DNA of 64,000 nucleotides from NCBI GenBank assembly GCA_030674185.1, contig JAPXFY010000023.1, positions 14,814,686-14,878,685 of the forward strand. Reading direction: 5' to 3'. The stretch is from Monoplex corrugatus (Eukaryota > Mollusca > Gastropoda > Littorinimorpha > Ranellidae). Every line of letters begins with the position of its first letter. The first letter of the stretch is position 1. The position numbers were made by a program, and so were the translations under genes. The notes beneath the pieces were generated by a model. The model did not search any database, had not been told where the DNA came from, and saw nothing but the letters and a program-made list of their open reading frames with translations. This document shows positions 1-64,000 of this stretch, piece by piece.

Positions 1-950
1 TTCATGGCGTTATTTGCGGTACATAATAAATTCATATGTTGTTACTTCATGGCTTTATATGCTGATACATAATAAATTCATATGTTGTTACTTCATGGCT
101 TATATGCGTACTAATAAATTCATATGTTGTTACTTCATGGTGTTATTTGCAGTACATAATAAATTCATATGTTGTTACTTCATGGCGTTATTTGCAGTAC
201 TAATAAAGTCATATGTTGTTACTTTCATGGTGTTATTTGCAGTACATAATAAATTCATATGTTGTTACTTCATGGGTTATTTGCAGTACATAATAAATTC
301 ATATGTTGTTACTTCATGGCGTTATTTGCGGTACATAATAAATTCATATGTTGTTACTTCATGGGTTATTTGCAGTACATAATAAATTCACATGTTGTTA
401 CTTCATGGCGTTATTTGCGGTACATAATAAATTCGTATGTTGTTACTTCATGGCTTTATATGTATAAAAATCATAGTTTATTCAGGCTTATATGAATAAT
501 AATCATATGTTGTTACTTCATGGCGTTATTTGCGTACATAATAAATTCATATGTTGTTACTTCATGGTGTTATTTGCAGTACATAATAAATTCACATGTT
601 GTTACTTCATGGCGTTATTTGCAGTACATAATAAATTCATATGTTGTTACTTCATAGTGTTATTTGCGGTACATAATAAATTCATGATATGTTGTTACTT
701 CATGGCGTTATTTGCAGTACATAATAAATTCATATGTTGTTACTTCATAGTGTTATTTGTGGTACATAATAAATTCATATGTTGTTACTTCATGGCGTTA
801 TTTGCGGTACATAATAAATTCATGATATGTTGTTACTTCATGGCGTTATTTGCAGTACATAATAAATTCATGATATGTTGTTACTTCATGGCGGGCGTTA
901 TTTGCAGTACATAATAAATTCATGATATGTTGTTACTTCATGCGCACAAT
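1..950 (+). repeat. 46-bp minisatellite, ~20 copies, in a PA2G4 intron
   Basis: About twenty units of roughly 43-49 bp, built on TTCATATGTTGTTACTTCAT followed by GGCGTTATTTGCAGTACATA. The array runs off the left edge and stops about 70 bp before the first visible PA2G4 exon. Most units contain TTATTTGCAG, which resembles a 3' splice site. Length changes are mostly small indels (for example an extra GA in TTCATGATATG). Open frames across it are by-products of the repeat and I do not call them genes. Confidence 0.95.
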
Positions 951-1021
951 AAATTCATATGTAGTGATGATCACTAATCATTGATGTCATGTTCACTCAC
1001 ATGTCATGTCATGGTTACCAG

Positions 1022-1114
1022 GACAACCAGGTGAAGGGTCGCAAGGCAGACGTCATGATGGCTGCTCATATGGCCATGGAGGCCGCACTGCGTATAGTGA
1101 AACCTGGTAATGAG
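1022..1114 (+). CDS. PA2G4: PA2G4/EBP1 exon (first in window)
   Basis: This exon begins the visible part of a nine-exon gene for proliferation-associated protein 2G4 (EBP1), a catalytically inactive member of the methionine-aminopeptidase (pita-bread) fold that binds ribosomes near the exit tunnel and acts in growth control in nucleus and cytoplasm. It encodes 31 codons in phase 0, including [18 protein letters not shown] and RIVKPGNE, which match the family at about residues 134-160 of the human protein. The 3' splice site is TTACCAG and the donor is GAG|GTCAGT. The start could instead be nine bases downstream, after a second CCAG. The joined nine exons give 258 residues plus stop, the expected length for the C-terminal two thirds. 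The N-terminal exons must lie left of position 1. Confidence 0.93.
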
Positions 1115-1329
1115 GTCAGTAAGCACTTTGCACCATTTGATAGAAAATTATAATAACAATAGTAATGATAATGAGTCGTTCATGTGTTTGTGCTACTCTC
1201 CATAACTTGTGTGGACTCCCTGGGATTACACATTTACGAGATAAGAACAAGATAGAAGCACTGATATCACATATGCATATACACGCAGCATGCGCACGCA
1301 TTTCACTAAATACAAACAGCACCACAATA

Positions 1330-1377
1330 TCATATCACACACACACACACACAACACAACATATACACTATAATATA

Positions 1378-1415
<38 letters not shown>

Positions 1416-1525
1416 ATTATATATATATACAACACAATAATAATTATATATATTTTTATATATATATATATACACACAATACATAATATATATATAAATA
1501 TATGTATATATATATATATATAATG
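1330..1525. repeat. CA/TA dinucleotide microsatellites
   Basis: Compound microsatellite of (CA)n, (TA)n and (TG)n stretches inside a PA2G4 intron. No coding signal. Confidence 0.95.
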
Positions 1526-1849
1526 TGATGGAGCGAGTGGTTAAGGGGGGGGTTAATGATGATTGGTCGCAGCGCCAGGTGAGATGGTGCGAGTGGGTTA
1601 AGGGGTTTGGTGATAGTTGCTTGTGGTGGTCGTTTGAATCCAGAGCAGAAAGGGAAGTCTCTCAATCAAAAGACAAGTCCTCGTTTTGTACTTGACTTTT
1701 ATTATTGAGAAAAAAGACGAGGAAGGAAGACGGGTAAGAAGAACAGGTAAGAAGAAGACAGTGCCTGTAAGACACAAAATAAGTTTCATAAATACACTGA
1801 CAAAGTACACATTTTGTGAACTAACAATGTCAATGCACAAGAATGACTA

Positions 1850-2045
1850 CTACATTATAATAAAACAGGTGTCTACATTTACAAACAAAAGCACTAGCAT
1901 TTGTAAACATGCAACAAATAATTGATAACAAAACGTTGCGTAGGGAACTACTACATTATACCAAAATATGTGGTGTCGATATTTACACTCTAAAGCACTA
2001 GCATTTGTAAACATGGAACAAATAATTGATAACAAAACATTGAGT
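1850..2045 (+). repeat. ~106-bp tandem duplication
   Basis: Two copies of a segment containing AAAGCACTAGCATTTGTAAA then CAACAAATAATTGATAACAA occur at about 1888-1935 and 1992-2040, each preceded by CTACATTATA. No function is visible. Confidence 0.8.
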
Positions 2046-2727
2046 AACCCTTTGATAAGTTGAGGGTAAACTACCATACTGCTTGTTCGATAGCCTTCGA
2101 TAGAGTAGACTTTCAATAATGTACTGGCAAAATAATGCACAGTCATATTAAGCTGTTTGGCCACCATGGGCTGAGTTAGTTGTAACATAACATCTGAGTG
2201 GGCAGCTATTGGACAGTTAATATTCAGTGGTAACGACAAACATAGTATTTGACTGTGGGAGCTGTCGTCACAGTCGGTCTACCTTATTGAATAGCAGTCA
2301 ACACACTTGAGTCATCCATTAAATATTTGCTCCATGTAGTTATGTGTAATTCTGTGCCTAATGCTAGAGATAGTGATGACCAAATAGCACAGCATATTAC
2401 TATTAAGCTATGTCATCAAAGCAACATCCTATAATGATTAGTGGTGCTGAGCAGACAAGGGATACAACAATTGGATCAATTCGCCGAGCACATATTTCAT
2501 CATCTACCATTATGTACACACATATAACATTGTCAAGTATGAAATAGTGCTCCTCTGCACAATAATGCATTGCATCTTGGTAGCTATCAGACAGTTAATA
2601 TTCAGTGGTGATGACATAGTATTTGACAATGAGAACTGTCATCACAAACAGCACTAATCAAATAGCAGTCAGCAGTGTTGAGAGAACAACACACTTGAGT
2701 AATCTATTACCCATTATCTCTATGTGA

Positions 2728-4173
2728 TTAACCCTTTCAGCCCCACAGCCCTGTTGTCCGGTCAGCTGAAAATATTCCTTTCATTCCCGCTGCCCGGACA
2801 TCCGACAGCAGAGATATCCCCCTTTCCTTCCCACGGCCCGGAAGACCAGGCACCGGCTGAACCGTTAGAAACACATACCTTACATTCCCCTGCCACCGTA
2901 TACAGTAGTCTGGCACCGGCCAGTGTTTATCTTACTGTCCTGGGTTTGATTATAACGGGATGCTGTGGTTAGTTTCCCACGGGAATTTTTCCTGTTTGTA
3001 AGACGGCAGAGTTCGTCTTTGTCAGACGCATAGCGTAAGCCAAAGAGAGAAGATGGATAGCGATTCGAGTGAGCGTGGCGAATTTTCCGAAGATGAAATA
3101 GTAGGTGGTGTTGATGGGTTCGATCTGTTAGATTTGACAGAAGAACAGTGGAGGGAAATTGATCAAGCTGTTGCTGATGCACAGGATTCGGACAGTGGTG
3201 ATGAACTGGATGATGAAAGGTTACCACTCTTCTATGTGAAACCTCGTTTCGAATGGACCCAAGGTGTGTTTCAACCATCAGAAACGAAACATACCTTTCG
3301 ACAGCGCCCTGGACCATCGCGTGTGTTAGACACATCGATGTCAGCTATTCAGTATTTCAGTCTGTTTTATTCAGACGAACTTTTTGCAAAAATTTGCAAA
3401 TTTACAAATGTAAATGCGGAAAAAAGAGGAAGACCAGCATGAAGTGCCAGAAATGTGACGTTTATTTGTGTTGTAACCCCCAGAAAAACTGTTTCGTGTT
3501 ATACCACACTGTGGTTGATTACAGCCACTAACTTACCTGTGCAGTGGGGGTGACATGGTGACAGTGACAGTGACAAACTGCTTGGCATTTCATTGGACAC
3601 ATGTCAGATTATTTTTTTATTCCCATGGAACATTTAGCTAGTGCTGTAGTTTGTGTGTACATAGATATATCAATACTGAATGTGTGTGACTGAAGCTGTA
3701 CCATAAGGACAAATTTGACAGTTTGTGAATACTAGTGATGAGGACAATGGGACACTGACGCATTGCCATACAAGGGGGAATATACATGTACATGCTGCTC
3801 CGACATTTCACAGAACAAGTAAAGGTAGGCAACGCCATATCTGTTTTTCTGTTCATATTTTGTTTTGTTTTGTCCGTCATGTGTGTAATTTATGGTCCAC
3901 ATCTTACCTGTCTCACACCTGCATGTCACCGAATGTGTCGCACCCCTCTTTTGAATATGACAGACATATAATACATTCATTCCTGAACACATTCATATAT
4001 AGTTTTATGTACATGCAAGCCATAACTCGTCTGCTATATCCATTCGCATGAAGTCACTGTACAGTTCAGTATAGATCGTCCCAGAAACCTGGGAATGAAG
4101 GGTTTTCTACAGTTTGGAAAAGAGGGAAAGAGAGGATAACTAAGGACTAGAAATAAGGGGCCGAAAGGGTTAA
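2728..4173 (+). mobile_element. Internally deleted piggyBac-family transposon
   Basis: A 1446-bp element bounded by TTAA at both ends with inverted termini TTAACCCTTTCAGCCCC (left) and, as reverse complement, TTAACCCTTTCGGCCCC (right). TTAA targets and CCCTTT termini are typical of piggyBac. It carries only the two ends of a transposase gene. The acidic N-terminus is at 3053-3415 and the C-terminal cysteine-rich finger is at about 3415-3528. The catalytic DDD core is missing, so it is non-autonomous. Confidence 0.85.
3053..3531 (+). pseudogene. piggyBac transposase remnant, catalytic core deleted
   Basis: From ATG 3053 the frame gives MDSDSSERGEFSEDEIVGG, an acidic leader, then FEWTQGVFQPSETKHTFRQR, GPSRV and IQYFSLFYSDELFAKICKFT. 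This is the usual piggyBac N-terminal region (GPS..., ..YF.LFF.DEL...I...TN). A different frame then supplies CKCGKKRKTSMKCQKCDVYL and CCNPQKNCFVLYHT, the C-terminal C-x2-C...C..H finger that recognises the element ends. The ~350 residues between, which carry the catalytic aspartates, are absent, and the join is out of frame near 3415. The frame ends at a TAA around 3529. It is not expected to transpose. Confidence 0.82.
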
Positions 4174-4425
4174 GTATAATTCTAGATTAAGTGCTAGAGG
4201 CAATGATAACAAAATAGTATAGCATATTAGTTATTACTATTAAACCATGTCATCAAAACAACTCTCTATACATGATTATCAGTGGTGCTGATCAGCTAAG
4301 GGATACACTAAACAGATCAATTAGCTGAGCACGTGTTTCATCAGTCATCATGTCAGTATGTGAATACAACCTTGTCAAGTATAAAATACTCTTCCTCTGC
4401 ACAGCAGTGCATCGCATCTTTGCTT

Positions 4426-5940
4426 TTGGCAGAATATGGTTGTCAATAGTCCTACAATAGCCACATGAAAATAGGGGCTAAATCTATAGTCGTTATTACA
4501 TTTAAACCTCAGTCCCATCTTTACAATGGTGGCCGCCACGCTAAGTGCTGCAGATCTTGTGAGATAGCACATCGTTTAGATCAAAACATACTTTCTCGCT
4601 GTGCGAATTCTGCAAATCTAGCGTGGTACTCAATAGACTCGAGCTAGAATCTAAAGAAATAAGAGGCACTAAAGTCTAAGCTTACTGAATGACAATGAAT
4701 GATAAAGTGATAAAAATCCAGAACTTACTACAGTAACGCCGTGAAGTTGATCACCTGCTGTGAGACTAAGAGTGGTGGCAGGAAAGGGCACCTCTGGTGA
4801 GACTGAGAGTGGTGGTGGAAAAGCACACGCTATGATGCGCCTTGTTAATTTGTACTCTGGGAACAGAGCATGATGGTCATATTTTCAAATATCAAACCTT
4901 TCAGATGGCAAGGTCTGATTGGTTGTTCTCACCTAATTAATCAATCAACCAGATGCCAAGGTCTGATTGGTTGTTCTCACCTAATTAATAAATCAACACT
5001 TAGTGTGTAGTTTTAACGCAGCGCGTCAGTACACACAAGTGAGACGCTGGTCATTGACAGTTTCGCGAGTGGCTATTGCAACACCCCTGCGGTCATTGTC
5101 TGAGTGTTCCCGCCGGCAATTACACGGCGATTGTTTTACAATGCTAAACTAAAGCCAGCATAAATTAGTGACGGCCCCCTCTACGTTCTGTAAAACTACA
5201 ACGTAATACTGACTGGAGATGACGACAAAATCTTGTCGTAGGCCTGCTTTAGAGTACATGTACACATTGTAGATCTGCTCATTGTTTAGCAGTGTGTTAT
5301 CTACAATGTATATGCGTCATGTACTGGTTAGATCTTTGGAATGCATAGCTATGGATAGTACAGAGGCTGTGAAATACCAGTATAATTAGGCCAAGAGAAT
5401 GCAAGGCGTTTTTGATCTAGGCAAGCACGCTACACGGTGTTGCCTTTGAGCATTGTAGGTAAATGGGAAAGATCGTAACAGAGCAAGGCACTCTGTTACA
5501 TATACATGTATATATATGTATATGTGTGTGTTCATTATTTCTTTTAACATCTGTTCACATAAGTGCTTTTAGACGATGTTTGTGTGTGTGCGTGCATGTG
5601 TGTGTATGTGTGCGTGCGTGTGTGTAGACACATACATACAGTCTGTGCGGTTGTCTGCTTAGGCTTCAAATGAATAAGGTTTGGTGTAGTGACAGACTGG
5701 CTTGATAAGATGGATTAGGGACAAAAGGATGAACAGAATGGATAATCTGCAAATACTTTAAATTCATATACAGAATTCCATCCCCCCCTCCTCTCTTTCT
5801 CTATTTTCATACACCTATCCATCTTCCTACCAATGTCCCACCTCTTCTCCATCTTCTTCTCTTCCTTCTCTTTCACTCACTCACGGTGTCTGTTTACTGT
5901 TTTGTGTAAATGATTAAAATGTATTTGATCTTATTTCCTG
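4426..5940. other. Intron sequence without recognised genes
   Basis: Intronic. It holds a short direct repeat (GCCAAGGTCTGATTGGTTGT preceded by CCAGAT or CAGATGG, at about 4900-4985) and a TG-rich tract near 5520-5630. A pyrimidine-rich run at 5785-5880 leads towards the exon acceptor at 5943. I see no coding evidence. Confidence 0.6.
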
Positions 5941-5943
5941 CAG

Positions 5944-6007
5944 AATGACCAAGTCACAGACTGTGTACAGAAAATAGCAGAGGCCTATAAATGTAGACCT
6001 GTGGAAG
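5944..6007 (+). CDS. PA2G4: PA2G4 exon 2 of window
   Basis: A 64-base exon after a clear TTATTTCCTGCAG acceptor, ending GAAG|GTAATT in phase 1. It reads NDQVTDCVQKIAEAYKCRPV, continuing directly from ...KPGNE of the previous exon and matching the pita-bread domain of PA2G4. The intron before it is 4.8 kb and carries the piggyBac derivative and its duplicated host sequence. Confidence 0.95.
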
Positions 6008-6579
6008 GTAATTGATGACTGCTTGTGTGTGTGTGTTTCCTCTTGATTTTAACCCTAATGTTGCCAGCGTTGCCTTTTGCTGCCAGACTCTCAGAGCACC
6101 GATGTCATCAAAGGGAAACAAATCAATGTCTGTTATCCGCTTCCAACTGCTCTTTGTGTATAATAGGCCATATTTCTTACACATCACAGGGTAATCCACA
6201 GCTGTTCACAGTTGTCATTGCTCATAATTAAAATGTTAAATCATTTGAGTCAGCATGTGTAGTTTTCTTGTTTTTTTTTTTTTTTTTAAATCAGCTGGTA
6301 CCACGAACTCTTGCACTCTAAATTCACTTGAGGTAAAAGAATCAGAAAGTGTAGTTTAATAGTTGTGTGTGCGATACTTGAAGTAATTGTATGTAGAAGT
6401 GACTGAAAAGTTTTTAAAAACTAAAAAAAAAAAACCAACCCCCAAACTTATATCACTAGTGTTATAGGCAATTAAAGTTCCAACACATGTCTTTTGCCAA
6501 TTTCCATCTTACGTCTAGGTTTTCTGTCTTGTTCATACCTGATGACTTTGATTAATGAAACACAATGATGTGTGGACAG

Positions 6580-6658
6580 ATATGCTGTCTCAACAGATGG
6601 AGAAGGACATCATAGATGGAGAGAAAGCCTTCATTCTGAACCCTTCAGAAGCACAGAG
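6580..6658 (+). CDS. PA2G4: PA2G4 exon 3 of window
   Basis: A 79-base exon reading (D)MLSQQMEKDIIDGEKAF then ILNPSEAQR. It is bounded by GGACAG and AG|GTTTGT and joins its neighbours in phases 1 and 2. The DGEK and NP motifs align with the human IDGEK...NPTDQQ segment. Family members usually have Gly where the phase-1 junction here gives Asp. Confidence 0.95.
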
Positions 6659-7069
6659 GTTTGTGTCTTTTTTGTTGTTGCTGTTGTTGTTTTTCAAAGT
6701 GTTTCAGTTATTCTTGCTTGCATATATTTTGTTTTGCTCATAGTGTGCTGTACAGTCTTCAGACTATTGTCTTCATTGGGCATGTGTGCTGGGTGTTTTC
6801 ATGTTTCCATAAGCCACCAGAAGCTGACATAACTTTCAGGATCTTTAACATACGTATTTATTCTCAGTGTGTGTATATACCCATGAAGGGGGGTTTAACC
6901 ACAAACAGGTCTGCGCACATGTTGACCCAGGAGATGACAAAACTCTCCACTATTCACCCACCATTCAGGATTGAACTCAGGCCTTCCAGGTGGAAGCGTG
7001 ATAGCTTACCCATCTGACTATCCCACTCATTATTGGGCAGTTGATTATGATGATAGTAATGATAGTGAA

Positions 7070-7215
7070 ACACAAAAAAAGGAAAAAATATTGGACGGAC
7101 ATGCAGGGTGGCTGAGGACAGAGAGGAAGACGTGCTTGCGGCAACAAGGGATAGATACATATGGGGAGCCATGATCGCCAGCGCCATGCAGCAGGGCACA
7201 TGATGATGATGAATG
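7070..7215 (+). mobile_element. LINE 3'-end fragment with (GAT)n tail
   Basis: Reads like the C-terminal end of an endonuclease/reverse-transcriptase LINE (GW..TERKTCLRQQGIDTYG, then ..IASAMQQGT-stop) followed by ATGATGATGA. The same end occurs at 38430-38565, 46620-47235 and, inverted, at 47420-47880. Confidence 0.7.
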
Positions 7216-7229
7216 ATAGTGATGATATT

Positions 7230-7440
7230 GTTGCTTAAAACTGAGCTGACTGCACAGAGCATATCATGGGTATAACCTCACTGGAGAAGAAAAGAGGTAC
7301 ACTTGTCAATGTGTTCACGCTTATAATCGAAGGATATGCCCCTAGTGTTGACCACTACGCCCAGTTTATCACCAGAGGATTTATCCCAAAATTTCAGTGA
7401 CGAAAATCCTCTGTGGCAGACATGGTTACAGGCATACGTA
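7230..7440 (-). mobile_element. Dispersed repeat R, partial copy
   Basis: Contains the family hallmark around ATATGCCCCTAGTGTTGACC (7333-7352), then TTTATCACCAGAGGATTT. It matches the better-preserved copies at 29430-29995, 45240-45780, 47240-49350, 58870-59420 and 60170-60400. It is diverged and truncated. Confidence 0.6.
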
Positions 7441-7599
7441 CATGTCAAAACAGCCCTGTAGTAGACATGGCGTAAGCAGGGAAGATGTTAAAGTGCGTGG
7501 AGCACATTACAGTGTCTGAGTGATGAATTTCTGCATAGAGAATTGAGGATCAAAATTAACACCAAGGTTCTTGGCTGAATCAGACTGCAATAGAGTTGT

Positions 7600-7842
7600 C
7601 ACCTATTTGAAGACAACAATTTTATTTACAGTGGAAAGCTCGTACTTTGTGCCAATAAGCATTGTTTCAGTTTTATCTCCATTCAGCTGTAGCTTATTCT
7701 GTATCATCCAGTTCTGAATCTCAACATAACAGTCAGAGGCTCCAGAAAGAAGAGTTGACAGATTTTCAGGAGATGCACCATTGTAGAGCTGGGAGTCGTC
7801 AGCATGGAAACAATATTTGATGTTGTGCTGACTGATGTGCAC
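7600..7842 (-). pseudogene. Non-LTR reverse-transcriptase fragment
   Basis: On the minus strand this reads YCFHADDSQLYNGASPENL followed by IQNWMIQNKLQLNGDKTETM and LIGTKYE. These are the reverse-transcriptase catalytic box (F/YADDTQL, here HADDSQL) and the following NKLQLN..KTE.ML block, as in the intact LINE at 54.3-58.4 kb. Only about 80 residues survive. Confidence 0.8.
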
Positions 7843-8262
7843 TGGACTCTGAGAAAAACTGATTGCAGAAGAATTGAGGCAGCAGAGATGTGCTTTTATT
7901 GGAGACTACTATGTGTCAAATGGACAGACAGAAGAACTAGTGAAAATGTCATGGAAGAACTTGATACCACCAGAAAACTATTAGCAGACATCAACAAGAG
8001 AAGACTAAAATATGTTGGCTATGTGTCATGCAACAAGATCATGGACCTCATTGCAGCCATCTTTCATGGAAAAACAGTGGCAAAAAGGAAGAAAGCTAGA
8101 CCTCAAATCCCATACATCGAGAACATAATCAACATCAGTGGCCTTAATATTCAAGAAATTGACCACAAAAGTCAAGACAGAGCGGCCTGGAGGGAAATGG
8201 TGGTGTTCAGGTGTGCAGGGGCCTACATGTACACTGAACCTGGTGATGTTGACAGGTGAGAC
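7804..8262 (+). pseudogene. LINE reverse-transcriptase C-terminal fragment
   Basis: Encodes CRRIEAAEMCFYWRLLCVKW then TSENVMEEL, RRLKYVGYV and a C-terminal DHKSQDRAAWREMVVF...DR-stop. This is the conserved C-terminus of RTE/CR1-type endonuclease-reverse transcriptases (R+..AEM.+.RR+L.+.W, GHV.R, DR..WR). It ends in GACAGGTGAGACAG, the same kind of tail as the insertion at 24317-24542, so the two are probably related. Confidence 0.75.
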
Positions 8263-8394
8263 AGATGAAGCTGACTGATGATGCATGACAAAGGCACATA
8301 GCTGAAAAATACCACCTGTCTTGTTTTGTGTTTTAAACAACCTTTCTTTTTCTATTTTACAGGTGTGTTTGGGGATCTGTTGATTGAACAGTGA

Positions 8395-8605
8395 TGGTCA
8401 TTTGATTTGATTGTATGTGTGTGTAGTTGTGTAGTGTGTGTGTTGTGCATGTGTGTGTATGATGGTTGTGTGGTGTGTTGTGTCGCATGTGTGTGTGTGT
8501 CATGCATGCATGTAGTGGTTGTGTGTGTGTGTCTGCATGACATGTAGTGTGTGTTGTGTGCAGTAGCATATGTGTGTGTGTGTGTGCATATGTGTGTGTG
8601 TGTGC
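8395..8605 (+). repeat. TG-rich microsatellite before exon 4
   Basis: Imperfect (TG)n with TGCATG interruptions leading into the exon 4 acceptor. TG tracts also precede exons 6, 7 and 9 of the window and may serve as their pyrimidine-poor upstream context. Confidence 0.9.
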
Positions 8606-8607
8606 AG

Positions 8608-8686
8608 GAAAGAGATGGAGAAATGTGAGTTTGAAGTGTATGATGTGTACGCCATTGACATTTTCATCAGCACTGGCGAAGGAAAG
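8608..8686 (+). CDS. PA2G4: PA2G4 exon 4 of window
   Basis: A 79-base exon after a (TG)n tract ending TGTGCAG. It reads KEMEKC then EFEVYDVYAIDIFISTGEGK and ends GGAAAG|GTAATG in phase 0. This is the conserved EFEV.EVYA.D...S.GEGK block of the family. A 37-bp tandem array starts about 45 bases after the donor, and each of its units contains a donor-like GGACAG|GTAATA. Confidence 0.96.
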
Positions 8687-8729
8687 GTAATGTTGATAGT
8701 TATGATGAAGACACATTTGTAGAGGACAG

Positions 8730-9700
8730 GTAATAGTTAGAATGGTAACTTATATGTAGAGGACAGGTAATAGTTAGAATGGTAACTTATATGTAGAGGA
8801 CAGTAATAGTTAGAATGGTAACTTATATGTAGAGGAAAGTAATAGTTAGAATGGTAACTTATATGTAAGGACAGGTAATAGTTAGAATGGTAACTTATAT
8901 GTAGAGGACAAGTAATAGTTAGAATGGTAACTTAATGTAGAGGACAAGTAATAGTTAGAATGGTAACTTATATGTAGAGGACAGGTAATAGTTAGAATGG
9001 TAACTTATATGTAGAGGACAGGTAATAGTTAGAATGGTAACTTATATGTAGAGGACAGTAATAGTTAGAATGGTAACTTATATGTAGAGGACAGGTAATA
9101 GTTAGAATGGTAACTTATATGTAGAGGACAGGTAATAGTTAGAATGGTAACTTATATGTAGAGGACAAGTAATAGTTAGAATGGTAACTTATATGTAGAG
9201 GACAGGTAATATTAGAATGGTAACTTATATGTAAGGACAGGTAATATTAGAATGGTAACTTATATGTAGAGGACAGTAATAGTTAGAATAGTAACTTATA
9301 TGTAAGGACAGGTAATAGTTAGAATGGTAACTTATATGTAAGGACAGGTAATAGTTAGAATGGTAACTTATATATGTAGAGGACAGTAATAGTTAGAATG
9401 GTAACTTATATGTAAGGACAGGTAATAGTTAGAATGGTAACTTATATGTAAGGACAGGTAATAGTTAGAATGGTAACTTATATATGTAAGGACAGGTAAT
9501 AGTTAGAATGGTAACTTTATGTAGAGGACAGTAATAGTTAGAATAGTAACTTATATGTAGAGGACGGTAATAGTTAGAATGGTAACTTATATATGTAGAG
9601 GACAGGTAATAGTTAGAAGGTAACTTATAGTAGAGGACAGTATAGTTAGAATGTAACTTATATGTAAGGACAGTAATAGTTAGAATGGTAACTTATATGC
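8730..9700 (+). repeat. PA2G4: 37-bp minisatellite next to PA2G4 exon 4 donor
   Basis: About 26 units of 34-37 bp: GTAGAGGACAGGTAATAGTT then AGAATGGTAACTTATAT. The array starts some 45 bases after the exon 4 donor. Exon plus intron read GGAAAG|GTAATGTTGATAGTTA; each unit reads GGACAG|GTAATAGTTA. The unit is therefore probably a diverged copy of the donor region, and every unit carries a plausible 5' splice site. Variant units lose single bases at AGAGG/AGG. Confidence 0.93.
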
Positions 9701-9714
9701 AGGCTGTTAGAGTC

Positions 9715-11370
9715 AGCGATTTCGCGAAATCCGCGAATACATGATCCCATTTCAGGGAAAGTCAAAGTGCTTCCGCGAAAGAAAAAAAAAAGCAAAAAAA
9801 AAAAAAAAAAAAAAACCAAGTTCTGTAAGGGAATAGTATAGAGAGCTCTCTTAAGTTGAACCTGCAGTACGCCTTGACATTAAGAATTATTGCATGAATA
9901 CAAAAAATGTGTTAGAATGACTTCTAAAACCATGCTATATATGTCATGTGGTTTCAGAAAGTTACTCTAAACACAAATTGATCCATTGATTTTAATTTTT
10001 GTGACAAAAATACCATTTGCTGCCAGGATAGCCTCTGATGGCTTCAAATTCTATTTTCATTTTCGGAGGGCTCGCCCCTCACCCCCGGGCATGCCCTGGA
10101 CCCACCGGCTGGGCCGGACCCGGCCAATTTCAGGAAACAGATTTACACTCAGCCCTGCTTATTTAAAGACACATCCTGAAAAGGTCAAGTTGGTGTGCTG
10201 TAAGTTTGAATATACAGAAATATGAACCACACACAGAACATAACTAAGTGATAATGGGTCTTGTCTTTTCTCTTCAGACAGCAGATAGACAGAGAGATCC
10301 ACGCATGCATACACGCACACACAAACACACACAACACAAACATCACTCACACCACACACACGCCCCACACACACTCACTCACTCTCAATAATACATGTAG
10401 CAGTTACATGTTATATGTAGAATGACTACATCAAAACCTGCATGATTACAGTCTGTACCAATGGTCACCTACCTGATATCTAACAAAAGGGATAAGAAGG
10501 CAGTGTACCATTCTGGAGGTAAATCCTGGACATTCTCATCTGTTCATTTGTACCATCATAGTGTTACAGGGACAATGTCTGACACATGATCACCATAATC
10601 ATGCCTTGTTGCCCAGTTCTTTCAGCAATCCTGAAAAGGCTTCCTGTTATGTACTTTAGAGTGACAAAATTTGAATGTCAAGAAATTGCCAGTACAAGTT
10701 TCCTTGCACGGTTAGATAATCTCAGGGCTTAAAATGTTCCGTGTCTGGGCGGAATTCCGCGATTTCGGTTTGTCTAAAAAAAAAGAAGAAGAAGAAAACC
10801 GAAAGGAGCAAAGCATCCGAGATCGGCTTGCAAGCGTCATAGCAACGGCACGCAAGTTATGGCCCCTGATTTGCCCCCGGACCCCCCTAGTTTCAGTGTT
10901 TTTTTCCTCCTCCTGTTTTAAGCCTGAATCTGGATATGTCCATGCCACACACGACAGCGGCTTTGCCACTGTTCAGATATGAATGTCTGTGTCAGATAAC
11001 AGGGTCCAGGACATGTTTGCATCTTTGCACACTGTTCACTAATGAAAGAACCTGTTTGTTGCCTGGAAGAACAGTGTTGTGGCAACAAAAAGGACTTTGA
11101 GCTTAGAATGCCCTTCCACTGGACCACTAGACTGTACAGCCGTGCTGGGATACATTAGAAAAACTTAAAAGTTTTTGGATTTTAGACGTCCTTGTTAAAG
11201 AAATGGTGGATGGGTCATCCCTAGATGGGCGGAAGGGTTGCATGGAATTTATTTCATTAGACTTACCTTACAAGCAGAAAAGTATGTAACTGAAACTAAT
11301 TGAAGACTGAGAGGAGAAGGATATAGATGTTGAAAGTTGAATATGTTTAAGACATGTTCTCTGATGTGTT
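9715..11370. other. Intron sequence; A-rich tract and repeat remnants
   Basis: Contains an A-rich run (9780-9815), an unplaced segment with CGATTTCGCGAAATCCGCGA (9718-9737), a CA tract (10305-10380) and the small inverted-end element at 10723-10926. No coding signal. Confidence 0.55.
10723..10926. mobile_element. Possible hAT-like MITE
   Basis: A 204-bp segment starting CAGGGCTTAAAA and ending TTTTAAGCCTG, i.e. imperfect inverted termini of the CAGG type. It includes GGCGGAATTCCGCGATTTCG and an (A)n(GAA)n run like the left end of the hAT element at 24956. No convincing 8-bp target duplication. Confidence 0.35.
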
Positions 11371-11379
11371 GTGTTTCAG

Positions 11380-11458
11380 GGTCGAGATCTGGACACCAGG
11401 ACAACGGTGTACAAAAAGAAGGACGTCATCTACCAGCTGAAAATGAAAGCGTCTAGGC
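11380..11458 (+). CDS. PA2G4: PA2G4 exon 5 of window
   Basis: A 79-base exon with acceptor GTGTTTCAG and donor C|GTGAGT. It reads GRDLDT then RTTVYKKKDVIYQLKMKASR, matching the R-TTIYK....Y.LKMK.SR block of PA2G4. Phase 0 in, phase 1 out. Confidence 0.96.
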
Positions 11459-11659
11459 GTGAGTGATACAACCTGCTGATTGTCATGTGTGTTGTTCAGG
11501 AGGAAGGGGGTGGGGAGGATGGTTAATAGATAGGTATGTGTACATCAGCTGTATTCATTCCATACATAATAAGTTTTGATTCAGGGGGATGACTGATTCA
11601 GGCAACTACAAACAATTATGCTGTTAATAGTTGTACAAAACATAGTTATCTTTCTCTGT

Positions 11660-12255
11660 CTTGTACGTTCCCTTTTCTTTGGTTCAGACGTTCGCCTGCC
11701 AATAACTAAACAAGGTTCCAGGGTTTGCTTCCTGTAGAGGCCTCGACTTTTCTCCGCAGTTTGACTGGAAAATCGAACTGAATGTCTGGTCCTTCGGAAG
11801 GGAATGAAAAACGAGTTGGACCCGTGTGCCTTCTGGCTGCGCGTGCTAAAGATCCCATGGCAGTTGAAAATCATGAAGAGCAGGGTATTGCCCCAGCTGC
11901 CTTGGTATAAAAAATTGGAGAGATTCGTTGATTTCCCAGGTCCCACCCCTTGAAGACCAATTAGCATTGTGAATATGAATTTGAAGTGAGGGAGGGGGGA
12001 TGGGCGCCACTCTAATAATGCTAGCCCCAGGATAAGTTGAGGTTTCTGTCACCTGGCTCCCCTACGACCCCGGGGTTATGGAACTATCTAGGTAGGACTT
12101 CAGGACCTGGCCAGCTATTGGGTTTATATGCAGGCTAAAGGCTTGTGCCGTGATCATTCTGGATTTTCTCCATCACATGGCACCTGTGATGATAGTGCTT
12201 ATGGAATTCATTCCGAGCACGGAGACGTCATCTTGAGAAATTGAAACTAAAACTC
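11660..12255 (+). mobile_element. tRNA-derived SINE
   Basis: The head GGTTCAGACGTTCGCCTGCC...GGTTCCAGGGTTTG matches the copy at 45905-46225, whose preserved internal promoter reads TGGCAGAATGG (A box) and GAGGTTCCAGGGTTC (B-like box). The body runs through TCCCATGGCAGTTGAAAATC. The tail CGGAGACGTCATCTTGAGAA ATTGAAAC recurs at 45115-45155. The A box is degraded here. Confidence 0.75.
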
Positions 12256-12469
12256 ATCATTTGTATAGTCAGGCAACATCTAGCGATGGACAATGAGCCA
12301 TTTTTTTCCAGTTCCTGCTGGGTGTCCCACTTTTGAATGTGCATTCTTGTTCTCTTTTCATATGTGTTTGTTTCTGAAAATTTGTTCACCAAACATTTGC
12401 ACCAATCTTGTTTCCTGACTGAAATGTGTTCTTGTTCCCTGTTCATGTGTTACCTCAGGAAGTCTGGGC

Positions 12470-14545
12470 TCTTTCACTGTAAATAGTGTCCACATCTTTC
12501 AGAGATTTTGTTCTAGAAATTCCCTGTGCTGTGTCACTCTCTTTGTTTCTGCCTTGTTCCTTTCCTTTCTATCATCTATTTCTTTCTCAGTTTCTGTGTT
12601 GTTGGTACATTCATTTGTATGTATTCTGTAAAGCTTACAAACTTTCTGTTACGATTAGGATTGGTGTTGTGTACATGTTTCAACTGAGTTTTGGCTCCAA
12701 GGCAATATGATGTGCAGAAGCTATTTTAGATGTATTTAGGGCAGTTTTCATGTGTGTTTTAGTACAGAAGCTATTTTAGATGTATTTAGGGCAGTTTTCA
12801 TGTGTGTTTTAGTACAGAAGCTATTTTAGATGTACTTAGGGCAGTTTTCATGTGTGTTTTAGTGCAGAAGCTATTTTAGATGTATTTAGGGCAGTTTTCA
12901 TTTATATTTTAGTGCAGAAGCTATTATAGATGTACTTAGGGCAGTTTTCATGTGTGTTTTAGTGCAGAAGCTATTTTTGATGTATTTAGGGCAGTTTTCA
13001 TGTGTGTTTTAGTGCAGAAGCTATTTTAGATGTACTTAGGGCAGTTTTCATGTGTGTTTTAGTGCAGAAGCTATTTTAGATGTACTTAGGGCAGTTTTCA
13101 TTTATATTTTAGTGCAGAAGCTATTATAGATGTACTTAGGGCAGTTTTCATGTGTGTTTTAGTGCAGAAGCTATTTTTGATGTATTTAGGGCAGTTTTCA
13201 TGTGTGTTTTAGTGCAGAAGCTATTTTAGATGTACTTAGGGCAGTTTTCATGTGTGTTTTAGTGCAGAAGTTATTTTAGATGTACTTGGGGCAGTTTTCA
13301 TGTGTGTTTTAGTGCAGAAGCTATTTTAGATGTATTTAGGGCAGTTTTCATGTGTGTTTTAGTGCAGAAGCTATTTTAGATGTACTTAGGGCAGTTTTCA
13401 TGTGTGTTTTAGTGCAGAAGCTATTTTAGATGTACTTAGGGCAGTTTTCATGTGTGTTTTAGTGCAGAAGCTATTTTAGATGTACTTAGGGCAGTTTTCA
13501 TTTATATTTTAGTGCAGAAGCTATTATAGATGTATTTAGGGCAATTTTCATGTGTGTTTTAGTGCAGAAGCTGTTTTAGATGTATTTAGGGCAGTTTTCA
13601 TGTGTGTTTTAGTGCAGAAGCTATTATAGATGTACTTAGGGCAGTTTTCATGTGTGTTTTAGTGCAGAAGCTATTTTAGATGTACTTAGGGCAGTTTTCA
13701 TGTGTGTTTTAGTGCAGAAGCTATTATAGATGTACTTAGGGCAGTTTTCATGTGTGTTTTAGTGCAGAAGCTATTATAGATGTACTTAGGGCAGTTTTCA
13801 TGTGTGTTGTAGTGCAGAAGCTATTTTAGATGTACTTAGGGCAGTTTTCATGTGTGTTTTAGTGCAGAAGCTATTTTAGATGTACTTAGGGCAGTTTTCA
13901 TGTGTGTTTTAGTGCAGAAGCTATTATAGATGTACTTAGGGCAGTTTTCATGTGTGTTTTAGTGCAGAAGCTATTTTAGATGTATTTAGGGCAATTTTCA
14001 TGTGTGTTTTAGTGCAGAAGCTATTTGTGATGTATTTAGGGCAGTTTTCATGTATGTTTTAGTGCAGAAGCTATTTTAGATGTATTTAGGGCAGTTTTCA
14101 TGTATGTTTTAGTGCAGAAGCTATTTGTGATGTATTTAGGGCAGTTTTCATGTGTGTTTTAGTGCAGAAGCTATTTGTGATGTATTTAGGGCAGTTTTCA
14201 TGTGTGTTTTAGTACAGAAGCTATTTGTGATGTATTTAGGGCAGTTTTCATGTATGTTTTAGTGCAGAAGCTATTTTAGATGTATTTAGGGCAGTTTTCA
14301 TGTATGTTTTAGTGCAGAAGCTATTTTAGATGTATTTAGGGCAGTTTTCATGTGTGTTGTAGTGTACTTATGTATGTTTATACATTTTGTAATCAGGTTG
14401 TTTTTTTTAATCCCCTGGTGGTAAAATGGGTAGAATGATAAACGAGCACCTTAGATTATATGCGAAAATACTTTGATATGTGTACTTAAGACGTGTGGTT
14501 AAGACGTTTATCACATGGATGACTCGGTCTTGAGACAGGGTTTGC
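12470..14545 (+). mobile_element. Dispersed repeat R with internal array
   Basis: The left part (from about 12490, TTCTAGAAATTCCCTGTGCT) and right part (14360-14545, with GATTATATGCGAAAATACTT) align to the two halves of the simple copy at 29430-29995. The 50-bp array at 12711-14365 is an expansion of an internal segment. Confidence 0.75.
12711..14365 (+). repeat. 50-bp minisatellite, 33 copies
   Basis: Thirty-three units, nearly all exactly 50 bp: GCAGAAGCTATTTTAGATGT, ATTTAGGGCAGTTTTCATGT, GTGTTTTAGT. Substitutions (T/C in TATTTAGG, TTTTAG/TATAG/TGTGA) recur in patterned blocks, which suggests higher-order duplication. It comes from the segment GCGGAAGCAATTTTAGGTAA of repeat R, as seen unexpanded at 29701-29720. 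Confidence 0.97.
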
Positions 14546-14925
14546 ACAGTCCTTAAAAGTCCTTAATTGTGAGGGCATGCATTTTAAGGCCTTAAAAGTC
14601 CTTAAAAATCAGGCATTTGCTGAAAGGTCTTTAAAATGTCCTTAAGTTTTGTCACTGCCTATGATTTTTAATAAAGTCTGTGTAAAATCTTTAGTTTGTA
14701 AAAAAAAAAAAAAAGAAGAAAAGGTTGAAATTGAATTGGAAAAAAAAAAGAAAGTCTGAGTCGGAGTTAAGATTTTTTGTCTGGAAATCTGTATGAATCC
14801 TGTGAGATGCTGGAGGCGTGTGTTTGAACCCAGATGAAAACATGAGTGACAGCAGAGGAGTGTGCAGGAGGACTGATATAGATGTGACCTGGCCCCTTTG
14901 AACGTAAGGCTTTAGAGCCAAAACG

Positions 14926-14927
<2 letters not shown>

Positions 14928-14987
<60 letters not shown>

Positions 14988-15065
14988 GTGTTGTGTTGTG
15001 TTGTGTGTGTGTGTGTGTGTGGTGTGTGCGTGCGTGTGTGTATGTGTGTGTGTGTGTGTGTGTGT
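14928..15065 (+). repeat. (TG)n microsatellite
   Basis: Long (TG)n with TTGTG interruptions in the intron before PA2G4 exon 6. Confidence 0.98.
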
Positions 15066-15235
15066 GATGGTTGAGGAGTTTCTGTTTTTCAGCTGTCCCC
15101 AGCGTTTGGTGGTAATAACTTGTGAATTTATGCAGTGACTGTGGTGTATTTCAGCGTAATTTACCTTTGATATGTTATGTGACTAGTATCCATTTTTATC
15201 ATCTTGTGTGTTTGTGTGTGTGTGTGTGTGTGCAG

Positions 15236-15287
15236 AATTTCTGAGCGAGACGGACAAGAAGTTTGGATTGATGCCGTTCACATTGAG
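15236..15287 (+). CDS. PA2G4: PA2G4 exon 6 of window
   Basis: A short 52-base exon after (TG)nCAG, reading (Q)FLSETDKKFGLMPFTLR and ending in a strong AG|GTGAGT donor (phase 2). MPFTLR is invariant in the family. Confidence 0.96.
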
Positions 15288-15440
15288 GTGAGTCTTTCTC
15301 TGTTCACCAGTCTATAGGCTTCACAAGGCAGTTATAAGTTCCTTAACTCAGTGCTCCCTACTCCCATCATAATTTGGGTGACATACAACTCTTCTGCCTA
15401 CCTGTGTCCCAGCAATGCTGGGACCATGAATCATGATCTT

Positions 15441-15745
15441 TTAACCCTTTGACTCTTGCACCCTATCCACCAACTGCAAAAACTTAACCTTGTGACTCCT
15501 GCACCCTATCCACCAACTGCAAGAACATAAGCCTTTGACTCACTCACCTATCCGCCAGCTTCCTGCAGGATGCTGGTGGGTAGGGTGAGGGAGTCATAAG
15601 GTTAAGTTTTTGTTTTGCTAGCATGGTTGACAATACAGGATGCTGGTGGACAGGGTGAGGGAGTCAAAGGGTTAAGTTTTTACCTTGCTAGCATGGTTGA
15701 CAATATAGGATGCTGGTTAACAGGGTGCAGGAGTCAAAGGGTTAA
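15441..15745. mobile_element. piggyBac-type foldback MITE
   Basis: Bounded by TTAA with inverted ends TTAACCCTTTGACTC and GAGTCAAAGGGTTAA. The interior repeats the same motif (CACCCTATCCACCAACTGCA and its complement), giving a nested foldback. The TTAACCCTTT end matches the piggyBac derivative at 2728. Relatives are at 35088, 35732, 36308 and 50148. Confidence 0.8.
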
Positions 15746-15959
15746 ACTTTTTTCTTGGCTGGAAATTAATCGTGAGAAGGGTGGTACAGCTATATAAGGC
15801 AAGGGGATTTTATAACTCTTTGATAGGGTGGTGCTCTGTGTGGAACTGACAGCGATACATCATCTCTTTATTGTGGGAGTTTTCAGTATGACAGGCAGGG
15901 GTATGAATAACTGGCTGATGGTATGTGTTGTATTGACTGAACAGTAACTTGTGTATATT

Positions 15960-16242
15960 CAGGAACCAGAAGAACAAGAAAACCAATATAAGCGCATATC
16001 CAACAAAACAAAACAAAACAAGCGCAAATTTTCGGCCAACTAGCCTTTGTCAAGCGCGAACGCACGGTCACAAACAGATCACAAACACCAAACAATGGAT
16101 AATAAAAACGGGACTAAAAACTTCCCTGCCGCCTCGTCCAGTGGGTAAGAAGGGGACCAAATGGAATGCCCATGTCTTCATGGTTTTGTTTTGTTTTGTT
16201 GGATATGCGCTTATATTGGTTTTTTTGTTCTTCTGGTTCCTG
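15960..16242. mobile_element. Foldback element (family F), copy 1
   Basis: Inverted arms of about 58 bp: CAGGAACCAGAAGAACAAGA at 15959-15978 pairs with TTTTTGTTCTTCTGGTTCCTG at 16222-16242, and AATATAAGCGCATATCCAAC pairs with GTTGGATATGCGCTTATATT. The interior contains TTTTCGGCCAACTAGCCTTTG, shared with copies at 44389 and 61773. Just outside is GCGCGGGCAGTCGCACTTG, also shared. Confidence 0.75.
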
Positions 16243-16639
16243 TTTGCTTTGGCGCGGGCAGTCGCACTTGTTTTGGATTGTGTGTATTCAGGCGTTTTAT
16301 TTCTTCATACATACCGGTACTGTTGGTATAGTCTCCCTTTGGCTACAATGTGGTATTCCCATGGAAATGCATGTTCATGTCTGCTTGATTTATCAGCCCT
16401 TTTCAACAACTTTTGGTGCGATATTGTAAGAGAGGAGGATGAAGAATCAGATCATGATGATGTAGATATGGACTGGGGTTGTCTTTCATTGTGACAGGAC
16501 GTGTTAATCCATACATTGTAAGCCCCACCCACCCCCAGGATGTGTTAATCCATACATTGTAAGCCCCCCACCCCCAACCCATCCCCAGGACGTGTTAATC
16601 CATACATTGTAAGCCCCCCACCCCCACCCACCCCCATGA

Positions 16640-16975
16640 ATACAGAGATGCCGGTTTGATTTGTGTATCAGAAACTTGTACTGAACTTGATATAACCAGT
16701 TTTACTATTTTCAGTACGGACACTTCATGTGAAGAGTATGGTAAATCATCCAGTGGTGGTGTGTGCATATTTATAAATGAAGGATTGTGTAAGAATGGTA
16801 AATCATCCAGTGGTGGTGTGTGCATATTTATAAATGAAGGATTGTGTAAGAATGGTAAATCATCCAGTGGTGGTGTGTGCATATTTATAAATGAAGGATT
16901 GTGTAAGAATGGTAAATCATCCAGTGGTGGTGTGTGCATATTGATAAATGAAGGATTGTGCAGTAACATTTGTCA
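16640..16975 (+). pseudogene. LINE endonuclease fragment with in-frame repeats
   Basis: Reads GLICVSETCTELDITSFTIF, the beginning of an APE-type endonuclease (..ICVSET....), then YGKSSSGGVCIFINEGLCKN. The GGVCIFINEGL motif is tandemly repeated four times by a 57-bp (19-codon) unit at about 16741-16965. Upstream at 16497-16640 a ~64-bp noncoding repeat (GTGTTAATCCATACATTGTA) occurs three times. Confidence 0.6.
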
Positions 16976-17255
16976 AAAAGAAATTATGCACAGAAAATGT
17001 TGAACTCTTTGAGTCCAGCTCCATGGGCAATTCTGTCTTTCAGAAGAGTTCATCTAGCTGTTTAATACAGTTGTCTGCATCCATACTGGGGCAGACATTA
17101 ATGTTGCCTCATAGAAGATTGGTGACATCATCCATCAGCTCTCCTTTTCATCTCCTGATTCCCCATCCTTTATTCTGTAATAAATGCATCTGAAAGCAAA
17201 TGTTACCAAGCTACAAGGTTCCATTTCCTGCTGTGCTGTGCGGTGCAATGCTGCA

Positions 17256-17534
17256 TCATTTTTCACTCTCAGAGTAGAAGGCATGATTCTCTTGTTTGTG
17301 TAACTGACAAAACAGGTCGGTATTGTTTCGTTTTTCTACTATAGCAGCCTCTTCTTTTAGTTTGTTTCTGTCAGGCTCTGTGACTATATTGCATTTAGAT
17401 TCTTCCACTTTCTGAACAAATGTACTTGTAATATTGTCTGTTTCATTCTTCATTTCTTCTTTGAGAGACTTGATATTGTCTTTAATTGCTACAGTTTTTA
17501 CCAGCATGTCAAAATGATGCTTTATTTCAGCCAT
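17256..17534 (-). CDS. Hypothetical 92-aa coiled-coil frame
   Basis: An isolated open frame starting MAEIKHHFDMLVKTVAIKDN and rich in Glu, Lys and Asn with heptad-like spacing (IKSLKEEMKNETDNI...VEESKC...LKEEAAIVEK). It resembles the coiled-coil of LINE ORF1 proteins and lies near a LINE endonuclease fragment, so it may be transposon debris. There is no Zn-knuckle or RRM. It is inside a PA2G4 intron on the opposite strand. Confidence 0.35.
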   Translation of the reverse strand: MAEIKHHFDMLVKTVAIKDNIKSLKEEMKNETDNITSTFVQKVEESKCNIVTEPDRNKLKEEAAIVEKRNNTDLFCQLHKQENHAFYSESEK

Positions 17535-18275
17535 AATACTTAATAGCTATAAGATCTATTTTGCTTCTCATTTCTTCTTCTTCTTCTTTTTTTCACTTTT
17601 GTGTTTTGTATTGTGTGGAGTATCCCTCTCACTGCTAGATGTGTATCCTGGTTGCTTTCTCATAAACTTACTTAAAAACTCCTTGTGCTGTGACTTACTA
17701 TGAAAGAGAATATTTTGATTTCTGTACTCCATTAACTGTCACAGTATTGGCACAAAATTCACAACTGCTTCCCACATTCAACCAAAAAACAATACCTCAC
17801 TCACTGCTTTGTTTGGAAAACAAAGAAATCTCCAGATGCATCTTACTCAGTCAATTAATGAACGAAAATCAGGAATAAGCAGCCCGTGAAACCATATACA
17901 CAGGGTTCGAATTAATTTTGTTATGGTAGTACTTTTGAAGGAACGAGAGAAAAATGTGCATCCTGAGCACACTGTTTGTTCTGTGGCACTTTACATGTCT
18001 ACAAATCATTTTTTGCAAATCTTCAGGCAAAAAGTTTCAGTAATTTCAGATCAAGTTGTATTCACTAAAATAATGAAGACTGTTACGAAGAATCAGCTCT
18101 GTTTTTTTTCTTTGAAGTTCAAATCAAGTAGTATACACTAAGATATTATAAAGAAAATTACAAAGAATCAGCTTTGCTTTCTCTTTTGAAAATGTAATGA
18201 ATTAATCACAACAAAACAGCTTGCGAAACACATTCACACACTAGGCAAACAGCAGATGCCTTCAGTTACTGCACA

Positions 18276-21200
18276 TGAATGATGGGGGTCAGTCACCTGT
18301 ACCATCTGTGTTGACTATGTGCCTCTGTGTTCTGTACTTGGTGATGGGGGTCAGTCACCTGTACCATCTGTGTTGACCATGTGCCTCTGTGTTCTGTACT
18401 TGGTGATGGGGGTCAGTCACCTGTACCATCTGTGTTGACCATGTGCCTGTGTTCTGCACTTGGTGATGAGGGTCAGTCACCTGTACCATCTGTGTTGACC
18501 ATGTGCCTGTATGTTGTGCACTTGGTGATGGGGGTCAGTCACCTGTACCATCTGTGTTGACCATGTGCCTGTGTGTTGTGCACTTGGTGATGGGGGTCAG
18601 TCACCTGTACCATCTGTGTTGACCATGTGCCTCTGTGTTGTGCACTTGGTGATGGGGGTCAGTCACCTGTACCATCTGTGTTGACCATGTGCCTGTGTGT
18701 TGTGCACTTGATGATGGGGGTCAGTCACCTGTACCATCTGTGTTGACTATGTGCCTGTGTGTTGTGCACTTGATGATGGGGGTCAGTCACCTGTACCATC
18801 TGTGTTGACCATGTGCCTGTGTGTTGTGCACTTGATGATGGGGGTCAGTCACCTGTACCATCTGTGTTGACTATGTGCCTGTGTTCTGTACTTGGTGATG
18901 AGGGTCAGTCACCTGTACCATCTGTGTTGACCATGTGCCTGTGTGTTGTGCACTTGGTGATGGGGGTCAGTCACCTGTACCATCTGTGTTGACTATGTGC
19001 CTGTGTGTTGTGCACTTGATGATGAGGGTCAGTCACCTGTACCATCTGTGTTGACCATGTGCCTGTGTGTTGTGCACTTGGTGATGGGGGTCAGTCACCT
19101 GTACCATCTGTGTTGACTATGTGCCTGTGTTGTGCACTTGGTGATGGGGGTCAGTCACCTGTACCATCTGTGTTGACCATGTGCCTCTGTGTTCTGCACT
19201 TGATGATGGGGGTCAGTCACCTGTACCATCTGTGTTGACTATGTGCCTGTGTGTTGTGCACTTGGTGATGGGGGTCAGTCACCTGTACCATCTATGTTGA
19301 CCATGTGCCTCTGTGTTCTGCACTTGGTGATGGGGGTCAGTCACCTGTACCATCTGTGTTGACTATGTGCCTGTGTTCTGTACTTGGTGATGGGGGTCAG
19401 TCACCTGTACCATCTGTGTTGACCATGTGCCTGTGTTCTGTACTTGGTGATGAGGGTCAGTCACCTGTACCATCTGTGTTGACCATGTGCCTGTATGTTG
19501 TGCACTTGGTGATGGGGGTCAGTCACCTGTACCATCTGTGTTGACCATGTGCCTGTGTGTTGTGCACTTGGTGATGGGGGTCAGTCACCTGTACCATCTG
19601 TGTTGACCATGTGCCTCTGTGTTCTGCACTTGGTGATGGGGGTCAGTCACCTGTACCATCTGTGTTGACCATGTGCCTGTGTGTTGTGCACTTGGTGATG
19701 GGGGTCAGTCACCTGTACCATCTGTGTTGACAATGTGCCTGTGTGTTGTGCACTTGGTGATGGGGGTCAGTCACCTGTACCATCTGTGTTGACCATGTGC
19801 CTGTGTGTTGTGCACTTGGTGATGGGGGTCAGTCACCTGTACCATCTGTGTTGACTATGTGCCTGTGTTCTGCACTTGGTGATGGGGGTCAGTCACCTGT
19901 ACCATCTGTGTTGACCATGTGCCTGTGTGTTGTGCACTTGGTGATGGGGGTCAGTCACCTGTACCATCTGTGTTGACTATGTGCCTGTGTTGTGCACTTG
20001 GTGATGGGGGTCAGTCACCTGTACCATCTGTGTTGACTGTGTGTTGTGCACTTGGTGATGGGAGTCAGTCACCTGTACCATCTGTGTTGACCATATGCCT
20101 GTGTGTTCTGCACTTGGTGATGGGGGTCAGTCACCTGTACCATCTGTGTTGACTGTGTGTTGTGCACTTGGTGATGGGGGTCAGTCACCTGTACCATCTG
20201 TGTTGACTATGTGCCTGTGTTGTGCACTTGGTGATGGGGGTCAGTCACCTGTACCATCTGTGTTGACTATGTGCCTGTGTGTTGTGCACTTGGTGATGGG
20301 GGTCAGTCACCTGTACCATCTGTGTTGACTATGTGCCTGTGTGTTGTGCACTTGGTGATGGGGATCAGTCACCTGTACCATCTGTGTTGACCATGTGCCT
20401 GTGTGTTGTGCACTTGGTGATGGGGGTCAGTCACCTGTACCATCTGTGTTGACTATGTGCCTGTGTTCTGCACTTGGTGATGGGGGTCAGTCACCTGTAC
20501 CATCTGTGTTGACCATGTGCCTGTGTGTTGTGCACTTGATGATGGGGGTCAGTCACCTGTACCATCTGTGTTGACTATGTGCCTGTGTTCTGTACTTGGT
20601 GATGAGGGTCAGTCACCTGTACCATCTGTGTTGACTATGTGCCTGTGTTCTGTACTTGGTGATGGGGGTCAGTCACCTGTACCATCTGTGTTGACTATGT
20701 GCCTGTGTTCTGTACTTGGTGATGAGGGTCAGTCACCTGTACCATCTGTGTTGACTGTGTGTTGTGCACTTGATGATGGGGGTCAGTCACCTGTACCATC
20801 TGTGTTGACTATGTGCCTGTGTTCTGTACTTGGTGATGAGGGTCAGTCACCTGTACCATCTGTGTTGACTATGTGCCTGTGTGTTGTGCACTTGATGATG
20901 GGGGTCAGTCACCTGTACCATCTGTGTTGACTATGTGCCTGTGTTCTGTACTTGGTGATGGGGGTCAGTCACCTGTACCATCTGTGTTGACTATGTGCCT
21001 GTGTGTTGTGCACTTGGTGATGGGGATCAGTCACCTGTACCATCTGTGTTGACCATGTGCCTGTGTGTTGTGCACTTGGTGATGGGGGTCAGTCACCTGT
21101 ACCATCTGTGTTGACTATGTGCCTGTGTTCTGCACTTGGTGATGGGGGTCAGTCACCTGTACCATCTGTGTTGACCATGTGCCTGTGTGTTGTGCACTTG

Positions 21201-22905
21201 ATGATGGGGGTCAGTCACCTGTACCATCTGTGTTGACTATGTGCCTGTGTTCTGTACTTGGTGATGAGGGTCAGTCACCTGTACCATCTGTGTTGACTAT
21301 GTGCCTGTGTTCTGTACTTGGTGATGGGGTCAGTCACCTGTACCATCTGTGTTGACTATGTGCCTGTGTTCTGTACTTGGTGATGAGGGTCAGTCACCTG
21401 TACCATCTGTGTTGACTGTGTGTTGTGCACTTGATGATGGGGGTCAGTCACCTGTACCATCTGTGTTGACTATGTGCCTGTGTTCTGTACTTGGTGATGA
21501 GGGTCAGTCACCTGTACCATCTGTGTTGACTATGTGCCTGTGTGTTGTGCACTTGATGATGGGGGTCAGTCACCTGTACCATCTGTGTTGACTATGTGCC
21601 TGTGTTCTGTACTTGGTGACGAGGGTCAGTCACCTGTACCATCTGTGTTGACTATGTGCCTGTGTGTTGTGCACTTGATGATGGGGGTCAGTCACCTGTA
21701 CCATCTGTGTTGACCATATGCCTGTGTGTTCTGCACTTGGTGATGGGGGTCAGTCACCTGTACCATCTGTGTTGACTATGTGCCTGTGTTCTGTACTTGG
21801 TGATGAGGGTCAGTCACCTGTACCATCTGTGTTGACTATGTGCCTGTGTGTTGTGCACTTGATGATGGGGGTCAGTCACCTGTACCATCTGTGTTGACTA
21901 TGTGCCTGTGTGTTGTGCGCAGCACTTGGTGATGGGGGTCAGTCACCTGTACCATCTGTGTTGACTATGTGCCTGTGTTCTGTACTTGGTGATGAGGGTC
22001 AGTCACCTGTACCATCTGTGTTGACTATGTGCCTGTGTGTTGTGCACTTGGTGATGGGGGTCAGTCACCTGTACCATCTGTGTTGACTATGTGCCTGTGT
22101 GTTGTGCACTTGATGATGGGGGTCAGTCACCTGTACCGTCTGTGTTGACCATGTGCCTCTGTGTTGTGCACTTGATGATGGGGGTCAGTCACCTGTACCA
22201 TCTGTGTTGACTATGTGCCTGTGTTCTGTACTTGGTGATGGGGGTCAGTCACCTGTACCATCTGTGTTGACTATGTGCCTGTGTTCTGTACTTGGTGATG
22301 GGGGTCAGTCACCTATACCGTCTGTGTTGACTATGTGCCTGTGCTCTGTACTTGGTGATGAGGGTCAGTCACCTGTACCATCTGTGTTGACTATGTGCCT
22401 GTGTGTTGTGCACTTGATGATGGGGGTCAGTCACCTGTACCATCTGTGTTGACTATGTGCCTGTGTTCTGTACTAGGTGATGAGGGTCAGTCACCTGTAC
22501 CATCTGTGTTGACTATGTGCCTGTGTGTTGTGCACTTGATGATGGGGGTCAGTCACCTGTACCATCTGTGTTGACTATGTGCCTGTGTGTTGTGCACTTG
22601 ATGATGGGGGTCAGTCACCTGTACCATCTGTGTTGACTATGTGCCTGTGTGTTGTGCACTTGATGATGGGGGTCAGTCACCTGTACCATCTGTGTTGACT
22701 ATGTGCCTGTGTGTTGTGCACTTGATGATGGGGGTCAGTCACCTGTACCATCTGTGTTGACCATGTGCCTGTGTGTTGTGCACTTGATGATGGGGTCAGT
22801 CACCTGTACCATCTGTGTTGACTGTGTGTTGTGCACTTGGTGATGGGGGTCAGTCACCTGTACCATCTGTGTTGACCATGTGCCTCTGTGTTCTGCACTT
22901 TGTGA
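18276..22905 (+). repeat. ~60-bp minisatellite, ~77 copies, PA2G4 intron 6
   Basis: Units of 59-61 bp, occasionally 53, built on GATGGGGGTCAGTCACCTGT, ACCATCTGTGTTGACTATGT, GCCTGTGTGTTGTGCACTTG. Variants alternate regularly: CTATGTG/CCATGTG, GTGTTCTGTACTTGGTGATGAGG against GTGTGTTGTGCACTTGATGATGGGG. Long blocks such as 20516-20940 and 21180-21600 repeat the same variant order, indicating higher-order units. Apparent open frames here (PSVLTMCLCSVLGDGGQ repeats) are by-products. Confidence 0.97.
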
Positions 22906-23175
22906 TAGTTAATGACTGTAGGACAGTTAATTCTGTGTACATGATTTTTGAATCCACAGACAGTTGACTGTTTACAGTTTTTGGACAGTTTATTCTGTGT
23001 ACAGAATTTTTGAATCCATGGACAATTGACTGTCTATAGTTTTTGGACAGTTCACTGTGTACAGCATGTTTGAATCCACAGAGAACTGTCCCACAGAGAA
23101 TTGTCTGCAGGTTGTAGGACAATCTGTTCTGTGTACAGTAAATTGGATTCCACAGGGAACTATATGTGTGACATT
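22905..23175 (+). repeat. PA2G4: ~62-bp degenerate repeat abutting exon 7 acceptor
   Basis: Four diverged units with GGACAGTT...TCTGTGTACAG...TTTGAATCCACAG. The last begins CTGCAGGTTGTAGGACAA, resembling the exon 7 junction TGTGCAG|GTTGCTGGAGGAC 70 bases further on. It may have arisen from the splice junction. The similarity is short. Confidence 0.7.
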
Positions 23176-23190
23176 TAATTGTGTGTGCAG

Positions 23191-23285
23191 GTTGCTGGAG
23201 GACGAGAAGAAGGCCAAGATGGGGGTGGTGGAGTGCTTCAAGCATGGGCTGATGCAACCCTATGGTGTGGCCTTTGAACGAGAAG
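23191..23285 (+). CDS. PA2G4: PA2G4 exon 7 of window
   Basis: A 95-base exon after GTGTGTGCAG. It reads [20 protein letters not shown] then [10 protein letters not shown] and ends GAAG|GTCAGT (phase 1). The DEKKA.MGVVEC..H.L.QP block is diagnostic of PA2G4. The upstream intron is the longest in the gene (7.9 kb) and is mostly a ~60-bp array plus a shorter ~62-bp repeat abutting this exon. Confidence 0.97.
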
Positions 23286-23289
23286 GTCA

Positions 23290-24065
23290 GTTTTTTTTTC
23301 TCTTGCATTGAACAAGGTTTTTCTGGCAGAGTGTATGTGTGCTGCTTGGCCCGCACTGTGTAGGTGATGTTTTGCTACAGAGTCTGTTTACTCTGCAGGC
23401 CTGGAGAAGATTAAATTTTTCTACTAGCCAGCTGAGCTAGTGGATCTCAAGATCTACTAGCCCGCAGATATTTTCACTCGCCTGACATGTTGCCCCCAAA
23501 AATAGCAAACTTTTCTTTATGATGATGATCAAAAATGTTAAGCAGAATATGCCATTGTTACAATAAAGGTGGTCAATCTTTCTTCTGGAGACTTTCATCA
23601 GGGTGGGGGTGGTGGTGAACAGTGGGAGATCGGGTGATAAAATGAAGATGTGAAACGTAGATGGCTTATCTCAAAGGTCACATGGATTTTCTGTGCAAGT
23701 TAGAATTCTGAGTTTAATGTATATTTATAATCATTCTCTTTTTGCTTACGTAACCAAAGTTTATTTTAGTCCAACTGGTCGTCTGTTATGTTTTTCAAAT
23801 TATTTCATCATCATCCTGCAATATTTTCCCCTTTTCATAATCTTAATCACTTACTTTTAAAGTGTTAGTCTGTGTGAATTGTGACTCACCAAGCCGACTA
23901 GTAGTTTTTTTTTAATTTGACTCACCTGACGGATTTTTAACTCGCCTCAGGCGAGTGGATTTTGCCAGCCCTGATCTGTCTTTGGTAGGTGTTCTGGGAT
24001 ATGTAAAATGTATATTTGATGTTCTGTATGTATATTCACATGAAAGAGAGCTCAAACACAAGTAT
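23290..24065. other. Intron sequence, no recognised features
   Basis: Includes a block rich in CTAGCC/CTCGCC (23420-23475 and 23890-23965, e.g. GGCGAGTGGATTTTGCCAGC) that looks like the ends of an unclassified insertion. No coding signal. Confidence 0.5.
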
Positions 24066-24316
24066 GTATGATCAGGAAGTATCTCTCTGTCGAAACAACT
24101 GCAAAACTCGTTCTCTCCTTCATAATGTCTCGCATTGACTATTGCAATTCACTCCTGTCTGGTCTTCCTGCCTCCACCATTCACATCCTACAGCGCATTC
24201 AAAACAATGCTGTACGCCTTGTGCTCAAAAAGAAAAAAGCTGACCACATATCTCCTCTCCTGGCACAACTTCACTGGCTCCCTGTATCAAAGCGCATACA
24301 GTACAAACTAGACACC

Positions 24317-24542
24317 TCACCTGTCTCACCTGTCTCACCTGTCGGCGTCACCGGGAACAGTGTTGGCCGCTGCACATGATGTCCTCACAAGTTGCCTCCA
24401 GCACTCTCGATCTTGGCTAAGTCTGACCACCTCCTGGAGTTTCTTGCCACTGATGTTTGTGATGTTTCTAGCAAGTGATGCAGGTGGCCGTCCTCTGTTT
24501 CTCTTTCCTTCCACTTTACCTTGGAGGACAGTGGACATCAAG
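24317..24542 (-). mobile_element. RTE-like LINE 3' end inserted in the LINE
   Basis: A 226-bp insertion flanked by an exact 11-bp duplication AACTAGACACC (24306-24316 and 24543-24553). On the minus strand it encodes GKVEGKRNRGRPPASLARNI then GKKLQEVVRLSQDRECWRQL and ..GDADR-stop, the C-terminus of an endonuclease/RT LINE, followed by a (GACAGGTGA)n tail. Extreme 5' truncation plus target duplication is the signature of target-primed reverse transcription. Confidence 0.88.
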
Positions 24543-25340
24543 AACTAGACACCATGTGCTACAAAAGCCTCAATAACGCAGCCCCCGATTACCTGTCAAG
24601 CCTACTTGAGATCTATGTTCCCTCACGTACCCTCCGCTCTGCCTCCGATCCTCTGACTTTTCGCTTTCCACGCACTAAGCTCAATACCTATGGTCCACGA
24701 GCCTTCTCTGTTTCTGATCCACTCTCCTGGAACAAACTTCCTCTCTCAGTCCGTCAGCAACCTACTTTTGCCTCCTTCAAGTCCGCTCTCAAAACTCACC
24801 TTTTCTCCTCTGCATAAAATCCTAACTTCACTCAACCCCCCTCTGCAGCCTGTCTGCTCGGAGGGGAATCACTTTGTTTTAATATATAATTGTAATGATG
24901 TGCTCTCTGTGGTTTTCCATTGGTTTTATTCTTGCTTTTATTGCTTTTATTCTTTCAGGCCTGCCTACCGTCCCGGAATTTCCGTATTTTGTCCAGGAAA
25001 TAAAAAAAAAAGAAGAAAATGTCCCGGAAAATAAGGAAATTAGTATCGCGTCCCGGAAATTAAAAAAAAAATCTTCGCCACAACTGACGCGATATCTGCT
25101 TTGCGGTAAAACCGAAAACGCTTCTGTCTCGCTTCAAGAACTATAAAGCGCTAAGATTTACTTCCCCTGCTGGATGTTCCCATGGTGATATCACCTTCGA
25201 CCAATGAAACTTCAGAAAGTTGTTGCAAACGGAAAGTATCGAAGTTCTCGACCGAACATTGCCGAAGATACCATAAGTTTATTGCTTTCATGCAGGCGCA
25301 CTCAAATTTCCATAACCTTGGAGCGGGAGATAAAGTTAAG

Positions 25341-25775
25341 ATGCCGAAACGGGCAACAACTAGTAAGGCGAAAGAAGTGACTGATTGTGGTGTTAGGAAA
25401 AAAAGACTACAATGTTACGTAGAACGGTATACTGAGGTTTATCCTTGCATTGTGCCTGGAAAAGATCAACACCGGGTTCAATGCACAGTGTGTGGCAGCG
25501 ATTTTGGAATTGGCACTGGCGGCATGGATGACATCAGAACGCACGTTGAAGGCCCACGACACAAGGGAAATGCGGACAAAATTGAGAAGCAGAAAAAAGA
25601 ACTGCTGAAGAACAAACTGATATCGGGATTTTTTCCATCATCTCAAACTTCATCAACTGGACCATCCACTCATGAATTGGATGTGATTAAGGCTGAAGTG
25701 AAAATGGTTGATCTCGTGGTTGAATTGAATCTGCCAATGGCCGCATTGGACAAATTCAGCAAAGGTTGCCTGTGA
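25341..25775 (+). pseudogene. hAT transposase N-terminal part (BED-type finger)
   Basis: From the ATG at 25341 (MPKRATTSKAKEVTDCG) the frame contains VQCTVCGSDFGIGTGG followed by MDDIRTHVEGPRHKG. The C-x2-C...H-x5-H zinc-binding arrangement is as in the DNA-binding BED-like fingers of hAT transposases. It ends prematurely after AALDKFSKG. Homologous coding continues in another frame (LPVMFHDSKIAKDFGCGRSK, 25766-25838) and then in a third frame from 25846. An upstream ATG (25182) in the same frame adds 53 residues of no recognised type. Confidence 0.8.
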
Positions 25776-25845
25776 TGTTTCATGATTCAAAAATTGCGAA
25801 AGACTTTGGTTGTGGTAGGAGTAAAGGAACAGCTATTTAAAAGAA

Positions 25846-27393
25846 ATGGCAGCAAAGTCAACTCTATCCTTGGCGGACAGGATGAAACATCACCCTTTCA
25901 CAATTTCTACAGATGGAAGTAATGATAAAGGTGGTTCCAAGTTATTTCCCCTGATTGTAAGGACTGTCCATCCTGACACAAAGGAGGTGCGATCAGAAGC
26001 CATCTCTGTACCTTCTATCCAGGGCTCAGCTACAGGTGTGAAAATCTTCGGCCTCATCGAAGCAGAAATGGATGCTCACAAGATTCCATGGGATAACTGT
26101 CTGGCCTTAGGATGTGATAATGCCAATGTCATGGTGGGAAATGATACTGGAGTGTATGGATGCATGCTGAAGAAGCACAAACAGTTGTTCCTGTCTGGAT
26201 GTGTGTGTCACTTGATTCACATTGCTGCAGAAAAAGGTGCAGAATGTCTCCCATTCAACATCAGTCAGGTCTTAGTGGATGTCTACTACTACCTAAACAA
26301 GAGCAGTAAAAGGCAAGCAGCTCTCAAGTGCCATCAGCTGTTGCATGAGATTGCAGAAACCAAAATGCTAAAACATGTGTCCACAAGGTGGTTAAGTATT
26401 GGGAGATGTCTACCTCGGCTCATCGAATCGTTTGATGCATTGCACGACTTCTTCAAAGAGGAAGAAAGGATAGCCACCAACACCACAAAGAAAAAAGCAG
26501 AAGCACTCAAGGACATTTTCGTCTCTCGAACAAACAAGCTCTATGCCAAGTTCTTACTGCATGCAATCAGTCCCTTTGAGAAAATCAACAGTGAACTTCA
26601 ATCAGATCAGCCTTTGATACCAGTGCTGAAGAACAAACTGGAGAAATTTCTTCGAGATCTGTTCATCCACTTTGTTAAACCATCAGCCATGTTATACAAG
26701 GGTGTGCTTGATGTGGATTTTCTGTCCAAGCCCAACATCAAGGTCAGGCAAGATCTGATCATTGGAGATACTGCTCGAGACTTTGTTGGACATCCAACTG
26801 AGAACAAACTGAAATCTACCAGGATTGAAGAGTTCTACACAAATGTTGTGAAGTTCTACCAAGCCAGCTGCAGCTACTTGAAGAAGAAGCTTCCAATCTC
26901 TGATCCTGTCCTAAAACATGCAGAAGTTGCCAACCCAGCCAAGCAACTGGACAGCACTTTTGGGAATGTGGAGTACTTTTTGAAACGGTTTCCAAAGATG
27001 GTTGGACCTGCTGTTTCCACAACAGATGTACAGATGGAGTTTGCAAACTATCAGTGCACTGATATTGGCTCATGTCTTCAGGAGAGAATGGACGAGACCT
27101 GGAAGAAAGTGGGTGAGCTTCAAGAGGATGGGAAAGTAATGTTTCCTCATTTGCCCATGGTCATGCTCTACATCCTCACTATCCCCCATTCTTCTGCACA
27201 TTGCGAAAGGATTTTTTCTGTTGTGCGGAAAAACAGGACAGACTTCAGAGGCAACATGTCAGATGATACTCTTGAGGCTCTTGTTGTCTGCAAATCAAGA
27301 CCTGGATGTGCTCTTGAGAGGAATCACAACAAAGAAGACCTCAAGGATTACAAAAGGTGCTACTACAGGAGTCTTCAGCCAGCAAAGAAATAA
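25846..27393 (+). pseudogene. hAT transposase catalytic and dimerisation region
   Basis: A 515-residue frame. It shows the RNase-H-like start HPFTISTDGSNDKGGSKLFP (first catalytic Asp in TDGS), the second acidic motif ALGCDNANVMVGNDTGVYGC (CDNA), HVSTRWLSIGRCLPRL (the conserved T-R-W block) and the C-terminal hATC dimerisation motif TIPHSSAHCERIFSVVRKNR with FRGNMSDDTLEALV. Such a domain order is specific to hAT elements related to ZMYM/ZBED-like host genes. The first 180 or so residues lie in other frames upstream, so the open frame is not a complete enzyme. A programmed or spliced product is unlikely because no intron signals fit between 25765 and 25846. Confidence 0.85.
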
Positions 27394-27719
27394 AAACATT
27401 GCAGAACACAGTGTACATAATGTAAGTACTAGACATTTGGACACCAGAATCAAGATTTTTCATAATGCTACCAATTTTTGAAGAACAAGGTCTCCCAACA
27501 GTATAAAATTTGCTACTCACAGTTCCGTAGATTTTTCATTGTTTTAAGTTGAAGTCGTCAAGTACCAATACAAACTTTTAAGTTGTAAAAAGTGCTGTGG
27601 TTGGGAATATGTGTGTGTGTGTGTGGAGGGGGGGGGGGGGGGGGGGAATATGTGTGTGTGCCTCCGAACTTAGTGTCCAGGAAATTCAGATTTGGGGGTA
27701 GGCATCCCTGTTCTTTTCT

Positions 27720-28130
27720 CCCCATTTGTGGCCATGCATGTGTGTGTGCGTGTGTGCGTGCGTGCGTGTGTGCGTGTGTGTCTTTTCGGCGCTTGGATTT
27801 GATTTTGTCGAGATTTGCGCTATATAAATATTGTAATTATTATGTATGCATGTGCGTACGTATGTATGTATGTATGTATACGCTTAGATTTATGTATGTA
27901 TGTATGTGTGCATGTATACGCTCAGCTTAGATTTATGTATGTAAGTATGTAAGCATGTATGTATGCATGTATACGCTCATATGTATGTAGGTATGTAAGC
28001 ATGTATACGCTCAGCGCTTAGATTTGATTTTATCAAGATTTTGCGCTATATAAATAAAATATATTATTAAATATATTATGTATGTATGCATGTGTGTAAG
28101 TACGTATGTATGTATGTTGACATCATAGTA
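27720..28130 (+). repeat. TGTG/GTGC and (ATGT)n microsatellites
   Basis: Microsatellites in the LINE 3' UTR. The (GTGC/TG)n tract occupies the same position in the other LINE copy (54420-54505), so it is part of the element. The (ATGT)n tract with a second TTTGCGCTATATAAATA suggests local duplication of the tail. Confidence 0.9.
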
Positions 28131-28465
28131 AGTTCCAGTCTGTTACCCACCAAGTTGTGGTACCAAGGCAGATTCGACCTCAAATCTTCTGTTTGCAAGA
28201 ATGCTGTCCTGACCCCTGAATTGTACAAGCCCACACGTACATATAGTACAAGCACACATGTATGTGACTATAATCTAAGAATGAATGATGAGTTCAAAGA
28301 TGACCCAGCCTGTAGTGTGCAACAGCAGTCCTATGTGATAGTGCTCCTAGAATGTGTCTACATACGCTCGTCACATTTGTACTCGGTGTCTCCAAGAAAT
28401 GGATTTTGCCCCTTTTTTTTAAAATAGTTTTTGCCTCTCTTTTCATTCAACATCTCACCTGTCAG
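28130..28465. other. Intron sequence, no recognised features
   Basis: Unique-looking intronic sequence. An open frame across it has no recognisable domains and I do not call it. Confidence 0.5.
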
Positions 28466-28800
28466 CATTTAGGGAAGATAGGGTAAGCGGTTTAAGAAGA
28501 TAGGGTAAGCAGTTTAGGGAAGATGGGGTAAATAATTTAGGGAAGATAGGGTAAACAGTTTAGGGAAGATAAGGTAAACAGTTTAGGGAAGATAGGGTAA
28601 ATAATTTAGGGAAGATAGGGTAAGCAGTTTAGGGAAGATAGGGTAAACAGTTTAGGGAAGATAGGGTAAACAGTTTAGGGAAGATAGGGTAAACAGTTTA
28701 GGGAAGATAGGGTAAACAGTTTAGGGAATATAGGGTAAATAGTTTAGGGAAGATAGGGTAAACAGTTTAGGGAAGATAGGGTAAACAGTTTAGGGAAGAA
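28466..28800 (+). repeat. 23-bp minisatellite, ~15 copies
   Basis: Units of 23 bp (GGGAAGATAGGGTAAACAGT TTA) with AATAATTTA and GCGGTTTA variants. The TTTAGGG junction resembles a telomere repeat only by chance. The array lies 250 bases upstream of PA2G4 exon 8. Confidence 0.96.
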
Positions 28801-29045
28801 GGCGTTGGTGAATGACTGAAATATCTGTTTAGTTTTGTTTGTTGTTGATGGTGAAAGGAGGTTTCTTGTTGTGGTGGTGTGGATTTTTGTTGTAGGTGGT
28901 GGTGTTGTTTTGATTTGGTTGTTTATAATTAGGCTAGGTAGGAGTGCATGATACAGTCCACATGATCCAAATAACATTGATGTTGATAGTCAGAGGGAGA
29001 AAGTATGTGTGTGTGTGTTTTAATATACATATTGTGTGTTGACAG

Positions 29046-29173
29046 GAGAATATGTGGCCCAGTTTAAAACAACAGTGATATTGATGCCCAATGGACCCCT
29101 GAGGATCGCAGGACTGCAGTTCGAGTCTGACCTTTACCACTCTGACCTCAAGGTGGAGGATGAAGAGGTCAAG
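29046..29173 (+). CDS. PA2G4: PA2G4 exon 8 of window
   Basis: A 128-base exon after TGTTGACAG. It reads [30 protein letters not shown] and [12 protein letters not shown], ending AAG|GTTGGT in phase 0. FK.TV.LMPNGP.RI is a hallmark of the family. The preceding 5.8-kb intron contains the nested LINE and hAT insertions. Confidence 0.97.
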
Positions 29174-29429
29174 GTTGGTACAACCATGAGGACTTTAGAA
29201 TGAACAATTCAATTCTTCACCTTATTCATCAGCTTTGTTCAGGGAGCTGGTGGATAGTGTGATCATGAGAAAATGAAAGATAATGGATATGTAATGAAGT
29301 GAAATAAAATGTATCAGGAATTGTATTTCTCACCCTTTCATGCATTAGATCAAACTGGAATGTATTTTTCACCTGTTGATACATAGGGCTTAACGTTCTG
29401 TATCTTTTCATGCATGCTAGCCCTTATAT

Positions 29430-29998
29430 CAGTTTTTTTCTGCCCCCCTTTGGGTTGCCGGGGGCTCTTTCAGTATAAAAGTATCCCCACCTTCTGGAAA
29501 TTCTGTGCTAGAAATTTCCTCATTTCTGTCACTCTCTTTGTTTCTGCCTTGTTGCCTTGCTTTCTGTTGTTTCTACTTATTTTCTGCCTTAAATGTCCAT
29601 TCACCTGTATTTTTTCGATAAAGTGCTTACGTACTATTTCTTCGGATTGATGATTGGGTACATGTTTTAAGTGCAGTTTTGGCTATAAGGAGGTGAGATA
29701 TGCGGAAGCAATTTTAGGTAATTTATGCCTGTTTTTATATATGTTTTGGTGTCCTTATGTATGCTTATATTTGTATTCAGGTGTGTTTTTTAAATCTCCC
29801 TTGTGCGATAATGGATGGAATGGTCCTAGCCGGGGCATGTCTAGATTATGTGCGCAAATGCATTGATATGTGTGCTTACTTTTCTTTTCTTTTTTTTTTT
29901 CCTGTTTTTTTTGTGTGTGTGTGTGTGTGATTTGAAGCGGTTATAGCCCTGATATGGCTCTGTGCAGTCGGCTGGGCTTTAAACAACAATAAAAGAAA
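29430..29998 (+). mobile_element. Dispersed repeat R, unexpanded reference copy
   Basis: About 570 bp from CTTTGGGTTGCCGGGGGCTC through TTTCAGTATAAAAGTATCCC, AATTTTAGGTAATTTATGCC (29712-29731) and ATTGATATGTGTGCTTACTT to ATAGCCCTGATATGGCTCTG / GGCTGGGCTTTAAACAACAA. It lacks coding capacity. The same order is found in all other copies, making it a SINE-like or MITE-like family. The end GGCTGGGCTTTAA is shared with short fragments at 44143-44205 and 51003-51057. Confidence 0.8.
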
Positions 29999-30539
29999 AA
30001 AAGTTTTTTCCTGTATTTGAAACCATTTTTTTCAAGAAGGGAAATTTGCTGTCCTGAAATAATAGAAAAAGCTGCTTGCAGGGGCCATAGCAGTTTACTT
30101 AGATGTGGAAATAGTTGAGCTTTTATCCACTACTGTGTATGTTTATTATTAGGTTGATTTATTATCATATCAGTTTATTATCGTATCAGTTTATTATTAT
30201 ATTAGCTTATTATTATATCATTAGATCAGTTTGTTATTAAAGTCAAGTTCAGCATGCGATTTAAAAAAGAAATTCTGAATCTGAGTTTCTTTTGCCTGTG
30301 AAATACTGAATAATGTGATGTTTAGCGTGGTATTATCTTTAACCTGTGACCTTTGTGGAGGACATATTGACAGCCATGACATTGATGTAATGCTTGGCAA
30401 GGTTATAAATAACATGAAGTCAATTCATTTCTGCAAACAGTTACATGATTTCTCATTAGGTCATTTTCTTTTGATAATTTTATGCCTTTCAAGTCTTAAT
30501 CAGCCTTTTGCTCAATTGATGTTGTGTTTGGTAATGAGT

Positions 30540-30735
30540 AATTCCAAAGAAATAAAGAGGGAAGCAGGGAGAATTTTTATAATATCAACCAAAGGACATA
30601 ACTCTTGAGAGTCACGTAGGAATTATCTCCCATGTTGTGGAACTTCTCAAATCTGACATAGCTTGCGCTACCCATTCAGCTAGCTAGAAGCAGATACAAA
30701 GCACAAAAACAGTAAGCTCCAGAACACTCCTCTGA
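30540..30735 (+). mobile_element. Dispersed repeat M, single-arm copy
   Basis: Shares CAAAGGACATAACTCTTGAG, TTATCTCCCATGTTGT and TTGCGCTACCCATTCAGCTA GC with 59768-59905 and with both arms of the hairpin at 49574-49849. No coding capacity. It ends about 70 bases before the last PA2G4 exon. Confidence 0.8.
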
Positions 30736-30804
30736 GTAATTGTTAATCTGACAGTAAATAGTTTATGATAAAGTTTATGATAACGATGTGTGTTGTGTGT
30801 GCAG

Positions 30805-30912
30805 GCTTTACTGGCAGCCTCAGCGTCCAGAAAGACGGCCAAGAAGAAGAAAAAGAAGGCGGCTGGCATTTGTGAGGAAACTGCAGCAGAGGTAGCACAA
30901 ACTACCGCATAG
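30805..30912 (+). CDS. PA2G4: PA2G4 last exon, with stop
   Basis: The terminal exon after TGTGTGCAG reads ALLAASASRKTAKKKKKKAA then GICEETAAEVAQTTA and stops at TAG (30910-30912). The lysine cluster is the conserved basic C-terminal tract that in human EBP1 supports RNA binding and nucleolar targeting. The tail after the lysines is shorter and more divergent than the human one. No canonical AATAAA is obvious in the next 300 bases; a 33-bp array begins 330 bases downstream and contains many ATAAAA. Confidence 0.96.
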   Translation, partial: ALLAASASRKTAKKKKKKAAGICEETAAEVAQTTA

Positions 30913-31239
30913 ACTGTAGAGTGACAGCACCAACTTTTTTATGTAAACCTGCGTATATGCTTGAGTGTTAGTTTGGGGGAAAGTGTTTGCGTGTCACAAG
31001 AACATTACTTAGCACATTGACAGCATGAATAGTTTTACCTGAATAGTTTTACCTAACCGGCGTGTGTGCTCCAGTTCATGTTTGAGAGAGAGAGAGTGTA
31101 TGTGTCTTATGACAAGACAGAGTTGTTTATTGTGAGAGAATGTGTATATTTTCTGGCAAGAATGACTGCGTATTTGTTTTGTAGGTCTGCAATGCCCTGA
31201 CAGCAGCAGGTAAAGACAGTTTGAGATAAAAGGGTCACA

Positions 31240-32112
31240 TGCCATTGTGAGTGTAGAGATAAAATGGATCACTCACCATTGTGAGTGTAGAGATAAAAGG
31301 ATCACTCACCATTGTGAGTGTAGAGATAAAATGATCACTCACCATTGTGAGTGTAGAGATAAAATGGTCACTCGCCATTGTGAGTGTAGAGATAAAAAGG
31401 TCACTTCCATTGTGAGTGTAGAGATAAAATGATCACTCACCATTGTGAGTGTAGAGATAAAAGGATCACTTCCATTGTGAGTGTAGAGATAAAATGGATC
31501 ACTTCCATTGTGATGTAGAGATAAAATGGTCACTACCATTGTAGTGTAGAGATAAAAGGATCACTTGCCATTGTGAGTGTAGAGATAAAAGGATCACTCA
31601 CCATTGAGTGTAGAGATAAAAATGATCACTCACTATTGTGAGTAGAGATAAAAGGATCACTTTGCCATTGTGAGTGTAGAGATAAAAGGATCACTACCAT
31701 ATGAGTGTAGAGATAAAAAGATCACTCACCATTGTGAGTGTAGAGATAAAAAGGTCACTCACCATTGTGAGTATAGAGATAAAAGGATCACTCACCATTG
31801 TGAGTGTAGAGATAAAAGGATCACTCACCATTGGAGTGTAGAGATAAAAGATCACTCACCATTGTGAGTAGAGATAAAATGATCACTGCCATTGTGAGTG
31901 TAGAGATAAAAGGATCACTCACCATTGAGTGTAGAGATAAAAGATCACCCCACCATTGTGAGTGTAGAGATAAAAGGATCACTCACCATTGTGTAGAGAT
32001 AGTTTGTAGAGATAAAAGGATCACTCACCATTGAGTGTAGAGATAAAAAGATCACTCACCATTGAGTGTAGAGATAAAAGATCATCACCATTGTGAGTGT
32101 AGAGATAAAAGC
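31240..32112 (+). repeat. 33-bp minisatellite downstream of PA2G4
   Basis: About 27 units of 28-34 bp: GATAAAAGGATCACTCACCA then TTGTGAGTGTAGA. Many units lose bases (CCATTGAGTG, GTGAGTAGAG), a noisier length profile than the 50-bp array. On the minus strand each unit reads CAATG|GTGAGTGATC. It probably lies in or just beyond the PA2G4 3' UTR. Confidence 0.96.
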
Positions 32113-33535
32113 AAACAAACAGCAATACCTATGGTCATGAAAAACATTAAAAAGAAAACTTGGCTGAGTTAAGTTTGAGACCAGTGCAGACAAAGGAATG
32201 CCTATAGTGAGTGACGTTATTTAGCAGTCGAAGTGTGTTGTCAAGGCCAATACAGAAGTGGTGTGTGTCAAGAATACAGAAGTGGTGTGTGTCAAGGCAT
32301 AGATGTGCTGTGTCACAAAGGAGGGTGGTTCACCAGTTACTGTCCTGATTTTGCTGGTGGCAACACAGATTCTATTTTTCTGCTGGGAAGAAATAGGTAA
32401 CAGCTGTAGAATATTACCACTTATGAGTCACAGTATAGTATGTGTAATTAAACCAGACACTTGTGAATATAAAAACTTGCCTCATTTGCAAACCAATAAC
32501 ATCTGAGGTATAAGCCAGCTTCATGCATATAAATCATTTTGGACTGTTTGATAATGTTGAGATCATTAACTTGTGTTATTTTCTGATTGTGTCTTTAAAA
32601 TACTTTTCTATGATAACTGCATGGGTGCCACTCATCTGTCTGGGTGAGGGAAATCCGTTTTCTCGGCAAGGCCCCAGACGGAAATTCCGTTTTTTCATTT
32701 TCGTTATTCCAACAAAAAAATGTTTGGGGGAAAAAAACCAGTTGAATCGGTGGTATTATTACCGAAGCAGCATTGTAGCAGACGACCGGAAATGAGGAAG
32801 CGCTCTCTATCGTTGAAGACAACTTAGGTCCAGCGATCTTGTTAGGCTACAGACATTACTTATGTCGCGCCATTGTGCTGCTAGTGCCTTCAAGCGAAAA
32901 AGTTTTCCAGTTAGCCTGATGTTCCGTTTTTTCAGATTTTCAAAGTGTCACCCTTGCAACTGTGGGCCACAGTAATCTGACAGCATGTGCAGGTTAAGTT
33001 CAGAATGGGTTAACAGATTGCAAGATTATTAGGGTGTTGAGAATGATCTGAAGACCTGTGTAGTTTGACCATCAAGCCACCAGCTGTTGTAACTTGGGGT
33101 GGTCCAGATCCACTGGCCAGTTTGTTGCATTCTTAACAGACATAATAAGATCGTTAAGCACTGTGATTGAAGTTAAAAGGTCGCTACTGCTTCAGAGATG
33201 TCTATAGTACACAAAGAATGAGTCTGAAGTCTTTATGAAGATGGGGGTTTTGCACCTTCCAGTGCGATAGCAGTTACATAATGCTGTGCAAACAGCCTTA
33301 GTCTTAACCAACTGTGGAGGACATCATTACTGCTGAAAAAGCAAAGAGCTAGGTTCTATTTTTCAAATATAGGGTTAGTTTATCAGGATATGTGGTGCTT
33401 TCAGTTTTAGCATAAAGCCATAATTCCTATACATTTAGTGACTGAATCTATGGACTCTGAATTGTGAATATGAGGGGACATGACATAATGTACGGTTTTT
33501 AATTTGTGTAAAATTGTGAATAAAACTCCTGTCGC
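32113..33535. other. Intergenic sequence between the two genes
   Basis: A short direct repeat CAGAAGTGGTGTGTGTCAAG occurs twice (32251, 32278). A segment at about 32625-32960 has weak inverted ends (GGGTGCCACT and AGTGTCACCC) and a GGAAATTCCGTTTTTTC-like block, which may be a small hAT-like MITE. No coding signal. Confidence 0.5.
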
Positions 33536-33770
33536 ATCTTTTCTCTGTGGATGAGGATTTTTGTGTGGGGAGGGAGGATTGTGTGTAGTGGGGGAGGGTT
33601 TGTGTGTAGATGGGGGAGGTGTTTGTGTGGGTGGGGGAGGGTTTGTGTACGGAGGATTGAGGGAACGTGTGTGCATGGCTGAGGATTGGTGTATGGGTGA
33701 AGGAAGATTTGTGAGCAGATGTGGGATGATTTTTGTATGGAAGGGGGAAGGTTTGTGTATGTGAATTGGA
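33536..33770 (+). repeat. Degenerate G-rich repeat
   Basis: Imperfect units of about 25-30 bp around GGGGGAGGGTTTGTGTGTAG. Several G3-5 runs could form G-quadruplexes on the plus strand. Confidence 0.7.
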
Positions 33771-33779
33771 CACAACAAA

Positions 33780-35085
33780 TTGGATAGACTGCAGTAATGA
33801 ATGTAGACATTGGTTCTTGTTCTCCTTTATGTGGTGCAGACACTTTGTCACAGAAATTAGAATTTGTTCAAGTGATTTAAAAAAACACAACTCAATGCCA
33901 AAATGAGAAACTGGCAGATTAAAACCCTATCAAGAACACCCCAGAAACAGCAGAAAGCTCAGTCTGGCTCAAAACAAAATGGGCAACCTCCAATCCACCC
34001 AGCTGTGATTGGGTACCTGACCCTATCTGCAGTCAGGGAAAATAAAACAGCAAAGAAGGGGAGATGGACACTACTCAAATAATGCTGACCTTGAAAAAAG
34101 TGTCTCTACCACCTCACCCCTAGATTCAGGACAATGTTATTCCCATCCAACATCTACTCACTGGATATATCAAGAGTGTGGGCACCATCATGATGAGCAG
34201 GGGACTGAAATGAAGTGAACAGGCCATTTGAAAACAGTAGGATTACATCACATGGACTGTCCTACACCTGGACACCACAGGTAAAAGGCAAGAGAGAAAG
34301 ACCTGTGAACACCAGGTGACAAACAGAAAATCTGTCTCTGAAACACCTTGGGTATCACAGAACTGATTCAGAATAAACAGGAGCGGCGTACGTTTGTTGC
34401 TGCCTACGTGTCTATGGCATACTGGGCAATGAGTTAACTTCTTACATGAGTGAGGATCTAAAAGGTCAATAAGAATGAAAGACGGTGTTCTGAGTGCTCA
34501 GTCTTTATCTGCATCATCATCATCGCATTGTTTTAAAAAATAAAGTGCCAGTTTCTGTGGCCATTAAGGTGGTGTAGAAAATGGGACGGGGAAAAAAAAA
34601 GGTGAGCACAAAGGTAACCTTGCTGAGTGCGATGATCCTTTTAAAAAAAAAAAAAGGAATGTTTGGAGTTATTTTAAGATGTGAGACAGACACAAACGTA
34701 TTTTTTCACCATTTTGTACTAATATAAACACATGATATAACAGCCTGATTTCTTACTAAGCAGTTTATTAATGATTTTTTTTCATGCAACATTGGTCATT
34801 CTGCCCATATAACATAATTCATAGAAACATTCTTTGTTTATAGAACTGTACAGTCATGCAAACCATTTTTCGTATTGTCACACATCTGATTGTATCACAA
34901 ATAGTGTCACATAATTTAGTGAAAATGCCTTCACCCATTGTCACATTTTATTTGGATCAGGTTGCTGGAATTAATTAAACAATAAAACGATAGAATAACA
35001 AACAGCTCTTGTAAGAATCACTTTTCAACACAGTCCATTTACATCATGTTAAGTGTAACTCTCAGACTTACTTGCAACAAAACAT
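33780..35085. other. Intergenic sequence, nothing recognised
   Basis: Unannotated sequence between the convergent genes. Short A-runs at 34590 and 34648. No coding signal or obvious repeat. Confidence 0.5.
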
Positions 35086-35087
35086 AT

Positions 35088-35280
35088 AAACCCTTTGACT
35101 CCCACACCCTATCCACCAACTGCAAAATCTTAACCCTTTGACTCCCTTACCATATCCACCAGCTTCCTGCAGGACGCTGATGGGACAGGGTGAGGGAGTC
35201 AAAAGGTTAATTTTTACTTTGCTAGCATGGTTGACAGTACAGGATGTTGGTCGACAGGGTGCAGGAGTCAAAAGGTTTAA
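35088..35280. mobile_element. piggyBac-type foldback MITE
   Basis: AACCCTTTGACTCCCACACC to GGTGCAGGAGTCAAAAGGTTTAA. Same inverted-end family as 15441-15745; termini slightly altered from TTAA. Confidence 0.75.
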
Positions 35281-35459
35281 ACATTCCATCCATTACTCAT
35301 TATGAGATCAGACATTACTGATGACAATCATCAGTAGGAGGGGGGACACCCATCAGTGCTGTTGCAGAAGAGAGGCTGATCACCATAAGTTGAAGTCCAG
35401 GTCAGGAATTGAGGAACAGTTCACAAAGGGATTCCTGAAATCAAACCACACAACATGGT

Positions 35460-36145
35460 CAGAGCAAATTTCTTGTTCTCAAGTTGCACAGTTTATGCAT
35501 GACATTTCTTCAACTGATACACACTTTGTGCATGAAGTTTTTCAAGAGAAACGCTTGATGTATGAATTTTTTCCACTTGAAACATTATTTATCAAGTTTT
35601 TTTTGTAAATGTTTTTGTATAAAAGTTCTTAAAAGTATGGCACAGTTTATAATTATGTTCCGTATTAAAAGTTCTTCAAGTAAAACTTGTGTGAAGGTTC
35701 TTAAACACACATTGTTTATGTGTGACAGTTCTTAACCCTTTGACTCCCGCACCCTGTCCACCAGCATCCTGCATTGGCAACCATGCTAGCAAAGCAACAA
35801 CTTAACCCTTTGACTCCCTCACCTGCAGGAAGCTGGTGGATAGGGTTAGGAAGTCAAAAGGTTAAATTTTTGCAGTTGGTGGATGGGGTGTGGGAGTCAA
35901 AGGGTTAAAGTGAAACAGTTTATGTATAAGGGTTCTTACAGTGAGACACACACTTTAGGTATGAAGGGTCTTATGATTTATGTATTGAGTTTCTTTGAAA
36001 TGAAACAGCTTATGCAATTGTTTGTAGAGAAACACAAATTCATGTATTCAGATTCTTCAAGCGAAATAAAATTTGAAGGTTCTTAAAGTGTAACACTATT
36101 TATTAAGGCTCTATAAGTGAAACACAGTTTATGTGTTAAGTTTTT
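35460..36145 (+). repeat. Degenerate ~40-45-bp repeat
   Basis: Loose units around GTTTATGTATGAAGGTTCTT and AAGTGAAACACA, about fourteen copies, interrupted by the MITE at 35732-35908. Too degenerate to fix an exact unit. Confidence 0.6.
35732..35908. mobile_element. piggyBac-type foldback MITE within the repeat
   Basis: A clean TTAA-to-TTAA element (TTAACCCTTTGACTCCCGCA ... GAGTCAAAGGGTTAA) inserted in the degenerate 40-bp repeat. Confidence 0.82.
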
Positions 36146-36307
36146 TAAACACACACCCCAGCCCACACACATTAGGAAAAGAAAGAAATACTGCAAATGT
36201 TCCACTTCACACACACATTAGCTTAAACAATTAGCTGCTAATGATGACAAATTCCACCTGATCTGATAGACACCACAGTTCAACACATCTAACTGCCAAT
36301 GAAGACT

Positions 36308-36500
36308 TTAAACCCTTTGCCACCTGCACTCTATCTACCAACTGCAAAAACTTAACCCTTTGACTCCCTCACCCTATCCACCAGCTTCCTGTAGGAAGCT
36401 GGTGGATAGGGTGAGGGAGTCACAGGGTTAAGTTTTTGCTCTTCCAGCATGGTTGACAAAGAAGGATGCTGTTGGACAGGCTGCAGGAGTCAAGGGTTAA
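36308..36500. mobile_element. piggyBac-type foldback MITE
   Basis: TTAAACCCTTTGCCACCTGC ... GAGTCAAGGGTTAA with the internal stem CCACCAGCTTCCTGTAGGAAGCTGGTGG. Same family as the neighbouring copies. Confidence 0.8.
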
Positions 36501-36504
36501 TACT

Positions 36505-37135
36505 GGACGTAGGAACATTTACGATTTCCTAGCCTATCAATGTTTCCTTCACCTCCCCTCTTCTTCCCAGGCGAAAAAAATTGAACACATGAAACAAAAA
36601 CGTGACAAAAAATGCATTTAAATCAGAACTATCAAGTTATCAAGAATGTGTGAAACAATTATAATACTTAAATCCTAATCAGAGCAGTTTATGAAACAAT
36701 TGTAAAACTTCAACTCAATAAAAAAAAAAGTAAAAGAAAAAATTGTAACTCGTGAAAGACTGAAACTTATAAAAACTTGATGCAAAGATACATGAAACCG
36801 ATAAGAAATATTTCTCAATAATAACACCAACAGTAACAGCAACACTATTGTTAGCAAGATAACTTCATTTCCCCAGTATGTAATCTGGACAGTAATTTCC
36901 ATGCACAGTAACGAATTAGAAAAAGAAACGGACACAGAATGGGTGGAGTATAACATATGCAAGGTGGACTGTGATTTCTAAGAACATCAATGAATTAGAA
37001 AATGATTGAAACAGACAGAATTAATGGGCGGAGTAATATACATGAAAGGTGAACAGAACGTTTGAAAATAATTTAAACAGAATGGATGTTGGTTGATAGC
37101 TAGAACTTCACATCTTGGTTAACATTTCACTGGTT
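36505..37135. other. Sequence downstream of the peroxidase gene
   Basis: A-rich sequence with a near-repeat (TGGACAGTAATTTCCATGCA / GGTGGACTGTGATTTCTAAG). No coding evidence. A polyadenylation signal for the minus-strand peroxidase would be expected here, but I cannot single one out. Confidence 0.4.
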
Positions 37136-37139
37136 AACT

Positions 37140-37945
37140 TAAGGAACGGACAGACGAGAGAATGGTGCACACAGACTTATGTGACACTATCGACAATCTT
37201 AAAGAGATTGTGAGGAAGTTAGCAAATGAATAACTAAATGACCGACGTAGACATGAAAACGATGCATGCTTTCATGCTGAGGAGGTTTGTCAAATGAGCA
37301 AACAGCTGTGACATGAAAATGCTGTCATTATGAGGAATCTTGAAAGGGTAAAAAGACGAAAATGTTGCTGACTTAAATGTTGAGAAAGTTTACCAAACGA
37401 ACAAACAACTAAGAAATGAGGATGCAGCCAACATGCTTGTCACTATGAGGAATCTTGAAAGGGTTATAAGACAAGAAAACGTTGCAGGCTTATATGTTCA
37501 GGAAGTTTGTCAAATGAACAAACCAACAACTAAGACATGAAGATGCTGGCAACATACTTGTCATCATGAAGAATCTTGAACGTGTTATAAGACACGAAAA
37601 TGTTGCAGGCTTATATGTTCAGGAAGTCTGTCAAATGAACAAATACAACTAAGACATGAAGATGCTGGCAACATACTTGTTATCATGAAGAATCTTGAAC
37701 GTGTTATAAGACACGAAAATGTTGCAGGCTTATATGTTCAGGAAGTCTGTCAAATGAACAAATACAACTAAGACACGAAGATGAGGGCAACATACTCGTC
37801 ATTATGAGGAATCTTGAAAGGGTTATAAGACAAGAAAACGTTGCAGACTTATACAATTAGGAAGTTTGTCAAACGAACAAACACACAAACAAGACATGAA
37901 GTTGCTGCCAACATACTCGTCATTATGATGAATCTTGAATGGGTG
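37140..37945 (-). repeat. ~120-bp array derived from peroxidase exon F
   Basis: Six to seven units of about 105-122 bp. On the minus strand each contains TTCAAGATTCTTCATGATAA, CAAGTATGTTGCCAGCATCT, TCATGTCTTA and GACAGACTTCCTGAACATATA. The first 55 bases match the coding end of exon F (CATTCAAGATTCATCATAAT, GACGAGTATGTTGGCAGCAA). The units therefore repeat coding sequence plus what follows it, mostly with stop codons (..FMS-stop). Units nearest exon F are most like it. Confidence 0.88.
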
Positions 37946-38022
37946 CAGCGGCACCTGCTCCAGTCCCACATTACGACAGATGATGCCAGAGTATGATGTC
38001 TGTTTGATGCTCTGCACTTGGG
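37823..38022 (-). CDS. Haem peroxidase exon F (last recognisable)
   Basis: After the acceptor TGTGTTTCAG this exon reads AQVQSIKQTSYSGIICRNVG then LEQVPLHPFKIHHNDEYVGS. It follows AAFTH of exon E to give FTHAQVQSIKQTS.S.IICRN, the conserved FT..Q...I+..S....ICDN block near the end of the animal peroxidase domain (phase 1 junction). The usual ICDN is ICRN here. Downstream of ..NDEYVGSNFMS the sequence departs from the family and passes into repeat-derived sequence until the stop at 37823. The family's CxxIPxxDL..W end is missing. The exon may be spliced earlier or the C-terminus may have been remodelled by the array. Confidence 0.75.
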
Positions 38023-38425
38023 CTGAAACACACAGCATTAAAACAATCTGATTCCATTCAGTGCTTTGATAAATGTGTGTTATCAACACACCCAGCATTA
38101 AATCAGTCTGACTCTTTTCAGTGCTTTGTTGACATTGATAGTGTACTATCAACTTTGGGTACTGATTACAGTCCAATTGATTATGATACAGCACAATATG
38201 TTCTGACATTGGTCATGACAATAGCGTGTTACCCACAGGAGACATGGGTATTTGTACATGTATACACCGACGTGTCAAAAACTGTAAAGCTGGTATCTTT
38301 ATCAACTTTTCAGGGACTTGAACAACAACAGCCAGAGTTTTGTATGGGCAAACACTGCACCAACTACCAAGCGAAAACGGGCATTCATGCAAGCAGCTTT
38401 CACAATTCATAATACTTATGATGCA
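38023..38425. other. Peroxidase intron, unclassified part
   Basis: A short duplication (CACAGCATTAAAACAATCTG against CCCAGCATTAAATCAGTCTG, then TTCAGTGCTTTG) occurs at 38031 and 38093. No coding evidence. Confidence 0.5.
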
Positions 38426-38570
38426 TGAGAGGGTGTGAGATGTACTTGCAGCGACAGGAGATACATTTGTGTGGAGGGCCATGGTCGCCAAAGCCATGCA
38501 GCAGGGCAGGGCAGGGCAGGGGGCATATGATGATGATGATGATGATGATGATGATAATGATGACTCATGC
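38425..38570 (+). mobile_element. LINE 3'-end fragment with (GAT)n tail
   Basis: GAGATGTACTTGCAGCGACA GGAG... then ATGGTCGCCAAAGCCATGCAGCAGGG in two pieces, a (GGGCA)n slip and ATGATGATGATG. Same LINE end as at 7070, 46620 and 47420. Confidence 0.75.
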
Positions 38571-38639
38571 TATCAAGTGCTCTTCTTCTCATATGCTCTC
38601 TGTTCTCTTGGGTTTTCAACAAGTCAGGAGAGTAGTTCT

Positions 38640-39165
38640 GTGAATCCCTGCTCACTGTGTGTTACCAGGAAACGAGACAGTAGATCGGCTAGCAAAAATA
38701 AGAGCCAGGAAAAACCAACCAGACAACAGCTTCAGTTGCATTGAGTAGAGTAGCATCATTAGATAAATCCTTTATGCCACAGACAGAAAGGGATGACAAT
38801 CACCTGTCCGAAGAACAGTAAGTGACCTTGATCAGGCTTCATACCGGGTCACAACTGTCTGACCTTCATATGAACCGCAAGTTCAGACTGACACCTTCAC
38901 CCAGAGGTCCAGACAGTTGAAGGCATTAACGGCAGTGATGTCGCTTGTATCAAGTGGAGGGACAGGAGACAAGGCAGACTACAACTCCTCTGACCGCCAA
39001 TATCTGATGGCAGTTGGCAGGAACCGAATGAAAACGGCCACAAGGATCAGCAGATGTGGTCTGGCCAAGTATACAGTGAGAGAAAGAAGAAGACAACCTA
39101 GCTGATATCTGGCGGTCAGTTCAAGACTGCAAACTGCTTAGAAAACAGCCAAGAGTGGAGCAGCT
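38640..39165 (+). pseudogene. RNase H fragment of a non-LTR element
   Basis: In the frame starting near 38643 the sequence reads IPAHCVLPGNETVDRLAKIR, the RNase H end motif (W.P.H.G..GNE..D.LA) of Jockey/I-type LINEs. Later frames show a ..TVEG...DV.C... tail with several frame changes. Confidence 0.7.
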
Positions 39166-39720
39166 GCAGTCTCAAGGACGTTGATCAGATCCCCCCCCCC
39201 CCCCCCCCCCCCAGCAACCTGTAGCTGTCGCAGTCCTGAAGAATACGTCTTGCTATCTGATCAACTTCTCAGGAGCACTGAAGAGATGGCACCAGTTGGA
39301 AGCGCTTGTTCACGTTGTGGCTCAGTCTGTTGAACCTAGTCTGCAGTCGGAGGATAATGACTTGCTTTTGCTGGGACAGCTGATGGTAACTGTCATGTAC
39401 GTGTAGCTGGGGTGCTCTGAACAGACTTGGTGATGGTTTTATGATGCTGACTCTGTTGTTTTTCTGTTCATGCTCTGCTCCCAGCTCCACCATTTCTCTG
39501 CTTCTTCATTTCCCTTGGATACCACAGTGTGAGGGTATCCACTGGAGCGCCTTTCTGTTGCGGCCGATGCTTTGCAATGTTTCTCGTAGATGCAGCAGTT
39601 TGCTTGTGGTGGTCGCTATCAGGACTGACATGGCATCCATGGGGAAGTATAGAGTCTTCCAAACCAGGCGTAAATTCAGCATCGTGATTAAGCACACTAT
39701 TTCAGACCCGGTGTAAAGTT
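39165..39720 (-). pseudogene. RNase H fragment of a non-LTR element, opposite strand
   Basis: The minus strand reads FPMDAMSVLIATTTSKLLHL then ALQWIPSHCGIQGK. The WIPSHCGI.G motif is the RNase H C-terminal block. It is frameshifted after that. A poly-C run lies at 39189-39212. The fragment is head-to-head with the one at 38640, suggesting an inverted pair. Confidence 0.7.
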
Positions 39721-40737
39721 AGCGTAATATATAACCTATTTCAAATCTAGTGTAAAATCAGCATTACATGTAAATTTAAAGTTGAGCAAGAAAACATACA
39801 TGGCATCTTCAATCGTTATCTCACTGGGTATAAAGTTAGCAGTATGATTACATAACTTATTTAAAAGCAAACACTAGACATACATGATTTCTACAATGAT
39901 TATCTCACCTGGGGTAAAACAATAAATGTACATGACACATACACTGATTATCTCACCTGGAATAAAACAATAAACATACATGACACATACACTGATTATC
40001 TCACCTGGAGTAAAACAATAAACATACATGACACATACACTGATTATCTCACCTGAAGTAAAACAGTAAACATACATGACACATACAATGATTATCTCAC
40101 CTGGAGTAAAACAGTAAACATACATGACACATACAATGATTATCTTACCTGAAGTAAAACAGTAAACATACATGACACATACAATGATTATCTCACCTGG
40201 AGTAAAACAATAAACATACATGACATATACAATGATTATCTCATCTGAAGTAAAACAATATAAACATACATGAAATATACAATAATTATCTCACCTGAAG
40301 TAAAACAATAAACATACATACATGACACACTGATTATCTCACCTGGAATAAAACAATAAACATACATGACACACTGATTATCTCACTTGGAGTAAAACAA
40401 TAAACATGCATGACATATACAATGATTATCTCACCTGGAGTAAAACAATAAACATACACGACAACTACAAGAGTTATCTCACTTGGTGTTAATAAATCTA
40501 CACGACATACGCAATGGTTATCTACCTGGTGTAAAACAACATCATGACATATACAATGGTTATCTCACCTGTTGATAAGTAAAAAAAATCAAACAAACAA
40601 ACGAAAAACAAACAAAAACAGGACATGACATCTACAATGGTTTTCTCACATGTTGTAAAGTAAAAACAACAACAAAAAACAAAAAAACCAACCAAACAAA
40701 CAAAAATTTGACATGACATCTACAATGGTCATCTCAC
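39660..40737 (-). repeat. ~50-bp array derived from the exon E donor
   Basis: About 18 units. On the minus strand a typical unit reads TTTTACTCCAG|GTGAGATAAT then CATTGTATATGTCATGTATG. The exon E end reads TTTACACATG|GTGAGATGAC CATTGTAGATGTCATGTC. The oldest, most diverged units (39660-39840) also keep more exon: GATGCTGAATTTACGCCTGG against the exon's GATGCTGCCTTTACACATGG. Units therefore span the exon/intron boundary and each carries a near-consensus 5' splice site. Units of 45-55 bp in the centre are the most uniform. Confidence 0.93.
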
Positions 40738-40903
40738 CATGTGTAAAGGCAGCATCGGAATCTTGTAAATCAAAGAAGAGTCGGTCACCTTCACGCAGGT
40801 GTTTGAACTGTTTACCAATGAGGTAGGCAAAGGTTGGCCCCACCACCCCCTCCACTGGTTCCTCGCTCATCCACCCACAAACAGGTCAATGTCATCCAGA
40901 GAC
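40738..40903 (-). CDS. Haem peroxidase exon E
   Basis: After the acceptor TGTGACAG the exon reads SLDDIDLFVGG, then MSEEPVEGVVGPTFAYLIGK, QFKHLREGDRLFFDLQDSDA and AFTH, ending ACATG|GTGAGA in phase 1. This is the VDDIDLF.GG..E.P..G..VGPTF..I...QF..LR.GDRF block of animal haem peroxidases (C-terminal part of the domain). Between VGG and MSEEP the frame slips by one base (GGTGG|ATGAGC), so the exon is not open from end to end as written. Both borders have been amplified into tandem arrays. Alternatively the VGG part is not used and splicing starts elsewhere in the array. A diverged SVEDIDLFV copy lies at 43836-43870. Confidence 0.85.
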
Positions 40904-43870
40904 CTGTCACACAAACACAAACAGGTCTATGTCATTCAGAGACCTGTCACACACACAAACAGGTCTATGTCATCCAGAGACCTGCACACACACACACAAA
41001 TAGGTCTATGTCATCCAGAGACCTGTCACACACACATATAAACAGGTCTATGTCATCCAGAGACCTGTCACACACACACAAACAAGTCTATGTCATCCAG
41101 AGACCTGTCACACACACACAAACAGGTCTATGTCATCCAGAGACCTGTCACACACACAAACAGGTCTATGTCACCCAGAGACCTGTCACACACACAAAAT
41201 AGGTCTATGTCATCCAGAGACCTGTCACACACATAAACAGGTCTATGTCATCCCGAGACCTGTCACACACACAAACAGGTCTATGTCACCCAGAGACCTG
41301 TTACACACAAACACAAACAGGTCTATGTCATCCAGAGACCTGTCACACACACAAACAGGTCTATGTCATCCAGAGACCTGTCACACACACAAACAAGTCT
41401 ATGTCATCCAGAGACCTGTCACACACACACAAACAGGTCTATGTCATCCAGAGACCTGTCACACAACACACAAACAGGTCTATGTCATCCCGAGACCTGT
41501 CACACACACACAAACAAGTCTATGTCATCCAGAGACCTGTCACACAAAACACAAACAGGTCTATGTCATCCAGAGACCTGTCACACAAACACAAACAAGT
41601 CTATGTCATCCAGAGACCTGTCACACACACACAAACAAGTCTATGTCATCCAGAGACCTGTCACACACAAAAAATCTAGTCTCAAAACCTCACACACAAA
41701 CAGGTCTATGTCATCCAGAGACCTGTCACACACACACAAACAGTCTATGTCATCCAGAGACCTGTCACACACACACAAACAAGTCTATGTCATCCAGAGA
41801 CCTGTCACACACACACAAACAGGTCTATGTCATCCAGATACCTGTCACACACACACAAACAAGTCTATGTCATCCAGAGACCTGTCACACACACAAACAA
41901 GTCTATGTCATCCAGAGACCTGTCACACACACACAAACAGGTCTATGTCATCCAGAGACCTGTCACACACACACAAACAGGTCTATGTCATCCAGAGACC
42001 TGTCACACACACACAAACAAGTCTATGTCATCCAGAGACCTGTCACACACACAAACAGGTCTATGTCATCCACAGACCTGTTAAACACACAAACAGGTCT
42101 ATGTCATCCACAGACCTGTCACACACAAAACAGGTCTTTGTCATCCAGAGACCTGTCACACACAAACACAAACAGGTCTATGTCATCCAGAGACCTGTCA
42201 CACACAAACACAAACAGGTCTATGTCATCCAGAGACCTGTCACACACAAACACAAACAGGTCTATGTCATTCAGAGACCAGTCACACACACACAAACAGG
42301 TCTATGTCATCCAGAGACCTGTCACACCCAAACACAAACAGGTCTATGTCGCCCAGAGACCTGTCACACACACAAACAGGTCTATGTCATCCAGAGACCT
42401 GTCACACACACACAAACAGGTCTATGTCATCCAGAGACCTGTCACACACACAAAACAGGTCTATGTCATCAAGAGACCTGTCACACACACACAAACAGGT
42501 CTATGTCATCCAGAGACCTGTCACACACACACAAACAGGTCTATGTCATCCAGAGACCTGCCACACACACACAAACAGGTCTACGTCATCCAGAGACCTG
42601 TCACACACACACAAACAGGTCTATGTCATCCAGAGACCTGTCACACACACAAACAGGTCAATGTCATCCAGAGACCTGCCACACACACACAAATAGGTCT
42701 ATGTCATCCAGAGACCTGTCACACACACACAGGTCTATGTCATCCCGAGACCTGTCACACAAACAGGTCTATGTCACCCAGAGACCTGTTACAAACACAA
42801 ACAGGTCTATGTCATCCAGAGACCTGTCACACACAAACAGGTCTATGTCATCCAGAGACCTGTCACACACACACAAACAGGTCTATGTCACCCAGAGACC
42901 TGTCACACATACAAACAGGTCTATGTCATCCAGAGACCTGTCACACACACAAACAGGTCTATGTCATCCAGAGACCTGTCACACATACAAACAAACAGGT
43001 CTACGTCATCCAGAGACCTGTCACACACACAAACAGGTCTATGTCATCCAGAGACCTGTCACACACACAAACAGGTCTATGTCATCCAGAGACCTGTCAC
43101 ACACACAAACAGGTCTACGTCATCCAGAGACCTGTCACACACACAAACAGGTCTATGTCATCCAGAGACCTGTCACACACACACAAACAGGTCTATGTCA
43201 TCCAGAGACCTGTCACACACACACACAAACAGGTCTATGTCATCCACAGACCTGTCACACACACATAAACAGGTCTATGTCATCCAGAGACCTGTCACAC
43301 ACACACAAACAGGTCTATGTCATCCACAGACCTGTCACACACACAAACAGGTCTATGTCATCCAGAGACCTGTCACACATACAAACAAACAGGTCTATGT
43401 CATCCACAGACCTGTTACACACACACAAACAGGTCTATGTCATCCAGAGACCTGTCACACACACACAAACAGGTCTATGTCATCCAGAGACCTGTCACAC
43501 ACACACAAACAGGTCTATGTCATCCAGAGACCTGTCACACACACACAAACAGGTCTATGTCACCCAGAGACCTGTTACACACAAACACAAACAGGTCTAT
43601 GTCATCCAGAGACCTGACACACACACACAAACAGGTCTATGTCACCCAGAGACCTGTTACACACAAACACAAACAGGTCTATGTCATCCACAGACCTGTC
43701 ACACACACATAAACAGGTCTATGTCATCCAGAGACCTGTCACACACACACATAAACAGGTCTATGTCATCCAGAGACCTGCCACACACACACAAACAGGT
43801 CTATGTCATCCAGAGACCTGTCACACACACACAAACAGGTCGATGTCTTCTACAGACTGGGCCTGTGCAA
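40885..43870 (-). repeat. ~40-bp array derived from the exon E start and its 3' splice site
   Basis: About 74 units. On the minus strand: TGTGTGTGTGTGACAG|GTCT then CTGGATGACATAGACCTGTT. This is exon E's own start, CAG|GTCTCTGGATGACATTGACCTGTT, with its TG-rich acceptor. Length varies mainly in the (TG)n part, between about 34 and 46 bp. Changes in the exon-like part are few (ATAGAC for ATTGAC, TGTGGATG for TCTGGATG). The outermost right unit is different: CACAG GCCCAGTCTGTAGAAGACATC, encoding SVEDIDLFV, closer to the family consensus. Very long open frames on the plus strand (to 840 codons) are artefacts of the 40-bp period. Confidence 0.97.
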
Positions 43871-43875
43871 CACAC
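43836..43875 (-). pseudogene. Diverged copy of exon E start (SVEDIDLFV)
   Basis: At the upstream edge of the array the minus strand reads TTGCACAGGCCCAGTCTGTA then GAAGACATCGACCTGTTTGT: AQSVEDIDLFV. VEDIDLF is the common family form, so this may be the original coding segment, with the array having grown between it and the rest of exon E. Another weaker copy (CAGGTCTGTGGAAGGACACT) is at 43937-43963. Confidence 0.6.
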
Positions 43876-44026
43876 ATGCACGTAGGTTCACATTCCTGGC
43901 TGTATATATACACAAACACAGAAACAAACACAGACAGGTCAGTGTCCTTCCACAGACCTGTCAAACACACGTACATAGTTGTCTGTATATATTTACACAT
44001 ATAAACACACATGAAGACAAACAAAC

Positions 44027-44138
44027 CCCACTTCCGAGTTTGTTCAAGAGGGGTTTCATCCCACTGGGAAAATTTCATAAGCACACCTCCAAAATCTTCC
44101 ATAATTACACGGCAAATTCCCCGAACATATGCAAAACC
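44027..44138 (-). CDS. Possible peroxidase exon between D and E
   Basis: After GAACTGAACAG the minus strand is open and reads GFAYVRGICRVIMEDFGGVL then MKFSQWDETPLEQTRKW, with a possible donor GGG|GTTTGT. The Y..R..C......F..L arrangement resembles the segment that normally follows RGRDHGLP in animal peroxidases, and the order along the gene fits. However, the acceptor seems to be made by the end of a short SINE-like repeat (44139-44205), and the match is weak. Treat as a candidate. Confidence 0.3.
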
Positions 44139-44388
44139 CTGTTCAGTTCAGTTCATATTGCTTACAGCCCAGCCGACTACTACAGTCATATCAGGGCTAA
44201 CACCACGTCAAAACCCTATGCATCGGCAAGGTCGTCAAATGAGGGATATTTTTGGTAGGGGTAAGTGAGAGAGAACAGGACCTGTTTGACACTAAGCTGA
44301 CATCACCAGAAAGGAAATAGGGCCTACTGTCTTAACCCAGTTGATAGACAAAATCCTAAACAAGTGTGACTGCCCGCGTTCAAGCAAT

Positions 44389-44761
44389 CAGGAACCAGAA
44401 ATAAAAAACACGAAAGAAGAATAAGAACGCGTATTTAATACAAGACAAGACAGGCACAAATTTTCGGCCGACTGGCCTTTGTCAAGCGTAAGATCACAAA
44501 CAAACAAACACCAGATACAAAAATTAGAAGAAAAAGACTGAAATTTCCCTGTTGCTTGGTCCAGCGTGAGAAAAGGAATGGACCGAGCAGCAAGGAAGTT
44601 TCAGTCTTTTTCTCCTAATTTTTGTATCTGGTATTTGTTTGTTTGTTTGTGATGTTACACTTTACAAGGCCAGTTGGCCGAAAATTTGCACCTGTCTTGT
44701 CTTGTTGTATTAAATACGCGTTCTTATTCTTCTTTCGTGTTTTTTTTCCCCTAGTTCCAGT
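44389..44761. mobile_element. Foldback element (family F), copy 2
   Basis: A near-continuous palindrome: arms of about 175 bp at 44389-44565 and 44587-44761 around a ~20-bp loop. Key pairs: ACGCGTATTTAATACAAGAC with TTGTATTAAATACGCGT, TTTTCGGCCGACTGGCC with GGCCAGTTGGCCGAAAA, and ACCAGATACAAAAATTAG with CTAATTTTTGTATCTGGT. The outer flank GTGTGACTGCCCGCGTTCAA (44366-44385) is shared with the other copies. Confidence 0.88.
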
Positions 44762-44994
44762 TGATAGAAAGCTGAGGTTTCGTGCATTGACTGGGGAGGG
44801 GGGGGGGGGGGGGTTCTGTTATGTGAGACGAGTTTATACAGAATAGCTAGTTATTTTTTTTATTCATTTACTTGACATATGTGTTCCCTTTTTTAAAGAT
44901 AAGATACACAGGTACATTATGTCATCTACATGTAACCAAGATTGTTCTAATGACAGGCTGATAAAATACCAGTATAAAAAATAGACTAGGTAAA

Positions 44995-45160
44995 ACATAG
45001 TCTAGGTAGGGCCTCAGGACCTGGCCAGCCCAGGATTTATGTGCAGGCTTAAGGTTTGTACCATGATCACCACACACATGGCTCCTGTGACGTTAGTGCA
45101 TATGTTATTCGTTCCGAGCGCGGAGACATCGTCTTGAAAAAACTGAAACTGAAACTGACA
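44995..45160 (+). mobile_element. SINE tail fragment
   Basis: GTAGGGCCTCAGGACCTGGC ... GCGCGGAGACATCGTCTTGA AAAAACTGAAACTG matches the 3' part of the SINE at 11660-12255. Confidence 0.7.
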
Positions 45161-45239
45161 TCACCAGAATGACAGGAGCATTGATATGAGCAGCAATCCG
45201 GCCAGTTTTTATGTTGCTGATTCATATTAACTCCAGGCA

Positions 45240-45785
45240 TCAGGTTATTTTTGTTTAAAGCCCAGCCGACTGTGTAGAGCCATATCAGGGCTATAGCCTG
45301 TTTCAAACATACACAATACTTCAACAGGACAAAAAAAGTTAAAGAAAATGAAGTACACATATCAATGCATTCGCCCACATAATCTAAGGAGATGCCCTTG
45401 GCGCTGACCACTCCAATTTATCACACAGGGGATTTAAAAAACAAACCTGACTACAATTTAAACAACAATGGTACTAAAGCATACATAAAAACAGGCATAA
45501 ATTACCTAAAATTGCATCCGCATCTGTCATTTCCCTAAAGCCAAAAATGCACTTTATATATGTACCCAGTTATCAATCATAAGAGAACGTACATAAGACT
45601 TTATCAAACACATGCAGGTGAATGGACCAGCAAGGCAGATAATGACAGGAAGAAATGACAGAAAGCAAAGGAGGAAGAAAGAAACAAAGACAGTGACAGA
45701 AAAGAGGAAATTTCTGGCACAAAATTTCCAGAAGATGGGGATACTATTTATACCGAAAGAGCCCCGGCATTCCACGGGGGGTGAG
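45240..45785 (-). mobile_element. Dispersed repeat R copy
   Basis: From the end GTTTAAAGCCCAGCCGACTG (45255) through CATATCAATGCATTCGCCCA, CAGGCATAAATTACCTAAAA (45503-45522) and TCCAGAAGATGGGGATACTA to GAAAGAGCCCCGGCATTCCA. Same order as 29430-29998, on the opposite strand and unexpanded. Confidence 0.8.
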
Positions 45786-45904
45786 GCATTAGGTATCGAG
45801 TCCATGGCTCCATACCAACAGCCATCCAGAATACACTTAACCCGCGACAGTAGCGTCATCAGCCTCTCGCTTCAAATTCATATAAGTATTCACATTTTTT
45901 TTAA

Positions 45905-46230
45905 CAAGACTTCAAAAAGGCAAGAAGGCTAATTGGTCTTCAAGGGGTAGGATCTGGAAAATCAACCTATCTACGCGATGTTTTACACCAAGCAGCCGGC
46001 AATGCCCTGCTCTTGACGATTTTCAACTGCCGTGGGATTTTTTGCGTACGCAACCCTAAGGCACACGGGTCCGACTCGTTTTTCGTCCCCTTCCGAAGGA
46101 CTAGACGTTCAGTTCGATTTTCCGGTCAAACTGAGGAGAAAAGTTGAGGCTGTACGGAGAGTGAACCCTGGAACCTCGAGTTTAGTTATTGGCAGGTGAA
46201 CGTCTGAACCATTCTGCCACTCTTCTCTCT
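45905..46230 (-). mobile_element. tRNA-derived SINE, promoter intact
   Basis: Minus-strand head GAGTGGCAGAATGGTTCAGA (A-box-like TGGCAGAATGG, 46201-46219) and GAGGTTCCAGGGTTCACTC (B-box-like, 46157-46176) about 40 bases apart, as in tRNA genes and Pol III SINEs. The body matches 11690-11960. It is followed directly by sequence shared with the SINE/R junction at 11960. Confidence 0.8.
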
Positions 46231-46342
46231 GCCCCCATTCAAACACATACTAACATGTTCAGAGCAGTAACACAGGACGGCAGCACCAGACGTGGCCCCA
46301 AGAATTCTGTAGCCTGGTCACCAAACTCCTTCAAGGCATGTT

Positions 46343-46536
46343 TCAGGAAATCCAGGAATGGGGGAAGCCATGGTCGCGCCCCCTCTGTATGGAGCGTGCC
46401 GGGAGGTCGGTGCTGACGTTGGGAAAACCCACTCCCCAAAACAGAAAGTCTGTTACTCCCTCCGCAAAACTGGCGTCCACGTTTTGACATGGGCTGGTCA
46501 TCTGGGACAGAAAGAGGTCCGCCACAATGGGATGAC
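46343..46536 (-). CDS. Haem peroxidase exon D
   Basis: After GTGTTTTCACAG the exon reads GHPIVADLFLSQMTSPCQNV, DASFAEGVTDFLFWGVGFPN and VSTDLPARSIQRGRDHGFP. IQRGRDHG is the most conserved signature of animal haem peroxidases, preceded by the expected V...LT..LF block. Exon C joins it in phase 1 as ..HLFHQG. After HGFP a run of five C (46360-46364, G on plus) is followed by a stop (46343-46345). One more base would give HGFPPFLDFLKHALKEFGDQ in an open frame to about 46239. A -1 indel, in the gene or in the assembly, is likely. The conserved Asn of GLP.YN, which contacts the proximal His in characterised enzymes, is not seen in either frame. Confidence 0.85.
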
Positions 46537-46555
46537 CTGTGAAAACACAAGGTGA

Positions 46556-47235
46556 GATATAAATCATCATCATCGTCATCAACATCAATATCATCGCCCT
46601 ATCTTGAATGTTATATAGAACCGATAATGTTATACGGTTGTGAGGTGTGGACAGTCAACAAGCAAAGCCAGAACAAGATTGGGGCAGCCGAGATGTGGTT
46701 TCTAACAAGAATGTTGACAGTTCCATGGACAGCAAAGAAAACAAACGAGACAGTCTTGATGGAGGTAGACACAAGAAAATCATTCAGAAGGAAGATTAAG
46801 AAAAGATAGGCAACATTTATAGGCCATTTAATGAGGAAAGGGGAATTGGCGCACCTGGTCACAACAGGAAAGCTGGAGGGAAAGTGAGCACCAGGTAGAC
46901 CCAGGGAAAAACATTGGACGGACTTGCAGAGTGGCTGAAGACAGAGAGGGTGGAAGATGTGCTTGCGGCAACAAGGGATAGAAACATATGGAAGGCCATG
47001 ATTGCCAACGCCATGTGGCAGGGCACTTGATGATGATGATGACCTAGAAACAGAAAAGCTGGAGGGAAACAGAACACCAGGTAGACCCAGGGAGAAAATA
47101 TTGGACGGATTTTCAGGGTGGCTGAGATACAGAGGATGGGAGATGTACTTGCAGCGACAGGGAATAGATTCGTGTAGTGGGCCAAGACCGCCAACACCAT
47201 GCGGCAGGGCACATGACGATGATGATGATGATAAC
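46556..47235 (+). mobile_element. LINE 3' end with partial tandem duplication
   Basis: Encodes ECYIEPIMLYGCEVWTVNKQ, IGAAEMWFLTRMLTVPWTAK and GRPREK.., the C-terminus of an endonuclease/RT LINE, with stops. The last part (LEGNRTPGRPREKILDGFSG ...) is present twice (46850-47035 and 47045-47220), each ending CATG(TG)GGCAGGGCAC then (GAT)n. Its left end lies only ~20 bases upstream of the exon D acceptor. Confidence 0.82.
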
Positions 47236-47416
47236 CATTTCAAAACTTACATAACGCATCGATGTGAAAAAACACTGGAAAATAGAATTAAGTACACATA
47301 TCAATGCATTCACGCACATAATTTAAGACTATGCCCCTGGGATTCAGCATTCTGATCAACTTATCACCAGATAGTTATAAGCAAACTAACCCGAATACAA
47401 ATTTAAACATAACTCA

Positions 47417-47880
47417 TCATCATCATCATCAGGTGCCCTGCCGCATGGCGTTGGCGACCATGGACTTCCAACCATCTCTCTATCTCTCGTTGCCCCCAGC
47501 GTCTCCCCCACCCTCTTCATCCCCAGCCACTCTGCAAGTCCGTCCAGCATTCTCTCCCTGGGTCTACCTGGTGCTCTCTTTCCCTCCATCTTTCCCATTG
47601 TGACCAGGTGCTCCAAATCCTCCTTCCTCATAAAATGGCCTATAAATGTTGCTTGTCTTTTCCTAATCTTTCTTATGAGTGATCTATTTGTGTCTGCCTC
47701 CATCAAGACTGTCTCGTTTGTTTTCTTTGCTGTCCATGGAACTCTCAACATTCTTCTGAGAAACCACATCTCGGCTGCCTCGATCCTGCTCTGGCTTTGC
47801 TTGCTGACTGCCCACGCCTCGCATCCGTACAACAGTATTGGTTCTATATAACATTCAAGGTCTCTCTTTCTGATGTTAAT
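47417..47880 (-). mobile_element. LINE 3' end, inverted relative to 46556-47235
   Basis: The minus strand reads ECYIEPILLYGCEAWAVSKQ, IEAAEMWFLRRMLRVPWTAK, IRKRQATFIGHFMRKEDLEH, GKRAPGRPRERMLDGLAEWL and ends ..TPCGRAPD with a (GAT)n tail. Open for about 150 codons, better preserved than its plus-strand partner 180 bases away. Confidence 0.85.
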
Positions 47881-47924
47881 TGATAGGCATGGACAGGAGA
47901 AAGAAACATAACTAGGGATACTAA

Positions 47925-49078
47925 AAAACACACACAAAAACAGGCCTACATTAACTAAAACACACACACACAAAAACAGGCCTACATTAACTAAAAAACA
48001 CAACACACAAAAACAGGCCTACATTAACTAAAACACACACACACAAAAACAGGCCTACATTAACTAAAACACACACACACAAAAACAGGCCTACATTAAC
48101 TAAAACACACACACAAAAACAGGCCTACATTAACTAAAAAACACACACAAAAACAGGCCTACATTAACTAAAAAACACACACAAAAACAGGCCTACATTA
48201 ACTAAAACACACACACACAAAAACAGGCCTACATTAACTAAAACACACACAAAAACAGGCCTACATTAACTAAAACACACACACACAAAAACAGGCCTAC
48301 ATTAACTAAAACACACACACACAAAAACAGGCCTACATTAACTAAAACACACACACACACAAAAACAGGCCTACATTAACTAAAACACACACACACAAAA
48401 ACAGGCCTACATTAACTAAAACACACACACAAAAACAGGCCTACATTAACTAAAACACACACACAAAAACAGGCCTACATTAACTAAAAACACACAAAAA
48501 ACAGGCCTACATTAACTAAAACACACACACAAAAACAGGCCTACATTAACTAAAACACACACACACAAAAACAGGCCTACATTAACTAAAACACACACAC
48601 ACAAAAACAGGCCTACATTAACTAAAACACACACACAAAAAAACAGGCCTACATTAACTAAAACACACACACACAAAAACAGGCCTACATTAACTAAAAC
48701 ACACACACACAAAAACAGGCCTACATTAACTAAAACACACACACACAAAAACAGGCCTACATTAACTAAAACACACACACAAAAACAGGCCTACATTAAC
48801 TAAAACACACACACAAAAACAGGCCTACATTAACTAAAAAACACACACAAAAACAGGCCTACATTAACTAAAAAACACACACAAAAACAGGCCTACATTA
48901 ACTAAAAAACACACACAAAAACAGGCCTACATTAACTAAAACACACACACAAAAACAGGCCTACATTAACTAAAAAACACACAAAAAAACAGGCCTACAT
49001 TAACTAAAAAACACACACAAAAACAGGCCTACATTAACTAAAAAACACACACAAAAACAGGCCTACATTAACTAAAAC
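47925..49078 (-). repeat. 34-bp minisatellite, ~34 copies
   Basis: Units of 32-37 bp: AAAAACAGGCCTACATTAAC TAAAACACACACACAC on plus. Length variation is almost confined to the (CA)n part; the 22-bp core is nearly invariant. The core corresponds to AGGCATAAATTACCTAAAAT of repeat R (45505). Confidence 0.97.
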
Positions 49079-49573
49079 TACTTCTGTACATTACATTTCC
49101 TTACAGCCAAAAATTCTCAGTCAATGCATACACCCAATTATCAATCGTAAGAAATATATAAGACTTTATGGAACACACACAGGTGAATGGACCAGCGAAG
49201 CAGAAAATGATAAGAAGAGATGACAGAAAGCAAAAGAGGAAGGTAGAATCAAAGAGAATGACAGCAAAGAAGAAATTGCTAGTACAGAATTTCCACAAGA
49301 AAGGATACTGTTTATACTGAGAGCCCACGGCATCCCCACGCGGGGGTGGGGGTGGGGGTGGGGGATCTACTCTAGTGCAAGCAGACAAACATACATACAG
49401 AAACAGGAGTGAAATGGGTGGAGTAGTGCTATGGTTAAGTAGGCCTACTTTCCCAAGAGCAATCCATACTGCATGAAAAAAAAAAATCTTTTGTGAAAAA
49501 AAAATCCAATGCAATTCACATCCACAAGTTTTAGTGTTCTTCAAACGATCCCAATTCTTTTCATATATATACA

Positions 49574-49849
49574 TCAATCAAAAGACATAACTCTTGAGAA
49601 TTATCTCCCATGTTGTACTTCTCAAATCTAACACAGTTTGCGCTACCCATTCAGCTAACATAGAAGCAGATACAAAGTACAAAAACAGTAAGCTCAGAAC
49701 ACTTATGTATTATTGAACAGTGTTCTGATCTTACTCTTTTTGTACTTTGTATCTGCTTCTATGCTAACTGAATGGGTAGCGCAAACTGTGTTAGATTTGA
49801 GAAGTACAACATGGGAGATAATTCTCAAGAGTTATGTCCTTTGATTAAT
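49574..49849. mobile_element. Hairpin of two repeat M copies
   Basis: Inverted arms of about 131 bp with a ~15-bp loop. ATCAATCAAAAGACATAACT (left) pairs with AGTTATGTCCTTTGATTAAT (right), and TTGCGCTACCCATTCAGCTA pairs with TAACTGAATGGGTAGCGCAA with very few mismatches. The right arm continues into AAAATTCTCCCTGCTTCCCT, as does the single-arm copy at 30550. Confidence 0.92.
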
Positions 49850-50147
49850 ATTATAAAAATTCTCCCTGCTTCCCTCTTATTTCTTTGGTATTTTCATATA
49901 CGCTTTGTACTGATGGTACTATTACTTGTTTCTGACTTCATGTTATCACCTGTTGTTATTCTTGATGAACTATGTTCATACAGCAGTAATATCTATATCT
50001 ATATAATATCTATATCATTACTGTATGGATACAGGAACTCCGTACCTGTATATGTGTATATGTTAGTGTTCACGTGTACATGTATGTGTAAGTGTTTGTG
50101 TGTGCGTGTGTACGTGTTTATGTCAGATACTGTTTATACTACATTAA

Positions 50148-50296
50148 TTAAACCTTTGACTCCCGCACCCTATCCATTAACTGCAAAATTTTAACACTTT
50201 GACTCCCTCACCCTATCCATCAGTTTTTTTTTTTTTTGCTTGCATGGCTGACAATGCAGGATGCTGTTAGACAGGGTGCAGGAGTCAAAGGGTTAA
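50148..50296. mobile_element. piggyBac-type foldback MITE
   Basis: TTAAACCTTTGACTCCCGCA ... GGAGTCAAAGGGTTAA, with a poly-T interruption at 50226-50238. Same family as 15441 and 35732. Confidence 0.78.
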
Positions 50297-50304
50297 TGTA
50301 TGGC

Positions 50305-50530
50305 CACAGCAGCCCTCCCCTCTGAAAAAAGGATTTTTTGTTTTAGTTGTTGTTTTTGTTTGTTACATAATGTAAAAAGTCACAGCAGCCCTCCCCTCTA
50401 AAAAAAAGATGTTTGTTTTGTTTTAGTTGTTGTTTTTGTTTGTTACATAATATAAAAAGTCACAGCACCCCTCCCCTCTAAAAAAAAGATGTTTGTTTCG
50501 TTTTAGTTGTTGTTTTTGTTTGTTATTATA
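50305..50530 (+). repeat. ~75-bp tandem repeat, three copies, beside exon C
   Basis: Three units of GTCACAGCAGCCCTCCCCTC, TAAAAAAAAGATGTTTGTTT and TAGTTGTTGTTTTTGTTTGT. It ends about 90 bases downstream (in gene sense) of the peroxidase exon C donor. Confidence 0.9.
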
Positions 50531-50620
50531 CAAAACCCAAAACGAGCGTGCTTTGAGGTGGACTGTCTGCGCTACACCAACAGAATGAAGATCATCATCA
50601 AGGAGTTCTCTGTGGCCTAC

Positions 50621-50787
50621 CTTGATGGAACAGGTGATCAGGGCGGAAGAAGAGATGCTTGATCTCTTGCACGGAGCTGTCGTTGTGAGCCATGAGCTGC
50701 AGTCTGTTGTTGATCTCTGAGTGGCCAAACCGAAAGGCCGCCGTCTGGAATGAGTTAATGATGCTGGGGTTGAGGCTGCTGTTGTAA
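50621..50787 (-). CDS. Haem peroxidase exon C (proximal histidine)
   Basis: After TGGTGTTTCAG the exon reads (S)YNSSLNPSIINSFQTAAFRF, GHSEINNRLQLMAHN and EIKHLFFRPDHLFHQ, ending CAAG|GTAGGC in phase 1. Y.....NP.I.N.F.TAAFRFGHS is the conserved block that supplies the proximal haem-ligand histidine (RFGH). It is followed by the usual FF.PD.L. The junction with exon B is in phase 2 (AG|T). The exon is open throughout. Confidence 0.93.
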
Positions 50788-51002
50788 CTGAAACACCATG
50801 GATGGATGGGTTGACAGGGGTCACGGTACTGTTTTGACCTTACAGGACAGAGGGGTTCTTTGCTGTTCTTTTTCTGCACCTCCCTCTCTACCTGCTTAAC
50901 CCCCTCCCTCTCTATCTATTGTCGATTTTTTTTTCTAGGTTTTCTCCATCTTAACCCCACTTCTCGAGTTCACTACTGCCTCCTCCATTCTATCGTCCAT
51001 CC

Positions 51003-51060
51003 AAGTTCAAGTTCGTATTGCTTAAAGCCCAGCCGACTACTAAGCATATCAGGGCTAACG
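51003..51060 (+). mobile_element. Short SINE-like end fragment
   Basis: AAGTTCAAGTTCGTATTGCT TAAAGCCCAGCCGACTACTA; also at 44143-44205. It corresponds to the end of repeat R. Confidence 0.6.
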
Positions 51061-51164
51061 ATTTTGAAAGAGAAAAAGATTGAAAAAGCCTCTGGGAGAT
51101 CTGAAGGACTGATGTTAGAGGGAAATGAAGATGACTTAGTAGTACGCAGAAGATCAGACTGACA

Positions 51165-51415
51165 GAGAGCAGGCGTTTTGTACTTGTAGATTCAAGGATC
51201 CGGGCAGAATAATAAATTTAGCTTTCGAGATCATTTTCGTGAGTTTTTTTTTCATATGCTCACGAAACCTCTGTGAACGAACTACATATTTAGAGGACCG
51301 CCACTGACGTTTAGCACGTCTAGTTTCTTTGGCAACCCTTATTTCATTTTGCACCGCGGTGCAGATGGCAATCAGGCAGAACATGGAGGGTGCATGCTCA
51401 TCTAGAAGCTGATGC
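51165..51415 (-). pseudogene. LINE fragment between endonuclease and RT
   Basis: Minus strand: LLDEHAPSMFCLIAICTAVQ NEI then AKETRRAKRQWRSSKYVVRS, like LLDTHAP...HEIACAKRARRRAERRWRKSK of the LINE at 54.3-58.4 kb. A diverged relative with no catalytic motif. Confidence 0.75.
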
Positions 51416-51454
51416 AAGACGGAATTGTAGTGGCTTGCAGGATCGGAGAAATTT

Positions 51455-52285
51455 GAAAGCGAGAGGAGAGACGATTTACAACTTCAGACGAGGAAGATTT
51501 AATAACGATAGATGCCGGGGACGATTTACAACTTCACACGAGGAAGATTTAATACTTTATAGATGTCAGGTACGATTTACAACTTCACACGAGGAAGATT
51601 TAATATTGATAGATATCAGGTACGATTAAATCACACGGAAGATTTATCGATAGTCGTGTTACACCTCACACGAGGAGGATTTAATACTGATAGATGTCAG
51701 GTACGATTTACAACTTCACACGAGGAGATTATATGATAGATGTCAGTACATTTACACTCACGGAGATTTAATACTGAGTGTCAGGTACGATTTACACCTT
51801 CACACGAGGAGGATTTAATACTGATAGATGTCAGGTACGATTTACACCTTCACACGAGGAGGATTTAATACTGACAGATGCCAGGTACGATTTACACCTT
51901 CAGACGAGGAGGATTTAATATTGATAGATGTCAGGTACGATTTACAACTTCAGACGAGGAGGATTTAATACTGATAGATGTCAGGTACGATTTACACCTT
52001 CACACGAGGAGATTTAATACTGATAGATGTCAGGTACGATTTACAACTTCACACGAGGAGGATTTAATACTGATAGATGTCAGGTACGATTTACAACTTC
52101 ACACGAGGAGGATTTAATACTGATAGATGTCAGGTACGATTTACAACTTCACACGAGGAGGATTTAATACTGATAGATGTCAGGTACGATTTACAATTCA
52201 CACGAGGAGGATTTAATACTGATAGGTGTCAGGTACGATTTACAACTTCAGACGAAGAGGATTTAATATTGATAGGTGTCAGGTT
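51455..52285 (+). repeat. 50-bp minisatellite, ~17 copies
   Basis: Units of 49-50 bp: ACGATTTACAACTTCACACG AGGAGGATTTAATACTGATA GATGTCAGGT, with AACTT/ACCTT and CACACG/CAGACG alternation. Several damaged short units occur near 51630-51780. The origin is not apparent. Confidence 0.95.
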
Positions 52286-52639
52286 GCGACAGATAAGAAT
52301 TCGTTTCCGGCATTCAGGTTTAAACCAACAGAGTGTAAAGAAACAGTAGACTGGTCTGAAGGAAGTTGGTCTATGACTGAGACTGATGTAACGAGTCATC
52401 TGTTACAGACGATCAGCCAGTCAGTAATATGGCCCCCTCCATGTTTGTGTGTGTTTTGTATCCCAGAGTAAATGCTTTGGGGAATGATGAGAATGCACTG
52501 TTGGATTAGATTAACATATCAAGATTAGGTAATGTATAAATGTCGTTGATGATGAAAAGGATGATGATAATAATGAATAATGATAAAAAACAACAACAAT
52601 AATGATAATGATATAACAACAAACAACAACAACAACAAT

Positions 52640-52880
52640 AATAAATAACTTGATTATTACGATCCAGAACCAGAGGGAGGTATTCCTTGTAGCCGTATTT
52701 TGGGTCTATGTGAAAACATAATAATCCCCGCACGCACAAATACACCCCAAATAACCCAATCACACACACATACACCATGCCATTGCTAAATACGTGGCAG
52801 GCTCGTACAGATGGGAAGAACTGGATGACTTTAGAACCTAAGATCAGAGGCAGATACTCTCTACAAATAATGTTCTATGT
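52640..52880 (-). pseudogene. Two diverged copies of peroxidase exon B
   Basis: Minus strand at 52650-52700: GYKEYLPLVLDRNNQ (compare exon B IYKEYLPLILGPKV). At 52795-52875: sequence corresponding to exon B from ..LIAQTQNVIYKEYLPLILG.. with stops, then GTCATCCAGTTCTTC and GAGCCTGCCACGTATT in place of GTCATCAAGTTCTTC and GAGCCTGCGAGGTATT. The second runs directly into the 26-bp array. Confidence 0.75.
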
Positions 52881-52889
52881 CTAGCGATG

Positions 52890-54345
52890 AGATAGTATTC
52901 CTACCTGCTATCACCCCTCTGTATTCCTACCCGCTATCCGCCCCTCTGTATTCCTACCTGCTATCACCCCTCTGTATTCCTACCTGCTATCACCCCTCTG
53001 TATTCCTACCTGTTATCACCCCTCTGTATTCCTACCCGCTATCACCCCTCTGTATTCCTACCTGCTATCACCCCTCTGTATTCCTACCTGCTATCGCCCC
53101 TCTGTATTCCTACCTGTTATCACCCCTCTGTATTCCTACCTGCTATCACCCCTCTGTATTCCTACCTGCTATCACCCCTCTGTATTCCTACCCGTTATCA
53201 CCCCTCTGTATTCCTACCTGTTATCACCCCTCTGTATTCCTACCTGTTATCACCCCTCTGTATTCCTACCCGCTATCACCCCTCTGTATTCCTACCTGTT
53301 ATCACCCCTCTGTATTCCTACCTGTTATCACCCCTCTGTATTCCTACCCGCTATCACCCCTCTGTATTCCTACCTGTTATCACCCCTCTGTATTCCTACC
53401 TGTTATCACCCCTCTGTATTCCTACCTGCTATCACCCCTCTGTATTCCTACCCGTTATCACCCCTCTGTATTCCTACCCGTTATCACCCCTCTGTATTCC
53501 TACCTGTTATCGCCCCTCTGTATTCCTACCTGCCATCGCCCTCTGTATTCCTACTCGCTATCCGCCCCTCTGTATTCCTACCTGCTATCACCCCTCTGTA
53601 TTCCTACCTGCTATCGCCCCTCTGTATTCCTACTCGCTATCCGCCCCTCTATATTCCTACCTGCAATCACCCCTCTGTATTCCTACCTGCTATCACCCCT
53701 CTGTATTCCTACTCGCTATCCGCCCCTCTGTATTCCTACCTGCAATCACCCCTCTGTATTCCTACCTGCTATCGCCCCTCTGTATTCCTACCTGCTATCC
53801 ACCCCTCTGTATTCCTACCTGCTATCGCCCCTCTGTATTCCTACCCGCTATCACCCCTCTGTATTCCTACCTGCTATCCACCCCTCTGTATTCCTACCTG
53901 CTATCACACCTCTGTATTCCTACCTGCTATCACCCCTCTGTATTCCTACCTGCTATCCACCCCTCTGTATTCCTACCTGCTATCACCCCTCTGTATTCCT
54001 ACCTGTTATCACCCCTCTGTATTCCTACCTGCTATCACCCCTCTGTATTCCTACCTGCTATCGCCCCTCTGTATTCCTACCTGCTATCACCCCTCTGTAT
54101 TCCTACCTGTTATCACCCCTCTGTATTCCTACCTGCTATCACCCCTCTGTATTCCTACCCGCTATCACCCCTCTGTATTCCTACCTGCTATCACCCCTCT
54201 GTATTCCTACCTGTTATCACCCCTCTGTATTCCTACCCGCTATTGCCCCTCTGTATTCCTACCCGCTATTGCCCCTCTGTATTCCTACCCGCTATCATCC
54301 CTCTGTATTCCTACCTGCTATCACCCCTCTGTATTCCTACCTGTT
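52890..54345 (+). repeat. 26-bp minisatellite, left part (~56 copies)
   Basis: Units of 26 bp, rarely 25 or 27: GTATTCCTACCTGCTATCAC CCCTCT, with CTGCT/CCGCT/CTGTT and CACC/CGCC/CCACC variants. The same array resumes at 58380-58700 beyond the inserted LINE. The long open frame (PLYSYLLSPLCIPTCYHPSV repeats) is a repeat artefact. On the left it grows out of the diverged exon B copy (GATGAGATAGTATTCCTACC). Confidence 0.96.
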
Positions 54346-54652
54346 ATAATAATTACAATAATTACAATATTTATATAGCGCAAAATCTTGATAAAATCAA
54401 ATCTAAGCGCTGAATCAGACACACACGCAAGCACGCACGCACGCACGCACGCACACACACGCACGCACACACACACACACACACATACACACACACACAC
54501 ACGCATGGCTATAAATGGGGAGAAAGAATAAAAGCAATAAAAGCAAGAATAAAAGCAATGGAAAATTATAGAGAGCATAGCATATACAATTATATATTAT
54601 AACCATGTGATTCCCTCCGAGCGGAGACAGGCTTCAGAGGGGGGTTAGGATT

Positions 54653-56200
54653 TTATGCGGAGGAGAAAAGGTGAGTTTTGAGAGCGGACTTGAAGGAGAC
54701 AAAAGTAGGTTGCTGACGGACTGAGAGAGGAAGTTTGTTCCAGGAGAGTGGACCAGAAACAGAGAAGGCTCGTGGACCATAGGTATTGAGCTTAGTGCGT
54801 GGAAAGCGAAAAGTCAGAGGATCGGAGGCAGAGCGGAGGGTACGTGAGGGAACATAGATCTCAAGTAGGCTTGACAGGTAATCGGGGGCTGCGTTATTGA
54901 GGCTTTTGTAGCACATGGTGTCTAGTTTGTACTGTATGCGCTTTGATACAGGGAGCCAGTGAAGTTGTGCCAGGAGAGGAGATATGTGATCAGCTTTTTT
55001 CTTTTTGAGTACAAGGCGTACAGCATTGTTTTGAATGCGCTGTAGGATGTGAATGGTGGAGGCAGGAAGACCAGACAGGAGTGAATTGCAATAGTCAATG
55101 CGAGACATTATGAAGGAGAGAACGAGTTTTGCAGTTGTTTCGACAGAGAGATACTTCCTGATCAGCCTTATACGATGGAGATGATAGTAGCAGGATCTGG
55201 CAGTTTGAGAAACAAAGTTGTTCATGGAGAGGGTAGAGTCAATGCAGACACCAAGGTTTTTAGCTGAATCAGAAATTGGGACTGATGTGTTACATAATGG
55301 GAGAGAAAGAGGAGGCAGCTGAGAAAGTTTCTGACGGGTGCCAATGAGGATAGCTTCTGTTTTGTCGTCATTAAGCTGAAGTCTATTGTGTGTCATCCAG
55401 TTCTTAATGTCCGAGTAACACTCAGTGGTGCGAGTCAACAGGCGTTGTATATTATCAGGTGAGTCACTGTCTTGAAGTTGGGTGTCATCAGCATAGAAGT
55501 GGTGTTTTATAGAATGGGAGTTGATGATGGTGGACAGGGGGGAGGTGTAAAGAGTGAAAAGAACAGGGCCAAGGACAGATCCTTGTGGAACACCACAGGT
55601 CAGGTATGCAGGTTGAGAGTAAGTGCCATTGATGAGAACGGTTTGTTTTCTGTTGGATAGGTATGAAGTGAACCAAGACAGAGCAATGTCAGAGATGCCA
55701 AAAGTATGATGAAGTCTAGAAAGGAGAATACCATGATCAATGGTATCAAAGGCTGCAGACAGATCAAGGAGTGTGAGGAGAGAGACTTTGCCAGTATCAG
55801 TTGCAAGGAGGAGATTGTTGAGAATGTGTAGTAGGGCAGTTTCAGTGCTATGGCACTGGCGGTAGGCTGACTGGAAAGGATTGAGGAGATTGTTGGCAGA
55901 CAGGTGAGAGTTCAGCTGGTTGAGGACGACTTTTTCAAGGAGTTTTGACAAGAAAAAGAGATTAGAGATAGGCCGGTAATTTTTCAGTTCATTTGGATCT
56001 AAATTGTGTTTCTTGAGGAGAGGGTGAACAATGGCAGACTTGAAAGAATCAGGGACAGTTCCAGTTTGAAGAGAAGTGTTGATGATGTCAGTGATGAATG
56101 GGAGGAGAGTAGGGAGACAGTCGGCGTAGAGAGAACCTGGAAGAGGATCTAGTTCGCAGGTTTTGAACGACATGGATCTGATTGTGTTTGAGAATTTCTT
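54653..56200 (-). CDS. LINE reverse transcriptase
   Basis: Encodes the reverse transcriptase that copies the element at its target site. In order, it shows NYRPISNLFFLSKLLEKVVL, PFQSAYRQCHSTETALLHIL, DLSAAFDTIDHGILLSRL, the motif GVPQGSVLGPVLFTLYTSPL, the catalytic box HHFYADDTQL (about 55480-55500), NRLQLNDDKTEAILIGT, SAKNLGVCIDSTLSM and a C-terminal [14 protein letters not shown] ... LKTHLFSSA-stop. All catalytic aspartates (SAAFD, YADD) are present. The open frame extends upstream to 56392, but homologous protein starts only near 56200, where it should join the endonuclease frame. The two frames are offset by one base there. Confidence 0.92.
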   Translation of the reverse strand, partial: KKFSNTIRSMSFKTCELDPLPGSLYADCLPTLLPFITDIINTSLQTGTVPDSFKSAIVHPLLKKHNLDPNELKNYRPISNLFFLSKLLEKVVLNQLNSHLSANNLLNPFQSAYRQCHSTETALLHILNNLLLATDTGKVSLLTLLDLSAAFDTIDHGILLSRLHHTFGISDIALSWFTSYLSNRKQTVLINGTYSQPAYLTCGVPQGSVLGPVLFTLYTSPLSTIINSHSIKHHFYADDTQLQDSDSPDNIQRLLTRTTECYSDIKNWMTHNRLQLNDDKTEAILIGTRQKLSQLPPLSLPLCNTSVPISDSAKNLGVCIDSTLSMNNFVSQTARSCYYHLHRIRLIRKYLSVETTAKLVLSFIMSRIDYCNSLLSGLPASTIHILQRIQNNAVRLVLKKKKADHISPLLAQLHWLPVSKRIQYKLDTMCYKSLNNAAPDYLSSLLEIYVPSRTLRSASDPLTFRFPRTKLNTYGPRAFSVSGPLSWNKLPLSVRQQPTFVSFKSALKTHLFSSA

Positions 56201-58115
56201 CTTGTGAGACTGGGGTAAAAGTAGTAAGAGGTGTGCCAGAGAAGGAAGGGTCAGGTGGGCATGGTTGACAGGGTGTCCTGTCAAGCCTGTCACGAAGAGT
56301 TTGTATTTTGGTGGTGAAATAGTTGGAGAATACAGATGGGAGTTCTTCATTTGTATGTTTTGTTGGGAGAGGTAAATCTTTTCGTGTGCCAAGGAGATGA
56401 TTCATGGTTGTAAAGAGTTCTTTTGAAGAAGAGGCATTCAGGATTTTGGTTTGGAAATAGCTTGTTTTTGCTGATGCAATGAGGGTGGATACTTTTGTTT
56501 TAGAGGCTTGGAAAAGTTGCCTGTGTACAGTGAGTTTGGATTTGCGCCAGCGGCGCTCTGCTCTGCGGCGGGCACGTTTTGCACAGGCGATCTCATGAGT
56601 GAGCCAGGGGGTAGGGGGGCGGTCAGGTAAAAGACGGGTTGTGGCTGGAGCATGAGTGTCCAGAAGATGGTGGAGAGTAGTATAGAATTCATCCGCAAGG
56701 TTATGTGACTTTTCAGAAAGGAGACGGGAGGCATCAGATGAAAATGTGGAGAGGTCGATAGATTTGAGATTGCGTCGAGTCACTGTGCGCATGGTACGGG
56801 AAGGAGGAGAAATGTCGAGAGAACAGAGAATTGCAGAGTGGTCAGATGGAAGGGCTGAAGTTAGACGGGTAGAAAGAACTAAGCAGTTGTCAGTAGCGGA
56901 ATTTTGGTGATCACGAGAAATGATCCAGTCAAGAATGTGACCTTTTTGATGGGTTGGTTCAGAAATGTGTTGAGTCATATTGTGATTGGACAGAGAGTTG
57001 ATGATATGTCTTGTGTCATAACGGTGAGTGTTGTCATAGTGGACATTGATGTCACCAAGAATGATGAGATTTCCAGGTAAGAGACAGTAGTAATCAAGAA
57101 GTTGATCAAAGTCAGAGAGAAACATGGATGTGGTGAGCTTGTTGGCAGAGCTAGGTGGAGGTCGATAGACACAGGAGAAGGTGATGGGGTGAGGGGTGGA
57201 TTGGAAGGATACTTCAACGTGCTCGAAAGAAGGATGGGAGAAAGGCAGAGACTGCGAGAAAGACAGGCGGGAATGGAGTGAGTCGTTGTAGAGGATGGCG
57301 ATACCACCACCTCGGGATGAGCGATGGAAAGAAGCAAGCCTGTAACCACTCGGAGTGAGACTCACATGTATAGGTTCATGACCAAGGGGGTTAAGCCATG
57401 TTTCGGTGATAAAAGCAATGTCAACATGCTCATCTGCGATAAAGTCAGCAATGACATCGGCTTTGCCATCAGTGCATGTTGACTGAGCGTTAAAAAGGCA
57501 TAGTTTTAGTTTATCACAATGCGGCGGCCTAGGTGGAGACGAAGGCAGCACCGACGGGACAGAAGACGAAGGAGACACCAGCGGGGCAGAAGACGAAGGC
57601 AGCAACGACGGGACAGAAGACGAAGGAGGCACCAGCGGGACAGAAGACAAAGGCAGCACCAGCGGGACAGAAGACGAGGGCAGCGCCGGCGGGACAGAAG
57701 ACGAAAGCGGCATCGGTGGGACAGAAGGTGAAGGCGGCACCGGCGGGACAGAAGACGAAGGCGAAGACGGCAGAGGAGGAGACGAAGTTTGCAGCAGCAA
57801 GATCGAGTGCAGGGGCAGTGGAGAAGACGAAGAAGCAGAAGAGTGGTGTCGGACTGGCACAGCAGGAGGCAGATTGTGCCAAAGTCGGTGGAGACGTCCA
57901 CCACGACAGGATCGCGCAGTGCGGGGCTTAGGACACAGCCCCAGTGTTCGTATGCGCTGGTAGACGCCTCCACCGAGGTAGCACTTGCTGTATTTAAAAA
58001 GTGTCAGTCCAATTTGTTTTATAAAAGAAGGGTCCATAATTGCGAGCCAGTCAGGAGAGCAAGATACTTGCAGAGAACACAAAGGTTTGGGAAAGCTGTA
58101 GCGTTGGGCGAACAC
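56195..58115 (-). CDS. LINE endonuclease region (frame offset from RT)
   Basis: From the first ATG of the frame (58115) or the later MDPSFIKQIGLTLFKYSKCY (58037) the product has a Ser/Pro/Val-rich linker made of ~9-residue repeats such as PSSSVPLVPPSSSVPSLLP (57530-57780). An APE-type endonuclease follows: KLCLFNAQSTCTDGKADVIA, IAFITETWLNPLGHE, SSRGGGIAILYNDSL, FSCVYRPPPS, LGDINVHYDN, HILDWIISRD and SDHSAILCSLD. ETWL, GDIN and SDH are the catalytic and metal-binding motifs. The frame then covers the linker HEIACAKRARRRAERRWRKS to TPVSQEEILK (about 56195). A one-base frame change separates it from the RT, so this copy is probably dead unless translation shifts. Confidence 0.9.
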
Positions 58116-58379
58116 AGTAGGCTAAAATGTAAACACAGTTCACAGATAAAATGTCCGACTTGAGCGGCTGAATTAAAATGATGAAAAGAGGTGTAAAAAC
58201 TTTGAAATCAGATTATCTGGTAAAATATTCAAAATTTAAAAAAAAAATTTACATCACCGTGTGTCGGGATTTAAAAGCAACAAACTGATACAAAATTCAA
58301 TGCATAAAATCAAATAGAACCACGATAAAATCACTGTAAAACACCACACACACTTTTGCTGCCTGCTGGCGCGACATCT

Positions 58380-58700
58380 ACTCACCCCTCTGTATTCCTA
58401 CCTGCTATCACCCCTCTGTATTCCTACCTGCTATCACCCCTCTGTATTCCTACCCGCTATCACCCCTCTGTATTCCTACCTGCTATCACCCCTCTGTATT
58501 CCTACCTGCTATCACCCCTCTGTATTCCTACCCGCTATCACCCCTCTGTATTCCTACCCGCTATCATCCCTCTGTATTCCTACCTGCTATCGCCCCTCTG
58601 TATTCCTACCCGTTATCACCCCTCTGTATTCCTACCTGCTATCGCCTCTCTGTATTCCTACCTGCTATCGCCCCTCTGTATTCCTACCCGTTATCGCCCC
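58380..58700 (+). repeat. 26-bp minisatellite, right part (~12 copies)
   Basis: Continuation of the array at 52890-54345 beyond the LINE; same unit and variants. It ends CGCCCCTCTCCCTCATTCCC, running into the duplicated exon B/intron segment. Confidence 0.95.
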
Positions 58701-58862
58701 TCTCCCTCATTCCCTTTCCTTCAACACATTCAACCATTCCAGACCCACAAACCCAATACCTCGCAGCCTCGTTCAATCGAGTGACTCTAGGGCCTAAGAT
58801 CAGAGGTGAATACCCCCTACAAACGATGGTCTGTGTCCAGTCATCAGAAAGTATTCCCAATC
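58700..58862 (-). pseudogene. Duplicate of peroxidase exon B end and donor
   Basis: Minus strand: SPLILGPRVTRLNEAAR followed by |GTATTGGGTTTGTGGGTCTG GAATGGTTG. Exon B proper reads LPLILGPKVIKFFRLNEPAR |GTATTGGGTTTGTGGGGCTG GAATGGTTG. A deletion removes IKFF and the upstream part is scrambled (GRGYSPL / CRGYSPL), so it is not a usable exon, but the donor is intact. Confidence 0.85.
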
Positions 58863-58867
58863 GCTCT

Positions 58868-59425
58868 CCTTGATATTGTTGTTTAAAGCCCAGCCGACTA
58901 AGTAGAGCCATATCAGGGCTATAACCGCTTCAAAACATACACAATACTTTAACAGGAGGGGAAAAAAAAAAAAAAAAATTGAGTACACATATCAATGCAT
59001 TCGCGCACATAATCTAAGGATATGTCCCTGGCGTTGACCACTCCGTCCAATTCATCGCACAGGGGATTTAAAAAACACACCTGAAGACAAATTTAAGCAT
59101 ACCCAAGGACACCAAAACATATAAAAAAAAAACCAGACATAAACTACCTAAAATTGCTTCCGCATATCTCACCTCCCTGGAGCCAAAAATGCAGTTCATA
59201 CATGTACCCAATTATCAATCCTGAAAAAGTACGTAAGACTTTATCGAACACATACAGGTGAATGGATCAGCAAGGCAAAAATTACAGGAAGAAATGACAG
59301 AAAGCAAAGAAAAGAGGAAGAAACAAAGTCAGTGACAGAAAAGAGGAAATTTCTAGCACAGAATTTCCAGAAAATGGGGATACTACTTATACTGAAAGAG
59401 GCCCCAGCATCCCCACTGGGACGGG
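58868..59425 (-). mobile_element. Dispersed repeat R copy
   Basis: GTTTAAAGCCCAGCCGACTA (58881) ... TATCAATGCATTCGCGCACA ... CCTAAAATTGCTTCCGCATA ... TTTCCAGAAAATGGGGATAC ... GGCCCCAGCATCCCC. An unexpanded, full-looking copy placed within 80 bases of exon B. Confidence 0.82.
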
Positions 59426-59499
59426 GGGGGGGGGGGGGACCTCGCTCTCCTACCCTTCCTTCAACACACACAACCATTCCAGCCCCACAAACCCAATAC

Positions 59500-59740
59500 C
59501 TCGCAGGCTCGTTCAAACGGAAGAACTTGATGACTTTCGGGCCCAGGATCAGAGGCAGGTACTCCTTATAGATGACGTTCTGTGTCTGAGCGATGAGCAG
59601 TGCACGTGCCTGTTGGTACAGCTGTTGGTCAGACCAGGTGGGGTGACGTGTGTGCAGGGCATCAGCCAGCCGGTTATGCTCCAGGTGAAACACCAGGTGT
59701 GTGGCTGTCAGACCCGGGAATACATTCAGCCGGTTGTCTC
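59500..59740 (-). CDS. Haem peroxidase exon B (catalytic Arg, EHNR)
   Basis: After TTTTCTGCCAACAG the exon reads (G)DNRLNVFPGLTATHLVFH, LEHNRLADALHTRHPTWSDQ, QLYQQARALLIAQTQNVIYK and EYLPLILGPKVIKFFRLNEP AR, ending GCGAG|GTATTG (phase 2). AGD.R..E.PGL...H....EHNR.A..L...+P.W.DE.+YQ.AR.I..A..Q...Y.E.LP..LG is the core of animal haem peroxidases. The Arg of GD-N-R is the distal catalytic arginine. The residue three places on, Glu in MPO-type enzymes (ester link to haem), is Val here, and the next is Phe. The exon is open from end to end. Part of it is duplicated downstream. Confidence 0.95.
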
Positions 59741-59767
59741 CTGTTGGCAGAAAAGGTCACAAATAAA

Positions 59768-59910
59768 TATAATCAAAGGACATAACTCTTGAGAACCATC
59801 TCCCATGTTGCATAGAACTTCTCAAATCTAACACAGTTTGCGCTACCCATTCAGCTAGCATAGAAGCAGATACAAAGTACAAAAACAGTAAGCTCAGAAC
59901 ACTCCTCAAA
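59768..59910 (+). mobile_element. Dispersed repeat M, single-arm copy
   Basis: AATCAAAGGACATAACTCTT ... TTGCGCTACCCATTCAGCTA ... ACAGTAAGCTCAGAACACTC. Same as each arm of the hairpin at 49574-49849. It starts 28 bases from the exon B acceptor (upstream in gene sense). Confidence 0.85.
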
Positions 59911-60169
59911 AAGGAGCGCCCAAGCCTACCTTTATATCTGCAACTACCCTACACACAACTATGAGAGAGGAGAGAAATACATACAATATGTTGGTCACAA
60001 ATAAACGGACGCAGAAAGAGGAACGAAGTCCTTCAAAGTTCAATGGTCCTTTCTGATACTTCTTTAGACGTCTGTACATTATATACTCTAATTTGGTATC
60101 AGCAGCCCAAATTATGGTTTCTTGTCGTGCTTTAAAACTACTCTCTGGCTAACATTGTTATTGTTGTTA

Positions 60170-60400
60170 TTGTTATTGTTGTTTAAAGCCCAGCCGACTG
60201 CGTAGAGCCATATCAGGGCTATAACCGCTTCAAAACATACAAAACTTCAACAGGAAAAAAAAAAAATTAAGTACACATATTAAGGCATTCGAGCACATAA
60301 TCTAAGGACATGGCCCTGGCGTTGACCACTCCGTCCAATATATCGCACAGGTGATTCCAAAAACACCTGAATACAAACATAAGCATACCTAAGGACCCGA
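60170..60400 (-). mobile_element. Dispersed repeat R, partial copy
   Basis: GTTTAAAGCCCAGCCGACTG ... ATATCAGGGCTATAACCGCT ... CATGGCCCTGGCGTTGACCA CTCC; truncated before the internal array-forming segment. Confidence 0.8.
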
Positions 60401-60884
60401 CTAACATACATCTACTTAAAAGAACGTTGTAAAAAGATTGCAGGTATCTACCTATGTTTCCAACAAAGATACGAGCATTTCAAAATACAATTTTACCATA
60501 TGTAAAATGACATCAGAAATCGCTGTCTTTACTGGCCCATCACTGACTTTTCCAATATCTTAAGGACAACTGTTTGACCGTTTTCTCATGTTTGTTTTAT
60601 TACAACGATGACATTTCAATATAACACGATAAACCGTTCAATGACAATACTATATTATCTCTTTTATTTGCAGTTTAATATCCTTTCCTCTCCACCCCCT
60701 CCCCTTAATCTTTCTTCTACAGCATGATTTCTGTAGCATCTGATTTCTGCAGCCAGAATTCTGACATCTTGCCATGAGAAATCTTTTCTTTTGTGAGTTG
60801 AGGATGTTATTTCAGATGGTTCTTTCATTCTGTTTCCCTCTCTGTTCTTCCCTCTGTGCGAGTGAGTCAGAGACAGAGAGACGG

Positions 60885-60894
60885 TGTGGTGTGA

Positions 60895-60926
<32 letters not shown>

Positions 60927-60936
60927 CTGTGTGTGT

Positions 60937-60981
<45 letters not shown>

Positions 60982-61021
60982 GTCTGTGTGTGTGTGTGTG
61001 TCTGTGTGTATGTGTATGTGT

Positions 61022-61118
<97 letters not shown>
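60885..61118 (+). repeat. (TG)n microsatellite
   Basis: About 230 bp of (TG)n with TATG/TCTG interruptions, immediately downstream (gene sense) of the peroxidase exon A donor. Confidence 0.98.
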
Positions 61119-61119
<1 letters not shown>

Positions 61120-61122
61120 TAC

Positions 61123-61215
61123 CTGCCACAGGACAGCCCAATAATGGAGGACGGAGCAGACACTTCTGACTGTTGTCTTGAGGCAACAAGCCAAACATGT
61201 CTGTACGTAAGGTAC
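61123..61215 (-). CDS. Haem peroxidase exon A (5'-most visible)
   Basis: After TTTTATGCAG the exon reads (G)TLRTDMFGLLPQDNSQKCLL then RPPLLGCPVAG, ending GTGGCAG|GTAC (phase 1), and continues as AGDNR in exon B. The arrangement G.L+T....LLP.D....C........C..AGD.R is that of animal haem peroxidases just before the catalytic Arg. Domain parts further upstream (the D-H-D distal histidine region and the N-terminal propeptide) must be beyond 61215; I did not find them in the last 2.8 kb. Confidence 0.85.
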
Positions 61216-61254
61216 CTGCATAAAACACACATTGTCTACCATAAATACTAACAC

Positions 61255-61620
61255 TATTACTACCACTAATGCCAATAATAGTGTAATACTATTAACAATG
61301 GTAATAATAACAAATAATGATAATAACAGCAGCAGCAGCAACGACGACAACAATAACAGTAACAACAATAATAATGACAATAATGTTGATGATGATGATG
61401 ATAATAGCAATAATGAGGATTTTAATGATGATGACATTATCAATAACAACAACAACGACGACGATGATGATGATGATGATAATGATGATGATTTTATTGA
61501 TGATGGTATAAATAACAACAACGACAATAACAACAACGGCAACAGTAACAACAATGATGATGATGGTGATAATGATGATATCAATAACAACAACGACAAC
61601 AATGATGATGATGATACAGT
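61255..61620 (+). repeat. Trinucleotide (AAC/GAT-type) low-complexity tract
   Basis: AACAATAACAACAACGACGA and GATGATGATGATGATAATGA runs in an imperfect compound microsatellite. Asn/Asp-rich or Ser/Leu-rich frames over it are artefacts. Confidence 0.93.
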
Positions 61621-61772
61621 AATGACAAAAACTTCATGTACATTGTCGTGCCAACGGTCCACGTCAAAAGCACGCTCATTATAGTATTTTACAGGAATAG
61701 AACGTTTTTACATTTTCAACAACAGACATTGACAAGATACGAAAGGAATACAAATATTATATACCATACTTA

Positions 61773-62793
61773 TGAACCAGAAAGAAAAAAAAACACGAAA
61801 AAAGAATCAGAACGCGTATTTAATACAACGAGACAAGACAGGCGCAAATTTTCGGCCAACTGGCCTTTGTCAAGCGTAAGATCACAAACAAACAAACACC
61901 AAATACAAAAATTAGGAGGAAAAAGACTGAAACTTCCCTGCTGGTTCGTCCGGTGTGAGAAAAGGACTAAACTGATAAAATGACATCATAATGTGTTTGT
62001 GAGTAATAGACCGTATTATCACCATTTTCCCATCTCAGTGAAGTCTTGGCTTTGCGGCTGCACATATCCCTTTTTTGTTTTTATTTTATTTTGGTTTATT
62101 TTTTTAATTAAATGTTTTAATTCTCCTTTTTGAAGACAGGCCCAGCCGTGCTCCGACTTAGGGTTGTTTTTCCCTCTGGGGACTCCGGTTTTTTAGGGTT
62201 GTTTTTCCCTCTGGGGACTCCGGTTTTTTAGGGTTGTTTTTCCCTCCGGGGATTCCGGTTTTCCCTTCAGCCCCTTGGCTGTTGGTTTAGGACGATTTTC
62301 TTCCTATTTCCAGGTCAGACTGGATTCGATGTTCTAGGCACGATCCACTTACATCAGCCATACCTCTTGATTGTATATTTTCCCATTCAGTCGATCATAT
62401 CTCTTATGCATTATTTAATAGTAGGATACTTAACATTCCAAAAACTCCTAGCTAGTGCATCATAGTTTTAATTTTAGCCGTGGACCCTCTTCAGGATAAA
62501 ACAATATTAATTTGGCATGACCACTTTTCAAGATGCAGAATTCATCTCACTTCCGCTCTGACATCATATTTATTCACAAACACATCATGATGTCATTTTA
62601 TCAGTTTAGTCCTTTTCTCACTCTGAACGAACCAGCAGGGAAGTTTCAGTCTTTTTCTCCTAATTTTTGTATTTGGTGTTTGTTCGTGATCTTACGCTTG
62701 ACAAAGGCCAGTTGGCCAAAATTTTGCGCCTGTCTTGTCTGGTTGTATTAAATACGCGTTCTCATTATCCTTTTCTCGTGTTTTTCCTGGTTA
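61773..62793. mobile_element. Foldback element (family F), copy 3, with loop
   Basis: Arms of about 220 bp at 61773-62003 and 62578-62793. GAACGCGTATTTAATACAAC pairs with TTGTATTAAATACGCGTTC, TTTTCGGCCAACTGGCC with GGCCAGTTGGCCAAAA and TAAACTGATAAAATGACATC with GATGTCATTTTATCAGTTTA. The ~575-bp loop has a 43-bp triplicate and no coding potential. GAACGCGGGCAGTCACACTT follows the right arm, as in the other copies. Confidence 0.88.
62160..62275 (+). repeat. 43-bp triplicate
   Basis: Three near-identical units of GGGTTGTTTTTCCCTCTGGG GACTCCGGTTTTTTA inside the loop of the foldback element. Confidence 0.93.
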
Positions 62794-62933
62794 CTGTTTC
62801 CTTGAACGCGGGCAGTCACACTTACTTTGGATTTCATAGCTATGAAGTATAAAGAGGAGCAAAACAATGTAAATGAATCAAAGTATTCACAGGTATATAA
62901 ACCACAGCGCGTACACATGCGTCCTCTCCAACA

Positions 62934-62934
<1 letters not shown>

Positions 62935-62979
<45 letters not shown>

Positions 62980-63194
62980 ACACACACACACACATACAAA
63001 CACACACAATCACACACACACACAAACACACAATCACACACACACACATACACATACACACATACACACAAACACACATACACACACACATACACGCACA
63101 CACATACACAAACACACACACAAACACACACATACGCATACACACAATCAAACACACACAAACACACACACACATACACAAAAACACACACACA

Positions 63195-63255
<61 letters not shown>

Positions 63256-63467
63256 GATAACAAGCTAGGAAAAGAAAGAAGTAGAGGAAGCATTCATAAC
63301 AAAGGAGGTGGGAGGGGGGGGGCATGTAAGCTGTGGGAGCAGATGTCAACTTACGCAATGATGAAAATCGATCAACACACACAACACACACACATACACA
63401 CACACATACACACACACATACACACACACATACACACACGAACACAAACAAACAATCACTCACACAA

Positions 63468-63508
<41 letters not shown>

Positions 63509-63624
63509 CATATACATACACACAAACACACACACACATACACACAAACACACACACAATCTAACACACACACACACAAACACATATACACACACAAACA
63601 CACACAATCACACACACACACAAT

Positions 63625-63674
<50 letters not shown>

Positions 63675-63780
63675 ATGATAAGACAAGAAAGGGAAGAAGT
63701 AGAGGAAGCATTCATAACAAAGGAGGTGGGAGGACATGTAGGATGTGAGAGCAGATGTCAACTTACGCAATGATGAAAAC
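62935..63780 (+). repeat. (CA)n microsatellite with ~420-bp tandem duplication
   Basis: Two (CA)n blocks (62935-63252 and 63372-63671), each followed by GAAGTAGAGGAAGCATTCAT AACAAAGGAGGTGGGAGG ... GCAGATGTCAACTTACGCAA TGATGAAAA. The unit of (CA)n plus ~110-bp unique sequence is therefore tandemly duplicated. Open frames here are artefacts. Confidence 0.95.
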
Positions 63781-64000
63781 ACATCAACTATAGCATTTGC
63801 CACGTCATAAGAGTTATATAAACATTTCTAATAAAACATCTATTTCCATATATACGTCACTCGATCAAGTACATGAGTGGAGCCTGTGGTAGATCCATAG
63901 ATAGCGAGTGAACGATACAGAGACCAACAAGACAGACAGGCAAGTATATCAACTGACAGACAGGTTTATCAACAGACAGACAAGTATATCAACAGACAGA
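63780..64000. other. Right edge, unclassified; short ACAGACAGACA repeat
   Basis: The window ends in an imperfect ~22-bp repeat AACAGACAGACAAGTATATC. Nothing coding was recognised. Confidence 0.6.

Follow-up and report, generated by a model that had tools for sequence, protein, structure and literature searches.

The stretch of DNA analysed here (the window, 64,000 nucleotides) is part of a 70-Mb contig (C23) in a genome of 3.0 Gb. On its minus strand runs an animal haem peroxidase gene, with exons A, B, C, E and F placed; the letters follow the exon E of an earlier note on this DNA. Exon A (59500..59740), part of the same gene as exon E, matches Pfam positions 211-291 (E 4.7e-24). Exon B (YNSSLNPSIINSFQTAAFRFGH...) lies at 50621..50787, and exon C (DLPARSIQRGRDHG...) at 46255..46536, starting at 46536 and with a provisional 3' end. 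Exon E, an animal haem peroxidase exon, occupies 40738..40903 (first base 40903, last base 40738) and ends in the donor CATG|GTGAGA; exon F (QVQSIKQTSYSGIICRNVGLEQVPLHPFKIHHND) occupies 37917..38022, with the donor GA|GTATGTTG placed by eye. The frame is broken twice: in exon C near 46362, inside a C run, and in exon E near 40870, and PF03098 (Pfam) matches the part of exon E downstream of this break (E 1.7e-9). The closest of the compared genes at the protein level is a paralog on another contig (C30), with 66% in exon A and 64% identity between the two exons F. A PDB search with a read-through 15-kb stretch gave no match.

Between exons C and E, immediately upstream of E, stands a minus-strand array (40904..43860) of 74 copies of (TG)n-ACAG|GTCTCTGGATGACATAGACC-TGTTTG, that is, of the exon E 3' splice site and exon start; past its distal end the unit core occurs a 75th time, as a degenerate outlier (43936..43960, minus strand). 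Tandem Repeats Finder (TRF) places the array at 40872-43847 (period 40, 75.6 copies, score 4743). Read on the gene strand, each unit consists of a UG-rich tract, ACAG and then GTCTCTGGATGACATAGACCTGTTTG, the acceptor and the start of exon E, and so carries ~25 of the first coding bases of that exon. Anchoring on a 20-nt exonic core (at most 6 errors) recovers 76 cores: the true exon start at 40903 and 75 upstream, the two distal ones of which (43857 and 43957) are degenerate. Neighbouring cores are 38, 40 or 42 nt apart in 63 of 75 intervals, i.e. they differ by TG steps; the remaining intervals measure 34-41 nt, save one of 65 and one of 100 at the degenerate distal edge. The AG is kept in 73/75 units. 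The earlier note's array of ~74 units of ~40 bp, built of the acceptor and first ~25 coding bases of exon E, is thus borne out at 75 copies on the minus strand.

The true acceptor (first exon base 40903) can be told from its copies by comparison with 18 paralogs. In all 14 that could be compared automatically through a DDIDLF-type motif, the codons of this motif are preceded, at exactly 7 nt, by an AG (two of the 14 have an additional AG closer to them); three of the 18 lack the motif, and one (L013), read by eye, agrees. The copies stand directly before the real site, as had been claimed. Within 10 kb of sequence (window 36001-46000), a 50-mer spanning the true acceptor recurs 74 times on the same strand, always upstream (-3066 to -62), and never on the opposite strand. 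The units are thus homologous to the true junction over the 50-mer and their similarity goes beyond the TG tract, which excludes the objection raised in advance by the earlier note, that the likeness might be limited to this tract.

The units are not uniform. At the third base of an Ile codon, the true exon has T (ATT) and 72 of the 76 cores have A, a synonymous difference; the unit at 42675 is the only one in the array with ATT. Other variants are blocked: GTCTGTGG units occur only at positions of at least 42077, and GACT-ending units only at 41104-42039, a pattern consistent with local rounds of expansion. Arrays of such size are difficult to assemble, the copy number given is that of one assembled haplotype, and exon E has a single copy in the assembly, so an assembly or read artefact that inflated or invented the unit number has to be weighed. 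The many variants grouped in blocks, and the independent arrays at other junctions (exon F of the C30 paralog, myosin exons; see below), make this highly improbable.

Two further arrays, both overlooked by the earlier note, bring the copied edges of the peroxidase gene to three. Downstream of exon E, a minus-strand array (39800..40659; TRF 39869-40571 and 40543-40738) repeats the 5' splice site of exon E 17 times (39824-40649). Its unit consists of ~10 bp of exonic sequence (TTTACACATG) plus intron, with spacings of 43-49 bp except for 88 and 81 next to the exon and 84 at the opposite end; GT is kept in 16/17 copies. The count depends on the test: 17 by fuzzy matching (at most 8 errors in 26 nt), 10 by a stricter junction test and 1 at the edge-copy threshold. 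At exon F, five copies of a 119-bp unit (37323..37916, minus strand; TRF 37323-37944, 119 bp x 5.2) include ~26 bp of the exon's 3' edge and its donor, with GT kept in 3/5; the edge-copy test likewise finds five same-strand copies. One exon is thus flanked by 75 near-copies of its acceptor and 17 of its donor.

The frame breaks in exons C and E mean that this gene copy may be inactive, or that the assembly is wrong. If it is a pseudogene, the array could have grown unchecked and has no splicing consequence, and an assembly-wide search found no second, possibly working, copy of exon E. Against this stand the dN/dS values relative to the C30 paralog, 0.20 in the exon A part (78 codons), 0.10 in the exon B part (28 codons) and 0.23 in the exon E part (36 codons), which, with dS near saturation, indicate past constraint and are still compatible with recent loss. 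One of the breaks falls in a C run, where assembly errors would be frequent, and arrays of the same kind occur at myosin exons whose coding parts are free of stops. A pseudogene is therefore a possible but minority reading.

The acceptor array is not shared by the peroxidase paralogs compared. In the 50-mer copy test, 14 of 15 paralogous acceptors have no same-strand copy and one (L014) has a single copy, so an array common to the paralogs was rejected; at the level of paralogs, this also answers the other objection foreseen by the earlier note, that relatives might carry the array where exon E is missing; single opposite-strand matches occur at L013 and L019, and the near-identical pairs L015/L016 and L025/L026 mean that the 15 are not all independent. 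The C30 paralog has no array at its exon E acceptor. At its exon F donor it carries an array of its own (52 bp, ~3.5 units), unrelated to those of the window and noticed by eye because its unit includes only ~5 coding bases. Separate arrays at exons E and F of the window gene and at exon F of the C30 paralog indicate that junction arrays arise repeatedly. Edge copies are found in 6/43 peroxidase exons (C30 exon A, L013, L014 and window exons A, E and F; counted without an opposite-strand control), and in three of these six (C30 A, L014 and window A) they are single. The exon E donor of L013 has three copies at 74-79%. Together with the exon E acceptor of L014 (copy at -148) and the myosin exon L091, it belongs to a set of old, diverged boundary copies of 72-79% identity, possibly the remains of earlier arrays.

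Boundary arrays also recur in an unrelated gene family. In a sample of 63 of 73 myosin exon matches, taken with short flanks, three exons have clear boundary arrays: an acceptor array of three identical 155-bp copies (L061, 155 bp x 3) and donor arrays of 49 bp x 5.9 (L094) and 52 bp x 7.2 (L076, counted on its TRF donor array with weak upstream matches disregarded). The automatic edge-copy test is positive on the same strand in 10/63 exons and on the opposite strand in 1/63 (L041). Six of the ten exons with same-strand edge copies (L056, L061, L071, L076, L091 and L094) were inspected by eye, the other four being L041, L049, L078 and L086. L071 and L056 were dropped as simple-sequence artefacts, and L091 has one weak edge copy. 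TRF arrays reach the match edge in 4/63 exons (L061, L067, L076 and L094), of which L067, with an overlap of 3 bp only, was not counted.

These cases stand against a background of abundant tandem repeats. The minisatellite share is 30.6% in the window and 17.5% in 22 loci (L011-L032, 187 kb). Around the 63 myosin matches, array coverage is 11-18% at 120-340 bp, 3-4% within the 20 bp nearest the match and 0.9% in the match itself, a depletion that may be overstated because it is measured from HMM match ends, which may stop short of the exon end, so that the drop may come partly from coding sequence. With the same caveat, the idea that arrays are targeted at junctions was rejected, since coverage is depleted near exon edges. 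Arrays at junctions seem to be the tolerated fringe of tandem duplication that proceeds at a very high rate.

Several other repeats and frames were seen. Two arrays of the window (52895-54347 and 58382-58703) have a common 26-bp unit. Near each is found a diverged version of exon A's 3' portion (52880-52815, and ~667 bp beyond exon A), as though the duplication had involved a longer segment. The array units at 31223-32111 and 18280-22906 contain minus-strand donor-like motifs (ATG|GTGAGTG, ACAG|GTGACT). An inverted repeat seen by eye at 44400-44750 is perhaps a small DNA element, and the long open frames at 25155-27393 and 54653-58121 presumably resemble a hAT-type transposase and a LINE reverse transcriptase. 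Outside the window, exon matches at C8:17733071 and C21:16973518-16978875 lie inside stop-free frames of 4262 and 1828 aa, lengths that perhaps result from neighbouring arrays without stop codons.

How the copied sites might behave in splicing can be judged from their features. The earlier note had proposed that the GTGTGTG of each unit could act as the donor of a tiny intron. This is weak: from TTT|GTGTG to the next AG is ~15 nt and a whole unit is ~40 nt, both under the usual sizes of animal introns; introns spanning several array units are possible. Straight read-through from a decoy acceptor meets a stop before the true exon in 75/75 cases (median 52 nt, maximum 157), so decoy use would for the most part be unproductive. 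Over the 30 nt preceding the AG, the pure TG run is longer than at the real site in 60/75 decoys and equal or shorter in 15/75. Each unit further contains a hairpin, ACAGGTCT...AGACCTGT: as DNA, a composed unit folds at -7.9 kcal/mol (z -3.5) and a native unit at -8.1 (z -1.9); as RNA, the hairpin lies over the AG, at -14.7 kcal/mol (z -2.4) in a decoy 48-mer and -13.5 (z -1.8) at the real site. In a 70-nt context the real acceptor folds no better than shuffles (z -0.8). By these sequence-based measures, the hairpin and the longer TG runs could weaken the decoys; the differences are small. No strong hairpin is present in three other boundary units (E-donor, F-donor and L094), and the hairpin was rejected as a general cause of boundary arrays.

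Such features invite a regulatory reading. A UG tract just before an acceptor can matter: in CFTR intron 8, (TG)m affects the inclusion of exon 9, although this is a microsatellite without copying of the acceptor, whereas the peroxidase units copy it. The UG-rich acceptors of the array might sometimes be used and yield early-stop transcripts, so that array length would tune output, with a UG-binding repressor of the TDP-43 type restraining the decoys. TDP-43 binds UG repeats, and literature excerpts describe its repression of cryptic exons. The AG retained in nearly all decoys, the stop after every one of them, the longer TG runs of most and the slightly stabler AG-covering hairpin speak in favour. 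The real site, however, is only slightly unlike the decoys: a fifth of them have TG runs no longer than its own, and its fold in context is no better than that of shuffled sequence. The near-absence of copies at the 15 paralogous acceptors means that this is not a conserved device, and arrays are depleted near exon edges. Length-dependent control by decoys is accordingly an unlikely explanation.

The array may also preserve some history. The unit at 43857, which translates as SVEDIDLF, differs from the C30 exon start by 2 edits, the present exon (SLDDIDLF) by 5; the distal copy at 43957, at 5 edits, is no nearer than most units. Across the array, distance to C30 drops distally (Spearman -0.34, p 0.003, n 75), also without the two distal units (-0.31, p 0.008); so does distance to L018 (-0.35, p 0.002), the trend for L014 being not clear (-0.18, p 0.11). 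Measured against the present exon, unit distances have no positional trend (-0.05, p 0.65). All these p values are indicative, since array units are not independent. The simplest reading of the trend would be that the distal units are older. The proximal units, with ATA where the exon has ATT, were not recently copied from the exon in its present form. One could go further and see in the array both a length-tunable brake, whose UG-flanked, hairpin-covered decoys divert some of the transcripts into products with stops so that unit number sets the peroxidase level, and a recorder, whose distal units store older exon edges from which conversion could rewrite the exon; we regard this combination as improbable.

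The earlier note knew of no standard element of this kind. A close precedent exists in lancelets, where excerpts of two reports describe mirages, tandem repeats of exon-intron boundaries at the 5' and 3' ends, in Adh3, globin and other genes (PMC3087553; PMC3902484). The cases named there are Adh3, the globins BflGb6 and BflGb9 and troponin C, with similar repeats in PGBD5, and regular splicing is reportedly undisturbed (PMC3087553; PMC3902484). As in the mirages so described, the peroxidase units span a boundary and hold both intron and exon of one junction; acceptor and donor boundaries are both affected (exon E acceptor and donor, exon F donor); and the splice signals are kept in many units (AG in the acceptor array, GT in the two donor arrays, in the proportions given above). 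As far as these excerpts go, lancelet mirages agree with the peroxidase arrays in each structural feature examined. Unit lengths in lancelets are 10-72 bp in Adh3 and 150-160 bp in globins according to the same excerpts (PMC3087553; PMC3902484), and the exon E array has 75 copies, compared with the 6 and 3 reported for two BflGb6 haplotypes. Lancelet mirages vary in length between alleles, even somatically. Their splicing, the excerpts indicate, has been checked, whereas the peroxidase array is known from its sequence. The present arrays differ further in that the host is a mollusc rather than a cephalochordate (a matter of host range and not of structure), that both ends of one exon and the next exon are affected, and that the acceptor unit has a hairpin. 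That the genome looks molluscan follows from PF14830, a haemocyanin domain of molluscs with 16 matches on two contigs; lancelet genomes are, besides, much smaller than 3.0 Gb. No mirages outside lancelets appear among the literature matches listed, which are open-licence papers represented mostly by title and the start of the abstract.

More distant parallels are known. In a potato RdRp gene, a tandem duplication likewise runs from an intron's 3' end into the beginning of the following exon, and this one duplication created a new intron (PMC4974935); the peroxidase gene, with its 75 copies, gives no evidence of one. In human duplicated genes, minisatellites, some of them at exon-intron boundaries, can alter exon/intron structure, and the variable internal tandem repeats average 30-bp units x 4, half of them in coding sequence (PMC2812944). 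A mollusc intron with a length-variable 27-bp minisatellite is described for abalone (intron 3 of a TSSK1-like gene, PMC6905558), in excerpts that mention no copying of a splice junction.

Taken together, the arrays are most probably boundary minisatellites of the mirage type: tolerated, neutral by-products of tandem duplication that are removed with the intron and have no selected function. This reading accords with a minisatellite content of 17-31% in the measured stretches that is yet thinner near exon edges. We infer that a tandem duplication first took in the 3' splice site together with the opening ~25 bases of exon E, probably via a TGTTTGTG/TG stretch that occurs in the exon (CTGTTTGTG) as well as ahead of the acceptor, and that the array then expanded by slippage or unequal exchange, perhaps assisted by the unit hairpin. 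The earlier suggestion that slippage in the TG tract captured the exon edge fits this route, given the unit ends (TG/TTTGTG tract) and the 2-nt steps. In an acceptor duplication the last copy would stay joined to the exon body, and in a donor duplication the first. One intact junction thus remains on the exon body, and the gene works if the exon-proximal copy is used: exon definition would pick the last acceptor and the first donor, and the remaining copies would go as intron. The donors speak against so simple a picture, since 15/17 decoy donors match CAGGTAAGTAT at more positions than the real donor does (mostly 7 vs 5 of 11), and simple site strength would predict mis-splicing.

An exon placed between copied acceptors and copied donors puts exon definition and the choice of AG to a natural test, in which array length is the dial. 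The arrays extend boundary minisatellites from lancelets to a mollusc and to two unrelated gene families, and may be raw material for new introns and exon edges. If the array does act as a brake, alleles that differ in unit number would express differing amounts of peroxidase.
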